This document shows, one piece after another, positions 1 through 64,000 of a stretch of 64,000 nucleotides of DNA. Each line of letters opens with the position of its first letter. Within the stretch, counting starts at the first letter, position 1. This stretch comes from Desulfosporosinus youngiae DSM 17734 (lineage in GTDB: Bacteria > Bacillota > Desulfitobacteriia > Desulfitobacteriales > Desulfitobacteriaceae). A model generated the notes under the pieces. That model did not search any database, had not been told where the DNA came from, and saw only the letters and a program-made list of their open reading frames with translations. Position numbers and translations under genes: made by a program. Location of the stretch: the NCBI RefSeq assembly GCF_000244895.1, contig NZ_CM001441.1, forward strand, positions 2,314,226 to 2,378,225. The letters run 5' to 3'.

Positions 1-2
1 AA

Positions 3-323
3 GCGCAGGAAAAGGATGATTTCCTTGTTATATTGATCAATTTCCAGACCAATCGTTATGAGAACTTTCGTTTGGGAGTACCCCAAAAAGGGCTCTATCA
101 AGAACTATTTAATTCTGATCAGGGGATTTACGGGGGGAACAATCACATTAATCCATCATTAATCAAAGCCGAAAAGGTTGCCTGGCACGGTCAAATGTTC
201 TCATTAACCATCAAGGTTGCTCCCTTAGCAATCATAATCTTAAAACCAACGTTTGAGAGGAAAGAATTGGAGGGACAAAAGGTATGTTCACCGATAAAGA
301 AAGCTTTAAGCAAGCCTATCTAA
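3..323 (+). CDS. glgB: 1,4-alpha-glucan branching enzyme GlgB, C-terminal part (5' end outside window)
   Basis: This is the last ~106 residues of a glycogen branching enzyme, which makes alpha-1,6 branches in glycogen. The frame is open from the window edge. It shows the C-terminal beta-domain pattern of the family: INFQTNRYENFRLGVP, then LFNSDQGIYGGNN, then AWHGQMFSLTIKVAPLAIIIL. GlgB proteins normally stop soon after that last strand. Here the frame runs on for about 20 residues through the ribosome site of glgP and overlaps glgP by 40 bases. The tail may reflect loss of the original stop, and the overlap suggests translational coupling. The GH13 catalytic domain lies upstream, outside the window. 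Family identity rests on these C-terminal motifs and the glycogen-operon context. Confidence 0.82.
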   Translation, partial: AQEKDDFLVILINFQTNRYENFRLGVPQKGLYQELFNSDQGIYGGNNHINPSLIKAEKVAWHGQMFSLTIKVAPLAIIILKPTFERKELEGQKVCSPIKKALSKPI

Positions 324-2731
324 TGAAGCTGATTGCAGGGGAAGGAATTACAGCCGATGAAGCGACCCCTTGGGATAAATTTGTGGCCTTAGTTATGCTG
401 CTCAAAGAAAAAATGAGCTATTACCGGGCTATCAATAAAAACTCTATTTCTCAGGGAAAACAAATCTACTATTTTTCCATGGAGTTTCTAATTGGCAAAC
501 TTCTGCATAATTATTTAGTCAACTTCAAAATAGAGGATCTGGTAAGAGAAGGTTTGGCAGACTTGGATATTAAGCTTGAGGATCTCTTGGAGCAGGAAGC
601 AGATCCGGGGTTGGGTAATGGAGGTTTAGGAAGACTGGCCGCTTGTTTTCTCGATTCGATGGCTTTCCTGGGAATTGATGGGCATGGCAATGGTATTCGC
701 TATAAGTATGGGTTGTTTGAGCAAAAAATTGTATCCGGGAATCAAGTTGAGATAGCAGACAACTGGCTGAAAAATGGTTATCCTTGGGAAATGAGAAAGA
801 TGGATAAAGCAGTTATCGTCAAATTTAAAGGGACAGTGAGGCATGAACTTAAAGATGGCCGGGTCGTGTTTGTCCATGAAAACTATGAGCCGGTCCTGGC
901 TGTGCCCTATGATGTCCCGATTATGAGCTACGACAATCCAAGCTATATTAACAACTTAAGGTTATGGAGCGCGGAAACCACCTGCAGTGAACTGGATTTG
1001 GCCTGTTTTAATCGGGGAGAGTTTAATCAGGCGACAAGCTTTAGGTCAGAAGTAGAGGCTATTTCGTATATTCTCTATCCGGACGATAGCAGCCGGGCCG
1101 GCAGAGAGTTAAGGCTCAGACAGGAATATTTCTTTGTTGCCGCTGGTTTAGGAACCATTGTGAGGAGTTATAAGAAAAAGAATGGGTTAAGTTCCCTGCA
1201 TAACTTCTCAAGACGTGTTTCAGTTCATATTAATGATACTCATCCGGTATTGTGTATCCCTGAACTGATGCGCATCCTGATTGATGAAGAAGGAATGGGA
1301 TGGGATGAAGCCTGGAATATCACGGTTAACACTATGTCCTTTACCAATCATACCATTATGCCTGAAGCCATGGAAAAGTGGCCGATTGACATGGTCAAAA
1401 CTCTTTTGCCCAGGATCTATATGATTATTGAAGAGATCGACCGAAGGTTTAAAGAAGATCTGGCAGCTCGTTTTATGGATCATGAGGAAGTGGTGCAGAA
1501 CACCCATATTTTGAAAGATGGATATGTTTGGATGGCTAATCTGGCCATTGTCGGCAGTTCTTCCGTAAATGGGGTCGCCCAATTACACACAAAAATTCTA
1601 AAAAATGAAGTGTTTAAAGACTACTTCCGTGTTTTCGGGTATAAATTTAATAATAAGACCAATGGAGTGAATCACAGGCGTTTTCTTTTAGCCGCAAATC
1701 CCAAGTTATCTCACCTGATCACAGAGGCGGTCGGGCCAAACTGGAAGGAAGATGCCGGAGAACTAAAGAAACTTCAGGCTTTTAAGGATGATCAGAGTTT
1801 TTTAGAACAGCTGGCTAAAGTAAAGTATGAAAACAAATGCCGCTTGGCTGAGAGGGTCACTTCCGGATATGGGATTGTCCTTGACCCACAGTCCATATTT
1901 GATGTCCAGGTAAAACGAATTCATGCCTATAAACGGCAATTGCTTAATGTCTTAAAGATTATGCACTTGTACAATAAGTGCCTGAATGAACCGGATAGGT
2001 TAACAGGTTCACAAACTTTCATCTTCGGCGGAAAAGCAGCTCCCGGCTATCATTATGCCAAAACCGTTATTAAGCTCATTAATTGCTTAAGTAAAAAGAT
2101 AGAACAGGATCCGAGAGTTCGGGAGAAACTTAAAATTGTCTTTATCGAGAATTTCAATGTATCCCAAGGAGAATTGATTTATCCGGCGGCTGACATCAGT
2201 GAACAAATATCAACGGCCAGCAAAGAAGCTTCAGGTACCGGAAATATGAAATTCATGATGAACGGGGCTCTTACCTTAGGGACTCTGGATGGAGCTAATG
2301 TAGAAATCAGAGAGGCTGTGGGAGAGGATAATGTTTTCATCTTTGGGCTGACTGCTGAGCAAGTACTGGATTACACCCGGCATGGAGGATATAAGCCATG
2401 GGATGAATACCACAATCATCCCGAACTGAGAACCTGTGTGGACCAATTAAATGGCGGATTTTTCGATAATATGGGAGAAGAATTCAGAACGTTATACGAT
2501 TCTCTGATGATTTATAATGACGAATTCTTTATATTGAAGGATTTCCCATCCTATATTCAAACCCATGAAAAGCTTCAATCCCTTTACTTGAATCCCAAGG
2601 AGTGGAACAAACATTCGCTGCTCAATATTGCGGGTTCAGGGATCTTCTCAAGTGACAGAACCATCAGGGAATATGCAGATTGGATATGGAAGGTCCGATA
2701 TCGTACGGTGAATAGTATTTCCTCAATTTAA
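284..2731 (+). CDS. glgP: glycogen phosphorylase (GT35)
   Basis: The 815-aa product phosphorolyses alpha-1,4 glucan ends to glucose-1-phosphate and is full length for the GT35 family. Landmarks are the N-terminal YYFSMEFLIGKLL and LGNGGLGRLAACFLDS, the middle VHINDTHPVLCIPELMR, VQVKRIHAYKRQLLN, and the pyridoxal-phosphate motif EASGTGNMKFMMNG with the Schiff-base lysine at K656. The DGANVEI sequence follows. The ATG at 284 has a GGAGGG ribosome site about 10 bases upstream and lies inside the 3' end of glgB. Together with glgC, glgD and glgA it gives one operon that both makes and mobilises glycogen. No frameshift or missing key residue was seen. Confidence 0.96.
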   Translation: MFTDKESFKQAYLMKLIAGEGITADEATPWDKFVALVMLLKEKMSYYRAINKNSISQGKQIYYFSMEFLIGKLLHNYLVNFKIEDLVREGLADLDIKLEDLLEQEADPGLGNGGLGRLAACFLDSMAFLGIDGHGNGIRYKYGLFEQKIVSGNQVEIADNWLKNGYPWEMRKMDKAVIVKFKGTVRHELKDGRVVFVHENYEPVLAVPYDVPIMSYDNPSYINNLRLWSAETTCSELDLACFNRGEFNQATSFRSEVEAISYILYPDDSSRAGRELRLRQEYFFVAAGLGTIVRSYKKKNGLSSLHNFSRRVSVHINDTHPVLCIPELMRILIDEEGMGWDEAWNITVNTMSFTNHTIMPEAMEKWPIDMVKTLLPRIYMIIEEIDRRFKEDLAARFMDHEEVVQNTHILKDGYVWMANLAIVGSSSVNGVAQLHTKILKNEVFKDYFRVFGYKFNNKTNGVNHRRFLLAANPKLSHLITEAVGPNWKEDAGELKKLQAFKDDQSFLEQLAKVKYENKCRLAERVTSGYGIVLDPQSIFDVQVKRIHAYKRQLLNVLKIMHLYNKCLNEPDRLTGSQTFIFGGKAAPGYHYAKTVIKLINCLSKKIEQDPRVREKLKIVFIENFNVSQGELIYPAADISEQISTASKEASGTGNMKFMMNGALTLGTLDGANVEIREAVGEDNVFIFGLTAEQVLDYTRHGGYKPWDEYHNHPELRTCVDQLNGGFFDNMGEEFRTLYDSLMIYNDEFFILKDFPSYIQTHEKLQSLYLNPKEWNKHSLLNIAGSGIFSSDRTIREYADWIWKVRYRTVNSISSI

Positions 2732-2778
2732 GCCATCCATCAGGCAGTCAACAGAGACTAAGAGAAAGGGGATAATAT

Positions 2779-3978
2779 ATGAAAAGGCGGGAATGTATTG
2801 CAATGCTCTTAGCCGGCGGACAAGGAAGCCGATTAGGCGGTTTAACCAGAAATCGTGCTAAACCAGCAGTCTCTTTCTGCGGTAAGTATCGAATTATTGA
2901 CTTTACGTTGAGTAACTGCACCAATTCAAACATTAATACGGTCGGTGTTCTTATTCAATATAAGCCGTTTCTCCTGAATTCATATATCGGTCTGGGTTCT
3001 GCGTGGGATTTAGATAATCCTTTTGGCGGAGTTCATATTCTTCCGCCCTTTCTCGGGGAAACAGAAGGAAGTTGGTATAACGGAACGGCAAATGCCGTGT
3101 ACCAAAATTATGAGTTCATCGATTATTACGATCCGGAATACGTGATCATTCTTTCTGGAGACCATGTCTATAAAATGGACTATACTCTTATGCTCAAGTT
3201 TCACAAAGAAAAAAAATCTGAGATTACCATAGCTACAATTCAAGTACCGTGGGAGGAGGCTTCCCGGTTTGGGATTCTAACCATTGATGAAGACTCCAGA
3301 ATTACGAAATTCACTGAAAAACCAACCCAGCCGGATAGTAATCTTGCCTCGATGGGGGTCTATATCTTTAACGGTTCCACCCTTAAGCAAGCTTTAATTG
3401 CCGATAAGGGAGATTATTTGTCCCAAAATGATTTCGGGAAAAATATTATTCCTCATCAATTGAATCAGGGAAAACGAGTTTATGCCTATAAGTTTGACGG
3501 ATACTGGCGGGATGTGGGTACTATTGAAAGCTATTATCAAGCGAATATGGAGTCTTTAAGAGATGGGCACTTTCTTAATTTTTTTGATCCGAAGTTTCGG
3601 ATCTTTTCCAATGAAGATATCTTTCCTCCACACTTCATAGGGTCAACAGCGGAACTGGAGAATAGTTTGATTTGTAATGGGTGCATCGTGCATGGCAAGG
3701 TCATTAATTCAATTTTGGCACCGGGGGTCTATGTGGGAGAAGGGGTAGAAATAAGAGATTCTATTGTTTTGCCATATGTAAAAGTACACAAAGGATCGGT
3801 CGTTCGCCGGACAATTATTGGAGAAAATGCAGAAATCATGAGTCACTGTGTTATTGGTGCAGATGGGCTGGGAGATCCTCCGCAAGATGGTATAACGGTT
3901 ATCGAGGATAATCATCTGATTGCTGAAGGTACTGTTATTAATGCCGGTATGAATATTTACAGGAGCCGGGCGATTTAA
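2779..3978 (+). CDS. glgC: glucose-1-phosphate adenylyltransferase, catalytic subunit GlgC
   Basis: The 399-aa enzyme makes ADP-glucose from glucose-1-phosphate and ATP, the committed step of glycogen synthesis. The nucleotidyltransferase signature [20 protein letters not shown] is intact near residues 10-30, followed by [23 protein letters not shown] supplies the metal-site aspartate region, and [18 protein letters not shown] is the usual glucose-phosphate-site stretch. The C-terminal ~120 residues show left-handed beta-helix hexapeptide repeats. The ATG at 2779 follows an AGAAAGGGGA ribosome site. The next gene is the divergent paralogue GlgD, as in Bacillus and clostridia, where the two subunits form a complex (family knowledge). 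Confidence 0.95.
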
Positions 3979-3993
3979 AGGAGGGGAAAATCG

Positions 3994-5118
3994 ATGTCAA
4001 ATGCGATAGGAATTATTTTTGCTAATAGCGAATCAGATAACTTGCAGGGGCTGGCTTTAGAAAGACCCATAGCTGCCGTTCCCTTCGGAGGCAGATATCG
4101 AATCCTCGATTTTGCGTTATCGAGCATGGTTAATTCCGGGATCAGGACCATTGGCATAGTGACCCCTCACCAATATCGGCCGCTGCTGGATCACTTGGGG
4201 GCCGGAAAAGATTGGTTTTTAGAACGGAAAGACGGTGGGTTATTTATTTTACCCGGAGTTATGCATGGCTTGGCAGGAAAGAATCATACCTTTTGTATTA
4301 AAGATTTGAAAAATAACCTGGAATATCTGGAAAAAGATTTTGTGGAAAACGTGGTCATCAGCAGCGGCGATCAAATATTCAATATTAATTTTAAAGATGC
4401 TCTGGAATTTCATAAGGACAAGCATGCCGATGTTACCTTAATATATAAAGTAATCACTGAAGCCGGGGCTGACTCAAATAGTGCGGCACTGCTTGAGCTT
4501 GACGAAAATCATAAAGTGTGTAATATCAAAGAAAATAGCCCTCTTCAAGAGGATGGGCTTGGACATTCCCGATTTGTGAATATTTTGCTAATCCGCCGGG
4601 AGCTTTTAATGAATATTATTGAAAACTATAGTTCCTATGGCTGTCTTGATTTAATCACAATTTTAGCCGCAAATCTTGAAGTTCTGAAGATTTACGGCAG
4701 TCCTACACGGTCGTTTGTGGGAACGATTCGCACCATAAAGGATTATTTTGATCGAACCATGGATTTGCTGGACTTAAACGTTCGTGAACAACTATGGTTG
4801 GGAGTTGATCGCACACATACAAAAGTGGTGGACAATCCGCCGACTAAATACACTTCCCGGGCCAAAATCAACAATTCCTTAATTGCCAGCGGATGCTCAA
4901 TAGCGGGGGAGGTCATAAACTCCATTGTTTTTCGGGGAGTGAAAATTGAGGAAGGGTGCAGAATCCAAAATAGTATCATCATGCCGAAATGCTATATTCA
5001 TGCCAATGCTCAGACCAACTATGCCATTCTCGACAAATCAGTCATAGTTCACGGAGAAAATGTCCTAAAAGGAAATCCGAATCAACCTTTAGTCGTTCTT
5101 AAAAAGGCTGTAATCTGA
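3994..5118 (+). CDS. glgD: GlgD, GlgC-like regulatory subunit of ADP-glucose pyrophosphorylase
   Basis: The 374-aa protein has the same fold and order as GlgC: N-terminal nucleotidyltransferase, C-terminal left-handed beta-helix. The N-terminal GGxGxRL nucleotide loop of GlgC is replaced here by FANSESDNLQGLALERP, although the following PFGGRYRILDFALSSMVN is kept. That loss is typical of GlgD, which in Bacillus acts as a non-catalytic or weakly catalytic partner raising GlgC activity. It starts 15 bases after glgC behind a strong AAAGGAGGGG site, so the two should be made together. The exact regulatory effect in this organism is unknown. Confidence 0.92.
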   Translation: MSNAIGIIFANSESDNLQGLALERPIAAVPFGGRYRILDFALSSMVNSGIRTIGIVTPHQYRPLLDHLGAGKDWFLERKDGGLFILPGVMHGLAGKNHTFCIKDLKNNLEYLEKDFVENVVISSGDQIFNINFKDALEFHKDKHADVTLIYKVITEAGADSNSAALLELDENHKVCNIKENSPLQEDGLGHSRFVNILLIRRELLMNIIENYSSYGCLDLITILAANLEVLKIYGSPTRSFVGTIRTIKDYFDRTMDLLDLNVREQLWLGVDRTHTKVVDNPPTKYTSRAKINNSLIASGCSIAGEVINSIVFRGVKIEEGCRIQNSIIMPKCYIHANAQTNYAILDKSVIVHGENVLKGNPNQPLVVLKKAVI

Positions 5119-5131
5119 AAGGTGGGAAAGT

Positions 5132-6571
5132 ATGAAACTGGTTTTTGTGACAGCTGAAGCAGATCCTTTTGCTAAAACCGGCGGGTTAGGGGAAGTTGCG
5201 GGTTCATTACCGGCCTTCCTGCATAAACAGGGTATTGATGTGCGCGTCATTATGCCCAAGTACAGCAGCATCTCTGAGGAATTTCAGAGAGAGTTTAAAC
5301 ATTTAGCCCATTTCGATGTCCAGGTTGCTTGGCGTAAACAATATTGCGGCTTAGATGAACTGGTTTACCAGGGGGTGCCTTATTATTTCATTGACAACGA
5401 GTACTATTTTACGCGCTCCCAGGTTTATGGAGAATACGACGACGCAGAGCGATTCGCGTTTTTCTCCCGAGCCGCGCTGGAGAGTTTAATACACATCCCG
5501 GGGTTTAAACCGGATATCCTGCATTGTCATGATTGGCATACGGCTTTAATTCCCCTTATGCTGAAGGAGTTTTATAGCCGGGAGCCGCTCTACTATCCCA
5601 TAAAAACCGTCTTTACGATTCATAACTTGAAATATCAAGGGATTTTTGCCAGGGAAGTCCTGGGTGATATCTTGGGTCTGGGTATGGAATTTTTCCAGGA
5701 AAATGGCCTGGAATTTCACGGCGCGATCAATTTTATGAAGGGTGCTCTGCTCTATGCAGATCAGATTACGACGGTGAGTCCGACCTATGCTGAGGAAATT
5801 CAGCATCCTTTTTACGGGGAAAGCCTTGACGGCATGTTAAGAAAACGAAGGGAAGTTCTGACGGGAATTCTGAACGGTATAGACAATGAGATCTATGATC
5901 CTTTCAACGATCCTAATCTGGTTATGCCCTATCACGACATAGCTCTTGCTAAAGAAGAAAACAAAAAGCACCTGCAAAGGGTTTTGGGACTTCCGGTCAG
6001 AGGAGACACTGCCCTGCTGGGAATGGTAACCCGGCTCGTTGACCAAAAAGGTTTGGATCTTTTGGCGCATGTTCTCGAAGAAATTTTGGAACTGGATATC
6101 CAAATGGCAGTCCTTGGTACGGGAGACTATAAATATGAAGAAATGCTGAGATTTTTTGCTGCCAAATATCCGGAGAAACTCGCTGTACGGTTAGAGTTCT
6201 CAGATCAGCTGGCCCATCAAATTTATGCCGGAACCGACATGTTTCTCATGCCCTCACGTTTTGAACCCTGCGGTATTGCTCAAATGATCGCTATGCGCTA
6301 TGGATCTGTTCCGATCGTTCGTGAAACCGGAGGATTGAAGGATACCGTGTTTGCCTATAACGATATTACCGGGACCGGAAATGGATTCAGCTTTATGAAT
6401 TACAATGCCCATGAATTATTATTTACGGTACAGCGAGCCTTGAGAATCTACCAAGAAAACAAACCAATCTGGAATCAGATACGTCTCAGGGGCATGGAGT
6501 GTGATTTCAGCTGGAACCGATCTGCCGCTGCTTATATCGAAATTTATAAGTCCCTATTGCACATATCCTGA
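5132..6571 (+). CDS. glgA: glycogen synthase (ADP-glucose, GT5)
   Basis: The 479-aa GT5 glycogen synthase extends alpha-1,4 chains from ADP-glucose. It begins with the family signature MKLVFVTAEADPFAKTGGLG, whose K-T-G-G-L loop binds ADP-glucose, followed by EVAGSLP. HCHDWHTALIP and FTIHNLKYQGIF lie in the N-terminal Rossmann domain. GMVTRLVDQKGLDLL opens the second domain. SRFEPCGIAQMIAMRYGS with VRETGGLKDTV is the GT-B donor-site region with the conserved E and TGGL. Length is normal. It starts 13 bases after glgD with a GAAAGGTGGG ribosome site and is clearly part of the same transcript. Confidence 0.96.
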   Translation: MKLVFVTAEADPFAKTGGLGEVAGSLPAFLHKQGIDVRVIMPKYSSISEEFQREFKHLAHFDVQVAWRKQYCGLDELVYQGVPYYFIDNEYYFTRSQVYGEYDDAERFAFFSRAALESLIHIPGFKPDILHCHDWHTALIPLMLKEFYSREPLYYPIKTVFTIHNLKYQGIFAREVLGDILGLGMEFFQENGLEFHGAINFMKGALLYADQITTVSPTYAEEIQHPFYGESLDGMLRKRREVLTGILNGIDNEIYDPFNDPNLVMPYHDIALAKEENKKHLQRVLGLPVRGDTALLGMVTRLVDQKGLDLLAHVLEEILELDIQMAVLGTGDYKYEEMLRFFAAKYPEKLAVRLEFSDQLAHQIYAGTDMFLMPSRFEPCGIAQMIAMRYGSVPIVRETGGLKDTVFAYNDITGTGNGFSFMNYNAHELLFTVQRALRIYQENKPIWNQIRLRGMECDFSWNRSAAAYIEIYKSLLHIS

Positions 6572-6614
6572 AAATTGGGTTAGGTTTGCATGAAAAGGGT
6601 ATAGGAGAGTATGT

Positions 6615-9600
6615 ATGAAATTTGAAGCGTATCATAATTCTCACGATGTGTTTTACCGTAACCCGTTTGGTGCCGTTAACTGCGGACAGCGAATCATTTT
6701 CCGCTTAAGCACTGTTTCTTCGGAGCCTATCGAAGCCTGCCTTCTTCGCTTATGGGAAACAGACCATGAAACAACGAGTCTTATGCAAAAAACTGTCGGG
6801 AAGAGGAGTTATGATTCTGCTTCCAAGAAGATGCCAGGTGAAGAATCCGGGCAGGATGAATCCTATGAGGTCGAATATCAAGTGCCCGGCATCCCGGGAC
6901 TAATCTGGTATTACTTTATAATTAAGGCAGGATCTCAAACTTATTATTATGGGAATAATTCCCATAGACTGGGCGGTGAAGGCTGTCTCTGGGAACAAGA
7001 GCCGCCGGCCTATCAAATTACAGTTCATAAACCGACGGCAGTCCCTGAGTGGTATAAGCGAGGGGTAATCTATCAAGTTTTTGTCGATCGGTTTTTCAAT
7101 CCTCTTCATAACAGGTTCAGCTGCTGCCCAAAGAAAAACGCTCTGCTGCATGCCAATTGGTCAGATCAGCCGGTCTATATTAAGGACGAGCAGGGCAGAG
7201 TAACTGATTGGGACTTTTTTGGCGGCACCCTGCAGGGGATTATGGAAAAGCTGCCCTACTTTCAAGAATTAGGGATCAGCATTCTTTACTTTAATCCTAT
7301 TTTTGAAGCCGCCAGCAATCATAAATATGACACAGCCAATTATCTCAAAATCGATCCCATGTATGGAGATGATTTAGTCTTCGCAGACTTGATCAGCACA
7401 GCCAAACAATATGGAATTTCAATTATTCTCGATGGGGTGTTCAGCCATACAGGCAGTGACAGTATCTATTTCAACAAATATGGCAGCTATCCGGGAGCCG
7501 GAGCCTATCAATCCGCGGATTCCCCCTATTATACTTGGTACAAATTCAAAGGGAACCGCGAAGAGTATGAATCCTGGTGGGGGGTTGATGACCTGCCGGA
7601 AGTGAATGAAATGGACTCTTCCTACAGACAATTTATCTATGGTCCGGAAAACAGTGTTATTCAAAAGTGGCAAAGCCTGGGGGTCGCCGGGTGGAGGTTA
7701 GATGTCGCGGATGAACTTCCCGATGAATTTATTCAGGAGCTTCGGCAAAGGATTAAAAGCCTTAACCCTGATGCAGTGCTGATCGGGGAAGTGTGGGAAG
7801 ATGCTTCAAACAAAATCAGCTATGATAAGCCCCGCCGGTATTTGCTGGGGGATGAACTGGATGGGACGATGAACTATCCTTTCCGGGACAGCTTCCTGCG
7901 TTTTATTCTCGGTCGGAGTGATGCCGGAGATCTTCATAATGAAGTGATGAGCTTGTTCGAGAATTATCCCCGGGAAAATTTCTATGCCGCCATGAATTTG
8001 ATGGGCAGCCATGATACAATACGGATTTTGACCCTTTTAGGAGAGGCTCCGCCGGAACAGAGTCTGACAAAGTCACAGCAGAGGACTTTTCGGCTTTCAG
8101 CCGCCGCGCGGAAGTTAGCTGTACAGAGGCTGAAACTCTTAAGCTTAGTCCAAATGATCTTTCCCGGAGTCCCCAGTATATATTATGGAGATGAAGCAGG
8201 GGTAGAAGGTTATGCCGACCCTTACAACCGCGGGACTTATCCATGGGGCAGGGAAGATAAAGAAATCCTGGCCTGGTATCGACGATTAGTGCGCATGCAT
8301 GCTGAATTTGAGGTGCTTCAAACCGGTGATTTTAGCTCACTGTCTTTGGAAGCAGATGTTTACGGTTTTAGGCGGGTTGGGGATGATGAAGAAATCTGTG
8401 TTCTTATTAATCGTCATGGAGAGGAAGCAAAAACGGTTGATCTTAAGGAAAGACTTAAACTCGAGTCCTCGTCGTTTGTTATTGACTTAATCAATGGCGA
8501 AAAGCTCTTTACAGAAACCCTTAGTGCTTTATCCGTCAATGCTTTAAGCGGAAGAGCACTTCTTATTAAAAAGAATCGGCCTCCCGCTTTGCAGCTTCAG
8601 CCTTCGTGCGGAGTTTTACTGCATATAAGTTCCTTGCCTTCTGCTTGGGGGCTGGGAGATTTAGGACAGGAAGCCTATGACTTTGTGGATTTTTTAGCAG
8701 AATCAGGGCATTCAATCTGGCAGGTTTTACCGCTCAATCCTGCGGGAGCAGGAGATTGTCCTTATCAAAGCGAGTCAGTGTTGGCAGGAAACCCGCTGTT
8801 TATCAGTCTTGATCATTTGATCTATGAGGGTCTCCTGGATCTGACGGAGACTCGGGCTAAATACGACCAGTTAATCAGGATTGGACTTAGGGAAAGTTTA
8901 TTAAAGGAAGGGTTTAAAGAATTAAAGCGGGATTTGCTTTACGAGGCTTATCAATTGTTTGGGGAGCAGATTAAATCAGATAACCGATCATTTAAAGACT
9001 CTGACTACTTATCTCAGGAAAACTACGCGAAGTTTAAAAAGAAACATAAGAAGTGGCTTGAGGATTATGCCCTCTTTCGTGCCCTCAAAGATCACTTCGG
9101 TGATGCTCCTTGGTTTGCATGGGACACGGAGATTGCTTTGCGTAAGCCGGAGGCCTTAGCTAAGTATTCTTACCTGCTCCGTGAAGAGGTCGGTTTTGCA
9201 GAGTTTTTACAGTATACGTTCTTTTATCAGTGGGATAAGCTTAAAATTTACGCTATGAGTAAGGGAATTAAAATGATGGGGGATTTACCTCATTTTGTGG
9301 CTGCCGACAGCTGCGATGTTTGGGTTAACCGCAATTTGTTTAAACTTGATGAGCGGGGGAGAGCGGCTCAAATAGCAGGGGTGCCTCCCGACTATTTCAG
9401 TAAGACAGGACAATTATGGGGGAATCCGGTTTATAATTGGGATGCTCATGCAGCAACGGAGTATGCTTGGTGGAAAATGCGCCTGGAGTTCGGTCTGGAA
9501 CAGTTTGAATACATTCGCCTGGACCATTTTCGTGGCTTTGAAGCCTTTTGGGCGGTGGATGCCAATGAAAAGACAGCAGAAAAGGGACGCTGGATTAAAG

Positions 9601-10151
9601 GACCAGGGAAACGTTTTTTTGAAAGTATCCTGGCCGCGTTTGGGAAATGTCCTTTTATTGTTGAAGACTTGGGAGTGATAACAACCGAGGTCAATACTTT
9701 AAAAGAGATGTTTGGCTTTCCGGGAATTAAGGTGCATCAATTTACGCCTCTAAAAGAAGTAGCAAAAACGGAGACTAATTTTGTTTACTATACGGGTACC
9801 CACGATAATAATACATTGTTAGGCTGGTACAAGAAGAAGGATTCATCCGGAGAAGACAGCCCGGACAGCACTTCTTTGCAGAATGGAAGGATCGATCAAC
9901 AAGATATCTTGCTGCAAGCCTGCAGAGAGTCTATCGAGGAAGTCTATTTAAGCCAGGCGGTGTGGGTTATCTTGCCCATGCAGGATATTTTGGGGCTGGG
10001 TGAGGAAGCTCGTATGAATGTCCCGGGAACAATCCACGGTAATTGGAAGTGGCAGCTGGATAAGGATTATAACAGTGATGAACTCAAGGGCTGGCTCCGT
10101 ACTTTGGCGGAAAAAGCCAAGAGATTAGAGGGAGGAAGCAGAAGAGGATAG
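6615..10151 (+). CDS. GH13 amylase/neopullulanase-like - GH77 4-alpha-glucanotransferase (MalQ) fusion protein
   Basis: This 1178-aa protein joins two glucan-active enzymes. Residues ~1-135 form an N-terminal beta-domain. Residues ~140-640 are a GH13 barrel (KRGVIYQVFVDRFFNP) with catalytic residues D363 in GWRLDVAD, E392 in LIGEVWE and H466/D467 in MGSHDT. From ~655 a complete GH77 MalQ follows (CGVLLHISSLPSAWGLGDLG), with nucleophile D970 in IRLDHFRGF, acid/base E1017 in IVEDLGV and D1064 in GTHDNNT. Both active sites look intact. It would trim and rearrange glycogen-derived oligosaccharides, feeding ends to GlgP (inference). Whether the GH13 half cuts alpha-1,6 or alpha-1,4 bonds cannot be read from sequence. 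It is the last gene of the glycogen operon and is preceded by AGGAGAGT. Confidence 0.9.
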   Translation: MKFEAYHNSHDVFYRNPFGAVNCGQRIIFRLSTVSSEPIEACLLRLWETDHETTSLMQKTVGKRSYDSASKKMPGEESGQDESYEVEYQVPGIPGLIWYYFIIKAGSQTYYYGNNSHRLGGEGCLWEQEPPAYQITVHKPTAVPEWYKRGVIYQVFVDRFFNPLHNRFSCCPKKNALLHANWSDQPVYIKDEQGRVTDWDFFGGTLQGIMEKLPYFQELGISILYFNPIFEAASNHKYDTANYLKIDPMYGDDLVFADLISTAKQYGISIILDGVFSHTGSDSIYFNKYGSYPGAGAYQSADSPYYTWYKFKGNREEYESWWGVDDLPEVNEMDSSYRQFIYGPENSVIQKWQSLGVAGWRLDVADELPDEFIQELRQRIKSLNPDAVLIGEVWEDASNKISYDKPRRYLLGDELDGTMNYPFRDSFLRFILGRSDAGDLHNEVMSLFENYPRENFYAAMNLMGSHDTIRILTLLGEAPPEQSLTKSQQRTFRLSAAARKLAVQRLKLLSLVQMIFPGVPSIYYGDEAGVEGYADPYNRGTYPWGREDKEILAWYRRLVRMHAEFEVLQTGDFSSLSLEADVYGFRRVGDDEEICVLINRHGEEAKTVDLKERLKLESSSFVIDLINGEKLFTETLSALSVNALSGRALLIKKNRPPALQLQPSCGVLLHISSLPSAWGLGDLGQEAYDFVDFLAESGHSIWQVLPLNPAGAGDCPYQSESVLAGNPLFISLDHLIYEGLLDLTETRAKYDQLIRIGLRESLLKEGFKELKRDLLYEAYQLFGEQIKSDNRSFKDSDYLSQENYAKFKKKHKKWLEDYALFRALKDHFGDAPWFAWDTEIALRKPEALAKYSYLLREEVGFAEFLQYTFFYQWDKLKIYAMSKGIKMMGDLPHFVAADSCDVWVNRNLFKLDERGRAAQIAGVPPDYFSKTGQLWGNPVYNWDAHAATEYAWWKMRLEFGLEQFEYIRLDHFRGFEAFWAVDANEKTAEKGRWIKGPGKRFFESILAAFGKCPFIVEDLGVITTEVNTLKEMFGFPGIKVHQFTPLKEVAKTETNFVYYTGTHDNNTLLGWYKKKDSSGEDSPDSTSLQNGRIDQQDILLQACRESIEEVYLSQAVWVILPMQDILGLGEEARMNVPGTIHGNWKWQLDKDYNSDELKGWLRTLAEKAKRLEGGSRRG

Positions 10152-10241
10152 GCTATTAAATAGGCGGGAGATTTGATTTCCTAAAATGTACTCACCTTAA
10201 AATTCCTGCTGAACTCAGCAGAATTCTCTGGCTTCTTAAAG

Positions 10242-10270
10242 TTGTAGAACTTTTTACTGTGCAGTATAAT
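10242..10270 (+). promoter_or_regulatory. sigma-A-type promoter upstream of the small ORF at 10325
   Basis: TTGTAG at 10242-10247 and a perfect TATAAT at 10265-10270 are separated by 17 bases, about 55 bases before the start of the downstream gene. The -35 matches the consensus at only three positions. Confidence 0.5.
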
Positions 10271-10324
10271 TAATTTTTACTTCTTTGGGTAAAATTAATA
10301 AAAACTCAAGGAGGGTAATTTTAA

Positions 10325-10624
10325 ATGAAGATTATTAAAAACGACCTGAAAGAAACTAGGGAAAAACTCATTTATGAGCATTTGTTAAACCTTAATGAGA
10401 ACAACGATACATTTGCAGTTGAATTGGATAATTTTGATGTAAGAATTCATTCAACGTCTGAAAATGACGACGCAATTATTTGTTTGAAAAAGGAGTTTTT
10501 TCACAGAAGTACGTGTGAGCCTGTAGGGCCTTATAGTCCTCTGATTATTTTTTACGACCTTAATGAAAGGTATCGATTAATATTCAATGCGGATGATACA
10601 TTTACTATCAAGACATTGGATTAA
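10325..10624 (+). CDS. conserved-type hypothetical protein, 99 aa
   Basis: I do not recognise this family. The product is small, acidic and soluble, with no signal peptide, membrane segment or metal motif. The sequence alternates hydrophobic and charged residues in a way that suggests a small alpha/beta fold (for example FAVELDNFDVRIHS and YRLIFNADDTFTIKTLD). Gene status is supported by a near-ideal ribosome site (AAGGAGGGTAATTTTA then ATG) and by the promoter at 10242-10270, which makes it a separate transcription unit from the glycogen operon. A stop and spacer of about 180 bases separate it from the membrane protein downstream. Function is unknown. Confidence 0.7.
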   Translation: MKIIKNDLKETREKLIYEHLLNLNENNDTFAVELDNFDVRIHSTSENDDAIICLKKEFFHRSTCEPVGPYSPLIIFYDLNERYRLIFNADDTFTIKTLD

Positions 10625-10805
10625 TAGTTATACCATTGACTTGTTATTGAAATTATGTGCTAAAAGGAATGCTGAGGCCGAAAAGAATTGTTCGAGAATT
10701 TGACATTGGGATTATTTCAGAGCATAATTATTATATTGGAATTTGCTGGAGATCTGATGCCGGCAAGGTTCTTTTCGAGTATGGGAAAAATGGAGAGAGG
10801 AAAAT

Positions 10806-11378
10806 TTGAAACATTTTATCGGAATCTTTCTAAAGGGTCTGCTTGTCTTAGCTCCGATCGTACTTACCTTCTATATTCTCTATAAAATGTTCTCAGTCAT
10901 GGATGGGTTATTTAAGGGAGTGCTGGAGAGTGCCGGATTATATTTTCCCGGACTTGGAGTGATCGTAACACTTGCTGCAATATTTCTGGTGGGTTTATTA
11001 GCCTCGAACTGGCTTACAAATCGGGTGTTAGATTACTTGGACAAAGTTCTGATTAAAGTTCCCCTGCTGGGCAATATCTATGGAATTATTAAAGACACTG
11101 TGAACTCCTTCTCAGCAAATAAAAAAGGCTTTTCCCGGTTAGTCATGGTTCATATGTCTAATGAACTTAAGCTTTTGGGATTCCTTACCAATGATGAAGA
11201 AAGCGCTTTTATTCCTAAAGACTATGTAGCGGTCTACTTAATGCAGTCAATGCAATGGGCCGGGAACCTGATTGTTGTACCCAAGGATCAAGTCCAGCTT
11301 CTCGAAGTCTCCTCCGAAGAAGCCTTGAAGTTTATCGCTTCGGCAGGACTTTTAAGCAAGAAAGCGGGTATAGACTAA
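10806..11378 (+). CDS. DUF502 family membrane protein
   Basis: The 190-aa protein starts at TTG 10806, supported by GGAGAGAGG just upstream. It has two transmembrane segments, roughly residues 4-25 (IFLKGLLVLAPIVLTFYILY) and 45-68 (LGVIVTLAAIFLVGLLASNW). The conserved DUF502 stretch KVPLLGNIYGIIKDTVNSFS follows, then a soluble beta-rich tail. The family is widespread in bacteria and lacks an agreed function. It is followed by a good terminator at 11449-11485, so this gene probably ends its transcript. Family assignment is by pattern recognition. Confidence 0.85.
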   Translation: MKHFIGIFLKGLLVLAPIVLTFYILYKMFSVMDGLFKGVLESAGLYFPGLGVIVTLAAIFLVGLLASNWLTNRVLDYLDKVLIKVPLLGNIYGIIKDTVNSFSANKKGFSRLVMVHMSNELKLLGFLTNDEESAFIPKDYVAVYLMQSMQWAGNLIVVPKDQVQLLEVSSEEALKFIASAGLLSKKAGID

Positions 11379-11448
11379 AGCCGGGATGAACGATTTATTT
11401 TTCATGTATGAAAATTCGGTATTTATAGGATAATTGCGTTGAATCAAA

Positions 11449-11485
11449 GTTTAAAGGCTTGTCTGGATCAGACAAGCCTTTAAAC
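11449..11485 (+). terminator. terminator after the DUF502 gene
   Basis: GTTTAAAGGCTTGTCTG pairs with CAGACAAGCCTTTAAAC around a four-base GATC centre. It lies between the DUF502 gene and the convergent DUF1540 gene, so it could serve both strands. Confidence 0.7.
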
Positions 11486-11518
11486 TTCATTTACAGTTCG
11501 GGATAAGAACGATACTGT

Positions 11519-11692
11519 TTATTCTGGAAGGAAGGTTGCACAGTCTGTCATTTCGCTGGTACTTGCATTAGGAGACTGCACTTCGATTTTCTCAGCATGA
11601 CAGTGATCTCCTGAACCGTAATAATGGCAAGTATTAACTAGACATTTGATCCCGCTGTTTGGCTGAGACATTTTAGTAACTTGCTTTGACAT
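11519..11692 (-). CDS. DUF1540 family small cysteine protein, 57 aa
   Basis: This gene is below the usual ORF length cut-off but is well supported. The ATG at 11692 (minus strand) sits 7 bases after AAGGAGG, and the frame of 57 codons stops at 11519. The translation has the DUF1540 cysteine layout: C17-x4-C22 in KCLVNTCHYYG, C31 in DHCHAEKIEV, and C51 in MTDCATF. DUF1540 proteins are short, probably metal-binding and common in Clostridia, often associated with sporulation. Role here is unknown. It is convergent with the DUF502 gene across a shared terminator, and nothing follows it on its own strand. Confidence 0.85.
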   Translation of the reverse strand: MSKQVTKMSQPNSGIKCLVNTCHYYGSGDHCHAEKIEVQSPNASTSEMTDCATFLPE

Positions 11693-11850
11693 TCAGTATT
11701 CCTCCTTAAAGTAAATTCCTAGTCTAATATCTCCAAAAAGTATGTTTTTATGTGTGTGATTTAGAAACTTTCATAAAGGGCAAGCTGTTAAAGATTTAAG
11801 TTTAAGCGGACAAGCATTTCAGGCTATAGTTCTGGTAAAGGGGTGGAAGA

Positions 11851-12282
11851 ATGGATTTAGATATCCTCAATAATAAACGCTTAAAACCTTATCAAGAGAA
11901 AGCCAAAGAGTATATGAACGATAAGAAAAAATCCTTAAATCTTCTCAATAATGCTTTGCGAAAGGCTGACGCCAAGCGAAGTTTGCTGGGCGAGGCATGG
12001 GAGAAATTTCAGCTTTTATTCGGAGTATTTAAAGACTGGATTAATGGCAGCTATACGGAAATGCCTGCCCGCTCGCTGCTTATGATTGTTCTGGGCATCA
12101 TCTACTTTGTGTCCCCCATAGATGGGGTGTTCGATTATATTCCCTTTGCGGGGTTAGTCGATGACGCGGCAGTGGCCGGCTTTGTTATATCCCAAATAAG
12201 TGTTGATCTTGAACGATATAAGCTCTGGAAAGTCGAATCTGAAAAAGGATTGGATGAACAAGAAGTAGGAGCCCCGCCTTGA
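11851..12282 (+). CDS. YkvA/DUF1232 family membrane protein
   Basis: The 143-aa protein carries the DUF1232 core at residues ~75-125: LLMIVLGIIYFVSPIDGVFD, then YIPFAGLVDDAAVAGFVI. The S-P-I-D and D-Y-I-P pieces define the family. One or two hydrophobic segments span this core, and the N-terminal 70 residues are charged and helical. The ATG at 11851 is preceded by AAAGGGGTGG. No biochemical role is established for the family. The gene stands alone between the DUF1540 gene and the cobalamin riboswitch. Confidence 0.82.
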   Translation: MDLDILNNKRLKPYQEKAKEYMNDKKKSLNLLNNALRKADAKRSLLGEAWEKFQLLFGVFKDWINGSYTEMPARSLLMIVLGIIYFVSPIDGVFDYIPFAGLVDDAAVAGFVISQISVDLERYKLWKVESEKGLDEQEVGAPP

Positions 12283-12369
12283 GATTCCCCTTCTTGTTCG
12301 CTGCAGTGCAAAAATTAAGCTTGTATTCTGCTTCTTCTTGTATTAAACTACGATTAATTCAATATTTAT

Positions 12370-12530
12370 TAGTTACAGGTGCCCTTAGATAGGGTGAATA
12401 GGGAACTGGGTGAGAATCCCGGACGGACCCACCACTGTAAAGAGGAGACTTATGCATTGTCCACTGGGAAACTGGGAAGGCGCATAGTGTCGATGATTCT
12501 TAGTCAGGAGACCTGCCTGTGATGTTTGTG
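12370..12530 (+). promoter_or_regulatory. cobalamin riboswitch controlling the CblS/ECF operon
   Basis: The conserved core elements appear in order: ACAGGTGCC at the 5' end, GGGAACTGGGTGAGAATCC, GGACGGACCCACCACTGTAA, and the B12 box AGTCAGGAGACCTGCC. The ends pair as ACAGGT with ACCTG. The element sits directly upstream of a terminator hairpin and corrinoid-salvage genes, so adenosylcobalamin or a related corrinoid should repress them. Confidence 0.93.
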
Positions 12531-12547
12531 AGTCATGAACAAAGGTA

Positions 12548-12608
12548 AAGTTCATGGTCCATTTTCTGATTCTTTTGTGACAAGAAAATGGACTGTGGAC
12601 TTTTTATT
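12548..12608 (+). terminator. riboswitch-controlled attenuator terminator
   Basis: GTCCATTTTCT (12557-12567) pairs with AGAAAATGGAC (12583-12593), extended imperfectly by AAGT/ACTT and followed by ACTTTTTATTTTT. It lies between the B12 box and the first gene, the usual position for the expression platform. Confidence 0.75.
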
Positions 12609-12635
12609 TTTGTTCATAGAAAGGGGGAGGAACGC

Positions 12636-13388
12636 TTGGGATATCTTGGTCGGGATGTTGAGGTTGTTTCCATAAATCAAGCACAATATCTGGTGGCTTC
12701 CTGTGATTCCTGCGGTGGGATTGGTATGAAAGAATTGGATGCCTATCAGATCTCTTGGTTTGTTACAGGAAAGCTGACCACACGAGTGGCCTTGCTGGAG
12801 GTTATTTCCACAGGTGCTGTGCCGCAAATGCTGACCGTAGCGATTTCTAATGAGCCGTACCCGACAGGAGATGAACTATTAAAAGGGGTGAATGATGAAC
12901 TCAAATCTGCCGGATTAACAACGTTGCCTATGTCGATAAGCACAGAGAAAAACATACCCACGCAGCAAACCGGTCTTGGGATCAGTGTGATTGGTGTGGC
13001 CGAAAAAGATAAGCTGCGTATTGGAACGGCTCAGCCAGGTGACGACATTTATTGTTTAGGATTTCCTAAGGTGGGTTCTGAACTGGATAATCCGGAGGAC
13101 CCGGAAATTGTACAAGTCAAAGCCGTGCAGGTTCTCTTAGGAATCTCAAGTATTCATGACATCCTTCCTATTGGGTCAAAAGGGATACGTGTGGAAGCGG
13201 ACGGACTTGCCGCTGCTGTAAACAGTCGTTTGCGCCTTGATCCGGCTCGCGCTCTTGATTTGGATAAATCGGCAGGGCCGTCTTCATGCCTTATTTTTTC
13301 ATCGCGATCCTTATCCTCCGGAGTCTTAGAGCAGGCCTTTTCGAGTTTTCCGGATTTGCCCCTGACGAGAATCGGTAAACTGTACTGA
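12636..13388 (+). CDS. cblS: AIR-synthase-like protein, probable alpha-ribazole kinase CblS
   Basis: The product is a small PurM/AIR-synthase-related protein, about 250 aa, resembling CblS, which phosphorylates alpha-ribazole during lower-ligand salvage for cobalamin. Evidence is the AIRS-like layout (DSCGGIGMKELDAY, then VTGKLTTRVALLEVISTGA, GIRVEADGLAAAV), the cobalamin riboswitch upstream and the ECF S component downstream, matching the known cblT-cblS pairing. I place the start at TTG 12636, five bases after GGGGAGG. An in-frame ATG at 12588 lies inside the terminator stem, so a start there would be odd. A selenophosphate or thiamine-phosphate kinase-like role is the alternative, but context argues against it. 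Confidence 0.68.
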   Translation: MGYLGRDVEVVSINQAQYLVASCDSCGGIGMKELDAYQISWFVTGKLTTRVALLEVISTGAVPQMLTVAISNEPYPTGDELLKGVNDELKSAGLTTLPMSISTEKNIPTQQTGLGISVIGVAEKDKLRIGTAQPGDDIYCLGFPKVGSELDNPEDPEIVQVKAVQVLLGISSIHDILPIGSKGIRVEADGLAAAVNSRLRLDPARALDLDKSAGPSSCLIFSSRSLSSGVLEQAFSSFPDLPLTRIGKLY

Positions 13389-13440
13389 AATGGAGATTTA
13401 ATTTTGTGCTTTGAACACTGCGAAAGGAATGACACTTTTT

Positions 13441-13956
13441 ATGAATAATTTAGGAACTAAATATCAGGAATCAAAACTCTCTCCTTGGAATGTCAAACGG
13501 TTGTCGATTATAGCTATTTTTATTGCCCTAAGTGCTGTAGGAGCACTTATAAAGATCCCAAGTCCCGTTGGAACCATTGGTATGGACTCGGCACCTGGAT
13601 TTTTCAGTGCCCTGGCCTTTGGCGGGCTAACGGGAGCCATCATCATAGCTTCCGGGCATTTGCTGACAGCAGCAGTTGCCGGATTTCCCATGACCATTCC
13701 GATTCATCTTTATGTTGCTGTACAAATGGCTTTGTGGGCTATAGTTTATCGCTGGGTGAATGAGAAACTCGGCTTGATTCCTGCTGTTATCGTCGGAATT
13801 ATTCTTAATGGGGTTGTCTCATCCTTTGCCATGCTGCCGTTCATGGGCATGGGAGGGGTAATGGGACTGATGCCTTTTCTCATTGTCGGAGCAGCTCTAA
13901 ACGTAATTATTTCTGCAGTAGCCTACAAAGCAATTAAGGGTAGCCGGCTCATTTAA
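13441..13956 (+). CDS. cblT: ECF transporter S component, CblT-like (alpha-ribazole)
   Basis: The ~171-aa membrane protein has five to six hydrophobic segments and a small-residue-rich N-terminal region (IAIFIALSAVGALIKIPSP, then ALAFGGLTGAIIIASGHLL), typical of substrate-binding S components of energy-coupling-factor importers. Position after the CblS-like gene and under a cobalamin riboswitch supports alpha-ribazole or another corrinoid precursor as substrate. I prefer ATG 13441, preceded by GAAAGGAATG, over an upstream TTG at 13411. Substrate is inferred from neighbours and not readable from the residues. Confidence 0.75.
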   Translation: MNNLGTKYQESKLSPWNVKRLSIIAIFIALSAVGALIKIPSPVGTIGMDSAPGFFSALAFGGLTGAIIIASGHLLTAAVAGFPMTIPIHLYVAVQMALWAIVYRWVNEKLGLIPAVIVGIILNGVVSSFAMLPFMGMGGVMGLMPFLIVGAALNVIISAVAYKAIKGSRLI

Positions 13957-13974
13957 GTGATGAGGTGAAAACCG

Positions 13975-15780
13975 TTGAAGACCTTGGAAACCATCAACGT
14001 CATAAAACGCTCTGAAAATGCCATCGAACTCCATAATATCTCCTACCGTTATCCCAACTCAGCGGAAGCAAGCTTAAAAAACATCAGCCTAACTGTGGAA
14101 AAGGGCAAGTTTATTCTCTTAATGGGGTCTACAGGAGCGGGGAAGACAACCTTGAGCTTATGCCTAAACGGCTTGATTCCACAGCTTCTGGAGGGGGAAT
14201 TAACAGGACAGGTGAGCGTAGCTGAAAAGAATGTCGGGAAAACAGCGGTACAGTCCTTGTCCAAGGTTCTTGGGCTTGTCTTACAGGACCCGGAGGCCCA
14301 AATTATTGGCCGGACGGTTGAGGAGGATACTGCTTTTGGTCCCCGCAATTTCCTGGTTCCTTTCGACGAGATTAAACATAAGGTCAATCAGACCTTAGAG
14401 AAGGTTCGTCTCAAAGGGTACAATCAACGCTTAACGGAGGAACTCTCAGGAGGAGAAAAACAACGCTTGGCGATTGCGGGTGTCCTGGTGATGGAACCTG
14501 AAATCTTAGTGCTGGACGAACCGACTTCAGAGCTTGATCCGACCGGACGAGCAGAAATCTATGAAATGCTGGATGATTTGCGAAAGAAAAAGGACTTAAC
14601 CATTCTGTTAGTCGAGCACTTCTGTGAAGAACTGATTCATAAGGCGGATGAGGTTGTTGTACTTAAGCAAGGGGAAATCGCCTGGAGGGGGCTTCCAACT
14701 GAACTTTTCCGCAATATTCCCCTCATGCATCAGTGGGGAATAAAACCGCTGCCGGTCAGTCAGATCGGATGGTATTTCTACGAAAAGGGCTGGATTGCCT
14801 TTGATGAAATCCCTTTAGATATCCCGTCTGCGGAAGACTTGATCAGAGCGCTGTTTCCCAAATATGGACAGGGACACCGGCCCGGGCCTGAGCCAAGACA
14901 AGGACAGGGTGAGGGATACCTTCTAAACCGGGAGCTGTCCCTGCCTGGGAAAGTAAGCTCAGTTAAAGTCAATGATCTGATTTACCACTACAACTCCGGA
15001 CAGCCCGCCTTGCGGGGAATTAATCTGACGATTGAACCGGGTGAGTTCGTGGCTTTAATCGGCCAAAACGGTGCTGGAAAAACAACCTTAGCGAAGCATT
15101 TTAATGGACTTTTAAAACCAACCCAGGGAGAGGTTATTGTTGAAGGCATGAATACCTTACAGTATGATACGTCTGATTTGTCAAAAACCATCGGATTCGT
15201 TTTTCAAAATCCGGATCATCAAATATTCTCCGCTACGGTTGAGAAAGAATTAGAGTTCGGCCTTAAAAATGCGGGCTTCAAAGGCCAGGAAATCAAAGAA
15301 CGAGTCGATCAGGTTCTTCGCTATACTGGGTTGGAAAGGTACCGGAGTGTTCACCCCTTTAGTTTGGGGAAAGGAGAACGGCAAATGATTGCCGTAGCCT
15401 CAATTCTTGTCCTAAAGCCTAAACTATTGATCATTGACGAACCGACCACCGGCTCAGACTGGGCAGGAGTCCGGTCGATGATGGCTTTGATTCGTAAACT
15501 CCACAGTGCAGGGACGACAATTATAATGATTAGCCATGATATGGACCTGGTTGCCCAATATGCTAAGAGGGTTATTGTCATAAACGATGGCAGGATTTTG
15601 TTAGACAGCACCCCTCAAGATGTTTTTGCTAAAGAACAAATTCTCCGTGACTCTGCCATTATTCCGCCGCAGCTCTGCAGGCTTTCCTCGCGATTGAAAG
15701 ACATTTTAGGAAATGAAATTTTTGTCGAATCAAGGGATTTTACGGCGATGTTCGAAAGACTGGAGAAGATAGGATGTTAG
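13975..15780 (+). CDS. ecfA: ECF transporter double ATPase (EcfA-EcfA' fusion)
   Basis: The 601-aa protein holds two ABC ATPase domains in one chain. Domain 1 has Walker A GSTGAGKTTL, Q-loop LVLQDPEAQII, signature LSGGEKQRLAIAGVL and Walker B LVLDEPTSELD. Domain 2 has Walker A GQNGAGKTTL, Q-loop FVFQNPDHQIF, signature FSLGKGERQMIAV and Walker B LLIIDEPTTGSD. The second signature is divergent (LGKGE for LSGGE). A linker near residues 295-320 is rich in P, G and Q. It would power the adjacent S and T components. The TTG start at 13975 follows GAGGTG, and the 3' end overlaps ecfT by 7 bases, indicating coupling. Confidence 0.93.
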   Translation: MKTLETINVIKRSENAIELHNISYRYPNSAEASLKNISLTVEKGKFILLMGSTGAGKTTLSLCLNGLIPQLLEGELTGQVSVAEKNVGKTAVQSLSKVLGLVLQDPEAQIIGRTVEEDTAFGPRNFLVPFDEIKHKVNQTLEKVRLKGYNQRLTEELSGGEKQRLAIAGVLVMEPEILVLDEPTSELDPTGRAEIYEMLDDLRKKKDLTILLVEHFCEELIHKADEVVVLKQGEIAWRGLPTELFRNIPLMHQWGIKPLPVSQIGWYFYEKGWIAFDEIPLDIPSAEDLIRALFPKYGQGHRPGPEPRQGQGEGYLLNRELSLPGKVSSVKVNDLIYHYNSGQPALRGINLTIEPGEFVALIGQNGAGKTTLAKHFNGLLKPTQGEVIVEGMNTLQYDTSDLSKTIGFVFQNPDHQIFSATVEKELEFGLKNAGFKGQEIKERVDQVLRYTGLERYRSVHPFSLGKGERQMIAVASILVLKPKLLIIDEPTTGSDWAGVRSMMALIRKLHSAGTTIIMISHDMDLVAQYAKRVIVINDGRILLDSTPQDVFAKEQILRDSAIIPPQLCRLSSRLKDILGNEIFVESRDFTAMFERLEKIGC

Positions 15781-16583
15781 AGTATTTGCCGGGGGATACC
15801 CTGATCCACCGCTTAGATGTACGCACTAAGATGCTGGGTTTCTTAGGGCTTATAATTAGTTCATTTCTTTTTCAAGATCCAAAGTATCAGCTCTTAATCC
15901 TTTTCTCTACAGGACTGCTGGCCTGCTGGATAAAAATTCCCCTGCAAAAGATCGGGAGAATGCTGCTTCCTTTGCTTCCTATCATCCTATCGATTATTCT
16001 AATCACAGGATTTACCTTTGCGCCTGAACGCTTTGATCGGACTTCCAGCCAGGCGATCCTCTTTTATGCTCTGCCGGGAGACCGATTAGGAGCAACCTTA
16101 GGGGGATTCCTGATGGGCACTACCTTTATCCTTCGTCTTTTGGGTATGATGATTGCTTCCTCGGTGTTGACGTTGACCACGTCTATGGATGATTTTACTG
16201 AATTTTTTCATAAAATGAGAGTTCCTGTTGAGGTTTCCATGATGCTGACGATGGCTATACGATTTATTCCGACCCTGGATAAAAAACGCCGGCTGATCTT
16301 AGAAGCACAAAAGGCGCGTGGTACTAAATTCAACGAAAAGGGGATCGCCGGTTCTATCCGATCCTACCTTACGATTATGATTCCTTTGTTTATCAATTCA
16401 ATTATGATGGCTAATTCATTATCCATGGCAATGCTGAATCGGGGGTATGGCTTGACACGAACTTGGACATCTATGGGCGAAATTAAGTTTGCCTCGAGGG
16501 ATTACCGGGCGATTACGTTCATAGTTTTGTTATTGATGCTGGCGGTTTTTGTCCGATTCGGACTGCATTTGGGAGTATTATAA
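15774..16583 (+). CDS. ecfT: ECF transporter T component (EcfT/CbiQ family)
   Basis: The 269-aa membrane protein is the scaffold joining the S component to the ATPases. It opens with LEYLPGDTLIHRLDVRTKM, the usual EcfT N-terminus, and has about five membrane segments. The coupling-helix motifs are visible as EAQKARGT (A-R-G) and MLNRGYG (second A-R-G-like motif, here N-R-G). The ATG lies inside the end of ecfA. With the S component and the double ATPase next to it, the cluster encodes a complete importer, unlike systems in which a lone S component shares a general ECF module. Confidence 0.93.
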   Translation: MLEYLPGDTLIHRLDVRTKMLGFLGLIISSFLFQDPKYQLLILFSTGLLACWIKIPLQKIGRMLLPLLPIILSIILITGFTFAPERFDRTSSQAILFYALPGDRLGATLGGFLMGTTFILRLLGMMIASSVLTLTTSMDDFTEFFHKMRVPVEVSMMLTMAIRFIPTLDKKRRLILEAQKARGTKFNEKGIAGSIRSYLTIMIPLFINSIMMANSLSMAMLNRGYGLTRTWTSMGEIKFASRDYRAITFIVLLLMLAVFVRFGLHLGVL

Positions 16584-16608
16584 GTTGGAAAATCCGGATT
16601 AGCTTTGC

Positions 16609-16639
16609 AAAAACGGCCGATGTCAATTCGGCCGTTTTT
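16609..16639 (+). terminator. terminator of the riboswitch-ECF operon
   Basis: AAAAACGGCCGA and TCGGCCGTTTTT form a perfect 12-bp stem with a seven-base loop, directly after ecfT, and end in a T run. Confidence 0.88.
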
Positions 16640-16649
16640 GTTAATAATC

Positions 16650-17030
16650 AGACTTTCATGCCGTTGTTACAGCACCATCAGATGGTGAAAACGGGAGTGC
16701 GCTTGGGTCGGGCAGTTTCGCCACATCCGTGCAAGATTAGTTAATTCGTGCGAAGACAGTGTCTTCGTACCGCAGCATTCCGAGGCTGGCCCACTCGCCG
16801 GTGCGGGACTTCGCCAAACCTCAGGGTAATACCTGATGTGAACCCGTGGCTACGTCTTCCCGCACCGTCTTGTGGGCTTTTAACGCCTCTCCATGCAATG
16901 GGTTCGCTTCTGTGGACGAAGCTGCCCTGCTTGCGGGTCTGGGGACTTTTCTGCATGTCTTTGGGGGGTTTTTCAGTGTAGCCGCTCATGCCGTCGCCGC
17001 GGCATCATCAAGGCATTGATAAGGTTTTAG
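16650..17030. repeat. GC-rich, hairpin-rich non-coding block, possible dispersed repeat
   Basis: This stretch is visibly more GC-rich than the DNA on either side and has no convincing gene. Open frames on both strands lack ribosome sites and read as low-quality arginine- and proline-rich peptides. It contains a perfect hairpin CACCATC-A-GATGGTG near 16672, a perfect GAAGAC-AGT-GTCTTC near 16752, and ATGCCG paired with CGGCAT near 16988. The mixture suggests a dispersed repeat or structured RNA, but no second copy lies in this window. Confidence 0.35.
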
Positions 17031-17069
17031 ATATGAGGAAAATACAAGGTTCATCGTACAGCTAGTTAA

Positions 17070-17279
17070 TCAGGAAAGGATATATTCTAAGAGTTCTTTT
17101 ACTTCTTTGGGGAGTATTATTCCCGTGCCATTGCATTCGGTACAAACGGGGAGGGGATCATCGAGTTTCTCCGGGGCCGGCTTTTCAACAATCGTTAATT
17201 TTTTATGTGTCAGGTTCACGATTCTGCCAATGCCAAAACACTTTGGACATTTTTTATCAAGAACATAACATTCACTCAT
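17070..17279 (-). CDS. small DnaJ-type CXXCXGXG zinc-ribbon protein
   Basis: The 69-aa product has two CXXCXGXG knuckles, CPKCFGIG near residue 11 and CTECNGTG near residue 47, separated by a charged linker with PAPEKLDDP. This is the zinc-binding arrangement of the DnaJ cysteine-rich region cut down to one zinc site. I choose ATG 17279, which has AAGGAGG nine bases upstream; an in-frame TTG two codons earlier is too close to that site. It lacks any J domain. Possible roles are thiol/redox or chaperone-adaptor functions; none is shown by context. It is on the same strand as yidC and the aminopeptidase but separated from them. Confidence 0.75.
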   Translation of the reverse strand: MSECYVLDKKCPKCFGIGRIVNLTHKKLTIVEKPAPEKLDDPLPVCTECNGTGIILPKEVKELLEYILS

Positions 17280-17457
17280 AACCAACGGCCTCCTTCGCTA
17301 TTAATATCTTTAATAGCATCATATTCAAAAGCGATATAAAAGAATATAATTTTGGTATTGTATTATTCTATGAATATGTGGATTTTCCGAAGGGCTTGTG
17401 GGTCAAGCGGCAAATGAAAGTAACTGCAAAAAAGCCCGGAATAACCGGGCTGGAGAA

Positions 17458-18111
17458 TTACGCCGTTTTTTCTGCCATTTGTTCAGGAGTAGGGATATTG
17501 AGGAACTTACGTTGGACAATGCTCAAAGAAAAGATCTTCATCTCAAGGAATTTCGAGACAGAGTTGACAATCCAGTAAGCACTGAGGGCAGCGGGGGCTT
17601 TCCATAGAAAAACTAATCCGATAACAACTGGAACAATATAAACGAATAAATTTTTGCCGTCCATGGTAAATCCGCTTAACCCTTGGGATAAACCGGCAAG
17701 CAATGGCAGGATGTGAAGATTGTCTATAGAGTGGACGCCGGAGATCCAGGGCAGGACATGGCTTCCGACGGATGAGTTTAAATTAAGAACAGAAAAGTAT
17801 AAAGAGAAGAAGATGGGTGCTTGAATTAAAAGGGGAATAAACATAGTAATGGAATTAACCTTATATTTAGAAGCCATCTTTAATATTTCTGCATTTGCCT
17901 TTTCTGTTTTATTTTTAAACTTATTAGTTAATATGGATTTCGCTTTATTGAAGTTTGATGTCAATAACTGAGCACGTTGTTGTTTCAAGGAAAATGGAAA
18001 AAGAAATATCTTAATTCCAATAGTCAATAGAGCTATGGCAAAAAACCAATCGTTTGTGAAGTTAATTAAAAAGCTTAATATTGATGAGAAAGTTGAACTG
18101 AAAATGTGCAT
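17458..18111 (-). CDS. yidC: YidC/Oxa1 family membrane protein insertase (short form)
   Basis: The 217-aa protein matches the Oxa1/YidC core: FLINFTNDWFFAIALLTIGI, a cytoplasmic charged loop with KNKTEKANAEILKMASKYKV, then MFIPLLIQAPIFFSLYFSVL and later ALSAYWIVNSVSKFLEM. About five membrane segments are expected. It inserts membrane proteins alone or with SecYEG. The signal peptide and lipobox of the SpoIIIJ/YqjG type are not evident, and the main chromosomal yidC normally sits by rnpA and dnaA, so this is probably an accessory paralogue. Start at ATG 18111 follows AAGGAGG. A small membrane-protein gene lies just upstream and may be cotranscribed. Confidence 0.88.
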   Translation of the reverse strand: MHIFSSTFSSILSFLINFTNDWFFAIALLTIGIKIFLFPFSLKQQRAQLLTSNFNKAKSILTNKFKNKTEKANAEILKMASKYKVNSITMFIPLLIQAPIFFSLYFSVLNLNSSVGSHVLPWISGVHSIDNLHILPLLAGLSQGLSGFTMDGKNLFVYIVPVVIGLVFLWKAPAALSAYWIVNSVSKFLEMKIFSLSIVQRKFLNIPTPEQMAEKTA

Positions 18112-18136
18112 TTAATTTTCCTCCTTAGTTTTTGTA

Positions 18137-18382
18137 TTAGACTAAAGAGGCTGGAAAGGGTGAATCATCGTCGTTTTTCTGTTTAAGTAATCTTCTTATA
18201 ACAAGATATTTTTTAAAGGTTACCAGGTTAAGAGAGCGTAAAGTGACTTGACTTCTTCCGCCTGCAAGATTCTCAACGTTATAATTTTTGAAACTGCTCT
18301 TCAAGATTATAATCGTTAATCCTGAAACCGCCAGCAGGAATGTTAGGTTTAGAAATAGAAAAATCCAGCTGTCAAGCTGCAC
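18137..18382 (-). CDS. small single-span membrane protein upstream of yidC
   Basis: The product of 81 aa has one hydrophobic segment (SWIFLFLNLTFLLAVSGLTI) followed by a basic cytoplasmic-type tail with RRLLKQKNDDD. I choose GTG 18382, which follows GGAGGGGG with seven bases of spacing; a longer in-frame ATG start at 18436 has no such site. I do not recognise the family. It ends 26 bases before the YidC start, which suggests one transcript and possibly a partner or substrate of that insertase (inference). Confidence 0.6.
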   Translation of the reverse strand: MQLDSWIFLFLNLTFLLAVSGLTIIILKSSFKNYNVENLAGGRSQVTLRSLNLVTFKKYLVIRRLLKQKNDDDSPFPASLV

Positions 18383-18495
18383 TTGCTCACCCCCTCCAGA
18401 TGATCTAATTATATAACCGGCAATAATCACTGGCAAGTGAGACGGCAGAAAAGATTTTGGGCTATATGGATATTAATGCAAAAGGATGAACGTGG

Positions 18496-19722
18496 TTACA
18501 GAGCGAAATTGCCGTTTTTAAAGATTGGAATTGAGTTGCCCTCAGAGGTTTTCCCAATGATTTCAAGGTCGCTTGTTCCGATCATGAAGTCAACATGGAC
18601 CAGAGATTCGTTAGCTCCTTGTCTTGATAAGTCCTCCTGAGTCAGTGATTCACTGTTTTTCAGACAGACAGGGTAGGCTTTTCCTAAGGCCAAATGGCAG
18701 GAGGCGTTTTCATCGAAGAGAGTGTTGTAGAATAATAGTTTGGAATTGGAGATAGGTGAATCATAGGGAACCAAAGCCACCTCTCCGAGATAATGGGAGC
18801 CCTCATCCGTCTCAATGAGTGTCTTAAGGGTTTCGAATCCTTTTTCCGCCTGAAAGTCGACAATCCTGCCTTCCTCAAACGTCAGGGAAAGGTTTTCTAT
18901 CAGGTTTCCGTTATAGTTTAGAGGCATTGAACTAACGACTTTGCCCTTGACGCCTGTTTTTTTAGGCAGTGTAAATACCTCTTCAGTCGGCATATTGGCA
19001 ATAAACTCGATTCCCTCAGGAGTATATTCGGAACCGCCCAGCCAAATATGATTTTCAGGAAGCTCTATGGTTAAATCGGTGCCTAAGGAATTTTTGTAAT
19101 GGAGGGATGTTAAGCCCAGGGAATTCAAAAGGTCACTGCGTCTTTTCAGATTCCCTTTATGCTCTTCCCAGGAAGCAACAGGATTATCAGTATCAACACG
19201 GACCGTCTTGAAAATGGTCTCCCAGAGCTTTTGGATTGATTCGTCCTCAGAAAGGTCCGGAAAAACTTTTTTAGACCAGGCCGCTGTCGGTATGGAGACA
19301 ACGCACCAGGTATTTTTGTTGCTCATAAGTCGTTCCCGATAATCTTTAAGAGCCGTATTGCTTGCTTTTTGGGCCTTAGTGATCCGCAGGGGATTCACAT
19401 CCTTCATTAGCTCAGGATCTGAGGCAGCTATACTCAAGAATGCGGCTCCTTGATGGACATAGGATAAATAAAATTCCTTTTGCCACTCTGGAAATTCATC
19501 AAAAATTTCCTCCGGACCATGGAGATAGCGGATTTTGGAAAATAATTCATCACGCCATTGAATGACAACATCCCGCGCGCCTTCCAGATAAGCTTTTTCA
19601 GCAACCAAGCGGGTAAAAGGGGCGGATTCAAGAGGAGCAGAAATAACAAGAGTTTGCTTGTCTTGGAGGTTGATGCCTGTCTTTACAATCAGATGTGCGT
19701 ATTTCTCTAAATAATTATTCAT
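18496..19722 (-). CDS. M29 family aminopeptidase (AmpS/PepS type)
   Basis: The 408-aa protein matches family M29 metallo-aminopeptidases, cytosolic enzymes using two metal ions. The N-terminal YAHLIVKTGINLQDKQTLVI is typical. The conserved C-terminal blocks with metal-ligand residues are present: EGIEFIANMPTEEVFTLP, DEGSHYLGEVALVPYDSPIS, FDENASCHLALGKAYPVC and HVDFMIGT. Length is normal for the family and no break was seen. Start at ATG 19722 follows AAAGGAG. It is separated from the small membrane gene by about 110 bases. Confidence 0.93.
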   Translation of the reverse strand: MNNYLEKYAHLIVKTGINLQDKQTLVISAPLESAPFTRLVAEKAYLEGARDVVIQWRDELFSKIRYLHGPEEIFDEFPEWQKEFYLSYVHQGAAFLSIAASDPELMKDVNPLRITKAQKASNTALKDYRERLMSNKNTWCVVSIPTAAWSKKVFPDLSEDESIQKLWETIFKTVRVDTDNPVASWEEHKGNLKRRSDLLNSLGLTSLHYKNSLGTDLTIELPENHIWLGGSEYTPEGIEFIANMPTEEVFTLPKKTGVKGKVVSSMPLNYNGNLIENLSLTFEEGRIVDFQAEKGFETLKTLIETDEGSHYLGEVALVPYDSPISNSKLLFYNTLFDENASCHLALGKAYPVCLKNSESLTQEDLSRQGANESLVHVDFMIGTSDLEIIGKTSEGNSIPIFKNGNFAL

Positions 19723-19876
19723 AAAGACTCCTTTACTTAAAATTAATTGATTTACAGATCCTAAAACTTGGAAGAAATTATAACATAAAGTTTTCCCTTA
19801 ATACAAGTCAGCCTCTCTAAATGGTACATACATGTAAGGAATACCCTAAAAAATTAAGATAATTGTTGACGATATG

Positions 19877-19885
19877 TGCTATAAT
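19877..19885 (+). promoter_or_regulatory. extended -10 promoter for the cupin gene
   Basis: TGCTATAAT at 19877-19885 is a perfect extended -10 element, about 35 bases before the cupin ATG. A recognisable -35 is not seen at the right spacing. Confidence 0.5.
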
Positions 19886-19917
19886 CTTTATTAAATTCAC
19901 AATGAAGGAGCACTGAC

Positions 19918-20271
19918 ATGATTAAACGTTCAGGCGATTTGAGAACAGATTCAGTTTCCAATTTCCGGGGAGGCCAAGGCGAACTTCAAATGACCCATTT
20001 TCTTGAAACAGAAAAGGACGAATTTAAGGGCAAAGGGCGGTTATTCTGCAAAAACGTCCTGAAACCTGGCAGCTCCATTGGACTTCACGAACATGTTGGG
20101 GATTTCGAGACTTATGTTGTTTTAAGCGGTGAAGGTCTGATCAATGATAACGGAGACTTAACGCCCGTTAAACCCGGTGATGTCATTGTCACTAACAATG
20201 GCGAAAAGCATTCCCTTGAAAACACAGGGACTGTCGATTTGGAAGTAATTGCCTTAATCCTATTTGATTAA
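19918..20271 (+). CDS. single-domain cupin protein
   Basis: The 117-aa protein is a small cupin with the metal-site motif G-x-S-I-G-LHEHVGDFETYVVLSGEG and the second motif VKPGDVIVTNNGEKHSLEN. The H, H, E and later H ligands are all present. Such stand-alone cupins act as small-molecule binders, isomerases or dioxygenases, and the substrate cannot be told here. It starts at ATG 19918 after GAAGGAG, has its own promoter and is followed by a strong terminator, so it is a single-gene unit. Confidence 0.88.
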   Translation: MIKRSGDLRTDSVSNFRGGQGELQMTHFLETEKDEFKGKGRLFCKNVLKPGSSIGLHEHVGDFETYVVLSGEGLINDNGDLTPVKPGDVIVTNNGEKHSLENTGTVDLEVIALILFD

Positions 20272-20344
20272 CGAACTTACATAGAAATAACTTGACTTGC
20301 TATGTCTATGTACACAGACATGACCATTATACGGACGAGGAAAG

Positions 20345-20384
20345 AATAATCCTATAGGCACTGAAAAGTGCCTATAGGATTATT
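20345..20384. terminator. strong hairpin terminator after the cupin gene
   Basis: A perfect 18-bp stem (AATAATCCTATAGGCACT and its complement) closes a GAAA tetraloop. A nearby imperfect inverted repeat ATGTCT...AGACAT lies at 20302-20321. Confidence 0.75.
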
Positions 20385-20479
20385 CGCTTTTCATGTCCCT
20401 GGTTAATCATTAGTTAGATTGAAGATTATTTCTGGTTTGGGAATGTCTTCCCATAGTTCTTCTTAGGACATATTTAGCA

Positions 20480-20488
20480 TGATATAAT
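20480..20488 (+). promoter_or_regulatory. extended -10 promoter for the PanE-like gene
   Basis: TGATATAAT at 20480-20488 is a perfect extended -10 about 35 bases before the coding start. Confidence 0.5.
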
Positions 20489-20524
20489 GGGACAGGAAGC
20501 AATTCAGGAAAGGGTTAAAATGCT

Positions 20525-21442
20525 ATGGAGATAAAAACGGTATCGATTATTGGTTTAGGGGCCTTAGGAATTTTATTTGGACATCATTTGGCCAAGAGAA
20601 TGCCCCAAGGAGATTTAAGAATTATTGCCGATCAGGAACGAATTCGAAAGTATGAAAAGGATTCCGTCTATTGCAATGGTGAACGCTGCGAATTCAGCTA
20701 TATAGAACCGGAAGAAGCGGGAGAACCTGCCGATCTGGTTGTTTTTGCGGTGAAGTACAATGGCTTGAAGGATGCCGTCCAAGCTGTTAAGAATCAGGTA
20801 GGAGAACATACAATCATCTTATCCGCTCTGAATGGAATTACCAGTGAAACCATCATTGGGCAGACCTATGGGATGGACAGAATCCTTTACTGTATCGCCC
20901 AGGGAATGGATGCGGTTAAAGTTGACAATCGCTTAACCTATGATCACATGGGGATGCTGGTTTTCGGAGAAAGGGAACCGGGGGTGATTTCGGAACGAGT
21001 CAAAAGGGTTGCTCATTTTTTGGAAAGCAAGGCTGTTCCCTTTGAAGCAGTTACCGATATGAATAAGCGAATCTGGGGGAAATTCATGCTTAATGTAGGC
21101 GTGAATCAAACGGTTGCGGTCTATGAGAGCAACTATGGTGAGATTCAAAAAATGGGTGCGGCTAGAGATACTATGATCTCAGCCATGAAAGAGGTCATGG
21201 TTCTGTCCGAAAAGGAAGGCATTTCTTTGATAGAGACGGACTTAGAGTATTGGCTTAATGTTTTAGATCATCTTAGTCCGGAAGGCAAGCCCTCCATGCG
21301 GCAGGATCTGGAAGCTAAACGATTCAGCGAGGTGGAATTATTTTCGGGGGCGGTATTGGAACTGGGGAAAAAACACCATGTTTCGACCCCTGTCAATGAA
21401 GAGCTTTATCGGCGGATTAAAGAGCTTGAAGGGCGGTACTAA
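20525..21442 (+). CDS. ketopantoate reductase family protein (PanE/ApbA-like)
   Basis: The 305-aa protein belongs to the 2-dehydropantoate 2-reductase family. It begins with the NADP-binding fold VSIIGLGALGILFGHHL and has VVFAVKYNGLKDAV, the N-terminal-domain lysine region. The C-terminal helical domain shows KRIWGKFMLNVGVNQT, with K and N residues expected at the active site. In pantothenate synthesis the enzyme reduces 2-dehydropantoate, but many paralogues act on other 2-keto acids, and no pantothenate gene is adjacent. The gene stands alone behind an extended -10 promoter; the ATG is preceded by GGAAAGGG. Confidence 0.85.
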   Translation: MEIKTVSIIGLGALGILFGHHLAKRMPQGDLRIIADQERIRKYEKDSVYCNGERCEFSYIEPEEAGEPADLVVFAVKYNGLKDAVQAVKNQVGEHTIILSALNGITSETIIGQTYGMDRILYCIAQGMDAVKVDNRLTYDHMGMLVFGEREPGVISERVKRVAHFLESKAVPFEAVTDMNKRIWGKFMLNVGVNQTVAVYESNYGEIQKMGAARDTMISAMKEVMVLSEKEGISLIETDLEYWLNVLDHLSPEGKPSMRQDLEAKRFSEVELFSGAVLELGKKHHVSTPVNEELYRRIKELEGRY

Positions 21443-21582
21443 AGTATCTTTTAGATCAATCCGCGTAACAAACAAGATAAGATTACCATGTTTAAAGCAA
21501 AGAGTTTACTGGCAGGGTTTAGTGGAAAAGCGTAGAATAAGGGCATTAGCCGAAAATTGACAAAGGGGATTTAAGGGGATTC

Positions 21583-22461
21583 ATGAAGTCGGAACAATTG
21601 AAGCAAGGATTAAAACAAAATGGTTATATAGCGGATGACACTGCAGCACTGATATTGCAATATTCCTTATTACTGAACAAACCATTGCTGATTGAAGGTC
21701 CTGCCGGAGCCGGCAAAACAGAGCTGGCTAAAGTATGGAGTCAATATCTTGACAGAAATCTGATCCGCCTGCAATGTTATGAAGGTATTGACGAAAGCAA
21801 AGCCCTTTATGAATGGAATTATCATAAGCAATTGCTCTACCTGCAAACCCAAAGTTCAGATCTAAGGACCTGGTCCGATGCAAGTCATCGTATTTATTCC
21901 CGGGAATTCCTTTTGGAGAGACCTTTGTTGAAAGCCATCAATAGTGAGAACCCTTCGGTACTGTTGATTGATGAGATTGATAAAAGTGATGAGGAATTTG
22001 AAAGCTTTCTGCTGGAAATACTTTCGGACTGGCAAATATCCATTCCTGAAACCGGGACCATTGCCGCAGCAAGCATACCCTCAGTAATCCTGACCAGCAA
22101 CAATACGCGGAATTTAAGCAATGCCTTGCGGAGACGATGTCTCTATTTATACTTGGATTACCCCAATGAGCAAAGGGAGCTGGAAATTCTGAGACTTCAT
22201 TTTCCTGACCTTAAGGCTTTATTGGGAAAGCAAGTCGTAACCTTTGTCAGAGGTTTAAGGCTCGAAAAGCTGAAAAAGCACCCAAGTATCAGTGAGGTTA
22301 TCGATTGGGTCCGGATTTTAGATCATATGTATATTGAAGAGCTTTCGGCTGATAGGATCAGGGATACCCTCAATATTCTTTTAAAATTCAAAGATGATTG
22401 TGAAAAAATTATGGATCAATTAAACCAAAAGGACTGGTTTAGTGGAATATTTAATCCTTAA
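21583..22461 (+). CDS. MoxR-type AAA ATPase
   Basis: The 292-aa protein is a MoxR/CoxD-like AAA+ ATPase. It has Walker A GPAGAGKTEL at about residues 39-48, Walker B VLLIDEIDKSD near 127, sensor-1 SVILTSNNTR and the arginine-finger-type NALRRRCLYLYLDYP. It overlaps the following VWA gene by 20 bases. MoxR-VWA pairs act as chaperones for metal-enzyme maturation or complex assembly (CoxD/CoxE in CO dehydrogenase, for example). No molybdenum hydroxylase is encoded nearby, so the client is unknown. Confidence 0.9.
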   Translation: MKSEQLKQGLKQNGYIADDTAALILQYSLLLNKPLLIEGPAGAGKTELAKVWSQYLDRNLIRLQCYEGIDESKALYEWNYHKQLLYLQTQSSDLRTWSDASHRIYSREFLLERPLLKAINSENPSVLLIDEIDKSDEEFESFLLEILSDWQISIPETGTIAAASIPSVILTSNNTRNLSNALRRRCLYLYLDYPNEQRELEILRLHFPDLKALLGKQVVTFVRGLRLEKLKKHPSISEVIDWVRILDHMYIEELSADRIRDTLNILLKFKDDCEKIMDQLNQKDWFSGIFNP

Positions 22462-23806
22462 TCTAGCCAGAATTCTGAGGGATTCGGGAATAAGTGTCGG
22501 CACGCAGGAAGTTTCCGACTGTCTGCACCTCCTTAACCTGATAGATAAAAAGGACCTTGATAACTATCATTTTTACAACATTGTTAATGCCACCATGATT
22601 AAAACAGAGTGGGGTACGAACTATATTCAATGGCTAGTGGAGCTTTACTTTGAACCCGATGAAGAAATAACCGGCAACCGTTTATTAGAGCTTTCCCGGC
22701 GGGTTTCTTCAGTTAGCGGAGAGGGCCTGGGAAGTTCCGGCCAGGGTCTTCCGGTAGATTTAATGATTAATGCCGTGCTGAAAAATGATCTGGCTCTGAT
22801 TTATGCCATGGTCAAAAGCCTGAATTTGGAGCTTAGCCTTCTTCTGGAAAACCGGCAGGAAGCCCTCAATGATTTTAAGCAGAGAAGCGGATGGCTGGAA
22901 GTAAACCAGATGGTTGAGAATTCCTTTAGAGAGGGGCGGATTTCTGAGGAGGAGTACGCTTCCGCTCAGGAATCTCTCAACGAATGGAGTATATTACTGC
23001 AGGAAACGATCGAAGCCCAACTGGTCAAAAATATGAGCCGTGAGCATTTGACGGAAATTATGAAAAAAAACAATCCCAAATACCTTAAATTCACGGAGGC
23101 GGACAGCAGGCAGCAAGCTCAGATCTCCCGAGAAGTTGAAAAGCTGGGGAGAAAGCTTGCTGTGAAAAAAGGCAGGCGCCGGAAGCCCGGCAAAAATGGG
23201 ACAATTAGTCTGAACAGGAGCCTTAAGAAAGCAATCCAGACCGGCGGAATTCTGATGGAGCTGGTTAAAATGCAGACCAAACCCTCTAAACCTGATCTTT
23301 GGCTTGTATGTGATATGTCCAATTCTGTAAAAAGGTTCAGTTATTTCATGTTAATGTTTATTTACACCATACAAAAGCGTTTTACTAATATTCGTACCTT
23401 CATATTTGTTGACATGTTGCTGGAAGTGACCGATTTTTTTAAGGAGCAGGAATGGGATAAGGCTCTGAACTCTCTTAGCACTCTCAAAGGATTTAATCTT
23501 ACCGGGTACTCCCATTACGGAAATGTATTGCACCAATTTAACGACACTTACCGCACTTGCCTTAACCGCAAAACAACCGTTTTGATTTTGGGTGATGCTA
23601 AAAACAACCGGAACCGAATTGATGGGAGCGACGTTTTGTCTCAAATCAAAGAAAGTGCTGCGGCTTTATATTGGCTTAATCCAATAAGTGAGGATTTATG
23701 GTATAGTGATGATTGTGTTATGGAGAACTATATCAAAGGCTGCAGCGCGGTCTATCACTGTTCAAATTTGGAACAATTAGAACGGTTCATTGCGGATGTT
23801 TTTTAG
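22442..23806 (+). CDS. CoxE-like VWA domain protein
   Basis: The 454-aa protein pairs with the upstream MoxR ATPase. The C-terminal half is a VWA (CoxE-like) domain with the MIDAS motif D-M-S-N-S in LWLVCDMSNSVKRFSYFML and later TVLILGDAKNNRNR. The N-terminal half is helical (LARILRDSGISVGTQEVSD) as in CoxE homologues. The start overlaps the ATPase gene, which indicates translational coupling. The likely role is metal-dependent binding of a client protein that the ATPase remodels; the client is not encoded next door. A strong terminator follows at 23831. Confidence 0.88.
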   Translation: MEYLILNLARILRDSGISVGTQEVSDCLHLLNLIDKKDLDNYHFYNIVNATMIKTEWGTNYIQWLVELYFEPDEEITGNRLLELSRRVSSVSGEGLGSSGQGLPVDLMINAVLKNDLALIYAMVKSLNLELSLLLENRQEALNDFKQRSGWLEVNQMVENSFREGRISEEEYASAQESLNEWSILLQETIEAQLVKNMSREHLTEIMKKNNPKYLKFTEADSRQQAQISREVEKLGRKLAVKKGRRRKPGKNGTISLNRSLKKAIQTGGILMELVKMQTKPSKPDLWLVCDMSNSVKRFSYFMLMFIYTIQKRFTNIRTFIFVDMLLEVTDFFKEQEWDKALNSLSTLKGFNLTGYSHYGNVLHQFNDTYRTCLNRKTTVLILGDAKNNRNRIDGSDVLSQIKESAAALYWLNPISEDLWYSDDCVMENYIKGCSAVYHCSNLEQLERFIADVF

Positions 23807-23830
23807 AACTAGTCAATGGGAAATCAGAGA

Positions 23831-23867
23831 CCCCGGCGTCTTAATGCAAAAGATGCCGGGGCTTTTA
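23831..23867 (+). terminator. terminator after the MoxR/CoxE pair
   Basis: CCCCGGCGTCTT pairs with AAGATGCCGGGG (one G-T) around a seven-base loop and is followed by CTTTTATTA. Confidence 0.85.
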
Positions 23868-24176
23868 TTATAGAGAAATCACGAGAAATAAAGGAATAAG
23901 ATAAAATGGGTTCTAACAATTGAAAAAATCTAGATTCCGTGGTATTCTTGTCCTGAATTTTAGTTTTCGTTAGAGTTGGATTTGGGGGGGAGAACTCCTC
24001 CTACTCTATCTAATTATAAGGTTTTTATGTTGAATATAGAGGTTTATTGGCGTATTATCGCCGGTTTTTAGTATTTTGAACTAAATATTACGTTGGCTAA
24101 GATATACGATTGAGAATGATAAGCTAGCGTGCTATGATAATAATACCATTAATTGGATAAATCTTAGTAAAGGAGA
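23868..24176. other. intergenic stretch, no gene seen
   Basis: About 310 AT-rich bases between the terminator and the Uma2 gene. I see no supported ORF or RNA; only the ribosome site AAAGGAG at its end is recognisable. Confidence 0.5.
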
Positions 24177-24761
24177 GTGTTTACTATTCCATTATTGCAT
24201 GATAAAAACGAATATACATATGCAGACTATTTGAAGTATCCAGACGATGAACGATGGGAAATTATTGACGGAGTACCGTATATGCAAGCAGCTCCAGCAC
24301 CTGCACACCAGGAAGCACTGACAGAATTAGTAAGACAAATCGCTAACTATTTATCAGACAAACTCTGCAAAGTTTATCCTGCGCCTTTTTGCGTTAGATT
24401 ACCATTAGGAAATGAAAAGAATGAGAAGGAAGTTAAGAACATTGTCGAACCTGATATATCCATTGTGTGTGATAAATCGAAACTAGATAATAACGGTTGC
24501 AATGGAGCACCAGAAATGATTATAGAAATCATTTCTCCTTCATCCGTAAAAATGGACAGGGTAATAAAGTTCAATAAATATGAAAAAGCCGGTGTTCAGG
24601 AGTATTGGATTGTAGAACCTGATCAAAAACTCGTTAGTGTCTTCGTTTTGCAAGGTAATCAAAGATACGGCAGAACTGAGTTATATACTGAGGATGATGA
24701 AATAATGGTATCAATATTTCCAGACTTAATCATAGATTTGAGTAAAGTTTTTGCATTTTAA
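24177..24761 (+). CDS. Uma2 family (DUF820) PD-(D/E)XK nuclease-like protein
   Basis: The ~194-aa protein is an Uma2/DUF820 member, predicted to have a restriction-endonuclease-like fold. It shows EYTYADYLKYPDDERWEIIDGVPY, the catalytic-type segment EPDISIVCD, PEMIIEIISPSS with the conserved E, and KYEKAGVQEYWIVEP. A second, divergent member lies at 34223-34813 on the other strand. The family is highly amplified in cyanobacteria and some Clostridia, and its role is unsettled. The start is uncertain: GTG 24177 is only a base or so from AAGGAG, whereas TTG 24195 is about 20 bases from it. It stands alone. Confidence 0.82.
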   Translation: MFTIPLLHDKNEYTYADYLKYPDDERWEIIDGVPYMQAAPAPAHQEALTELVRQIANYLSDKLCKVYPAPFCVRLPLGNEKNEKEVKNIVEPDISIVCDKSKLDNNGCNGAPEMIIEIISPSSVKMDRVIKFNKYEKAGVQEYWIVEPDQKLVSVFVLQGNQRYGRTELYTEDDEIMVSIFPDLIIDLSKVFAF

Positions 24762-24790
24762 TGGGTTTACCGGCACTTACCCCTAATTCG

Positions 24791-24930
24791 TTAAGGAGTT
24801 ATTTTGGTCAGCAGGATCTTGGTTCGGCTTTCCGGGAGGGTAAACAGATGGATGATGGTTCGATCTTGATATTCCTGAACAAAAACATAGGCGGTCAGAG
24901 CACCAAATAAGATGGGGAAAAGCAGGTACA
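24791..24930 (-). pseudogene. remnant of an ABC-2-type permease (N-terminal fragment)
   Basis: On the minus strand a frame reads IKLYLLFPILFGALTAYVF then VQEYQDRTIIHLFTLPESR, a pattern of the first membrane segment and loop of lantibiotic or bacitracin-resistance ABC-2 permeases. It stops at 24791 and has no matching start or downstream part. It abuts a histidine-kinase remnant on the other strand. Confidence 0.55.
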
Positions 24931-24938
24931 GTTTGATT

Positions 24939-25168
24939 TGCAAAAAACTGTTTGAGAGATTTTTAAAAGGGGTCCCTTCAAGAACCGAGGAAAATAGCTC
25001 AGGACTGGGACTTGCTATTGCAAAAGAATCCTTGAGCTGCATGGAGGGACGATTAAGGCGATTTATTTTACCAAAGCCATTGAATTTGTCTTAAAAATTC
25101 CCATTTCTAAAACTTTTAACGGAGACAAGTTAGTTGAACCCGAATGTTTGCTATCTATCATTTTTTAA
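24939..25168 (+). pseudogene. remnant of a sensor histidine kinase C-terminus, frameshifted
   Basis: The plus strand encodes KKLFERFLKGVPSRTEENS then SGLGLAIAKES, the F and G2 boxes of a HATPase_c domain. One missing base near 25031 shifts the frame, after which LHGGTIKAIYFTKAIEFVLK continues to a stop at 25166-25168. The N-terminal sensor, H box and N box are absent. Kinases ending this way commonly sit beside bacitracin or lantibiotic-type ABC exporters, matching the permease relic next to it. Confidence 0.65.
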
Positions 25169-25278
25169 GGTAGACTAAGAGGTAGTGACAACTGAACACA
25201 TTAGTATGGACTGATAGGGTTCGCTCAGGAGCGGTACGTAACAGATTTAAATACTTAAAACTTAACCGGCAAACGAAA

Positions 25279-25325
25279 GCCTTGAGGTACATCAAAGTTT
25301 GATATAGTCTCAAGGCTTCTTTTCT
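25279..25325. terminator. hairpin before the CadC-like regulator
   Basis: GCCTTGAG (25279-25286) pairs with CTCAAGGC (25309-25316), with an inner ATCAAA/TTTGAT stem, followed by TTCTTTTCTT. It may terminate an older transcript or form part of the regulator's leader. Confidence 0.6.
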
Positions 25326-25364
25326 TATATATAGTGACATTAAGTTTGAGGGAAGTGGTATAAA

Positions 25365-25730
25365 TTGGCTGAAGATATAAAGTTTGAAAGCTGCAGCTGT
25401 AATATTATCCATGAGGATGTTATTGCCATGGTAAAATCTACAATGCCCTCGAAAGAAAAATTATTTGATATGGCTGAACTTTTTAAAGTTTTTGGCGATA
25501 ATACTCGAATAAAAATTATTTGTGCTTTATTGACGGCTGAAATGTGTGTTTGTGATATTTCGGCCCTTCTAGGTATGAACCAATCAGCCATTTCCCATCA
25601 ACTTAGGATATTAAAACAAACCCGGTTAGTTAAATTCAGAAAAGAGGGTAAAGTGGTCTACTATTCCCTGGATGACGAACATGTGAAACAAATATTTGAC
25701 TACGGATTGCTTCATGTTAACCACAGGTAA
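25365..25730 (+). CDS. cadC: ArsR/SmtB-family metal-sensing repressor, CadC-like
   Basis: The 121-aa winged-helix repressor has the ArsR core DNTRIKIICALLTAEMCVCD, then GMNQSAISHQLRILKQTRLV and EGKVVYYSLDD. Cysteines C10 and C12 near the N-terminus and C61 and C63 in the CVCD motif match the alpha-3N metal site of CadC, which binds Cd, Pb or Zn and releases DNA. It starts at TTG 25365. The convergent gene is a CadA-type efflux ATPase, the usual target. No clear palindromic operator was found; it could lie before either gene. Confidence 0.88.
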   Translation: MAEDIKFESCSCNIIHEDVIAMVKSTMPSKEKLFDMAELFKVFGDNTRIKIICALLTAEMCVCDISALLGMNQSAISHQLRILKQTRLVKFRKEGKVVYYSLDDEHVKQIFDYGLLHVNHR

Positions 25731-25763
25731 TATAATGACAGTTGTGTAAATTAGCTTGTGAAT

Positions 25764-28415
25764 TTAATCAGAATATGAAATTTTAGGGGTGATATGCTGT
25801 CTTGCAGGGTCGGTATAGGAGGAATTGCCTCTATATAGAATTCTGATAGAATTTAAGACACAAATTATAGCTACTCCCGTATCGGCAAATACAGCCATCC
25901 ACATATTTGCAAACCCGGCTAAACCCAGTACCATAACAAGTGCTTTAATTGCTAAGGCAAAGACAATATTTTGAACCGCAATTTTATTTGTGATACGAGC
26001 GATAGAAATCGATTGTGGAATCGCCTCCATAGCGGATGTCATGAAGACGACGTCCGCCGCTTCAATAGCGGCATCTGCACCGCTTCCCATAGCAGCCCCT
26101 ACATCCGCACCGGCCAACACAGGAGCATCATTGATGCCGTCTCCTACAAACATGACTTGCCCATAGGAATCTTGAATCTTGCGCAATTCTGTTAATTTTT
26201 CATGGGGCAGCAATTTGGCACGAATGTCGTCAATGCCCGTTTGAGCAGCTACTGCCTCAGCACTGCTTTTGCCATCACCTGTTAGCATGACTGTTAAAAT
26301 ATCTAATCCTTTGATAGCGGAGATGGCGGCAGCGGCATCTTCTTTAATGGTATCTGAGATAATAATATGACCAATGAATCTACGATTTAGAGCCACCAGC
26401 ACTTCTGTGCCATACTGCTCATTTTTATAATCAGAAAGATCAATCTGAAATGATTCCAAAAAATCGAAATTTCCACAAAGCACTTCACCGTCCGAAAGGG
26501 TAGCTTGAACCCCTCTCCCTGAAAATTCGTTTACTGCCGTTGGCCTTTCTAAAGATAAACCCTTGGCGCAAGCAGCATTCACGATGCTGTTGGCAATAGG
26601 ATGGGTAGACGTTCGTTCGCAGCCGGCGGCCAGAGCCAATAAATAATCTGCTTCAATATTACCTGTGGGAACGCTGTTTTGAACAACAAAGTTTCCTTCA
26701 GTAATAGTCCCGGTTTTATCCATGGCTACAACTTTGATATCTTTAATGGCCTCTAAAGCAGCTCCACCCTTGAACAGAATACCTCGTTTGGAACCTGCTC
26801 CGATACCTGAGAAAAATGCCAGAGGTACACTTAAGACCAGAGCACAAGGACAACTGATAACCAGGAAGGTTAAGGCAGTGTAAACCCATTTTGTCCAATC
26901 GCCGGTTATAAGAGAAGGAACTATAGCGGTAAATAGAGCTAAGATAACCACAAAGGGTGTATAGGCACGTGAAAATCTAGTAATAAAACGATCAATTTTG
27001 GGCTTGCTGGCAGCAGCATTTTCCACGGAATCCAAAATACGAGTTACCATAGATTCTTCCAGAACCTTTTCCACACGAATCTTAATCACACCTGAAGTAT
27101 TAATGCAGCCGGAGGTTACCTTATCACCTGATGCAACCTTAACAGGTACTGGTTCGCCGGTCAAAGGGGAAGTATCAAGGCGGCTGTCTCCTTCAACGAC
27201 GACCCCATCTAAAGGAATTCTATCCCCGGGACGAACCACTAAGATATCGTCAACTTGGGCATCGCCTGAAGGAATGATGCGAACATCTTCACCGACTAAC
27301 AGATTAACAACTTCTGGACGCATATCCACTGCACTCATAATCTGACCACGGCTTTTTTCGACTGCAACGTGTTCAAATAATTCACCGATACGATAAAAGA
27401 GCATAACACCTACAGCTTCGGCAAACTCGCCGATGCAAAAAGCTCCCAAGGTGGCGATACTCATTAAAAAGTTTTCGTCAAAGATACGGCCCTTAAACAA
27501 ATTGTTAATGGCTGTCCACACAATTCTGTAACCTAATATGATATAGGCCAGAACAAAAAGTATATTGACAATCATAGAGCTGCCTGGGAGAACATGCTTT
27601 AGAATCTCCCCGGCAATAAAAACAGCAGAACCGATTCCAATAAAAATACCAGACTTAAGGTTATCCGATAACTTATGCTTGTTTCCGGTTGTTTCCGGTG
27701 CCGTATGAACAGTCGTTTCTTTTGGCACGACTTTAACGTCCGACTCGATGGAGGAACAGATTTTTTGTATTTCCGGGAGCATGCTTTCTGGTGAAAGCCC
27801 ACTTACTTTCAATTGTTTTGTTGCAAATGTAATAGTCGCATTATTTATTCCAGTCAATTCATTAATACGTTTTTCCATTTTAGAAGCACAGTTGGCACAG
27901 CCTAAATTTTCTAATATAAACGTTTTAGTTTTAACGATACCAGGAGATTTCGTTCTCGGTACAACTTTAACGTCCGGCTCGATGGAGGAACAGATTTCCT
28001 GAAAAACCGGAAGTAGTTTTTCTGGATCATTGGCAGCTACGTGCAATTGTTTTGTGGTAAAAGAAATGGATGCATAGTCTATTTCCGGGAGAGCTAGTAT
28101 CTTCTGCTCCATTTTTGATGCACAGTTGGCGCAGCCTAGATTTTCTAATAGATAAACCCGTTTTTCCGACTTGGTATCAGTCAGGTCGCCAGGATCTCTT
28201 GTGAGAGTTTTTTCACATACATCAGCGTGATTGACATGAATGTGAAAAAGTTCATTTTGACCGGCTTGAGGATGTCCTGAACTATGTAGATGTTCGTTTT
28301 GATGAGAATGGTCATGACCACAGCCGCATTCGTGATGAGAATGGTTATGATCGCTGTCGCATTGGTGATGAGTATGACTATGTTCTTCGTTTGATGAATT
28401 TAATAAATTACTCAT
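25764..28415 (-). CDS. cadA: Zn/Cd/Pb-exporting P1B-type ATPase
   Basis: The 883-aa pump has a very His-rich N-terminus (residues ~11-65, many HxH and HH pairs). Two heavy-metal-associated domains follow with CxxC at C95/C98 and C173/C176. The membrane CPC motif is at C522-P-C524, the phosphorylated aspartate is D566 in DKTGTITEG, and GDGINDAPVLAGADVGAAMG is the hinge. The tail MAVFADTGV carries the D-x-G signature of the P1B-2 class, which exports Zn, Cd and Pb. It converges on the cadC-like repressor gene, so regulation by that repressor acts in trans. Confidence 0.94.
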   Translation of the reverse strand: MSNLLNSSNEEHSHTHHQCDSDHNHSHHECGCGHDHSHQNEHLHSSGHPQAGQNELFHIHVNHADVCEKTLTRDPGDLTDTKSEKRVYLLENLGCANCASKMEQKILALPEIDYASISFTTKQLHVAANDPEKLLPVFQEICSSIEPDVKVVPRTKSPGIVKTKTFILENLGCANCASKMEKRINELTGINNATITFATKQLKVSGLSPESMLPEIQKICSSIESDVKVVPKETTVHTAPETTGNKHKLSDNLKSGIFIGIGSAVFIAGEILKHVLPGSSMIVNILFVLAYIILGYRIVWTAINNLFKGRIFDENFLMSIATLGAFCIGEFAEAVGVMLFYRIGELFEHVAVEKSRGQIMSAVDMRPEVVNLLVGEDVRIIPSGDAQVDDILVVRPGDRIPLDGVVVEGDSRLDTSPLTGEPVPVKVASGDKVTSGCINTSGVIKIRVEKVLEESMVTRILDSVENAAASKPKIDRFITRFSRAYTPFVVILALFTAIVPSLITGDWTKWVYTALTFLVISCPCALVLSVPLAFFSGIGAGSKRGILFKGGAALEAIKDIKVVAMDKTGTITEGNFVVQNSVPTGNIEADYLLALAAGCERTSTHPIANSIVNAACAKGLSLERPTAVNEFSGRGVQATLSDGEVLCGNFDFLESFQIDLSDYKNEQYGTEVLVALNRRFIGHIIISDTIKEDAAAAISAIKGLDILTVMLTGDGKSSAEAVAAQTGIDDIRAKLLPHEKLTELRKIQDSYGQVMFVGDGINDAPVLAGADVGAAMGSGADAAIEAADVVFMTSAMEAIPQSISIARITNKIAVQNIVFALAIKALVMVLGLAGFANMWMAVFADTGVAIICVLNSIRILYRGNSSYTDPARQHITPKISYSD

Positions 28416-28827
28416 TTTCTACCTCGCAAAAACTTATTTGATGATACGTGAACAGGTGCTCATGTGTAAATATAAGCATACTTCTTGGAAAAGGTCAATG
28501 TTTTATCCGGCAAAAAAATAAATATTTATTTAGAGTACAACTGATTCAGTTTAGTTTAAACGGGAGAAGCCAATTTCAAAGGATTAAAAATTATAATTAA
28601 AATGTCTTATGAATCTCCGTATTATAGTATTATAGCTGCTATTGCCTTGGAGGAAGATAGTTTAAGTTAGTATAAGCTTTTTAGGTTTGATGAAAAGAGC
28701 AAAAATTTGGGGAATGGCTATTGAAAAAGGAAAAAGGTTATGATACCCTGTAAAAAATGCAAGTAAATTAAATAAAATGAGATAAAATGTAATTTGCTTA
28801 GTATTATTCAAGTAAGTGAATAGTTAG
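28416..28827. other. intergenic region upstream of cadA and the second riboswitch
   Basis: About 410 AT-rich bases between divergent transcription units. Promoters for cadA (minus strand) and the riboswitch operon (plus strand) must lie here, but I could not place them with confidence, and no gene is seen. Confidence 0.4.
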
Positions 28828-28998
28828 GAATAAGTGATTTTTCCCTGAGGGGAAGAATTGAAAAGGGAAGTCAGTTGAAGCTGACGCGGTGCCCGCCACT
28901 GTAAGAGGGAGTCAACTTACATATTGTCACTGGGGAAACTATCTCCCGGGAAGACGTGAGTTGATGATGAACTTTAGCCAGGAGACCTGCTTATTTCC
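28828..28998 (+). promoter_or_regulatory. cobalamin riboswitch controlling the Opp/Nik-type ABC operon
   Basis: The core elements appear in order: GGGAAG segments, GACGCGGTGCCCGCCACTGT, and the B12 box AGCCAGGAGACCTGC. The ends pair as GGAATAAG with CTTATTTCC. The operon it controls starts 160 bases downstream behind a terminator. Confidence 0.92.
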
Positions 28999-29076
28999 AA
29001 GTCTGAGCTGCCTACGGGAATATTAGGGGGGGTGTTTGTGTGTATTTGAGAGTACGTTTATCGTCAAATACCAGCT

Positions 29077-29116
29077 AAACCTTTTACCTTAGATAGGGTA
29101 AAAGGTTTTTTATTTT
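29077..29116 (+). terminator. riboswitch-controlled attenuator of the ABC operon
   Basis: AAACCTTTTACC pairs with GGGTAAAAGGTTT around a short loop and runs into TTTTTATTTTT. A preceding hairpin GTATTTGA/TCAAATAC at 29042-29071 may be an alternative fold. Confidence 0.82.
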
Positions 29117-29159
29117 TAGGCCTTTACGGCGAGTGAAGGTTGTGAAGGAGGAGAAAATT

Positions 29160-30731
29160 ATGAGAAAGATTGCAGCGTTTTTGTTAGTCATGATGTTTCT
29201 GGCTGTGGGGTGTTCACCTTCTAAAAATGTAATAAATGCAGAAAAAGAAGCAGTAGTAAAAGATGAGATTGTTATTTCCGCGGGTGTCAATTTGGTGGCC
29301 GGCGGTTTTGATCCGACTGCAGGCTATGGCGTATGGGCGCCGGATATATTTCACAGCCATTTATTGCAAGTAAAAGAAAATAATCAATTGGCAAATGATT
29401 TGGCCGCATCTTATGATATCAGTACAGATGGATTAACATACACGTTTAAGATACGGGATGATGCAAAATTTGCTGATGGTCATCCCTTAACTTCGGAAGA
29501 TGTGGTCTTTACGTTTGAAACAACGAAAAGTAAAGCTTCTGCTGCGGACCTGACAATGCTGGATTCAGTTGAAGCGTTAGACGCAAGTACGGTTGTTTTT
29601 CAGTTAAAATACCCATGGTCCCCCTTTGTATTTAATCTAAGCGAGGTCGGAATTGTACCAAAGCATGCGTATAATGAAACCTATGGCGATCATCCCATGG
29701 GCTCCGGAGCCTGGCAAGTCGCAGAATTTGCCATTGATCAGAAGTTGATTCTTGTACCTAATGAACATTATTACGGTGCAATGCCGAAGTTTAAAAAAGT
29801 AACAATCTTAAAACTGGATGAAGATGCAGCTCTGGCGGCGGCAAAATCAGGACAGCTGGATTTGGTACTTGTTGAATCTGAGTTTGCCAACACGCAGGTT
29901 GAAGGAATGAAACTTTATAAGATGTCTGCCATGGACGCTTTTGTAATTAACTTGCCAACGATTCCGGAAACGATCGACTCTTCAGGGAAAAAAGCAGGCA
30001 ATAATGTGACAAGTGATCTTGCGATTCGCCAAGCTTTAAACATAGGGATAAACCGGCAGCTCATTACACAAAATGCTTTGAACGGATTTGGACAAGTTAC
30101 CTATGGAGCGGCAGCGGAACTTCCTTGGAGCAATGGCGACAAGTTTGAAGACAACCGGGTTGAAGAAGCCAAAAAGATATTGGAAGATGCAGGCTGGAAG
30201 GATACTGACGGTGACGGCATCCGGGAGAAAAATAATGTCAAGGCGGAAATCCTGATTACAGGCCGAAGCAATGACCTGGCGCGTTATAATACGGTAGTTG
30301 CCCTGGCGGAAGATGTGAAAAAGCTTGGTATACAGATTATCCCAAAATCTGCTCCTTGGTCAGAATGCCGGGATGCAAGAAACTTACCGACTTGCTGGGT
30401 TTTTGGTCAGCCTAATCCGATAGAATTCTATCGTTATTATGATTCTTCGCAAATCGGAGTAGCGGTTATAGGTAATCCGGCTTCCTATACCAATCCGGAA
30501 GTTGATGGCGTTATCAAAAAAGCCCTTGCTGCAACGAACTCTGACGAGGCCAATAAATATTGGCAGGAAGGACAGGCTCTTGCTCAAAGGGATGTTCCGT
30601 ATTTGTGGATCGTTCGACCGGAAGTTACTTATCTTGTCAGAGAAGGGCTTGAAATTCCCTCCTTGAAGAAATTGCCGACACGCGGGCAGGGGATATCTAT
30701 TGTAGAAAATATGAATGATTGGTCGTGGTAG
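29160..30731 (+). CDS. Opp/Nik-type solute-binding lipoprotein (SBP family 5)
   Basis: The 523-aa protein is an extracytoplasmic binding protein of the peptide/nickel class. The N-terminus MRKIAAFLLVMMFLAVGC is a lipoprotein signal with the acylated C18. SBP_bac_5 marks are YTFKIRDDAKFADGHPLTSE, DVVFTFETTK, FVINL and AIRQALNIGINRQLI. I choose ATG 29160, eight bases after AAGGAGGAG, over an in-frame GTG at 29133. The cobalamin riboswitch just upstream points to cobalt, nickel or a corrinoid-related ligand, not peptides; this is inference. Confidence 0.9.
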   Translation: MRKIAAFLLVMMFLAVGCSPSKNVINAEKEAVVKDEIVISAGVNLVAGGFDPTAGYGVWAPDIFHSHLLQVKENNQLANDLAASYDISTDGLTYTFKIRDDAKFADGHPLTSEDVVFTFETTKSKASAADLTMLDSVEALDASTVVFQLKYPWSPFVFNLSEVGIVPKHAYNETYGDHPMGSGAWQVAEFAIDQKLILVPNEHYYGAMPKFKKVTILKLDEDAALAAAKSGQLDLVLVESEFANTQVEGMKLYKMSAMDAFVINLPTIPETIDSSGKKAGNNVTSDLAIRQALNIGINRQLITQNALNGFGQVTYGAAAELPWSNGDKFEDNRVEEAKKILEDAGWKDTDGDGIREKNNVKAEILITGRSNDLARYNTVVALAEDVKKLGIQIIPKSAPWSECRDARNLPTCWVFGQPNPIEFYRYYDSSQIGVAVIGNPASYTNPEVDGVIKKALAATNSDEANKYWQEGQALAQRDVPYLWIVRPEVTYLVREGLEIPSLKKLPTRGQGISIVENMNDWSW

Positions 30732-30735
30732 TTGC

Positions 30736-31731
30736 ATGGGGACTTCAGTGTATAAAGTATTTGCCCGCTATTTCAGCAGTACTTTATTGCGGATGCTGAC
30801 TCTTCTTGTGGCTGTCAGTCTAATCAGTTTTACGCTTATTGTTCTGTCGCCGATTGATCCCATAGACGCTTATTTGGGCGACGCCAGCGTTTCCGAAGAG
30901 CAAAGGGTTAATATCGCTGAATATTGGGGTCTTAACAAATCCCCTGTAGAGCGTTATGGCATCTGGATAGGCCATGTTCTTCAGGGTGATATGGGCGATT
31001 CCATTACTTATCGTCAGCCTGTAGCGAAGGTTATCGGCGAGCGCTTTCGGGCGTCTCTGGCCTTGATGGGAGTTGCCTGGGTGCTGTCCGGGGTGTTGGG
31101 ATTTATTTTGGGTATTATCGCTGCTGTAAATAAGGATAAATGGCTGGATCGATTTATTAAGAGCTTTTGCATGATATTGGCGTCCACGCCGCTTTTTTGG
31201 ATGGGATTGTTGTTCTTGATGGTTTTTGCTATCTATCTGCAGTGGTTTCCCTTAGGACTGGCAGCGCCAATCGATAAATTGGCCCATGAGGTTACTTTAG
31301 GTGACAAAATTTATCACCTGATTTTACCTGCGGTAACTTTGAGCATTACCGGTGTGGCCGGCGTTGCGCTTCATACCCGTCAGAAACTCATTGACGTGCT
31401 TAAGAGTGAATATATCCTTTTTGCTAAAGCGCGCGGGGAAAAAACCAGGGAGATTATTTGGCGTCATGGCTTGCGCAATATCGCCTTGCCCGGCATAACC
31501 TTGCAGTTCGCTTCGGTTAGCGAGCTGTTTGGCGGCTCGGTGTTAGCGGAGAAGGTTTTTTCTTATCCTGGCCTGGGAAACGCGGCCACCCATGCCGGTT
31601 TGAAGGGCGATGTCCCTTTACTGCTGGGTATCGCCCTGTTTAGTGTTCTTTTTGTATTTACAGGAAATCTTATGGCAAATGTGATCTATGGGATTGTAGA
31701 TCCTCAAATCCGGGAAGGAGGCCGGTCATGA
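30736..31731 (+). CDS. Opp/Nik-type ABC permease, first subunit (NikB-like)
   Basis: The ~331-aa permease has six membrane segments. Its N-terminus resembles DppB/NikB (LLRMLTLLVAVSLISFTLIV), with MGDSITYRQPV and the permease EAA-type loop LFAKARGEKTREIIWRHGLRN. An earlier ATG at 30715 overlaps the previous gene and has no better ribosome site, so I prefer ATG 30736 five bases after the previous stop; neither start has a strong site. It ends four bases into the next permease gene, which indicates coupling. Confidence 0.9.
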   Translation: MGTSVYKVFARYFSSTLLRMLTLLVAVSLISFTLIVLSPIDPIDAYLGDASVSEEQRVNIAEYWGLNKSPVERYGIWIGHVLQGDMGDSITYRQPVAKVIGERFRASLALMGVAWVLSGVLGFILGIIAAVNKDKWLDRFIKSFCMILASTPLFWMGLLFLMVFAIYLQWFPLGLAAPIDKLAHEVTLGDKIYHLILPAVTLSITGVAGVALHTRQKLIDVLKSEYILFAKARGEKTREIIWRHGLRNIALPGITLQFASVSELFGGSVLAEKVFSYPGLGNAATHAGLKGDVPLLLGIALFSVLFVFTGNLMANVIYGIVDPQIREGGRS

Positions 31732-32588
31732 ATCCTGATACGGTAGTTGTGGCAGCTTCAAACAAATGGAGTTTGAATCGCCGTCAAAAAATTATGCTGA
31801 TTATTGGGAGTGGTCTGTTGATTCTGACTGCCATCACCATCGGTGGGATTCTGATGGACCCCGCTTTGTATGCGCCGAATTATGAATTCAGAAGTCAGGC
31901 GCCTTCCTGGGAGCATCCATTTGGTACGGATTATTTGGGGCGTGATATGTTTTTCCGGACGGTTGCCGGGCTTTCATTGAGTATACGCGTAGGATTGCTT
32001 GCAGCGACAGTCAGCTCGGTTATTGCCCTTACTCTTGGTACGTTATCTGCTGTCTTTGGAGGCAAAGTAGACACATTTGTTAATTGGCTGGTTGATCTTT
32101 GCATGGGGATTCCCCACATGATTCTGCTGATTTTGATTTCCATTGCGCTTGGCGGCGGAGCGGTTGGTGTTATTACCGGGGTTGCGGTAACACATTGGCC
32201 AAGTTTGACAAGGGTAATTCGGGCCGAGGTCATGCAGGTAAGATCAGCTCACTATGTTCAGGTTGCCCGTGCTTTGGGAAAAAGTCCCTGGTATGTAGCG
32301 AGCAGTCATATCATTCCTCATGTTATCCCGCAATATGTGGTAGGCTTAATTTTACTTTTTCCTCATGCTATTTTGCATGAGGCGGGAATTACCTTTCTAG
32401 GTTATGGGTTACCTTTAGAAGTTCCGGCAGTAGGGGTCATTTTATCAGAATCAATGAAGCATCTGGCTACCGGGATGTGGTGGTTGGCCTTTTTCCCTGG
32501 CTTAGCCCTGTTGTTGGTTGTAATGCTCTTTGATTTAATAGGGGACTATATAAAGATTTTAATTGATCCCAATACCGCTCATGAGTAG
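31728..32588 (+). CDS. Opp/Nik-type ABC permease, second subunit (NikC-like)
   Basis: The 286-aa permease has the DppC/NikC layout: N-terminal segment LIIGSGLLILTAITIGGIL, the motif HPFGTDYLGRDMFFRTVAG, six membrane spans, and the EAA loop VQVARALGKSPWYVASSHII. ATG 31728 overlaps the stop of the first permease by four bases, a typical ATGA junction, with GGAGG upstream. It forms the channel together with the preceding subunit. Confidence 0.93.
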   Translation: MNPDTVVVAASNKWSLNRRQKIMLIIGSGLLILTAITIGGILMDPALYAPNYEFRSQAPSWEHPFGTDYLGRDMFFRTVAGLSLSIRVGLLAATVSSVIALTLGTLSAVFGGKVDTFVNWLVDLCMGIPHMILLILISIALGGGAVGVITGVAVTHWPSLTRVIRAEVMQVRSAHYVQVARALGKSPWYVASSHIIPHVIPQYVVGLILLFPHAILHEAGITFLGYGLPLEVPAVGVILSESMKHLATGMWWLAFFPGLALLLVVMLFDLIGDYIKILIDPNTAHE

Positions 32589-32600
32589 GAGGTTGAGAGA

Positions 32601-33476
32601 GTGGCTGAAAGTAAGCGGACAGTTATCTTAGATGTTCAGGGGCTTTCGGTAGCCTTTGATAGTTATGATGCCTCGTTAAAAAAATCAACAAATCTGACGA
32701 TTGCCGATTTGAGTATTCAAATTCATACCGGGGAAATTCTGGCGGTAGTCGGCTCCAGCGGTTCAGGAAAAAGCTTGCTTGCTCACGCCATAATGGGTAT
32801 TCTGCCGTACAATGCCAGAGTTGGCGGGAAAATGACCTATAAAGGCAAAGAGTTGACCCGTGAATATCAGGAAAAACTGCAAGGAAAAGAAATTGCGTTT
32901 ATTCCCCAATCCGTGGCGTATCTTGACCCGTTGATGCGTGTTGGCGAACAGGTGCGGGGCACCGGAGGCGAAAGGCTGCGGGAGGCCCAACGGAAGGCTT
33001 TTAAGAAATATCGTTTAGATGAGAAAGCAGAAAAACTTTATCCATTTCAACTTTCGGGAGGTATGGCCCGCAGGATATTGATTTCTACCGCGGTAGTGGC
33101 GAACGCGGAGCTGATTATTGCTGATGAACCTACGCCAGGTTTGGATTTAAACCTGGCGATTCAGGCGCTAAAGGACTTAAGGGAATTTGCCGATCTGGGT
33201 AAGGGAGTTTTGCTGATTACTCACGACATTGATTTAGCCTTAAATGTGGCTGATCGCATTTCTATTTTCCACAGCGGTACAGTAGTTGAGACAGCAAGGA
33301 AGGAAGATTTTTCCGGAGATGGCGAAGGCTTAAAACATCTTTACAGCCGGGCCCTTTTCAGAGCTTTGCCGCAAAATGGCTTTCAAATAGCTCGCTGCCC
33401 AAAATGTGGTTTAAGCTGCGCGGTTTGGGAAATTGACGGCGATGAATTGAGGTGTGCTTGTGGCTACCACGCTTGA
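32601..33476 (+). CDS. Opp/Nik-type ABC ATPase with C-terminal zinc-ribbon-like tail (NikD-like)
   Basis: The 291-aa ATPase has Walker A VVGSSGSGKSLL, Q-loop FIPQSVAYLDPL, signature LSGGMARRILI and Walker B LIIADEPTPGLD. The last 28 residues are unusual: C266-x2-C269, C273, and C285-x-C287 in LRCACGYHA. This looks like a small metal knuckle in place of the normal OppD/DppD C-terminal region. The GTG start at 32601 follows TAGGAGG. Its end overlaps the next ATPase gene. It may sense metal or redox state to gate transport, but that is inference. Confidence 0.9.
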   Translation: MAESKRTVILDVQGLSVAFDSYDASLKKSTNLTIADLSIQIHTGEILAVVGSSGSGKSLLAHAIMGILPYNARVGGKMTYKGKELTREYQEKLQGKEIAFIPQSVAYLDPLMRVGEQVRGTGGERLREAQRKAFKKYRLDEKAEKLYPFQLSGGMARRILISTAVVANAELIIADEPTPGLDLNLAIQALKDLREFADLGKGVLLITHDIDLALNVADRISIFHSGTVVETARKEDFSGDGEGLKHLYSRALFRALPQNGFQIARCPKCGLSCAVWEIDGDELRCACGYHA

Positions 33477-34098
33477 AGTGAAAGACGTGAGTTTTCGTTA
33501 CGCAAATGGGCCTTGGGTTCTAAATAATGTGAGCCTGACTATTGAGGATGGGGAAAGGGTAGCCTTAGTTGGACCTAGCGGCTATGGAAAAAGTACATTG
33601 GCCAAAATCATGGCAGGTTATCTTAAGCCGGTAAAAGGCACTGTTCTTTGGGGAGGGAAGGCTTTGCCCAAGGATGAGTATCGCCCGGTTCAACTGGTTT
33701 ATCAGCATCCGGAAAAAGCCTTGAATTCCCGCTGGAAAATGAAGCATTCCCTGGCGGAGGCCGGCGTACAAGACCCTGAGATTATTCGGGAGGTGGGCAT
33801 CCGGGAAAAGTGGCTGGAGCGTTGGCCCAATGAGCTTTCGGGCGGTGAACTGCAGCGGTTTTGCTTGGTACGGGCTTTAGGGGAGCAGACTCGTATTTTA
33901 ATAGCCGATGAAATGACCACAATGTTGGATGCGGTTAACCAGGCTCATATCTGGCAGTTCCTGCTTAGTCACGCAGACAAAAAAAAGATGGGAATAATTT
34001 TGATTACCCATAATATGTATTTAGCGAAGCAGGTGGCAACTAGAATCATTGATGTTCCTTCTATTAATAATATTAGCGTGAGAACTGATGATTTATAA
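33460..34098 (+). CDS. Opp/Nik-type ABC ATPase, second subunit (NikE-like)
   Basis: The 212-aa ATPase is short for the DppF/NikE class (usually 250-330 aa) and ends soon after the H-loop (LITHNMYLAKQVATRIIDV). Walker A is GPSGYGKSTL, the signature LSGGELQRFCLVRAL, and Walker B ILIADEMTTMLD, where M replaces the usual P. I prefer GTG 33460, five bases after GAGGTG and inside the previous gene. It ends the riboswitch operon, before a terminator at 34115. Confidence 0.88.
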   Translation: MATTLEVKDVSFRYANGPWVLNNVSLTIEDGERVALVGPSGYGKSTLAKIMAGYLKPVKGTVLWGGKALPKDEYRPVQLVYQHPEKALNSRWKMKHSLAEAGVQDPEIIREVGIREKWLERWPNELSGGELQRFCLVRALGEQTRILIADEMTTMLDAVNQAHIWQFLLSHADKKKMGIILITHNMYLAKQVATRIIDVPSINNISVRTDDL

Positions 34099-34114
34099 AA
34101 TAAGCCGTTTATTG

Positions 34115-34150
34115 AAAAAACCGCATTGTCATTGCGACATGCGGTTTTTT
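34115..34150. terminator. bidirectional terminator between ABC operon and Uma2 gene
   Basis: AAAAAACCGCAT and ATGCGGTTTTTT form a perfect 12-bp stem with A and T runs on both sides, so it can serve the convergent genes on either side. Confidence 0.88.
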
Positions 34151-34222
34151 AATGCTCGAATGGACAGAGAGGCAACTGTATGCACCTAAGTCTTACTGGC
34201 TTTGAGGTATGGTCAATGCAGG

Positions 34223-34813
34223 TCAATACTCTTGGAATACTTCAGATAAATCTATATGTATAGATTTATCTGTCTCAGTTCGTAGGATATCAGTTTCACA
34301 ATAGATGTCGGGGCGGCCGAATCTCCCTTCTTTTTTGTCTAATGCAAAAACTACGACCGTCTTTTGCTCAGGGTAGATTATCCAATATTGATTCACCCCA
34401 GCCTTTTCATATAGATAAAATTTATCCTTAATGTCTTTACGCAGACTTGATGGGGATGTTACCTCAATAATGAGATCAGGGCTGCCAACACATCCGCGGT
34501 TATCCAGCTTATTTCGATCGCAGATAATAGCTAGATCAGGTTGTACAACAGTGAAGATATCGTCACTGCTTTTCCCTTGTTGTTCGGGTAATCTTACATC
34601 AAAAGGGGCGGCAAAAACTTGGCATGGACTGTCTTTAAGGGCGTTGTAGAATTGGGCTATGAGCACAGTAACAATTTTCTGGTGTTGTGTCGATGGAGCG
34701 GGAGTCATGTTATAAGGAATTCCGTTAATGAGCTCCCATTGTTCTTCTTCCGACCAAGTCAGATAGTCTTGATAAGTGAATTTACGGTCAGGATTCTGTT
34801 CGGGTTGGCTCAT
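34223..34813 (-). CDS. Uma2 family (DUF820) nuclease-like protein, second copy
   Basis: The 196-aa protein is a paralogue of the gene at 24177. It has KFTYQDYLTWSEEEQWELIN, VQPDLAIICDRNKLDNRGC, PDLIIEVTSPSSLRKD with the conserved glutamate, and YEKAGVNQYWIIYPEQK. The predicted PD-(D/E)XK pocket residues appear present. The ATG at 34813 follows AGGAGATG. It converges with the ABC operon across a shared terminator. Its upstream side is where the insertion sequence has entered (34890), so its own promoter region may have been altered. Confidence 0.85.
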   Translation of the reverse strand: MSQPEQNPDRKFTYQDYLTWSEEEQWELINGIPYNMTPAPSTQHQKIVTVLIAQFYNALKDSPCQVFAAPFDVRLPEQQGKSSDDIFTVVQPDLAIICDRNKLDNRGCVGSPDLIIEVTSPSSLRKDIKDKFYLYEKAGVNQYWIIYPEQKTVVVFALDKKEGRFGRPDIYCETDILRTETDKSIHIDLSEVFQEY

Positions 34814-34889
34814 TAATGATCATCTCCTAACGCAAAGCTGATTAAGGATTTCTATGTCTTTTCTTATCAAGTTCCACATTTTTCCTTGA

Positions 34890-35000
34890 TTTATCATAAC
34901 ATAGAGGCGGCCTAGCGGCAAGGAAAGTAGGTTCAGATAGGCACACGTGGCAGAAAACGACATCCCTATACTTTATGGCCCCACCGATAATGTGTTATAA
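34890..35000. repeat. left copy of the 111-bp direct repeat flanking the insertion sequence
   Basis: This 111-bp stretch, starting TTTATCATAAC and ending GTGTTATAA, is repeated with no mismatch at 37028-37138, exactly outside the IS ends. It reads as a long target-site duplication, a feature reported for IS1634-family elements. Confidence 0.92.
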
Positions 35001-37027
35001 CCCGACTTTTACAGTTAACATAGTAAATTAGTAAGGAACAACTAAAAAAGTTCCCCATTGACGCAGATTTCCGCGTTTTTTTGCAGACATAATTGATGTT
35101 ATGCTAACGATGTGCTACTATATGTGTAGGGTGATTGTAACATGGTCAAAATAGACAAAAGAACGACGGCGGATGGAACACCTCGGACACAGGTGCGAGT
35201 GGTCGAGGGGTATCGTCCCGGCCCAGGAATGCCAACCAAACAACGAACGATCCGAGACTTCGGTTACCTTGAAGACCAAAGTGACCCCGAAGTTTTCATG
35301 GCCAAAGTCAAGGAATTTAACGCCAATTACAGAGCAGAAAACGTTCCGCTTCGAATAGAGGCACCTGGAACTGCAAGGATGTACTGCGAGGAAAACCGAC
35401 GGCAGAACTACGGATATAAATTTCTGGAGGCCGTCTATGATCTGCTTGAAATCAAGTCATTTATCAAGGGCTATGAGGCCATCCCACAAGTTCCGAGGGG
35501 AGTATTCGCCCAGCGACATTTTTAAATTTCTGGTGTTGTTAAGAATTCTCCGCCCGGATTCCAAGCGCGCCTCCTGCCAGATGAAGAACGGTTTCTATGG
35601 AATGCGTACGGACTTCACGCTGCCGGATGTCTACCGATCGCTTGACTATTTCGAAGAGTTCGGGGTAGAGTTGCAGCGACATTTGAATAAGCGTGTCAAG
35701 GAAACCATTGGTCGTGACCTTTCCTACGCATTCTATGACGTGACCAACTATTTCTTCGAAATAGACTGTCCCGATGGCGAGGACGACCTGCGGAAAAGGG
35801 GTGTATCGAAAGAGCACCGCACCGACCCGATTGTCGCGATGGGTCTTTTCATGGATTCGAACGGACTTCCGGTCAGCATGTCGATTTTCCCTGGCAACAC
35901 AAGCGATTCCCTCACGCTTCAGCCGACCATGAAGGACGTCAAGGAATCCTACGGGCTTGGCAGGCTGGTTGTGGTCGCCGACAAAGGGCTCAATTCGTCG
36001 AAGAATATTGACGTGATCCTAAACCAGGGCGACGGTTTCGTTTTCTCACAGATACTAAAAGGGAAAAAGGGACAGCGCTACAATGAAAAACTGTTTGATA
36101 AAAACGGGTGGACGTCGAACGAGAGCGGTACCTACCGATATAAGCTGTTCACGGAAGACTATGAGGGAAAAGACAAGGACGGAAAAAAGAACGCCGGACG
36201 AGGAACGTGCTTCTGTATTGGCGCAAGGCCGAAGCTGACAGGGCGAGGCGCAAGCGGGAGGAAAAGCTTGAAAAGGCCGCGCGCTCCGTCAAGAACAATG
36301 CCTATGGCATTAAAAGGGCGTCGACGAATATACCAAAGAAACCCTCGTTGACAAGAAGACCGGTGAGGTTCTGGAAACTACGAAAAAGCTGCGCGGCGTG
36401 GATTTGGAAAAGGCGGAGAACGATGCGAGATATGACGGCTATTTTTGTATCATTACCAGCGAACTTGACTATGATGAGCGAAAAATGCGTCAGGTGTATG
36501 GCGGTCTTTGGCGGATAGAGCAGTCGTTTAGGATGATGAAAACGGATTTTGATGCCAGACCTGTGTTCGTCCGTAAGAATGAGCATATCCGTGCCCATTT
36601 CCTGATCTGTTTCGTCGCACTCCTCGTCCTCCGAATCATTCAGCACCGTATGGGAGAAAAGGCATTGTCAGCCGAGCGCATAGCAAGAGCGCTGGATGCC
36701 GCAACATGTCGGGTTTTGAAGGGCGGCATCATTCACCTTGACGATGTCGGCGGTGCGATCGCGTTTCAAACGATCCGTAACAAGAAAGGCAACCTTGTGG
36801 ATGCGCTGGCCTTTTCAGACGAAGATGAAATCGCGCTAGATTACAAGTTAATTCAGGATACCTATGGTACAGATTGCTACAACATCTATTTTCGGCAAGA
36901 GGCGTTTAATAAGTTTTTGAAAACTATTGCCTTAGCATAACAAAATTTAGATACACTCATATCAAGAAAAAGCCCACAGTTTCAACAACTACGGGCTTTT
37001 TGCATTCTTCAAACTGTAAAAGTCGGG
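35001..37027 (+). mobile_element. IS1634-like (IS4-superfamily) insertion sequence, 2027 bp
   Basis: The element is bounded by 16-bp perfect inverted ends: CCCGACTTTTACAGTT at 35001-35016 and its complement at 37012-37027. Inside is one transposase, now in pieces. Its base composition and codon use are more GC-rich than the flanks. A perfect 111-bp direct repeat flanks the ends, in line with the unusually long target duplications known for IS1634/IS1549 relatives. An internal hairpin with AAAAAGCCC/GGGCTTTTT (36968-37001) lies after the transposase and probably terminates its transcript. The intact ends mean it could still be moved by a transposase supplied in trans. Confidence 0.9.
35142..36940 (+). 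pseudogene. IS1634-family transposase, broken by three frame changes
   Basis: The parts read in order across frames: an N-terminal piece from ATG 35142 to about 35490 (KFLEAVYDLLEIKSFIKGYE), a middle piece to about 36205 with GEYSPSDIFKFLVLLRILRP and DKGLNSSKNIDVIL, a short piece to about 36315 (LYWRKAEADRARRKREEKLE), and a C-terminal piece (DARYDGYFCIITSELDYDER, then GGLWRIEQSFRMMKTDFDAR). The YFCIITSE and WRIEQSFR blocks are the E-box side of the DDE core. The middle and later junctions each fit loss of one base; the first fits one extra or two lost bases. No complete transposase can be made without correcting all three. Sequencing error is possible and would change the call to CDS. Confidence 0.88.
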
Positions 37028-37138
37028 TTTATCATAACATAGAGGCGGCCTAGCGGCAAGGAAAGTAGGTTCAGATAGGCACACGTGGCAGAAAACGACA
37101 TCCCTATACTTTATGGCCCCACCGATAATGTGTTATAA
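37028..37138. repeat. right copy of the 111-bp direct repeat
   Basis: It is identical to 34890-35000. It ends in TGTTATAA, which with the next base makes TGTTATAAT, an extended -10 sequence that could drive the radical SAM gene. Confidence 0.92.
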
Positions 37139-37263
37139 TATGGTAAAGATTAATAATAATCTTGAATAATCGAATAGTTGATCTTAATCCGGTTTTTGCT
37201 GCTCTGTGAAATGAAGTTTGATATAGTTGAAGATGATCATTGAGGGTAAAAGGGGGGGGTAAA

Positions 37264-38142
37264 ATGCATTACACAGGTACGATCTATAGACCGCCTGCCG
37301 AGGCTAAAACCATACTATTGCAAGTCACAGTCGGATGTTCACATGACTGCTGCACATTTTGCAGCATGTACAAGGATGTCCCATTTCGTATCGAACCGAT
37401 CGAGCAAATAGAGGAAGATTTAAAAGAGGTTCTTGACCTGCGGCCAAATGCTGAAAGGGTATACCTTGTCGGTGGTGATCCCTTTGTTTTAAGCTTTGAA
37501 CAGCTGAAACTAATTGCCGGAAAAATTAAAGAATACCTGCCGCACTGTAAAACTATTTCCATGTATGCTCGGATAACCAATATCAAATCAAAAACAACCG
37601 AGGAACTTAAGATACTGAGTTCTCTGGGAATTAATCAGCTGTATATCGGAATTGAAACCGGTCATAATGAGATATTAACTCGAATCCATAAAGGAAATAC
37701 CGCCGAAGAAGCTGTGGTACAATGCAAACGATTAGAGGAAGCCAGAATCGAGTATCATGGAATCTATTTAAATGGATTAGCTGGTCATACTAAAGGGGAA
37801 ATCAGTGCTCTGGCAACGGCCAAATTTTTTAATCAACTCAAACCAAGAAGTATAGGGATAACCTCTTTAACTCTAATACCGGGTACAGAGTTATATGAAC
37901 AAAAACTTAAGGGCGAATTTGTTGAAGCCAACGAATTCGAACGTGTTCAAGAATTAAAATGCTTTATCGAACATCTGGAAACAAACACCAAAGTTTTTGC
38001 TAATCATGTATCAATAGCGACTCCCGTAATTGGTAAAATTCCTGAAGATCGATCTAAGATGCTTAAAGTATTGCAAGATACTATTGACGATTTTGATGAA
38101 AACGAATTAAGGCAATATCGAGAGCAGTTAAAACAGTTGTAA
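37264..38142 (+). CDS. radical SAM protein, CX4CX2C type
   Basis: The ~292-aa protein is a radical SAM enzyme with iron-sulphur ligands C25, C30 and C33 in GCSHDCCTFCSMYKD, the CX4CX2C spacing found in one uncharacterised subgroup (often written GCSHNxCxFCxMY). LVGGDPFVLSF and YIGIETGHNEIL are the SAM-binding strands. I choose ATG 37264 after AAGGGGGGGG, over an in-frame TTG at 37240. No substrate can be inferred. It stands alone next to a strong terminator and was separated from the genes to its left by the insertion sequence. Confidence 0.88.
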   Translation: MHYTGTIYRPPAEAKTILLQVTVGCSHDCCTFCSMYKDVPFRIEPIEQIEEDLKEVLDLRPNAERVYLVGGDPFVLSFEQLKLIAGKIKEYLPHCKTISMYARITNIKSKTTEELKILSSLGINQLYIGIETGHNEILTRIHKGNTAEEAVVQCKRLEEARIEYHGIYLNGLAGHTKGEISALATAKFFNQLKPRSIGITSLTLIPGTELYEQKLKGEFVEANEFERVQELKCFIEHLETNTKVFANHVSIATPVIGKIPEDRSKMLKVLQDTIDDFDENELRQYREQLKQL

Positions 38143-38157
38143 GCAGCTCAAGTGTTT

Positions 38158-38197
38158 AAAAACGATCCTTTCTTGAAGGCAAGAAAGGATCGTTTTT
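38158..38197. terminator. bidirectional terminator between radical SAM gene and MalT-like regulator
   Basis: AAAAACGATCCTTTCTT and AAGAAAGGATCGTTTTT form a perfect 17-bp stem around GAAGGC. It can serve both converging genes. Confidence 0.9.
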
Positions 38198-38253
38198 ATG
38201 GATTTGCAACACTTATATATAGTTATCGGAGGATAGTTATAATCATCCGCGCC

Positions 38254-40857
38254 TTACTCAAGCCGCAATTCCCGGGCTAACTTGACACACTGGGCCCTGC
38301 TTGTTACACCCAGTTTGCAATAAATATTGCTGGTGTGAGATTTGACAGTCCGCAAGGTAATTCCCATCTTGTGGGCAATCTCTTTATTGCTATAGGCCTC
38401 CAGCAGAAGTTTCAGCACCGTTTTCTCTTTATTCGTTAACAGCATTTTTGCCGTTGCCTCACTGGAGATAGCCGGCTTCATGGGCAAATTTTTCTGAGTT
38501 TGCCGGAAAATCTCTTTGGCGTAGACGATCAGTGCTTCAGGAGTATCGTAATTTTCCCCGTCTCCCCATTTTATTATGCAGTATCGCAACAGGTTCATCA
38601 TGAGATCAGACTCGTCAAGATAACTCCTGACATACCCGGCTTCCCTCCCTATGCTTAGGGATTTTTCCAGATAATTTACGGCTTGGGGCATTTTATTAGT
38701 TTGATAGTACAGCATCGCCAGCAGGTTCAATATCTCTACCATACTGTGCCGCCTTGCCTTAAGTTTTGTAAAGGCGAGAAGCCTTGTCAGCAGCAGCTCG
38801 GCGTCATAGATCCGACCCATGGCCATTAATACCCGGGCATAGACAATCAGTTCAAATTCCCGGGTTTTGCTTATCTCCATGTAGCTGTCAAGTCTGGCGC
38901 TGTTAAACCACTCCTCCGCTTTTTCCATATCCCCGGAATCAAGATACAGACGAGTTCGGAAGGCTTGAAGAAGATAATTCCAGTGTACTTTACCGCTGTG
39001 CTCAAGTTTTTTTTCACAAGCCTCCAGGACTTCATGGGCACTTGTCATATCCCCCTTGACTTTTTTCATACGGGCCAGACAGACCATGGTTGGCACAAGG
39101 GCACCCGGGCAATTGGCAGACTGCGCCTCGTCCAGTGCTTGCACCAGATAGGGGAGGGCTTCTTCCAGCCGGTTGCTTTCATAAAGGTATTCCCCGACTA
39201 ACAGGTGAGCATACCCGGGATTTCGGGCAATCATGGTTCGGTAATTTCCAATCATTTCCCGAAATCTATTCTGATTTTCCTTAAACAACTGTGACAATGA
39301 ATGAAACGGGCAGCGGCAAAAGTAGATGTCCATCAAATTTAAGTCCAAGTAGTCAAGCACTTTATAAGTCTGCCCAGCGTTGACTTCAGCGGCCAACTTC
39401 ACTTTCGCAAAAAGCTCTGCGATCTTACCTTCTCTGATGAGAAGATTTGCTTCGCATAACGTGAATAATGTCCTGGCAAAGTTGCTCAGTTCTTGATTAG
39501 AAGCGTAAGGTTGGGCAGCCAATAATCCTTCCATTTTGGCTAACCATTGTCTGGATAAGGCGAAAAGTTCTATTTGCGCATAATACATGACATACATGCC
39601 GGCAATCTTAAAGCTTTTATCCTTATAAGCTTCAGGCAGTTTCTCTATCCAGGAGAATGCCCAGACAAATTCATTGTTAGTTATGAAGGGTACCTTTACT
39701 TTTTGTTCAAAAAGGCTAACGGCCTCTTCATAGGAAGTACCCTGCAGATAGTGTTCAAAGGCCTTGACATTAAAACCATACTCTTTGTACCAGGTTGCAG
39801 CCCTGATATGCAACTCTGAAACTATGCCCGGATCAGACTTTATCAGTTGTTTAGACAAGATGTCTTTAAATAGTTTATGCCAGCGATACTCATGTTTCTC
39901 ATCATCCAGCGCAATCAGGAAGCCATTCTTCTCATACATATCCCGCAGCATCCGGCTGCCCGTATTGTCCCCTGTGACAGCGTTGCATAAGGATTCGCTG
40001 AGTATGTCCAAAATGGAGGTTTGCAAAGCAAAGGACTTCATTTCTTCCGGCCAGGAGTCGATAACTTCAGTTTGGAGATATTGACCGATATCCCGCCTGC
40101 AGTGGGTCAGCCCCTCCATGGTTTTATGGTTTACCATATCCTTCTCCATGGACATGGCGATAGCCACCAAAGCTGCCGCCCAGCCTTCGGTATAACTTTC
40201 GACCTTTTGCAGAGCCGCCTGATCCATCATAAAACCTCTTGTCTGATAGAACTGAAAAAACTCTTCGTTCCGAAAGCGCAAATCTTCGGAAGTGATTCTG
40301 ACCAGTTGGGATTTTATCCCCTGCTTGGTGAGATTCAGCTTGGGCTCGATCCTGCTGATGAGGATCAGATGCATTTTGGGCGGAAGATAGCTGATTAAAT
40401 AGGATAACCCCTGCAAAATTGCAGGATCTGTCAGCCAATGAACGTCATCGAGCACGAGCAGGAAGTCGGATTCCTGCTCCAAGAGTTTGTTGATCAGGAT
40501 ACTCAAATGAATATTGGCTTTGAGCAGTTCATAGGATGAGAAGACATATTCTGTTTCTTTGCCTATCCCCAGGGCAATTTCATCGAGAGCTGCACAGATA
40601 TAACGCCAGAATACCCTGGGGTTATTGTCTTCAGCATCGACCGACAGCCAGGCTGCCGGCAGCCCAGCCTGTGCCAGCCATTCGAGGACGGCAGAGGTTT
40701 TGCCATAGCCGGCAGGTGCCGTCACTGTGGTAACCTTATGGTTAAGTGAATTACCCAATCTCCGATGTAAGCGCCGACGCGGAATCAGATAAGAGCCGCC
40801 CCCAGGCTTGCTGTATTTCGTTCTTATCAATACGGGGCTGTATGCTGCTTCTTCCAT
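38254..40857 (-). CDS. MalT-type LuxR transcriptional regulator (STAND ATPase)
   Basis: The 867-aa regulator has the MalT plan: an N-terminal nucleotide-binding domain with Walker A APAGYGKTSAVLEWL near residue 48 and Walker B FLLVLDDVHWL near 135, a long helical repeat middle of TPR type, and a C-terminal LuxR helix-turn-helix (LTNKEKTVLKLLLEAYSNKE, then TVKSHTSNIYCKLGV). Such proteins oligomerise on inducer and ATP binding. Inducer and targets are unknown. The gene converges with the radical SAM gene, and no recognisable operon partner is adjacent. Confidence 0.93.
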   Translation of the reverse strand: MEEAAYSPVLIRTKYSKPGGGSYLIPRRRLHRRLGNSLNHKVTTVTAPAGYGKTSAVLEWLAQAGLPAAWLSVDAEDNNPRVFWRYICAALDEIALGIGKETEYVFSSYELLKANIHLSILINKLLEQESDFLLVLDDVHWLTDPAILQGLSYLISYLPPKMHLILISRIEPKLNLTKQGIKSQLVRITSEDLRFRNEEFFQFYQTRGFMMDQAALQKVESYTEGWAAALVAIAMSMEKDMVNHKTMEGLTHCRRDIGQYLQTEVIDSWPEEMKSFALQTSILDILSESLCNAVTGDNTGSRMLRDMYEKNGFLIALDDEKHEYRWHKLFKDILSKQLIKSDPGIVSELHIRAATWYKEYGFNVKAFEHYLQGTSYEEAVSLFEQKVKVPFITNNEFVWAFSWIEKLPEAYKDKSFKIAGMYVMYYAQIELFALSRQWLAKMEGLLAAQPYASNQELSNFARTLFTLCEANLLIREGKIAELFAKVKLAAEVNAGQTYKVLDYLDLNLMDIYFCRCPFHSLSQLFKENQNRFREMIGNYRTMIARNPGYAHLLVGEYLYESNRLEEALPYLVQALDEAQSANCPGALVPTMVCLARMKKVKGDMTSAHEVLEACEKKLEHSGKVHWNYLLQAFRTRLYLDSGDMEKAEEWFNSARLDSYMEISKTREFELIVYARVLMAMGRIYDAELLLTRLLAFTKLKARRHSMVEILNLLAMLYYQTNKMPQAVNYLEKSLSIGREAGYVRSYLDESDLMMNLLRYCIIKWGDGENYDTPEALIVYAKEIFRQTQKNLPMKPAISSEATAKMLLTNKEKTVLKLLLEAYSNKEIAHKMGITLRTVKSHTSNIYCKLGVTSRAQCVKLARELRLE

Positions 40858-42258
40858 TATTGGTTAATCACCTCATCATAAATATGAGTAAGCTTTCTAC
40901 AAAGAAGCTATTAGTCTATGATCTAAATTCCCCGTATCTCCTATAGTTCCTTCCAAGAGTTACAAAAAATAAACGAAAGATTCGGTAAAAGTAAGAAACC
41001 TTTCTCTGGAGCACGCGTCCACGAGAACATCAGGAGAGCTTTTATGGAATTAGGAATTAGAAAGCCTTATCCCTTTCCAAGAGCACGCCGAAACACAACA
41101 AAGATAACTGATTAGCACAAAACGTCCTTTACTGTACCTAGGTATGATGTGCTGTGGAAGAATTTTTGGTATGATTCTATACGAAAAGGTAGCCCCTTTT
41201 CAATCTTTGGGGAAAAATAAGCCAGAGCGTGAAATCTTAAGGGAGTATTCCTGATTTCACACTCTTATTGTTATATAAAGCTTTTTTCCTCATGACTTCA
41301 TAGGTCTGTGTCTTAATGAAAGATTTTAGTCTTTGTTTCTCAGGATAAACATAGTTTAGCTTTTAAAGAAATTGAACATCGCTTCGTTATTTGGTAAGAT
41401 AAGGTCCAGAGACATCTGCTTCCTCCTTGAGATGGATTTGTTGTGGTAGACTTATTTTATACCACAGAAGGAAGCCGTTGGTCTCTATTTATTTTTGGTA
41501 AAAGATTGGAAGCAATTTTGCTCGTTTATAGTATACAATATCAATTTACTCTGCCCCGACCTTGAGTTTCACCAAAGTGAACGTGTTGACAAAGCTTTAT
41601 TTAATGTAGGGATCGGTATCTCATACCTTTGGCCGATGTATCTTTCGCAAAAAGGTCGTAAAATAAAGAGATTAGAATTGGTACAGTTATACCGGGTCAC
41701 AGCTTACTTTAGAGAATTTAAGGTAAACTGAATGATTAAAGGATTGATGTAAATGCTAGTGAACCTCAAACGATTGTTGAAAAAAGAGCTATGCGCAATC
41801 CTCAATGAAATTGGTGGGGATAGTTTGATTTTAGATGCCGGTGAAAGATATTGTACGGAATTGGATTGGTCAGCCACTGTCTTTCGGAAATAATGATTTC
41901 TATGTTATCCTCTATTGGTTTAATGGTACGGTTTGTTTTTTCTGTTATCGGGGCTCAGGTTTAATCAATCTTTAATGCTTCATAGCTTGCTAAGTCGCCT
42001 GGGAAACCAATCTATTTTGCTTGAATAGGGAAGCTTGACCCGCTAATGAAGTCTCTTAACCTTTGCCAGTTTAGACCAAGAGACTTCGGTAACTCGGTAA
42101 GACGCTACTAGACAATGCGTCACATATTTAGTTTGAGTTTTTTTGTTGGTTGTAACGTATTCTCGTACAATCATAGTTAATTAATACAAAGGAAAACCCA
42201 GGCGATTTAGACCTAGGTCTGGCGAAAGTCGGGTTAAATAAAAGCGCGAAGATCACTA
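40858..42258. other. 1.4-kb gene-poor region with short ORFs and inverted repeats
   Basis: No convincing full gene lies here. Possible small ORFs with ribosome sites are a 23-codon frame at 41044 (after AGGAGA) and a minus-strand 19-codon frame at 41415-41356 (after AAGGAGGAAG). A 78-codon frame at 41495-41731 and a ~46-codon frame at 41754 resemble nothing I know. Inverted repeats include GTGAAATC/GATTTCAC near 41229-41260, GTGGTA/TACCAC near 41442, GAAGTCTCTT/AAGAGACTTC at 42048-42087, and the palindrome AGACCTAGGTCT at 42209. The region may be a decayed insertion-sequence site plus a structured leader for the response regulator. Confidence 0.45.
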
Positions 42259-42284
42259 GTAAAAAAGTATGGGGGAGGAGCATC

Positions 42285-42914
42285 ATGAACGTAGTGTCAA
42301 TTGATGATTATCCATTATCAAGACAGGGCCTTATGGCAGTTCTTGGGTTAGAAAGTGAGTTTGAGTTTGCGGGGGAAGCTTCCAGTGTTAAGGAAGCACG
42401 TGAAGTTATTTTCAGATTAAAACCAGAGATTATTATTATAGACCTAAAGCTAAAGGATGAAAGCGGTTTTGATATTATCTCTGAAGTCAAAGAGTTAGAT
42501 AGTGATTGTAAAGTTGTTATATTAACTTCTTCATTAGACCCGGATGACTTTAAACGTGCGTCTGAGTTTGGTGTTGATGGGTATATTCTAAAAGACGCTA
42601 TGCCAGAGGAAATAGTTAATGCTGTTCGGCTGGTCAGTAAGGGGAGAAAGTATTACGATCCGTCTATTATGGAAATTGTAATGAAGAAAGAAAACCTGCA
42701 GCATAATGTTGAAGAGTTAACGTCTAGAGAACTAGAGGTTCTGGCAGCGTTGGGTAAAGGTTTAAGTAATAAAGATATAGCTGAGCAGCTATTCATTTCC
42801 GAGTATACCGTTAAAAAACATGTTAGCCAAATTTTCGGTAAACTTGGACTAAGCTGTCGTACACAGGCAGCGCTTTATGCAAATAAACATAAACTTGGAA
42901 GTTTATTAGTGTAA
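42285..42914 (+). CDS. NarL/FixJ-type response regulator, copy 1 of duplicated pair
   Basis: The 209-aa protein has a REC receiver and a C-terminal LuxR-type helix-turn-helix. Receiver residues are intact: acidic pair D7-D8 in SIDDYPLSRQG, phospho-acceptor D53 in IIIIDLKLKD, T81 in VILTSS and K103 in YILKDAMPEE. The helix-turn-helix is in residues 144-205 (ELTSRELEVLAALGKGLSNK, then TVKKHVSQIFGKLGL). GGGGGAGGAG precedes ATG 42285, and a terminator follows at 42931. It differs by two residues (V142I and K163R) from the protein at 46355. The kinase at 43898 is the natural partner (inference from position). Confidence 0.95.
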   Translation: MNVVSIDDYPLSRQGLMAVLGLESEFEFAGEASSVKEAREVIFRLKPEIIIIDLKLKDESGFDIISEVKELDSDCKVVILTSSLDPDDFKRASEFGVDGYILKDAMPEEIVNAVRLVSKGRKYYDPSIMEIVMKKENLQHNVEELTSRELEVLAALGKGLSNKDIAEQLFISEYTVKKHVSQIFGKLGLSCRTQAALYANKHKLGSLLV

Positions 42915-42930
42915 TCTAATATTGATGAGT

Positions 42931-42962
42931 AAAAAAGCCACTGCCTGAGCATTGGCTTTTTT
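42931..42962 (+). terminator. terminator of response regulator copy 1
   Basis: AAAAAAGCCA...TTGGCTTTTTT with an inner TGC/GCA pair forms a stem ending in a T run. The same element follows copy 2. Confidence 0.8.
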
Positions 42963-42984
42963 GTGTTATCAGATCTGGTTTTCG

Positions 42985-43299
42985 CTACAAATTTAACCAC
43001 CAATAAAGATGCAGCAGATTTGTCAATAAATAAATCACTAAGACCAGACTAAGTGAATATTTAACTAATCGTTGCGATTGTTCTCGTGCTATCCAACAAA
43101 TAACTCCCATAAATAGGGGGAGTAATAACTTAGCACAAATGACACTACTAGGGTTCATAGTGATAAGACCCCGCATTAATGGATTAGCCTCTTCAATAAC
43201 CTTTAGATTCAGCCCCCAAAAAGTTAATAGTCCATCGAGTGCATTCAAAATAAAAAGAATACCCGAAGCAAAAATAATTCTTCTTTCATACACTTTCAT
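42985..43299 (-). CDS. DUF5658-like small membrane protein
   Basis: The 104-aa protein has three predicted membrane segments: ASGILFILNALDGLLTFWGL, SVICAKLLLPLFMGVICWIA and LVLVIYLLTNLLHLYW. The first contains the LNALDGLLTFWGL and EANPLM pattern seen in DUF5658 proteins. It lies convergent to response regulator copy 1, between it and the kinase gene. Function is unknown. The ATG at 43299 follows AGGAGCAATTT on the minus strand. Confidence 0.75.
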   Translation of the reverse strand: MKVYERRIIFASGILFILNALDGLLTFWGLNLKVIEEANPLMRGLITMNPSSVICAKLLLPLFMGVICWIAREQSQRLVKYSLSLVLVIYLLTNLLHLYWWLNL

Positions 43300-43879
43300 A
43301 AATTGCTCCTAGAAAAAGATTTAACTTTATGTCTATTATCTGTTAGTTTTTCGTATTAATCGTCCTACATAGGGTTAACTAGAGATAGCCAAATAGGCGC
43401 TTTTAGCGGTATTATTGAGGTGAAATATTGAGTCTACTTTTGGGTAGAAAAGTATACTTCAGTACTATACCGCGTGAGGCCCTGATACATAGAGCCAGGT
43501 ATAATCAGAAGCTATATCCGGGTCGGAAAATGTAGATATAAGAATAATGAAACAAAAACAAAAACAAAATTTGTGATTTAAGCGAAAGAGAAAGCAGAAA
43601 ACCTCCGAAAAAAGCGAATAGAGAAAAATGCTGGTGGAAATAAATGGTTGACAAAGAAGTTTCGTAAATTATAATAGTATTATTAGAAGATTGCGAGAAA
43701 TACGTCGTGTTTAAGATGGGTGTATTTTTACACATTCAGAAGGGTTATGGGATTTTAATGGCATGTACGTGTGAGACAATGAATTGCAGTTTATAATTGG
43801 TCACGAAGAATTGCAAGGAGTCAAACGTGAAACCGGCACACTCATATTTGAGTGTGCCGTTTACGATTCGGGTCCATGA
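43300..43879. other. 580-bp intergenic region before the histidine kinase, hairpins only
   Basis: A minus-strand frame at 43505-43735 has low-complexity residues and no ribosome site, so I do not call it. Two close palindromes, AGTATACT (43451) and AGTACT (43461), and a strong hairpin at 43829-43864 are the only structures noticed. Confidence 0.45.
43829..43864 (+). terminator. strong hairpin upstream of the kinase gene
   Basis: AAACCGGCACACTCA pairs with TGAGTGTGCCGTTT around a short AT loop. It ends about 35 bases before the kinase start, so it could act as a leader attenuator or terminate earlier transcripts; the T run is weak (TTTAC). Confidence 0.5.
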
Positions 43880-43897
43880 ATGAAATGGGAAGGTAGA

Positions 43898-45226
43898 ATG
43901 GGGGTGAGAAAGATAACGAATAATGAGATCCGTATGATAGGTAATCTCTGTTGGCTTGTTCTTACAGTTAATTACCTATGGGTGGATGAATCGATTTCCT
44001 TAACTAACAAAATACTTAAGATAATCCTCATTTATGTGCTGGCAGAAATTATAACTGGTATGTTGATTGAACTTAACAACATGCGTGAACATACCTTAGC
44101 TCTTCGTCAATCAAACGTTAAATTCGAGTCGGCAGTTAATGAACTTATACAGTTTTATCATTCAATTGATTTTCAGAAAAGTTCGAATAGTACATCTGAT
44201 ATTACACGTGAATTGTGCGAGTATATAATCAAAATATCGGGAGTTGATTCGGCTTTTGTATGGCTCTATTCACAAAATGGAGATAAAAACTCAATCCTGC
44301 TAACACCTGAAAACAAACGCCAAGAAGTCGTTATTGCAAATGAATCAGGACAAGTTTGGGATAATCTTCGAAATGAAGAAGAAGCTGCATTAGTTCAATT
44401 CGGAGATACATGGTATTATTTAGCCCCAGTTAAAACGGCAACATGTTTTTATGGATTTATAGGAGTATTTTGGGATGAGGCCACTAGTGCCAAGTTCAAG
44501 GAAAGACTCCACCAAAACGTCAGACTCCTTGCGGAATGGAGTGCAATTATCTATGAGCGGGTGGACACAGATAACAGGGCAGTAAAATCGATGATTGAAG
44601 CGGAACGAAAACGCATAGGTGAGGAAATTCACGACCTTAGTTCTGGACGTCTTTTTAGCGCTGTTTGTGCCACGTCTGCTTTAGCAAAGTCCGAAAAAGT
44701 AGATATAAAAGATCGTGAACAACTTAAGCTTATCACAAGTACAGTTAATCAAGCGCTCAGCGAGCTTCGTTCAATAATCTACTCACTCAAAGTTACTTCT
44801 GATAAAGATTGGCTCCAGCAGATAAAACGCTACCTCTATGAGGTCGAAAGACTTCATGGGGTTTCCGTCTCTTTAGTAATTAGTGAAATGGATGTAGACC
44901 TTGGAGGACAACAGGCTCGAGCGTTGTATCGGATTATTCACGAAGCAGCAAATAATGCCTTGAAACATGGCCGATGTAAAAATTTAACGGTTGAATTCAT
45001 GAATATAGGAGAGGAATTACATTTAACGATTACAGATGATGGGAAAGGTTTTGAACCGATAAATAGCGCCGATGAGCACCAGGGTTTAGGGTTAATCAAT
45101 ATGACTAGTTTAGCTCATTCCATTAATGCAATCTTATCTATTGAAACTCACTTGGGGCAAGGTACCCTGATAAGAATCGTTTTGCCAAATGAAAGTGCGG
45201 GGATCACTATGTTGAAAAGCGGATAA
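43898..45226 (+). CDS. NarL-partner histidine kinase (HisKA_3), membrane-bound
   Basis: The protein of ~442 aa starts with two likely membrane segments (IGNLCWLVLTVNYLWV and IILIYVLAEIITGMLI). A central GAF-like region follows, then the HisKA_3 core with phospho-acceptor H245 in GEEIHDLSSG (H251 from the upstream ATG). The HATPase boxes are HEAANNALKH, DDGKGFEP and GLGLINMTS. I choose ATG 43898, which has GGAAGG upstream, over ATG 43880, which lacks a site. It is followed 13 bases later by an AraC-type gene and is the only kinase among four response regulators, so it may phosphorylate several of them. The signal is unknown; the GAF-like region suggests a soluble or redox ligand. Confidence 0.92.
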   Translation: MGVRKITNNEIRMIGNLCWLVLTVNYLWVDESISLTNKILKIILIYVLAEIITGMLIELNNMREHTLALRQSNVKFESAVNELIQFYHSIDFQKSSNSTSDITRELCEYIIKISGVDSAFVWLYSQNGDKNSILLTPENKRQEVVIANESGQVWDNLRNEEEAALVQFGDTWYYLAPVKTATCFYGFIGVFWDEATSAKFKERLHQNVRLLAEWSAIIYERVDTDNRAVKSMIEAERKRIGEEIHDLSSGRLFSAVCATSALAKSEKVDIKDREQLKLITSTVNQALSELRSIIYSLKVTSDKDWLQQIKRYLYEVERLHGVSVSLVISEMDVDLGGQQARALYRIIHEAANNALKHGRCKNLTVEFMNIGEELHLTITDDGKGFEPINSADEHQGLGLINMTSLAHSINAILSIETHLGQGTLIRIVLPNESAGITMLKSG

Positions 45227-45239
45227 AACTGAGGTGGTT

Positions 45240-46160
45240 ATGGCTGTGCGTCCCGAAAAAATTGAATTTGAAAATGGAATATCAGTCAAAGCATATGTCA
45301 GAGGATGTCAATATCCCTACCACTGGCATGATACGCTGGAAATTATTCAGGTGCTGAAGGGGTCAATCAATATCGATGTTGGCGATCACAACCTTACGCT
45401 GCATGAAAATGATATTGCAATCGTAAACATGGGCGAGCTTCACCGTATCACAAAAACTCATGAGGATAATAAAATTCTGTTTATACAAATTGATGGATGT
45501 TTCTGCAGCAGCGTCCTGCCGGATGACGAATATCTGTTTTTTTACTGCTGCTCCGCTTACCATGAAACGGAAGCACCACAAAAATATAAAAAACTTAGGA
45601 GATATACTGCCCTGCTGACATCGGCGTTAATGGATAATCCCCGTGGAGAGCATAAACAAAATATCGAAAGTATTCTGGTGGACATGCTGGACTATCTTAC
45701 CTATAATTTTGATTTTCTGCGCTGGGGTTATGGAACTACACCCTTTACTGAAAAGCTTGTAAATAGGCTCAAGCAAATAGCTAAATATGCAATCAGCGAT
45801 CTTGATGTACAGTTGAGGCTGAAAGAACTGGCCGTTGAGGTAGGCGTCAGCTTGCAGCATTTAAGTCATGATATAAAGGATAAATTCGGATTAACCTTTC
45901 TGGAATTATTATATTACAGTAGATGCGCATATGCCGCAAAGCTTCTGTTAAGTACGGATGCACGGATAATCGATATTGCTATGGCGTGCGGATTTTCTGA
46001 TACAAAATATTTAGTTAAATATTTTAGACAATACTTTCATACCTATCCTTCGGCGTTTCGTAAAGTGCACCGGACGGATATCCAGACCCTTTCATCCCAG
46101 GTGGAATACCGCGAATATCCTCTCTCTCATGCATTGAGCCAGAGAAATATTTTAGAATAA
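45240..46160 (+). CDS. AraC-family regulator with N-terminal cupin
   Basis: The ~306-aa protein has an N-terminal cupin-type sensor (YPYHWHDTLEIIQVLKGSIN, then HENDIAIVNMGELHRI) and a C-terminal AraC double helix-turn-helix (LRLKELAVEVGVSLQHLSHD, IDIAMACGFSDTKYLVKYF). Histidines in YHWHD may bind a ligand or metal. I prefer ATG 45240 with GAGGTGG upstream. It lies 13 bases after the kinase and is probably co-transcribed. Its target could be the flanking response regulators or the polysaccharide cluster. Near its 3' end the DNA forms a weak AT hairpin. Confidence 0.9.
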   Translation: MAVRPEKIEFENGISVKAYVRGCQYPYHWHDTLEIIQVLKGSINIDVGDHNLTLHENDIAIVNMGELHRITKTHEDNKILFIQIDGCFCSSVLPDDEYLFFYCCSAYHETEAPQKYKKLRRYTALLTSALMDNPRGEHKQNIESILVDMLDYLTYNFDFLRWGYGTTPFTEKLVNRLKQIAKYAISDLDVQLRLKELAVEVGVSLQHLSHDIKDKFGLTFLELLYYSRCAYAAKLLLSTDARIIDIAMACGFSDTKYLVKYFRQYFHTYPSAFRKVHRTDIQTLSSQVEYREYPLSHALSQRNILE

Positions 46161-46240
46161 AAATATTCTCCATCTTAATTTCGTCATGACGTGATTTCTT
46201 AAAATGAAATAAAATAAATGCAAACTAGAGGTGTTATAAA

Positions 46241-46345
46241 ATGGCTGAACAATTAGACGTTTGGAATACTTTGTGGCAGTGGATAGACTATGCGTCCAAA
46301 TGTAGATTGTTCATCGGAATGTATATTGTAAAAAACGTATGGTGA
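46241..46345 (+). CDS. possible 34-codon ORF coupled to response regulator copy 2
   Basis: ATG 46241 follows AGAGGTG with suitable spacing and encodes a 34-aa peptide rich in W and hydrophobic residues (VWNTLWQWIDYASK). The stop at 46345 is inside the ribosome site of the response regulator at 46355, so translation could be coupled. It is not present upstream of copy 1. It could be a leader peptide or chance; the peptide is not recognised. Confidence 0.3.
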   Translation: MAEQLDVWNTLWQWIDYASKCRLFIGMYIVKNVW

Positions 46346-46354
46346 GGAAGCATT

Positions 46355-46984
46355 ATGAACGTAGTGTCAATTGATGATTATCCATTATCAAGACAGGGTC
46401 TTATGGCAGTTCTTGGGTTAGAAAGTGAGTTTGAGTTTGCGGGGGAAGCTTCCAGTGTTAAGGAAGCACGTGAAGTTATTTTCAGATTAAAACCAGAGAT
46501 TATTATTATAGACCTAAAGCTAAAGGATGAGAGCGGTTTTGATATTATCTCTGAAGTCAAAGAGTTAGATAGTGATTGCAAAGTTGTTATATTAACTTCT
46601 TCATTAGATCCGGATGACTTTAAACGTGCGTCTGAGTTTGGTGTTGATGGGTATATTCTAAAAGACGCTATGCCAGAGGAAATAGTTAATGCTGTTCGGC
46701 TGGTCAGTAAGGGGAGAAAGTATTACGATCCGTCTATTATGGAAATTGTAATGAAGAAAGAAAACCTGCAGCATAATATTGAAGAGTTAACGTCTAGGGA
46801 ACTAGAGGTTCTGGCAGCGTTGGGTAAAGGTTTAAGTAATAGAGACATAGCTGAGCAGCTATTCATTTCCGAATATACCGTTAAAAAACACGTTAGCCAA
46901 ATTTTCGGTAAACTTGGACTAAGCTGTCGTACACAGGCAGCGCTTTATGCAAATAAACATAAACTTGGAAGTTTATTAGTGTAA
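46355..46984 (+). CDS. NarL/FixJ-type response regulator, copy 2 of duplicated pair
   Basis: The 209-aa product is almost the same as that at 42285, differing only at residues 142 (I for V) and 163 (R for K), the second at the start of the DNA-binding domain. All receiver residues (D7, D8, D53, T81, K103) are kept. Both copies should bind the same DNA. GTGAGGAAG gives the ribosome site. The upstream regions differ from copy 1, so the two copies may be expressed under different conditions. It is the first of three response regulators in a row on this strand. Confidence 0.95.
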   Translation: MNVVSIDDYPLSRQGLMAVLGLESEFEFAGEASSVKEAREVIFRLKPEIIIIDLKLKDESGFDIISEVKELDSDCKVVILTSSLDPDDFKRASEFGVDGYILKDAMPEEIVNAVRLVSKGRKYYDPSIMEIVMKKENLQHNIEELTSRELEVLAALGKGLSNRDIAEQLFISEYTVKKHVSQIFGKLGLSCRTQAALYANKHKLGSLLV

Positions 46985-47000
46985 TCTGATATTGATGAGT

Positions 47001-47032
47001 AAAAAAGCCACTGCCTGAGCATTGGCTTTTTT
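47001..47032 (+). terminator. terminator of response regulator copy 2
   Basis: Same hairpin as at 42931-42962, with a T run, before the next response regulator. Confidence 0.8.
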
Positions 47033-47305
47033 GTGTTATCCAATTATTCAAGGCATTGGGCATTGTAATGGTACTACTAAAGTATAGTTTCTGTTCTAAT
47101 AACTGGCGGAGATAATCTACGTCTGTATACCGAAAACAGTACCTAATTGGTCATTTGAAGTTATGCAAACGTATGACGATTAAAAGACAGAAATAATTAA
47201 TAATAGACGTAGAGTCAAATTTCAATTCTTATGCTTTCGTAATTTAAGGTGGAACGTGCGAGATTGTTAATAAAGGCAAATAGTCCTTAGGAGGGACGAT
47301 GAATT

Positions 47306-47917
47306 GTGAGGTTTGTATGTGTTGATAACTTTCCATTATCGAGACAGGGACTTATAAGAATTTTGAAGTCAGAAGACGGATTAGAATTTGTAGGTGAGGC
47401 TGCTTCAGTTAACGAAGCAAGGGATGTCATTGTAAAGCTATGTCCAGATATAGTGATTTTCGATTTGAGGCTTAAGGACGAATCCGGTTTAGATATCTTA
47501 ATGGAAATGAGGAAATTAAATACTAGCTGTAAGTATATGGTTTTGACATCGTCACATGAGCCTGAGGACTTTATACGAGCTAATGAGTTAGGCATAGATG
47601 GATATATTCTAAAAGATGCAATGCCAGAGGAAATTCTAAACGCTGTTCGTTCAGTGGCGCGAGGAAGAAAATACTATGACCCGGAAGTTATTGAATGGGT
47701 TCTTAAAATACAAAATCAGTATGTTGAGCAACTAACCTCAAGAGAGCAGGAGGTTCTAACGGCAATCGGAGCAGGTTTAAGTAATAAAGATATTTCAGAA
47801 CGGTTATTCATTACGGAATATACGGTTAGGAAGCATGTGAGCCGGATTTTAGCTAAACTTGGTCTCCATCGTAGAACTCAGGCTGCACTTTATGCAAGGC
47901 CGCATAAGAATAGTTAA
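47306..47917 (+). CDS. NarL-type response regulator with altered acidic pocket
   Basis: The 203-aa paralogue keeps D7, phospho-acceptor D53 (IVIFDLRLKD), T81 and K103 (YILKDAMPEE), but the second acidic residue is N8 (CVDNFPLSRQG). The loop from DxFPLSRQG is otherwise shared with its neighbours. The helix-turn-helix is at LTSREQEVLTAIGAGLSNKD and TVRKHVSRILAKLGL. GTG 47306 is the start; GGAGGG lies about ten bases upstream. Metal binding and phosphorylation may be weaker than in the duplicated pair. No terminator was spotted directly after it. Confidence 0.93.
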   Translation: MRFVCVDNFPLSRQGLIRILKSEDGLEFVGEAASVNEARDVIVKLCPDIVIFDLRLKDESGLDILMEMRKLNTSCKYMVLTSSHEPEDFIRANELGIDGYILKDAMPEEILNAVRSVARGRKYYDPEVIEWVLKIQNQYVEQLTSREQEVLTAIGAGLSNKDISERLFITEYTVRKHVSRILAKLGLHRRTQAALYARPHKNS

Positions 47918-48274
47918 GCTAATTTGCAAAGTTACAATATTCTTTGTGCCATGAAGGGTACTAATTGATGAGTGATATTAATTCAATTAGCACGCGTAGT
48001 TCCGTATATAGGGGCCCTTATTGTTTGATTGGGATGATATTGAAGTGATAAATGGTACTTAAGTGTAATCCATATACCTCATTATGATGTTAAGAATACT
48101 CCTTTTGTATAAGACGTATCTATGCTTTCGAGTAGTTAAAAGGAGTTCGTTTGAGTGAGGAAAAAGGTTAAAAAATAAACAATAATTAACACAAAGGTAT
48201 CGTATAAAAGGGACCCGTAACTATGTCGATTAGATTATCTTAGAGGATACTTGTTTCATGGGAGGGTTAGTTTT
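47918..48274. other. 357-bp intergenic region before the fourth response regulator
   Basis: No gene seen. It holds an inverted repeat CTAATTGA/TCAATTAG at 47961-47990 and AATTAACACAAAGG at 48184, which matches AATTAATACAAAGG at 42179 at 13 of 14 bases, each about 80-95 bases before a response-regulator start. Confidence 0.4.
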
Positions 48275-48880
48275 TTGACGGTTATAGCTATAGATGGTTT
48301 TCCATTATCAAGACAAGGATTAATGGCAATCTTGGGGCTGGAAGAAGGGTTCGAATTCGTAGGTCAAGCTTCTTCTGTGAAGGAAGCTTTAGATCTGATT
48401 AGACGATCGGATCCGGATATCATCATTTTGGATTTAAAACTTAAAGATGAATGCGGCTTAGAAATCTTGTTAGAGATCAAAAGGCTAGGCTCAAGATGTA
48501 AATGTGTAGTGTTAACCGCTTCATTCGATCCGGAGGATTTTCGACGTGCTAGTGAACTGGGCATTGACGGATATATTTTAAAGGATGCAATGCCCGAGGA
48601 AATTATTTCTGCTCTTCGCTTAGTAAGTAAAGGTCGGAAGTATTACGATCCTGCGATAATGGACCTCGTTGTGAATCAATCGAAAATGAATGATTCGAAT
48701 ATGTTAACGCCAAGAGAACGAGAGGTACTTAGAGCACTCGGAGTTGGATTAACGAATAAGGACATCGCTCAGCAATTATTTATTTCTGAGAGTACAGTCA
48801 AAAAACATGTTAGCCAGGTGCTGGCTAAACTCGGTTTTAGTCGGCGTACGCAAGCAGCTCTTTATGCAAAAACCCATTAA
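48275..48880 (+). CDS. NarL-type response regulator with altered acidic pocket, fourth paralogue
   Basis: The ~201-aa protein begins MTVIAIDGFPLSRQGLMAIL: D7 is present but residue 8 is G. Phospho-acceptor D (IIILDLKLKD), the T/S position as VLTAS, and the lysine in YILKDAMPEE are conserved. The helix-turn-helix is LTPREREVLRALGVGLTNKD and TVKKHVSQVLAKLGF. I choose TTG 48275, eight bases after GGGAGGG; an earlier TTG at 48251 has no site. It is the last regulator before the polysaccharide cluster and is separated from it by about 40 bases, so it is the best positional candidate for controlling that cluster. Confidence 0.93.
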   Translation: MTVIAIDGFPLSRQGLMAILGLEEGFEFVGQASSVKEALDLIRRSDPDIIILDLKLKDECGLEILLEIKRLGSRCKCVVLTASFDPEDFRRASELGIDGYILKDAMPEEIISALRLVSKGRKYYDPAIMDLVVNQSKMNDSNMLTPREREVLRALGVGLTNKDIAQQLFISESTVKKHVSQVLAKLGFSRRTQAALYAKTH

Positions 48881-48919
48881 ACCGGAATAGTTACTTAGAT
48901 TATAAAGGAAGGTCCCACA

Positions 48920-50791
48920 ATGAAATTTAGCCGGAGTTCCTTAGTTTTAATCTTACTTGATGCGGCCCTTATTAACCTGGCTGCAATAGGTAGTTTTTAT
49001 CTACGCTTTGAAGGTAATATCCCGAGGGAATATTACTGGACTTATTATCATACCGCTTGGGCAGGTACGCTTATATATCTATTAATCTTTTCATTCTTTG
49101 GCTTGTATAATCGGCTTTGGCAGTATGCAAGTATAAGCGAACTCCTTTCAGTTATATTTGCGGTTTTTGTTGGAACAAGTAGTGTGGTACTGGTGGTATA
49201 TTTCTTAGCGCCAATGCGGTATCCAAATACAGTAGCAGTATTATTTTGGCTGACAACCACTTTTATGATAAGTGGGTCACGTTTAATCTTGAGGATAATA
49301 GATGATGCTGTTTTAACTATTCCGATTCCAGGTATACCTAAGAGAGTTCTGATCATAGGTGCAGGAGATGCGGGGGCATTGGCTATTCGGGAACTTAAAA
49401 ATAGCAATTATAGAGAAGGGTATCCCATTGGGATCATCGATGATTCTCTGCAAAAACAGAAACTTAAACTAATGGGTATTCCTATTCTGGGAACGAGGAA
49501 GGATATCCCACACGTTGTTAAATCACATAAGGTAGAAGAAGTAATTATAGCAATGCCTTCAGCTCCAGGTGCTGTTATAAGAGATATTGCAAAGATTTGC
49601 GAAAAAAGTGGTGCCGTTATCAAGATTGTGCCTGGTATTTATAACTTTTTTAGCGGGCAGATCGATACTTTGCAAATTCGTCAGGTGGAGATTGAAGATT
49701 TGTTAGGAAGAGATCAACTTAACCTGGATATCGATGAAGTAGCAGGTTATCTGGCAGGAGAAACAGTCATGGTTACGGGGGCCGGCGGATCCATTGGATC
49801 AGAGCTATGTCGGCAAATATGCAGGTTTAACCCTGAAAAACTCATTCTTGTTGGGCGAGGGGAGAATAGTATTTTTGATATCGAACAAGAATTGGGTTCG
49901 GAATTTTCAGATATAAATGTAATAACGGAAATTTTAGATGTTAAAGATCGTGAAAAAGTTGAACTGGTTTTCTGGAAATATAGACCCGGCGTAGTCTTTC
50001 ATGCGGCTGCCCATAAGCATGTCCCGCTGATGGAACGAAATCCAGAGGAAGCTTTGAAGAACAATATTTTAGGTACCTATAATGTTGCAGAAATCTCGGA
50101 TTTGACCAGAGTAAAAACGTTTGTACTTATTTCTACAGATAAAGCCATCAATCCAACGAGTGTTATGGGGGCTACAAAACGAGTGGCAGAGATGATTATT
50201 CAAAGCTTAGATCTGCAATCTCAGACACGTTTTGTTGCTGTGCGATTTGGTAATGTCTTGGGAAGCCGAGGAAGTGTCATACCTACGTTTAAGAAGCAGA
50301 TTGCCAAAGGCGGCCCAGTGACAGTGACTCATCCAGAGATGGTTCGTTACTTTATGACGATTCCGGAGGCGGCTCAACTCGTTATTCAAGCTGGAGCAAT
50401 GGCCGAAGGCGGGGAGATCTTCATTCTTGATATGGGAAAGCCAGTTAGAATTATTGATTTGGCAAGGGATCTAATTAGGTTGTCAGGGCTTGAGGCGGAT
50501 GTGGATATTAGGATTGAATTCACAGGGATACGTCCTGGAGAGAAGTTGTACGAAGAGTTACTCACAGCAGAGGAGGGGAGGACAAGTACGAAGCATCAAA
50601 GGATTTTTGTGGCAAAGCCGAGCGCGGTAGATATTGCGGGAGTTGAATTATTAGTTCAGTTGATTAGGGAGAGGGGTTCGTTTTTAACGAGGGAGGAGAT
50701 TGAGCAGGAGTTGAGTGGGGTTGTGTCTGGGTTTCAACAGCTTCAAGGGAAAAAACACAATAAACAAAACTCAATTTTCAATATAGTTTAA
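48920..50791 (+). CDS. UDP-N-acetylglucosamine 4,6-dehydratase-type protein (PglF/CapD family), membrane-bound
   Basis: The 623-aa protein has four N-terminal membrane segments (LVLILLDAALINLAAIGSFY first), then a Rossmann domain (VLIIGAGDAGALAIRELKNS) and a second, catalytic short-chain dehydrogenase domain with VMVTGAGGSIGSELCRQICR. The active-site block ISTDKAINPTSVMGATKRVA has M in place of the Y of classical YxxxK enzymes, as in PglF-type 4,6-dehydratases. It would make a UDP-4-keto-6-deoxy-HexNAc, the substrate for the aminotransferase next door. The start follows AAGGAAGG. It opens the glycan cluster. Confidence 0.92.
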   Translation: MKFSRSSLVLILLDAALINLAAIGSFYLRFEGNIPREYYWTYYHTAWAGTLIYLLIFSFFGLYNRLWQYASISELLSVIFAVFVGTSSVVLVVYFLAPMRYPNTVAVLFWLTTTFMISGSRLILRIIDDAVLTIPIPGIPKRVLIIGAGDAGALAIRELKNSNYREGYPIGIIDDSLQKQKLKLMGIPILGTRKDIPHVVKSHKVEEVIIAMPSAPGAVIRDIAKICEKSGAVIKIVPGIYNFFSGQIDTLQIRQVEIEDLLGRDQLNLDIDEVAGYLAGETVMVTGAGGSIGSELCRQICRFNPEKLILVGRGENSIFDIEQELGSEFSDINVITEILDVKDREKVELVFWKYRPGVVFHAAAHKHVPLMERNPEEALKNNILGTYNVAEISDLTRVKTFVLISTDKAINPTSVMGATKRVAEMIIQSLDLQSQTRFVAVRFGNVLGSRGSVIPTFKKQIAKGGPVTVTHPEMVRYFMTIPEAAQLVIQAGAMAEGGEIFILDMGKPVRIIDLARDLIRLSGLEADVDIRIEFTGIRPGEKLYEELLTAEEGRTSTKHQRIFVAKPSAVDIAGVELLVQLIRERGSFLTREEIEQELSGVVSGFQQLQGKKHNKQNSIFNIV

Positions 50792-50824
50792 TTAACAAAT
50801 TTAAAGGGAGGAAGGGATTTTTAG

Positions 50825-51982
50825 ATGATTCCGTTGTCAAGACCGGATATCACAGAGAGAGAAAAGCAAGCAGTACTAGCTGTCTTAGATTCAAATTTCT
50901 TGAGCTTAGGGCCTAAATTAAGAGAATTTGAGGAGAAAATGGCGGCTTATTCAGGAACGGAGTATGCCATAGCATGCAATAGTGGGACTAGTGGTTTACA
51001 TATGATTATAGCTGGGTTAGGAATAAAAGATGGCGATGAAGTTATTACTACACCATTCAGTTTTATTTCCTCAAGTAATTGCATGTTGTTTGAACGTGCG
51101 AAACCAGTGTTTATCGATATTGATGAAAATACCTATAACATGGATACATCCCAAATCGAATCAAAGATCACGGAGAAAACAAAAGCGATTTTGCCGGTCC
51201 ATATTTTTGGACAACCTGTGAACATGACTGACATCAGACAGATATCTCTAAAATATGGCTTGCATATTATCGAAGATTCCTGTGAGGCGATTGGGGCTGA
51301 GTGGAATGGTAAGAAAGCTGGAACAATGTCTGAGGCCGGTGTCTTTGCCTTTTATCCGAATAAGCAAATGACTACAGGTGAGGGTGGAATCGTTGTTACA
51401 AACAACAAAAACCTTGCGAAGTTATGTTATAGTCTACGGAATCAAGGACGTGGAATTGATACTCAGTGGCTTAATCATGTTCGGTTAGGCTACAACTATC
51501 GAATGAATGATATTAGTTGCGCACTTGGTATTGCACAATTAGAGCGTATTGATGAGATTCTCGCTGCTCGTCAACGCGTTGCAGACGCATATATGGAAAG
51601 ATTTAAAGAGGTTGAAGGGGTTATTCTTCCGACAGTTGACGAGAGAGTAAAAATGAGTTGGTTTGTGTTCGTAATACGATTTGAATCATGGATTGATCGG
51701 AATGTCGTTATGGAAACACTCTTAGGTCGGGGAATTGGATGCAGGCCTTATTTTACGGAGATTCATCTTCAGCCTTTTTATCGGGAAATGTTTGGCTATA
51801 AGGAGGGGGATTTTCCGATTACAGAACGCGTTGCGAGCGGCACTTTAGCTATTCCATTCTTTAATAGTATTACCGAGGAACAAGTCGATATCGTCGTGGA
51901 TGAGGTAAAGCGAGCTATTCGATATGCATCTATTGCGGATCGTGAAACGCGGCTGAAGAAATTGTGGGAAGATGTGATCTAG
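50825..51982 (+). CDS. DegT/DnrJ/EryC1/StrS family sugar aminotransferase (PglE-like)
   Basis: The 385-aa PLP enzyme belongs to the sugar aminotransferase family. MIPLSRPDITEREKQAVLAV is the usual start, AYSGTEYAIACNSGTSGLHM is the N-terminal cofactor region, and the Schiff-base lysine is in FAFYPNKQMTTGEGGIV. By position it should aminate the 4-keto sugar from the previous enzyme. The start follows AGGGAGGAAGG. The next two genes match the downstream steps. Confidence 0.92.
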   Translation: MIPLSRPDITEREKQAVLAVLDSNFLSLGPKLREFEEKMAAYSGTEYAIACNSGTSGLHMIIAGLGIKDGDEVITTPFSFISSSNCMLFERAKPVFIDIDENTYNMDTSQIESKITEKTKAILPVHIFGQPVNMTDIRQISLKYGLHIIEDSCEAIGAEWNGKKAGTMSEAGVFAFYPNKQMTTGEGGIVVTNNKNLAKLCYSLRNQGRGIDTQWLNHVRLGYNYRMNDISCALGIAQLERIDEILAARQRVADAYMERFKEVEGVILPTVDERVKMSWFVFVIRFESWIDRNVVMETLLGRGIGCRPYFTEIHLQPFYREMFGYKEGDFPITERVASGTLAIPFFNSITEEQVDIVVDEVKRAIRYASIADRETRLKKLWEDVI

Positions 51983-51997
51983 GAGTGTAGCGACGCT

Positions 51998-52618
51998 ATG
52001 AAATACATTAAGATTAAGCGGGTTATGGACTTTATCTTTTCGTTGATTTTGTTGATTGTAATATCTCCCATCATGCTCTGTGCAGCTGTTGCTATAAAAT
52101 GTGGGGGGCAAGGTCCAGTGCTCTTTAAGCAAGAGCGTCCAGGTAAAGATGGAGTTATCTTTACAATCTATAAGTTTCGGACTATGCGTTTGGAAACGGA
52201 GAAAGATGGTCACCCCCTATCCGATATGGAACGTATGACTCGAGTCGGTATGATGTTAAGAAAGCTCAGTATCGACGAACTACCTCAGTTATTAAATATA
52301 TTAAGAGGAAATATGAGTTTCATTGGTCCTCGACCTTTGTTAATTCAATATCTTGAGCGTTATACTCCGGAACAAATGCGCCGTCATGATGTAACACCGG
52401 GAATATCTGGTTGGGCCCAGATCAATGGGCGCAATGGAATAGATTGGGAAACGCGGTTTGAATATGACTTGTGGTATGTAAAAAACATTTCGTTTTTGAC
52501 TGATTTGAAGATTTTCCTAGGCACATTGGCGGTGATTCTGGGCACACGAGGTGTAAATCAATCTAAGAGTCAGACGATGGAAGAGTTTGGCGTGGCAACA
52601 AAAAGTCTGAAAGGCTAG
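51998..52618 (+). CDS. undecaprenyl-phosphate sugar-1-phosphate transferase (PglC-like)
   Basis: The 206-aa enzyme is a small monotopic phosphoglycosyl transferase. The N-terminal re-entrant helix is RVMDFIFSLILLIVISPIML, followed by FKQERPGKDGVIFTIYKFRT. The LSIDELPQLLNILRGNMSFI stretch has the catalytic D-E pair, with GPRP after it. In PglC relatives it moves a phospho-sugar (diacetamido sugar) from UDP to undecaprenyl phosphate, the first membrane step of glycan building. It starts 15 bases after the aminotransferase. Substrate is inferred from the neighbours. Confidence 0.92.
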   Translation: MKYIKIKRVMDFIFSLILLIVISPIMLCAAVAIKCGGQGPVLFKQERPGKDGVIFTIYKFRTMRLETEKDGHPLSDMERMTRVGMMLRKLSIDELPQLLNILRGNMSFIGPRPLLIQYLERYTPEQMRRHDVTPGISGWAQINGRNGIDWETRFEYDLWYVKNISFLTDLKIFLGTLAVILGTRGVNQSKSQTMEEFGVATKSLKG

Positions 52619-52628
52619 TGAGTGTACC

Positions 52629-53276
52629 TTGGGCAAACTTCTTATTTTGGGTGCTGGTGGACATGGCAAGGTAGTTGCAGAGTGTGCCTTGTCATTAGGA
52701 ATATATACGACAATTGCATTTTTAGATGATGATGAAAAAGTTATTGAGGAATCCATCCTAGGGTCATGTCCAGTTATTGGAACATTTAGTGATGCTGGTA
52801 GTTTTGTTCATAAGTTTTCTGAAGCATTTGTGGCTCTTGGGAACAATCGGTCAAGAGTTAGGCTTATAACCTATCTTAGGGAGATAGGTTATAAGATACC
52901 CTGTTTAATTCACCCTGCTGCGTATGTTAGCAAATCTGCTCATATTGAAATTGGGACGGTCATAATGGCGGGAGCTGTTGTTAATGCAGATGCACATATT
53001 GGGGTGGGTGGAATCATTAACACGGGTGCGTCTGTTGATCACGACTGCGTGCTCGGTGTAGGTGTTCACTTATCACCTGGAGCGCGGTTAGGTGGGACTG
53101 TGACTGTTGGGGACTATACTTGGATTTGTATGGGCGCTAATGTTGTGAATAATGTTCATGTAGGGAAAGGAAGCGTTGCTGCAGCAGGGGCTACTGTGAT
53201 TAGAGATGTTGGTGATAATTTGCTTGTTGCGAAGGTGCCTGCTAGGGAATTGAAAAAGACCGACCTAAAGAGATAG
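52629..53276 (+). CDS. sugar N/O-acetyltransferase, PglD/NeuD-like
   Basis: The 215-aa protein has an N-terminal nucleotide-sugar binding fold (LLILGAGGHGKVVAECALSL) and a C-terminal left-handed beta-helix (IGTVIMAGAVVNADAHIGVG, then NTGASVDHDCVLGVGVHLSP). The catalytic histidine is in ASVDHDC. It should acetylate the amino group made by the aminotransferase, giving a UDP-diacetamido sugar. The start codon is TTG 52629 with GAGTGTACC upstream, a poor ribosome site, so translation may depend on coupling with the gene before it. Two decayed copies of its tail region lie downstream. Confidence 0.9.
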   Translation: MGKLLILGAGGHGKVVAECALSLGIYTTIAFLDDDEKVIEESILGSCPVIGTFSDAGSFVHKFSEAFVALGNNRSRVRLITYLREIGYKIPCLIHPAAYVSKSAHIEIGTVIMAGAVVNADAHIGVGGIINTGASVDHDCVLGVGVHLSPGARLGGTVTVGDYTWICMGANVVNNVHVGKGSVAAAGATVIRDVGDNLLVAKVPARELKKTDLKR

Positions 53277-53359
53277 TTGATCAGCACAATTGGGAATACG
53301 AGGATACAACAGTTATCCGACAGTTAACAATCTTAAGGGTTAAATATTTTAGCATAATA

Positions 53360-53472
53360 CACCCTACTGTAAGGCTGTCAAAATATGTTGAGATTGGGGT
53401 GCGTTCCATAATATGTGTTGATGAGAATACGGTTGTTGTAGGGTTCCTGCAAAGGCATTAAAAAATGACTAA
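53360..53472 (+). pseudogene. decayed acetyltransferase relic A (PglD-like)
   Basis: From 53360 the frame reads HPTVRLSKYVEIGVRSII and then ENTVVVG. After a one-base shift it continues VPAKALKND to a stop at 53470-53472. The first part matches HPAAYVSKSAHIEIG of the intact neighbour, and VVVG...VPAKAL is the usual end of such proteins. The central beta-helix coils are missing. Confidence 0.6.
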
Positions 53473-53558
53473 GTTTAAGGAGTAGATCATCGGTTTACTG
53501 AGGTTTTTTCTTGCATGTATAACTTGTCATCGGGGGCGTAGTTAGGAGGGACAAGCTA

Positions 53559-53621
53559 GGCAGCGTGATTATAAATGCTAGCGCTAATTTGCTTGTAGGG
53601 AGGATGCCTGTGAGGGAATAA
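53559..53621 (+). pseudogene. decayed acetyltransferase relic B (C-terminal tail only)
   Basis: The frame reads GSVIINASANLLVGRMPVRE then a stop. It resembles the end of the intact gene (GSVAAAGATV...DNLLVAKVPARE), with NLLV and P-x-RE conserved. Only about 20 residues remain. Confidence 0.5.
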
Positions 53622-53802
53622 TTGAGTTAGAGCTTTATATTCACTTGAATTATCGTTGAATGTCACAGTGGTTGTTAGCCTAGGATTTTAACATAGGGTT
53701 TAGCTAATGTAGCAAAGCAGCAAAAATAATTTGAGATGTCTATGCAGAGCTGTATAGGTCCCAACGGAGAAGATAAGACAAAGATGTTTAGGAGAGAAGA
53801 TA

Positions 53803-54969
53803 ATGGGTCTACTATTAAAAACTCTTTTTTACTCAAGCGGCTTTATTATAGTGTGGGCAATGGTAGGATACCCATTATCACTGAAGCTGATTGATAGATT
53901 ATATAAAGGGGAGCAACTGAAAAAAGATTATTCAATTCAGCCGACCGTAACGGTTATGGTTGTAGCCCATAATGAAGAGAAAGTTATTCTGGAAAAGATG
54001 AACAACATTCTAGAACTAGATTACCCGCAGGAAAAAATTGAGTTTTTGGTTTCTTCCGATAATAGCACTGATAGGACAAATGAAATTGTAACGAAGTTTA
54101 TAAAAGAACATAACGAAAGGAGAATCAGATTATTTGAAGTTATATTACGTAAAGGTAAAACAAATGCTCAGAATGAAGCCCAAAAGACAGTTACTACCGA
54201 GTATCTGGTTATGACAGACGCTAACGCAATGATGGACAAGAATTCAATTAAGGAATTAATGGCAGCATTCACTTCAAATAATATCGCCTATGTGACAGGG
54301 AGATTATCAATTGTTAATCAATATGTAAATGAGGTCAGCATTTCAGAGTCGAGGTATTGGGATAACGATCTTGCAGCCCGGGAAATTGAAGGAAGAATAC
54401 AGACCATCACAGCAGGAAATGGTGCAATCTATGCATGCAGGACAAGTGATTATTATGACTTTAATCCAATTCAGTGCCATGACAGTGCTATGCCGTTGTT
54501 TTACGCGTTACAAGGTAAACGAGCGATTTGTAACCATGATGCTATAGCCTATGAAAAAGCCGGTGAGGTAATCAAGGATGAATTTAACCGAAAGGTCAGA
54601 ATGAGTCGAATCATACTTAAACACATATTGCCGGATATAAACATCCTTAATATTTTTAAGTATAGATGGTTTTCGTATTTTTACTTCGGCCACAGAACAT
54701 GTAGGTATCTATTATGGCTTTCCCACTTGATAGTATTCGTGACGAATGTATTCTTAATTAAAGAGTCCTGGTTATATGCTGTAACTTTTACCGCACAAGT
54801 ACTGTTCTACCTTTTAGGGATTATTAGAGGGGTTACAAAAGCCAATAATAAACAGCTGACCATGATTTACTACTACTGTATGACGATAGCAGCCCAATGG
54901 GTAGGTGTGTATAACACTTTGACTGAAAGGACTAAGCCATTCTGGGAAAAAGCAGAAAGTACTAGATAG
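53803..54969 (+). CDS. family 2 glycosyltransferase, membrane-associated
   Basis: The 388-aa protein has a GT2 domain: VTVMVVAHNEEKVILEKMNN at the start, LVSSDNSTDRTNEIV, and the metal-binding VMTDANAMMD (D-x-N variant of D-x-D). The C-terminal 100 residues have two or three membrane segments, and a single segment may lie at the N-terminus. It should add a sugar to the lipid-linked glycan. The ATG at 53803 follows AGGAGAGAAGATA. A stretch of about 110 bases separates it from the next gene. Confidence 0.9.
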   Translation: MGLLLKTLFYSSGFIIVWAMVGYPLSLKLIDRLYKGEQLKKDYSIQPTVTVMVVAHNEEKVILEKMNNILELDYPQEKIEFLVSSDNSTDRTNEIVTKFIKEHNERRIRLFEVILRKGKTNAQNEAQKTVTTEYLVMTDANAMMDKNSIKELMAAFTSNNIAYVTGRLSIVNQYVNEVSISESRYWDNDLAAREIEGRIQTITAGNGAIYACRTSDYYDFNPIQCHDSAMPLFYALQGKRAICNHDAIAYEKAGEVIKDEFNRKVRMSRIILKHILPDINILNIFKYRWFSYFYFGHRTCRYLLWLSHLIVFVTNVFLIKESWLYAVTFTAQVLFYLLGIIRGVTKANNKQLTMIYYYCMTIAAQWVGVYNTLTERTKPFWEKAESTR

Positions 54970-55080
54970 ATAAACTAAAGTGTGAACAGTAGAATTGCAA
55001 AAGAATATTGCGTGAAATCTATACTGAATTATTAAAATGATTTACACAATATTACAATAATATTTTGGTGAGGTGGTTTT

Positions 55081-56436
55081 TTGAATAACTCCTTGCTTAG
55101 GATCTACCTTAACTCTCCTTTCATTTTAAAAAGAGTTTTTGCAAATATCGAAGCAGTAAGAAGAGATCGCTATCGTAGATTTGAGGATTCTAGTAATGGT
55201 TCAGCTGAAGTTGATTATGGTAAAAGTTTGGTCAATGAAAAATTCAATTTTGATATTAATAAAATCAACACTTTACTTAAACAGGCATCATGTAATGTTA
55301 AATACTATAGCTTTCTAAAGGAGCATGAAGTTAACTCTGTTGAAGACTTTGAAAAAATACCTTTATTAACCAAGAGAATAATTTCATTAAATCGAGAAGT
55401 GCTAATATCAAAAAAGATTAGAAATAAAAAAGAACTTTGGAATGGTTCATCAAGTGGATCAACCGGAACCCCATTAAAGTATTACAGAGATAAAAACAGC
55501 ATTTCTAGTGAACGATTGAGTTATGATAGTTACTATAAATATTGCGGATGTGATTTAAACAAAAAGCGTGTCCGAATTTCTGGTGTCAAAGTAGCTCACT
55601 TCGATCGAAAAAAGCCACCATATTGGTTGTATATTGATAAATATAAGCAACTTCAATGCAGCACCTACCATATCTCTGAAAAAAGTTATACGGATTATTT
55701 ACTAGCGTTTAATAGAGTAAATGCAGATTTTGCTACAGGATTTCCATCGGGGTGGTTCGCATTAGCTGAATTGATGGTAGAACATAAGGTAACGTTTGAT
55801 AAATTTAAAGCTATTGTGACCGATAGTGAGGGCCTATCTATGGAACAGCAGAGAACGATAATGAAAGCGTTTAATTGTCCAGTCTATCAAACCTACGGAC
55901 TAGGCGAAGTGGGTATGTGTGCTGTTCAGTGCCAAAAAGGTAATTTCCATATATTGTCGACCCATTATGTGGAAATTATTAATAGTAATGGTGAAAAAGT
56001 TATTGACGGGGAAGATGGAGAGATTGTTGTTACGGATCTTAATAGCGCTAATTATCCATTTATTAGATATGCTACTGGGGATTTAGGCATTATGCATCAT
56101 AATGATTGTGGTTGTGGAATAAAAACCCCGTACTTATCTAAGATTATTGGCAGAGTGGAGGATTATATTCTTACTAAGAATGGTAGGAAAATCACGAGGT
56201 TGACGATGATTGTCAAACCAGCTGTCGGAATTAAAGAAAGCCAGATAATTCAAGTTTCGAGAGATGAAATTGTTATAAATGTGGTTCCGGATTTCAACTT
56301 CGTCGAAGAGTCTATGAGGCTTGTTCTAGAAACGGCTAAAGAGTTTGTGGGGGATATGATAGTAACTTGGAAAACTGTAGAAAGACTTGAAAGAATGCCT
56401 AGCGGAAAATTGAAGTTCTTGATAAAGAGGATTTGA
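55081..56436 (+). CDS. CapK/PaaK-like adenylation-domain protein in glycan cluster
   Basis: The 451-aa protein resembles phenylacetate-CoA ligase-like CapK proteins found in capsule and O-antigen clusters. LWNGSSSGSTGTPLKYYRDK is the phosphate-binding (P) loop, VYQTYGLGEVGMCAVQC is the Y-G-x-x-E motif, and TGDLGIM with IIGRVEDYI is the adenylation C-terminal hinge. TTG 55081 follows GGTGAGGTGG. The role in glycan synthesis is not established; it may activate an acyl or amino acid for decorating a sugar. The lack of a carrier protein gene nearby leaves the acceptor unknown. Confidence 0.85.
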   Translation: MNNSLLRIYLNSPFILKRVFANIEAVRRDRYRRFEDSSNGSAEVDYGKSLVNEKFNFDINKINTLLKQASCNVKYYSFLKEHEVNSVEDFEKIPLLTKRIISLNREVLISKKIRNKKELWNGSSSGSTGTPLKYYRDKNSISSERLSYDSYYKYCGCDLNKKRVRISGVKVAHFDRKKPPYWLYIDKYKQLQCSTYHISEKSYTDYLLAFNRVNADFATGFPSGWFALAELMVEHKVTFDKFKAIVTDSEGLSMEQQRTIMKAFNCPVYQTYGLGEVGMCAVQCQKGNFHILSTHYVEIINSNGEKVIDGEDGEIVVTDLNSANYPFIRYATGDLGIMHHNDCGCGIKTPYLSKIIGRVEDYILTKNGRKITRLTMIVKPAVGIKESQIIQVSRDEIVINVVPDFNFVEESMRLVLETAKEFVGDMIVTWKTVERLERMPSGKLKFLIKRI

Positions 56437-56490
56437 AACTAAAATTTATTTCCTGAATTGATGCTTATACTTTAAGAATTTGGAGGAATT

Positions 56491-57540
56491 ATGCATAAGG
56501 TTGCTATGATAGGTCATTTTGGTGGCGATAGGGACTTTTCGGATGGACAGACTGTAAAAACAAAGGAATTGTACAACTTTATTATCCGCGAATATACATC
56601 AAATCTTTGTGTTTTAGATACCTTTAAAATAACAAGAAATATTTTTAAGCTTATAAGAATGATAAATAATACCTTAAGAAATAGTGAAAAAGTAGTATTA
56701 ATTGTTTCATCAAGGGGTTATAAAGTTCTGTTGCCCATGCTTGTTTTATTAAATCAAATTTATAATCGGGATATTTTCGATTTTGTTATAGGAGGGTTTA
56801 GGCAAAACCACCTAAAAAAAAGTTGGATTTTGCGTTTGTTTTCAAAGCGATGTAAGATGATTTATTTGGAATCGCATGGGTTAGTTAATGAATATAAAGC
56901 CTTAAAAATCGAAAACTGTGTTTATTTACCTAATTTTAAAACACTAAATTTAACTTCAGATAAAGAAATAAATCATAGGTTAGAAAAACCTTTTAAACTA
57001 TGTACATTTTCTAGAATATGCAAAGAGAAAGGTATCGAAAATGCAATTGAGGCAGTCAAATTATTAAATAAGAAACTTGGAAAAGTGGTATATGAGTTGG
57101 ATATATTCGGAATACCGGATAAAGCTTACATAGAACGATTTGACAAATTAAAGACCCAGTTTCCTCCATATATTCATTATAAGGGATTGGTTGATTATCG
57201 TAAAAGTACTGAAGTCTTAAAACATTACTACCTGTTACTTTTCCCAACTTATCACAATGGAGAGGGATTTCCAGGCACATTGATTGATGCATTTGCTTCG
57301 GGGTTGCCAGTAATCGCCTCTGAATGGAATTGTAATGCTGAGATTATAGAAGATGGCAAAACAGGACGGATAATTCCTGTTAAAGATGTAGCGGCATTAA
57401 GTGAAATTCTATTTTATTACGCTGAGCATCCGGCAGAAGTTATGGAAATGAAAAAGCATTGTATAGAAGAAGCATATAAGTACACGCCAAAACAGGCTTT
57501 GAAGCCGTTTATAGATAAATTAAGAGATGGAAAATCTTAA
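56491..57540 (+). CDS. family 1/4 glycosyltransferase (GT-B)
   Basis: The 349-aa protein has a GT-B fold. The C-terminal donor-binding half shows KLCTFSRICKEKGIENAIEA, YHNGEGFPGTLIDAFASGLP (E-G-F-P with E-x7-E type spacing) and ASEWNCNAEIIEDGKTG. The N-terminal half has the expected beta-strands. ATG 56491 follows GGAGGAATT. No transmembrane segment is seen. It is one of two GT-B enzymes in a row that probably extend the repeat unit. Confidence 0.9.
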   Translation: MHKVAMIGHFGGDRDFSDGQTVKTKELYNFIIREYTSNLCVLDTFKITRNIFKLIRMINNTLRNSEKVVLIVSSRGYKVLLPMLVLLNQIYNRDIFDFVIGGFRQNHLKKSWILRLFSKRCKMIYLESHGLVNEYKALKIENCVYLPNFKTLNLTSDKEINHRLEKPFKLCTFSRICKEKGIENAIEAVKLLNKKLGKVVYELDIFGIPDKAYIERFDKLKTQFPPYIHYKGLVDYRKSTEVLKHYYLLLFPTYHNGEGFPGTLIDAFASGLPVIASEWNCNAEIIEDGKTGRIIPVKDVAALSEILFYYAEHPAEVMEMKKHCIEEAYKYTPKQALKPFIDKLRDGKS

Positions 57541-57557
57541 GATATGGAGAATTTTAA

Positions 57558-58763
57558 GTGAAAAAAATAGGGCTATACGTACCTAACCTTAGCAATGGCG
57601 GCGCTGAAAGAGTAGTTTCACGCCTATCTTATATCCTTAGTAATTACTATGAGGTATTTATTATTTTGAATGAAGACGTAGTCAATTACGATGTCTTCTG
57701 TAAGATAATCAATATCGATATACCGGCTCAATCAAATCTTTTTAAAAAAGTTTTCTTGCCTTTTCGCAGAGCAAAAAAGTTAAAAAAAATTAAACAAACC
57801 CATAAAATGGAAAGCGTAATAAGCTTTTTAACCAATGCAAATATTGTCAATGTATTATCTATAACACAAAATACATCAACAATATTATCTGTGCGAAATT
57901 TTTCTGAGTTGGAGAAGAATCAATCGAATTTAAGCAAAGTTAAAGACATTATTATGAAATTACTTTATCAAAGGGCAGATTGTGTGGTACCTGTATCATT
58001 AGCTTTAGAAAAGAGCTTAATTGAGAATTACAATATTCCTCGCCATAAAATCAAAACAATTTATAACCCATATGATATTGATGAAATAAATGCACTGTCA
58101 AAAACTACTATTGAGAGTATTGAACATAAACATTTCTTAAACACTGGAAAAGTTTTCATAACCGTAGGAAGGCTAACCTACCAAAAGGGGCATTGGCATT
58201 TATTAAAGGCTTTCTCGATGCTCCCGGATGATTGCCAGGCTAAACTGCTGATTATTGGAACTGGTGAAAATCAATCAAAAATTGAGCGATTAATTAAGAC
58301 GCTTAATATAGAAGGGAAGGTATTATTAGCAGGATATCAAAAGAATCCGTTTCAGTATATTTCAAAATGCTACGCGTATGTGCTTACATCACTATTTGAA
58401 GGATTCCCTAATGCCATGGTTGAAGCAATGGCGTGTCAATGTCCAGTTATCGCGGCAGATTGTAAATCAGGACCGCGTGAAATTCTATTTGAGGGGGGTG
58501 ATTTAAATAAGGAGATAAAACAGATAGAGTGCGCTGACTATGGGATCCTAGTGCCGAAGCTTTCAATGGAAGATAATTGGAGCGAAGAACTAGAGAATGA
58601 TAGTGATAGATTATTGTCAAAGGCTATGAAAATGATGATAGACAATGAGGCTCTAAGAAATGAGTTAGGGAAAAAGGGACAAAAACGTGCAAGACTATTT
58701 AATTATCAAGTATGTTTGGAACGCTATATAAAGGGGATAGAAAATGCTCGATCAAAATATTGA
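57558..58763 (+). CDS. family 4 glycosyltransferase (GT-B)
   Basis: The 401-aa protein has the GT4 pattern: IGLYVPNLSNGGAERVVSRL at the N-terminus, GKVFITVGRLTYQKGHWHLL, SLFEGFPNAMVEAMACQCPV with the E-x7-E motif, and AADCKSGPREIL. The start codon is GTG 57558 with GGAGA upstream. It overlaps the polymerase-like gene by 20 bases, showing coupling. Donor and acceptor sugars cannot be read from sequence. Confidence 0.92.
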   Translation: MKKIGLYVPNLSNGGAERVVSRLSYILSNYYEVFIILNEDVVNYDVFCKIINIDIPAQSNLFKKVFLPFRRAKKLKKIKQTHKMESVISFLTNANIVNVLSITQNTSTILSVRNFSELEKNQSNLSKVKDIIMKLLYQRADCVVPVSLALEKSLIENYNIPRHKIKTIYNPYDIDEINALSKTTIESIEHKHFLNTGKVFITVGRLTYQKGHWHLLKAFSMLPDDCQAKLLIIGTGENQSKIERLIKTLNIEGKVLLAGYQKNPFQYISKCYAYVLTSLFEGFPNAMVEAMACQCPVIAADCKSGPREILFEGGDLNKEIKQIECADYGILVPKLSMEDNWSEELENDSDRLLSKAMKMMIDNEALRNELGKKGQKRARLFNYQVCLERYIKGIENARSKY

Positions 58764-59982
58764 GTTAAAGCGTTCTTGTTATAGAGGTGAAATATATGTA
58801 GAAAAATTGTGCGTTCCGGCTTTGATTCTATATATCACTTCCCTCTTTATTTTTGTAGACAATCCACAATTTGTAAATGTATCAAGAGTATTATTTTTAT
58901 TCTTCGCTGGAGTTACAACTTTGGTGATAATATCTCGCCAAGAAGTTTATGTAGAGAAAGCGATGATATATCTTTACTGTTTCTTTGTGTTCTGTCTGGC
59001 ATCATGTTTTTGGGCACTTAGTTATGACGACGCAGTAAGGAAAGTGGTTCTACTAGTACAGATGTTAATTTTATTGTTTTTAATCTGCCAAGCTCTGTCT
59101 TCGAAAAGACAGATAGATATTGTGGTTTTTGGAATAGCTATTGCAGGAGTAGCACTTTTCATTTATGGCGTTATTATATACGGTTTGGAGCATATATATT
59201 ATGCGGTTTTAACTGGCGAGCGTTTAGGAAAGGAAATAAGCCAAGAAAATACAATGGGTCGTTTGGCAAGTATTGCATCAATAGTGTGGTTTTGTTATGG
59301 AGTACAAAAAAAGAACTACCTTTACTTTGCTGCTTGGCTTATGCCCTTTGTGATGGTGTTAGCAAGTGGCTCAAGAACTTCAGCTGCGATAGCTCTAATA
59401 GGCATACTTATTGCCATAATCGCAAAAATAGGATTTAAAAAGAGTTATAAGCTTTTAGTAAGAATACCTATAGTTGGCGTTTTGCTCTACTTTATATTGC
59501 AGTTAAGTATATTCGATTCAATAAAATTAAGATATTTTTCTCTATACTCAGCAGTTACTACTGGCGAGGGTGACGGAAATATGCGCATTAATATGGTGAA
59601 ATGGGGCCTAGAGTGGTTTAAGGAAAGTCCCATCTGGGGTTATGGTGTAGGAAATTATGGAGAACTCCTAGTAAATAAAATTGGTTGGGACACCTATGCA
59701 CATAATAACTTTATTGAGTTGTTAGTTGGTGTGGGGATAATAGGATTTTCGTTGTATTATGCTGTATACGCATATATATTTTATCATCTAAATCAATTGA
59801 TGAAGAGGAAAGATCCAACAGCCACTATATTATTTATTGTTTTAATCATGTGGATTTGTTCAGAAATTGGTGCAGTGAACTATACAAGTAAAATGACGTA
59901 TGTCCTAATAGGAATTTGCATCTCATATATAAGGCTAAGCAATAACCAAGAAATAACAAAACATTCCAGGCGAAAAGCTTGA
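58744..59982 (+). CDS. O-antigen polymerase/ligase-like membrane protein (Wzy/WaaL family)
   Basis: The 412-aa protein has about ten membrane segments and a large extracytoplasmic loop in the middle (SIFDSIKLRYFSLYSAVTTG, then SPIWGYGVGNYGELL), as in Wzy or O-antigen ligase members. The motif AHNNFIELLVGVGIIG is the typical H-N-x-F-x-E/x-L-V stretch of the O-antigen ligase family. It starts inside the preceding glycosyltransferase. It would polymerise the repeat units exported by the flippase downstream. Whether it is a polymerase or ligase cannot be settled from sequence. Confidence 0.9.
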   Translation: MLDQNIELKRSCYRGEIYVEKLCVPALILYITSLFIFVDNPQFVNVSRVLFLFFAGVTTLVIISRQEVYVEKAMIYLYCFFVFCLASCFWALSYDDAVRKVVLLVQMLILLFLICQALSSKRQIDIVVFGIAIAGVALFIYGVIIYGLEHIYYAVLTGERLGKEISQENTMGRLASIASIVWFCYGVQKKNYLYFAAWLMPFVMVLASGSRTSAAIALIGILIAIIAKIGFKKSYKLLVRIPIVGVLLYFILQLSIFDSIKLRYFSLYSAVTTGEGDGNMRINMVKWGLEWFKESPIWGYGVGNYGELLVNKIGWDTYAHNNFIELLVGVGIIGFSLYYAVYAYIFYHLNQLMKRKDPTATILFIVLIMWICSEIGAVNYTSKMTYVLIGICISYIRLSNNQEITKHSRRKA

Positions 59983-60044
59983 GAATATAAAAGGACTAGA
60001 GAATAGATTGAATGCTACCGAATCTGCAGTAGGAGTAGAATGGA

Positions 60045-61496
60045 TTGAAAGACGCTGAATTGAAGGAAAAGATGATTAAAGCCACAAAATGGTCGGCTTT
60101 AACTGAAATAGTTGCTAAACTGGTTATTCCGGTTACAAATATGATTCTAGCAAGACTTCTGACACCGGAGGCATTTGGTATAGTAGCAATTGTGACTATG
60201 ATTATCAGCTTTACAGATATGTTCGCTGATGCAGGTTTTCAAAAATATTTGGTACAGCATGAATTTAAAAGCAAAGAAGAAAAAGACCAAAAGGCTGCAG
60301 TAGCCTTTTGGACAAATCTTGGTATATCATTATTTCTCTGGAGTGTCATCGCATTATTTTGTGAGCCGATCGCAACAATAGTTGGCAATCCAGGACTAGG
60401 TAATGTAATAACAATAGCTTGTATTCAATTGCCTCTAACCTCATTTTCTAGTATACAAATTGCTCTGTACAAAAGAGATTTTAATTATAAAACCTTGTTT
60501 TTAGTTCGGATAATATCGATTGGATTGCCATTTACGGTAACAATTCCTCTTGCTATTTTAGGGTTTAGCCATTGGGCACTTATTATTGGATCAATATGTG
60601 GGCAACTATCCAATGCAATTATATTAACAGTTAATTCTAATTGGAAACCAACATTTTTTTATAGATTTACGATCCTGAAAGAAATGTTGTCATTTTGCAT
60701 TTGGTCACTCATAGAGGCGATTTCTATATGGTTAACGACATGGGCAGATTCGATTATTATTGCAAGCGCATTTAGCTCTTATTACTTAGGATTATATAGA
60801 ACTTCCACAAATATGGTAAATTCGCTGATGGGGATTATTACTGCCGCTACTACTTCAGTACTCTTTTCTACACTATCCCGATTACAAGATGACGACAGGG
60901 AATTTAACCGCACTTTTTTAAAGATACAGCGAATCGTCTCAATTATAATTTTTCCCCTAGGAGTTGGCGTATTTCTGTATAGTGATTTAGCAGTACAGTT
61001 TTTTTTAGGTAGTCAATGGAAGGAAGCTACCGGTATTATAGGTATTTGGGCATTAGCGCAAATTGTAAGGGTTGTATTTTGTTACTACTGTAGCGAAGTT
61101 TATAGAGCAAGGGGAAGGCCAAAGCTATCATTTTTAGTTCAAGTACTTTACGCGCTAGTGCTGATACCTACTTGTATAATTAGCTCCAAATACGGTTTTG
61201 AGCCATTTATATATGCACGTTCAGCAACGGTAATAGAATTTGCTCTAGTTCATCTCCTGGTTATGAATTTTGCTATTGGGATTTCGACATTCAAAATTAT
61301 AAAGAATGTATATCCGGCAGCTGCTTCGGCAATTGCTATGGGATTAGGTGGGTATTATTTACAACAAGTATCGGAAGGAGCGATATGGAGGGGTATATCG
61401 ATAATAATATGCATTATCCTATATTTCGGTTTATCGCTTTGTTTTCAAAATACCAGAAAAGGGATAGTTGAATGGATAAAACGGACAGCTCACTGA
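60045..61496 (+). CDS. lipid-linked oligosaccharide flippase (Wzx/MOP family)
   Basis: The 483-aa protein has about 12-14 membrane segments and begins like Wzx/PST flippases: MIKATKWSALTEIVAKLVIP, then NMILARLLTPEAFGIVAIVT, and MFADAGFQKYLVQ. It moves lipid-linked repeat units across the membrane. The TTG 60045 start follows AGGAG with eight bases of spacing. It lies 62 bases after the Wzy-like gene, consistent with a Wzx/Wzy-dependent pathway. Confidence 0.93.
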   Translation: MKDAELKEKMIKATKWSALTEIVAKLVIPVTNMILARLLTPEAFGIVAIVTMIISFTDMFADAGFQKYLVQHEFKSKEEKDQKAAVAFWTNLGISLFLWSVIALFCEPIATIVGNPGLGNVITIACIQLPLTSFSSIQIALYKRDFNYKTLFLVRIISIGLPFTVTIPLAILGFSHWALIIGSICGQLSNAIILTVNSNWKPTFFYRFTILKEMLSFCIWSLIEAISIWLTTWADSIIIASAFSSYYLGLYRTSTNMVNSLMGIITAATTSVLFSTLSRLQDDDREFNRTFLKIQRIVSIIIFPLGVGVFLYSDLAVQFFLGSQWKEATGIIGIWALAQIVRVVFCYYCSEVYRARGRPKLSFLVQVLYALVLIPTCIISSKYGFEPFIYARSATVIEFALVHLLVMNFAIGISTFKIIKNVYPAAASAIAMGLGGYYLQQVSEGAIWRGISIIICIILYFGLSLCFQNTRKGIVEWIKRTAH

Positions 61497-61509
61497 AAGG
61501 AGTACAGCA

Positions 61510-62949
61510 ATGAACAATGTAACATTTAGAACACTATCCTTACAAACGTGCCTCCCCAAAACTATACCCCATCCACTCAACATAGCAGTAGCAGGGACAG
61601 GCTATGTTGGTTTAGTCTCAGGAGTATGCATGGCACATAGAGGTCATCATGTGACCTGTGTTGATGTTGATGTGAAGAAAGTTACAATGATGCAACAAGG
61701 TATTTCTCCCATTTACGAACAGGACTTAGAGGAACTAATGTATCTTAATAAAGAAAGAATAACTTACACTACCGACTACAAGTCAGCCTACAAGAATGCT
61801 GAGGCAATATTTATCGGCGTTGGAACCCCGGAACAGCCCGACGGTTCTGCCGACTTGTCTTACATAGCAACAGTCGCCAGACAGATTGCTGAAACAGTGG
61901 AAAAGGACTGCCTTGTTGTGGTAAAATCCACAGTCCCTGTAGGTACCAATGACAAGGTGGAGCAATTTATAAAGGACTTTCTGCCCAGAGACGGTGAGAA
62001 TGATATTCTTGGTAAGCATAAGCAGATAAAAATCGAAGTGGCAAGTAACCCGGAATTCTTAGCCCAAGGCACAGCGGTACGTGATACTTTAGAGGCGCCG
62101 AGAATTATCATTGGTACAAACAGTAAAACAGCCGAGGAAACCTTGAAGAAGATTTATGAACCGTTTGGCCTGCCTATTGTATCTGTGTCAAGAAGGTCTG
62201 CAGAGATGGTTAAGTATGCTTCCAATGACTTCCTGGCTTTAAAAATATCTTATATGAACGATATCGCTAACCTTTGTGAATTAGTGGGGGCAGATATTCA
62301 GGACGTGTCTGTGGGTATGGGATTTGATAGCAGAATAGGTAGTAAGTTCTTAAATGCTGGTATTGGTTATGGTGGCAGCTGCTTTCCTAAGGATACGAAA
62401 GCCCTGGAATATTTGGCAAAGCAAAATGGTTACGAACTAAGGACTGTTAAGGCTGCGATTGATGTGAATAAAGACCAGAAAATAGTTTTATATAAGAAGG
62501 CACGTAAGAGACTCATTACATTTAATGGCTTAAAAGTAGCAGTGCTTGGGTTGGCATTTAAACCGGGAACCGATGATCTGAGAGAGGCTCCATCGTTAGA
62601 AAATGTACCTTTGTTGTTAGAGCAGGGGGCAGATGTCTATGCGTATGATCCTGTCGGGGTAGATAATTTTAAAAAGAGATTTCCTGAGACTATGACAGAG
62701 AGTTTAGGGAGGCATGGGAAAGGCAGTATTAGATATGTGGAGAGCCCTGAAGAAGCACTAGAAGGCGCTAACGTATGCTTTATCTTTACTGAATGGGGTG
62801 AAGTCAAAGATGTGAAACCGGAAGAATATGTGAGACTAATGCGCACACCACTGGTTTACGATGGAAGGAATATTTATTGTGTGGAAGATATGAAGAAAGT
62901 AGGCGTGGAATATTACTCTATTGGCAGGAAGCAATCTGTCACTCGATAG
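61510..62949 (+). CDS. ugd: UDP-glucose 6-dehydrogenase
   Basis: The 479-aa enzyme oxidises UDP-glucose to UDP-glucuronate with NAD. It has the Rossmann start LNIAVAGTGYVGLVSGVCMA, VDVDVKKV, VVVKSTVPVGTND, ASNPEFLAQGTAVRD, and catalytic cysteine in GYGGSCFPKDTKALEY. AVLGLAFKPGTDDLREAPS is the C-terminal cofactor block. Compared with most homologues it carries about 22 extra residues at the N-terminus; ATG 61510 follows GAAAGGAG, so this start is favoured. It supplies UDP-glucuronate to the epimerase-like enzyme that follows. Confidence 0.95.
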   Translation: MNNVTFRTLSLQTCLPKTIPHPLNIAVAGTGYVGLVSGVCMAHRGHHVTCVDVDVKKVTMMQQGISPIYEQDLEELMYLNKERITYTTDYKSAYKNAEAIFIGVGTPEQPDGSADLSYIATVARQIAETVEKDCLVVVKSTVPVGTNDKVEQFIKDFLPRDGENDILGKHKQIKIEVASNPEFLAQGTAVRDTLEAPRIIIGTNSKTAEETLKKIYEPFGLPIVSVSRRSAEMVKYASNDFLALKISYMNDIANLCELVGADIQDVSVGMGFDSRIGSKFLNAGIGYGGSCFPKDTKALEYLAKQNGYELRTVKAAIDVNKDQKIVLYKKARKRLITFNGLKVAVLGLAFKPGTDDLREAPSLENVPLLLEQGADVYAYDPVGVDNFKKRFPETMTESLGRHGKGSIRYVESPEEALEGANVCFIFTEWGEVKDVKPEEYVRLMRTPLVYDGRNIYCVEDMKKVGVEYYSIGRKQSVTR

Positions 62950-63001
62950 ATAGATTAATCATAGAGTATTTTCATTCTTAAGTAAAAGGAGACCAATTAA
63001 T

Positions 63002-64000
63002 ATGATTGAAGGATATCGAGAGTTAGACTTCAGTAAAACCTATTTAATTACCGGGGGCGCAGGGTTCATTGGATTTTTCCTGTCTAAGAGACTATTGGAG
63101 CAAGGATGTAGAGTCGTTGGATTGGATAATATGAACAACTACTATGATGTGAATTTAAAGGAGAGCAGGCTGAAGAAGTTGGAAGGATATGCCCGCTATA
63201 CCTTCATTAAAAGGGACATTTCTGACAAGGACAATGTTAAGCAGGTCTTTAAGGAGTACAAGCCAAATATCATCGTGAATCTGGCAGCTCAGGCTGGAGT
63301 GCGTTACAGTATTGAGAATCCTGATTCTTATATTCAGAGCAATATCATCGGATTTTATAATATTTTGGAGGCCTGTCGGCATAACCAAGTAGATCACTTA
63401 GTCTATGCGTCCTCCAGTTCCGTCTACGGTGCCAATATAAATGTGCCGTTCTCAACGGAAGACCAGGTTGACAATCCCGTTTCTCTTTATGCGGCCACTA
63501 AGAAATCAAATGAGTTAATGGCCCATACCTATAGTCAGTTGTACGACATACCTTGCACGGGCTTAAGATTCTTCACGGTTTATGGCCCAATGGGGCGACC
63601 GGATATGGCTTATTTTGGTTTCGCTGAGAAGATTTTTAACGGCGAGGCCATCAGCGTGTTTAACTATGGGGACTGTTATAGAGACTTTACCTATATTGAC
63701 GATATTGTAGAATCTGTGGCGCGGATATTGTGCAATCCACCGGTTAAGAGAGTGGAAAAGGATAGTATCTTAAACGGTATACAGTATGCAGTCTATAATA
63801 TCGGCAACAATCAGCCTGAGAAGTTGATGGATTATATCGCTGCATTAGAAAAAGCTTTAAGCAAGGCAGTCGGGAGAGAGATTGTTGCAAAGAAAGAGTT
63901 CCTTCCCATGCAGCTGGGCGATGTCAAGGTCACTTATAGCAACAGTTCGCCTTTAGAGAGAGATTTTGATTTCAAACCTAGCACGAGCATAGAAGAAGGG
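63002..64000 (+). CDS. UDP-glucuronate 4-epimerase-like NAD-dependent epimerase, 3' end outside window
   Basis: The frame is open from ATG 63002 to the window edge (333 codons). TYLITGGAGFIGFFLSKRLL is the NAD-binding start, GLDNMNNYYDVNLKESRL is the subfamily-typical loop, ASSSSVYGA contains the active-site serine, and SLYAATKKSNELMAHTY holds YxxxK. TVYGPMGRPDMAYFGFAEKI matches UDP-glucuronate or galacturonate epimerases. AAAAGGAGACC gives the ribosome site. Fed by Ugd, it would interconvert UDP-GlcA and UDP-GalA. The last few residues and stop are missing from the window. Confidence 0.9.
   Translation, partial: MIEGYRELDFSKTYLITGGAGFIGFFLSKRLLEQGCRVVGLDNMNNYYDVNLKESRLKKLEGYARYTFIKRDISDKDNVKQVFKEYKPNIIVNLAAQAGVRYSIENPDSYIQSNIIGFYNILEACRHNQVDHLVYASSSSVYGANINVPFSTEDQVDNPVSLYAATKKSNELMAHTYSQLYDIPCTGLRFFTVYGPMGRPDMAYFGFAEKIFNGEAISVFNYGDCYRDFTYIDDIVESVARILCNPPVKRVEKDSILNGIQYAVYNIGNNQPEKLMDYIAALEKALSKAVGREIVAKKEFLPMQLGDVKVTYSNSSPLERDFDFKPSTSIEEG

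Follow-up and report, generated by a model that had tools for sequence, protein, structure and literature searches.

The locus raises the question of why Desulfosporosinus youngiae DSM 17734 carries two nearly identical response-regulator genes on either side of a kinase gene and an AraC-type gene, and whether the pair reflects one recent duplication or an older duplicate that has been kept alike. We analyzed a window of 64,000 nt, that is, the whole stretch of DNA under study, and all coordinates refer to positions within it.

Extent and identity of the two regulator copies

Coordinate alignment and Pfam searches bore out the arrangement described in the initial annotation. Copy A (42285..42914, plus strand) and copy B (46355..46984, plus strand) line up at a constant offset of 4070 positions and encode proteins with 99% identity; copy B, which is located after the kinase gene and before a further paralog (C), occupies the ancestral position, and its downstream region matches that of Desulfosporosinus sp. 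BG (genome G017). The near-identical unit (42285-42970 and 46355-47040) differs at 11 of 686 positions, and all 11 differences are transitions. Ten of these fall among the 630 coding bases, eight being synonymous and two causing V142I and K163R, in agreement with the earlier count of about ten transitions and two changed residues. The repeat had been described as a unit of ~712 bp with gene, ribosome site and terminator; the gene and terminator are indeed near-identical, but the ribosome-site stretch lies outside the unit, because 42261-42284 differs at 6 of 24 positions and 42259-42260 differ too. The flanks were unlike, as proposed: the match stops past 42970 and 47040, and the upstream regions differ. 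The different flanks and the 11 differences between the copies, together with a genome assembled as a single contig of 5,660,978 bases and a relic ahead of A that is consistent with duplication during evolution (see below), make it hardly credible that the pair is an assembly artefact.

Both copies, as well as the downstream paralogs C and D, are NarL/FixJ (LuxR-type) response regulators with Response_reg (PF00072) and GerE (PF00196) domains above the gathering thresholds. The phosphorylation site (D-D, D, T/S, K) is complete in A and B (DDDTK). No named subfamily could be assigned to A, since none of the 25 listed NCBIfam models (76 matched in all) reached its cut-off, the best being MadR with 157 of 300 bits. 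Only two replacement changes separate A from B, whereas 29 would be expected if both copies had drifted and 14.6 if one had (P 6e-5). These changes are too few for decay; neither copy is decaying, and both are under purifying selection. With two conservative changes between them, A and B plausibly recognize the same DNA target.

The terminator hairpin of copy A (42931..42962, plus strand), whose folding energy is -15.8 kcal/mol in A and B alike, is preceded by an A-run and followed by a T-run, from which it is possibly bidirectional. It was not flagged in a consensus terminator scan, probably owing to its loop. Each copy also gave a weak match to the BTnc231 RNA, at 31.2 bits and 30.3 bits with a cut-off of 80.4, which was taken as a chance likeness of the terminator.

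Riboswitch, kinase and downstream genes

A DUF5658 gene (PF18902; 42985..43299, minus strand) follows copy A, and a DUF5658 fragment (residues 51-100) is also found upstream of the kinase gene in genome G011. Beside it, a promoter-like block of the type common to C and D (43319..43467, minus strand) contains the dyad TACTnnAGTA and, in an alignment of 150 columns, is 65% identical to the sequence that precedes C. A c-di-GMP-II riboswitch aptamer (RF01786) was detected upstream of the kinase gene at 43763..43847 (plus strand; 59.2 bits against a gathering score of 53.5; E 1.3e-10) and matched the model over its full length (1-84); it was the only RF01786 match in the genome at E ≤ 0.001 among the 105 of 428 first-look candidates that were scored. 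Copy B is downstream of the riboswitch and copy A is outside it. Upstream of the aptamer is a perfect sigma-70 match, TTGACA-16-TATAAT (43648..43675, plus strand; 12/12), the only such match in 40800-49100, in a scan whose 25 total matches were no excess over the 26.9 in shuffled sequence. The same scan gave no strong sigma-70 match just upstream of A. Separate control of the copies, which had been suggested, is thus supported by the anatomy, with the riboswitch and the 12/12 promoter match upstream of the kinase and B and not of A. A terminator-like hairpin with a short U-run (43835..43858, plus strand) overlaps the 3' strand of aptamer P1; it appeared in both the MFE and centroid folds and as an inverted repeat, and is conserved in sp. 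BG and G011. Termination at this hairpin is unsure, since the U-run after the aptamer (GUUUA) is weak.

The histidine kinase (43880..45226, plus strand; HisKA_3 and HATPase_c by Pfam) is 61% identical to its ortholog in sp. BG and 58% identical to that in G011. The AraC-family gene that follows (45234..46160, plus strand; cupin and HTH_18 by Pfam) is missing from the kinase-regulator junction in both of these genomes, and a search of 28 other genomes of the genus revealed no match at E ≤ 1e-20; one paralog with 49% identity is present in the same genome. Because sp. BG has the order riboswitch, kinase, response regulator, C and D without an AraC gene (its kinase and regulator genes overlap), sequence comparison identifies the AraC gene as a lineage-specific insertion between kinase and regulator. 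Promoter-like sites inside the insert (45679-45707, 11/12) may provide extra drive for B.

Paralogs C (47306..47917, plus strand) and D (48251..48880, plus strand), located downstream of B, are further members of this paralog group, at 62-67% protein identity. Their phosphorylation sites are altered: the acidic pair D7-D8 is D-N in C (DNDTK), whereas the sp. BG ortholog has D-D, and it is D-G in D (DGDTK). Each is preceded on the plus strand by a promoter-like block, that of C at 47072..47220 being recognized by similarity to the other blocks, motif sampling and the dyad, and that of D at 48053..48200 by its identity to sp. BG (77%, 167 bp) and G011 (73%, 134 bp). Elsewhere the D block gave nine weak matches, each 27-48 bases long, including one in its own genome. 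Only 39 bases separate D from the next gene, and the scan showed no terminator there; D is probably cotranscribed with the polysaccharide cluster that follows (48920..62949, plus strand). NCBIfam and Pfam matches in this cluster indicated a CapD/PglF-like dehydratase, a DegT aminotransferase, a sugar transferase, a NeuD-like acetyltransferase, glycosyltransferases (two of which, at 56491 and 57558, were named by eye only), an O-antigen ligase, a flippase and a UDP-sugar dehydrogenase.

History of the duplicate

The initial annotation left the choice between recent duplication and gene conversion. In the protein tree, A and B were sisters with support of 100/100, and their dS was 0.062 compared with 0.84-1.4 to the genes of sp. 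BG and G011. Both values suit a plain recent duplication, in which one event copied ~735 bp and all differences arose afterwards, with no gene conversion.

The stretches ahead of the start codons point the other way. Upstream of A, 42236..42284 (~49 bp, plus strand) aligned to kinase 3' ends and includes the ribosome site. None of 500 shuffles scored as high against the kinase end of G011 and one of 500 did against that of sp. BG; 19 of 23 bases are identical to the kinase end in the same window. This relic indicates, by sequence, that A descends from an intact kinase-regulator junction. A corresponding relic upstream of B (46331..46354, plus strand) aligned to the G011 kinase end (0/500 shuffles) and weakly to that of sp. 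BG (34/500). It ends a candidate open frame of 34 codons (46241..46345, plus strand) with no Pfam match, for which the compared loci, its own copies aside, gave nothing better than E 3.2.

The 24 bp ahead of the A and B start codons are far more diverged than the unit (6/24 versus 11/686; Fisher P 7e-6) and than its synonymous sites (8/135; P 0.008), and addition of the 4 differences in 23 relic bases gave 10/47 against the same 8/135 (P 0.008). Neutral sequence duplicated along with the gene would be expected to have diverged as much as the synonymous sites, so this several-fold excess counts against plain duplication. The test covers 24-47 bp of one strain and was framed after the sequence had been seen, and the count hinges on the alignment and the relic cut point (4 differences if 22-23 bases are taken, and 6 if 25). 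When the neutral rate was doubled, three of four upstream counts were non-significant (P 0.14, 0.21 and 0.30), and the ungapped count of 10/26 was still significant (P 0.0015).

Sp. BG, the sole other genome with two such copies, supplies evidence on both sides. Its second regulator is an orphan on contig C23 with 77% nucleotide identity to its partner, an unhomogenized pair that speaks for plain duplication and against homogenization. However, the orphan also has a kinase-end relic (0/500 shuffles against the kinase ends of sp. BG and G011 and against the relic of A). The orphan duplicate may therefore predate the lineage split, which would suit later conversion of A. Since the neighbors of the orphan are unlike those of A and it has no terminator like that of A, it need not be an ortholog of A.

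On balance, the upstream divergence and the relic favor gene conversion of an older duplicate, and we regard plain recent duplication as a serious contender that falls short of even probability. A would have originated as a duplicate of a segment comprising a kinase 3' end, the regulator and the terminator, placed upstream beyond the riboswitch and the DUF5658 gene; its coding sequence and terminator would later have been made like those of B by conversion, with the upstream regions of the pair growing apart. Tandem duplication with loss of the upstream kinase and copying of a short segment are indistinguishable as its origin. A tandem duplication in which A retained a riboswitch ahead of it was rejected, because none was found there. 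A tblastn search with three kinases over 40858-42330, ahead of A, gave a best E no better than 0.32, and the gap at 40858-42284 resembled nine other genomes of the genus only in patches of 26-181 bases at scattered positions (up to 13 first-look candidates scored per genome). The region upstream of A shared only a 15-base similarity with the D promoter (E 0.64), and motif sampling that included this region gave no convincing placement of A in the shared promoter class. Titles and the opening parts of abstracts offered no close precedent for gene conversion between paralogous regulators.

Control of the regulator and comparison with known systems

Taken as a whole, we consider it somewhat better than an even chance that this is a riboswitch-led two-component locus in which A is an older duplicate homogenized with B. 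The predicted kinase transcript would begin with the c-di-GMP-II riboswitch; after the kinase gene come the AraC insertion, B, C and D, the last leading into the polysaccharide cluster. At high c-di-GMP, transcription would read through the hairpin that overlaps P1 and reach the kinase, AraC and B genes; the regulator, presumably phosphorylated by the kinase, would act on the ~150-bp promoter blocks ahead of C, of D and the polysaccharide cluster, and of the DUF5658 gene. Copy A, if expressed, would supply the same regulator without the riboswitch. The duplicate then becomes a testable circuit, in which one transcription factor would be made both under predicted c-di-GMP control and free of it, beside likely polysaccharide targets.

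A more specific and still tentative proposal, which we think unlikely to hold in full, is that conversion keeps A and B alike, leaving the cell with one protein in both riboswitch-gated and ungated supply, while C and D drift to altered phosphorylation sites; if true, it would represent a concerted-evolution design with dual wiring of a polysaccharide regulator. The two copies may instead be kept only for more regulator, their position relative to the riboswitch being incidental. Purifying selection on both copies fits such a dosage effect as well as it fits separate control, but no kinase gene accompanies A, which lies outside the riboswitch and differs from B upstream, features that dosage neither requires nor excludes; we consider dosage as the sole reason rather improbable. 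Dosage is compatible with either history, and the probabilities of these readings need not sum to one. The direct repeats had also been read as a possible on/off switch in which recombination deletes the kinase and AraC genes. In length, repeats of 686 bp at a spacing of 4070 bp would generally suffice for homologous recombination; however, the event would be one-way, removing the DUF5658 gene and the riboswitch along with the kinase and AraC genes, and no scar was recognized in the family loci read from six genomes of the genus (one genome for this species). A deletion switch is accordingly very unlikely.

The regulator family was present in 6 of 29 genomes of the genus at E ≤ 1e-55. The riboswitch of sp. 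BG scored 47.2 bits, below the cut-off of 53.5, and G011 has a riboswitch relic followed by the kinase and the regulator. Two further matches below the cut-off were located, one at 37.6 bits ahead of the G009 regulator and one at 28.8 bits ahead of the G026 kinase. Beyond these, a search of 30 other loci of the regulator family, from several Bacillota lineages, revealed upstream c-di-GMP riboswitches of class II or I, in the same orientation, in 10 and none in the other 20. SipW/TasA-like or polysaccharide genes occurred near the regulator in 17 of 51 loci, as a raw count. These results indicate a wider family of kinase-regulator relatives behind c-di-GMP riboswitches in several Bacillota lineages, of which the portions of the literature consulted gave no account.

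In full-length architecture, the regulators resemble VraR, the best solved relative (130.9 bits), and NarL. The sp. BG locus (L022/L029) shares the gene order, orthologous genes, promoter blocks and an extra orphan regulator with a relic, but differs in that it has no AraC insert, its second regulator is on another contig, and no polysaccharide cluster follows C and D. In Clostridioides difficile, expression of the CmrRST operon, with genes for one histidine kinase and a pair of response regulators, is raised by Cdi-2-2, a c-di-GMP riboswitch located 5' of the operon (PMC6837544). CmrR and CmrT are described as OmpR-family regulators (PMC12548384), whereas the regulators here have the GerE domain of the NarL/LuxR type, and the portions of the CmrRST account consulted mention no duplicate regulator outside the riboswitch (PMC6837544). 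CmrRST is also described as having an invertible DNA element, and none was seen here: no inverted pair of at least 30 bases occurs in 40000-50000, and inverted repeats of at least 12 bases were limited, within 43000-43950, to the riboswitch hairpin and, within 45100-46400, to four palindromes and a single 12-base pair with a separation of 736 inside the AraC gene and B. CmrRST is nevertheless the closest known system, since in both loci a c-di-GMP riboswitch lies upstream of a kinase and response regulators.

Near-identical regulator genes flanking a predicted c-di-GMP riboswitch

The response-regulator (RR) genes A (42285-42914) and B (46355-46984), whose products both have a receiver plus GerE architecture, align in register 4070 bases apart, and the whole window lies within one contig of 5,660,978 bases. 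Between 42285-42970 and 46355-47040, 11 of 686 positions differ, all by transitions; ten of the differences are coding (eight synonymous, V142I and K163R) and one lies past the stop. The duplicate RR genes described in the initial annotation, with about ten coding differences, all transitions, and two changed residues, are real, and that observation is sound. The repeat unit had been said to comprise a gene, a ribosome site and a terminator; the gene and terminator do recur, but the similarity drops at the start codon (6 differences in the 24 bases of 42261-42284), and the other edge of the match lies just past the common terminator. The most interesting part had gone unremarked: a predicted c-di-GMP switch separates A from B.

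The segment between the copies holds a DUF5658 gene, carried on the minus strand, and a c-di-GMP-II riboswitch at 43763-43847, which scores 59.2 bits (cut-off, 53.5) and lies ahead of a kinase gene. The same segment includes that kinase gene, a gene of the AraC family and a frame of 34 codons. In the 8.3 kb scanned for sigma-70 promoters, the top match (43648-43675, 12/12) is located 87 bases 5' of the aptamer; the scan as a whole gave 25 matches against a shuffle mean of 26.9, that is, no excess. In the fold of the region 3' of the aptamer, a strong hairpin with a short U-run takes up the 3' strand of P1; the U-run aside, such an overlapping hairpin is as would be expected of an on-switch.

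Because 105 first-look candidates were scored per genome, weak matches to the riboswitch family RF01786 may have been missed; at E <= 0.001, the riboswitch at 43763-43847 was the sole match found in its own genome. Across the genus, 20 matches were found in 13 of 29 genomes (15 above the cut-off, in 9 genomes), and the same search of 14 control genomes returned none. Four of the 20 precede a kinase or RR of this type, namely that of the window and those of G017 (Desulfosporosinus sp. BG), G009 and G026, the last three all under the cut-off. The window also contains two cobalamin riboswitches, at 12360-12534 (102.8 bits) and 28815-29008 (107.8 bits), the second of which precedes, as judged by eye, an apparent ABC transporter set.

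Given eight synonymous changes at 135 sites, 29 replacements would be expected if both copies had drifted and 14.6 if only one had; since two were observed (P 6e-5 against 14.6), A and B both seem to be in use. When derived bases are assigned by majority among three outgroup genes, six of the ten coding differences are derived in B, three in A and one is undecided; sites where all three outgroup genes agree give two in each copy.

Origin of the two copies

The RR family was found in 6 of 29 genus genomes at E <= 1e-55 and in 7 of 45 family genomes at E <= 1e-60. The order in G017 is riboswitch-kinase-RR-C-D, with a four-base overlap of kinase and RR and no AraC gene; G011 has the order riboswitch relic-kinase-RR, again with overlapping genes, and its riboswitch relic, which lacks the central hairpin, was missed by the RF01786 genome search. 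These gene orders indicate that B is at the ancestral position and that the AraC segment is an insertion replacing the last codons of the kinase. For the AraC gene, one paralog (49%) was found within the same genome, and the 28 other genus genomes returned nothing at E <= 1e-20.

The stretch upstream of A (42236-42284) aligns with the kinase gene 3' ends of G011 (0 of 500 shuffles as high) and G017 (1 of 500), and 19 of 23 bases of this relic are identical to the window's own kinase end. B keeps just the last ~24 bases of such a relic (G011, 0 of 500 shuffles; G017, 34 of 500). Given the longer relic at A, this copy most likely descended from an intact kinase-RR junction predating the AraC insertion. 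An orphan RR gene of G017 (contig C23, L023:3152-3806) also has a kinase-end relic upstream, whose score against the kinase end of G017, that of G011 or the relic of A was reached by 0 of 500 shuffles; the neighbours of this orphan gene are unlike those of A, and no terminator like that of A was found in its downstream region. Either the orphan copy would be old and common to both lineages, or such copying would have occurred twice.

An older duplication may have given rise to A and B, with the unit homogenised afterwards. After a single copying event, the upstream relic would be expected to diverge like synonymous sites; however, it differs at 6 of 24 positions, against 11 of 686 in the unit (Fisher P 7e-6) and 8 of 135 synonymous sites (P 0.008), and adding the 4 of 23 differences between the relic of A and the kinase end gives 10 of 47 (P 0.008 against 8 of 135), in a test that concerns a short stretch, was framed after the data were seen and used a relic cut of our choosing. 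Alternative cuts gave 4 differences in 22-23 bases or 6 in 25; with the neutral rate doubled, 3 of 4 counts had P values of 0.14-0.30, and the ungapped 10 of 26 had P 0.0015. The excess upstream divergence favors later homogenisation, and we lean towards gene conversion over plain duplication. That A and B come from a single event without conversion is a less probable but still plausible account, with which the RR pair of G017 agrees, being 77% identical in nucleotide sequence and not homogenised.

Downstream paralogs, shared blocks and neighboring sequence

The paralogs C (47306-47917) and D (48251-48880) are 64% and 66% identical to A, respectively, and a polysaccharide cluster begins 39 bases past D. 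In receiver domains, the acidic pair holds the metal ion; in contrast to A and B, its second residue is altered in both paralogs within 47306-48880 (D-N in C and D-G in D), whereas the orthologs in G017 retain D-D. A block of ~150 bp is common to the regions upstream of C (47072-47220), D (48053-48200) and the DUF5658 gene (43319-43467), and occurs upstream of C and D in G017 and between RR and sugar-nucleotide genes in G011. It contains a TACTnnAGTA-like dyad, and a motif matrix run over the 64-kb window ranked the three block sites at the top (22.2, 18.7 and 17.8; next, 12.2), as expected given that these sites had helped to build it. We infer that the blocks are candidate sites of action of these regulators. 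The motif scan of the window found no such dyad upstream of A, a region that has just 15 bases in common with the D promoter (E 0.64).

Ahead of A, a 1.4-kb gap without clear genes (40858-42284) shows patchy similarity to scattered sites in nine other genus genomes, in three of which a stretch of 26-27 bases recurs. The gap follows a gene for a MalT-like TPR/GerE regulator (38254-40857; GC3 of 54%, against 30-39% in eight other genes measured), and further upstream lies a transposase (35142-36940), apparently broken over several reading frames, of which the last matches DDE_Tnp_1 weakly.

Related loci and known riboswitch-controlled systems

A scan of genome contigs for the RR family gave 54 loci, 51 of which (L028-L078) were used for gene-order counts, L079-L081 (28-35% identity) being omitted. 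A kinase lies directly 5' of the RR in 32 of the 51, and SipW/TasA-like or polysaccharide genes occur within the fetched stretch in 17, both raw counts that include some truncated contigs. An Rfam search of 30 of these loci placed a same-strand c-di-GMP riboswitch upstream in ten (eight class II, one class I and one class I-GGC). In three of the ten (L031, L038 and L054), two extra genes, of 257-295 and 384-385 aa, separate a c-di-GMP-II riboswitch from the kinase and RR that follow, a recurring arrangement. G004, in which the RR family is absent at E <= 1e-55, has a c-di-GMP-II match of 46 bits, under the cut-off (C53:8501-8584, L100), directly 5' of genes that look polysaccharide-like by eye.

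In Clostridioides difficile, genes with type II riboswitches are described as induced by high c-di-GMP in the text of PMC3649979, a figure legend of which phrases this control as negative regulation, and a passage of PMC6837544 reports that the riboswitch raises cmrRST expression. Like CmrRST, the locus described here is a two-component system under riboswitch control, in this case predicted from sequence; unlike the CmrRST-type arrangement, it has an added RR copy outside the switch. The predicted system is a variant of a known arrangement, that of riboswitch-controlled two-component systems such as CmrRST.
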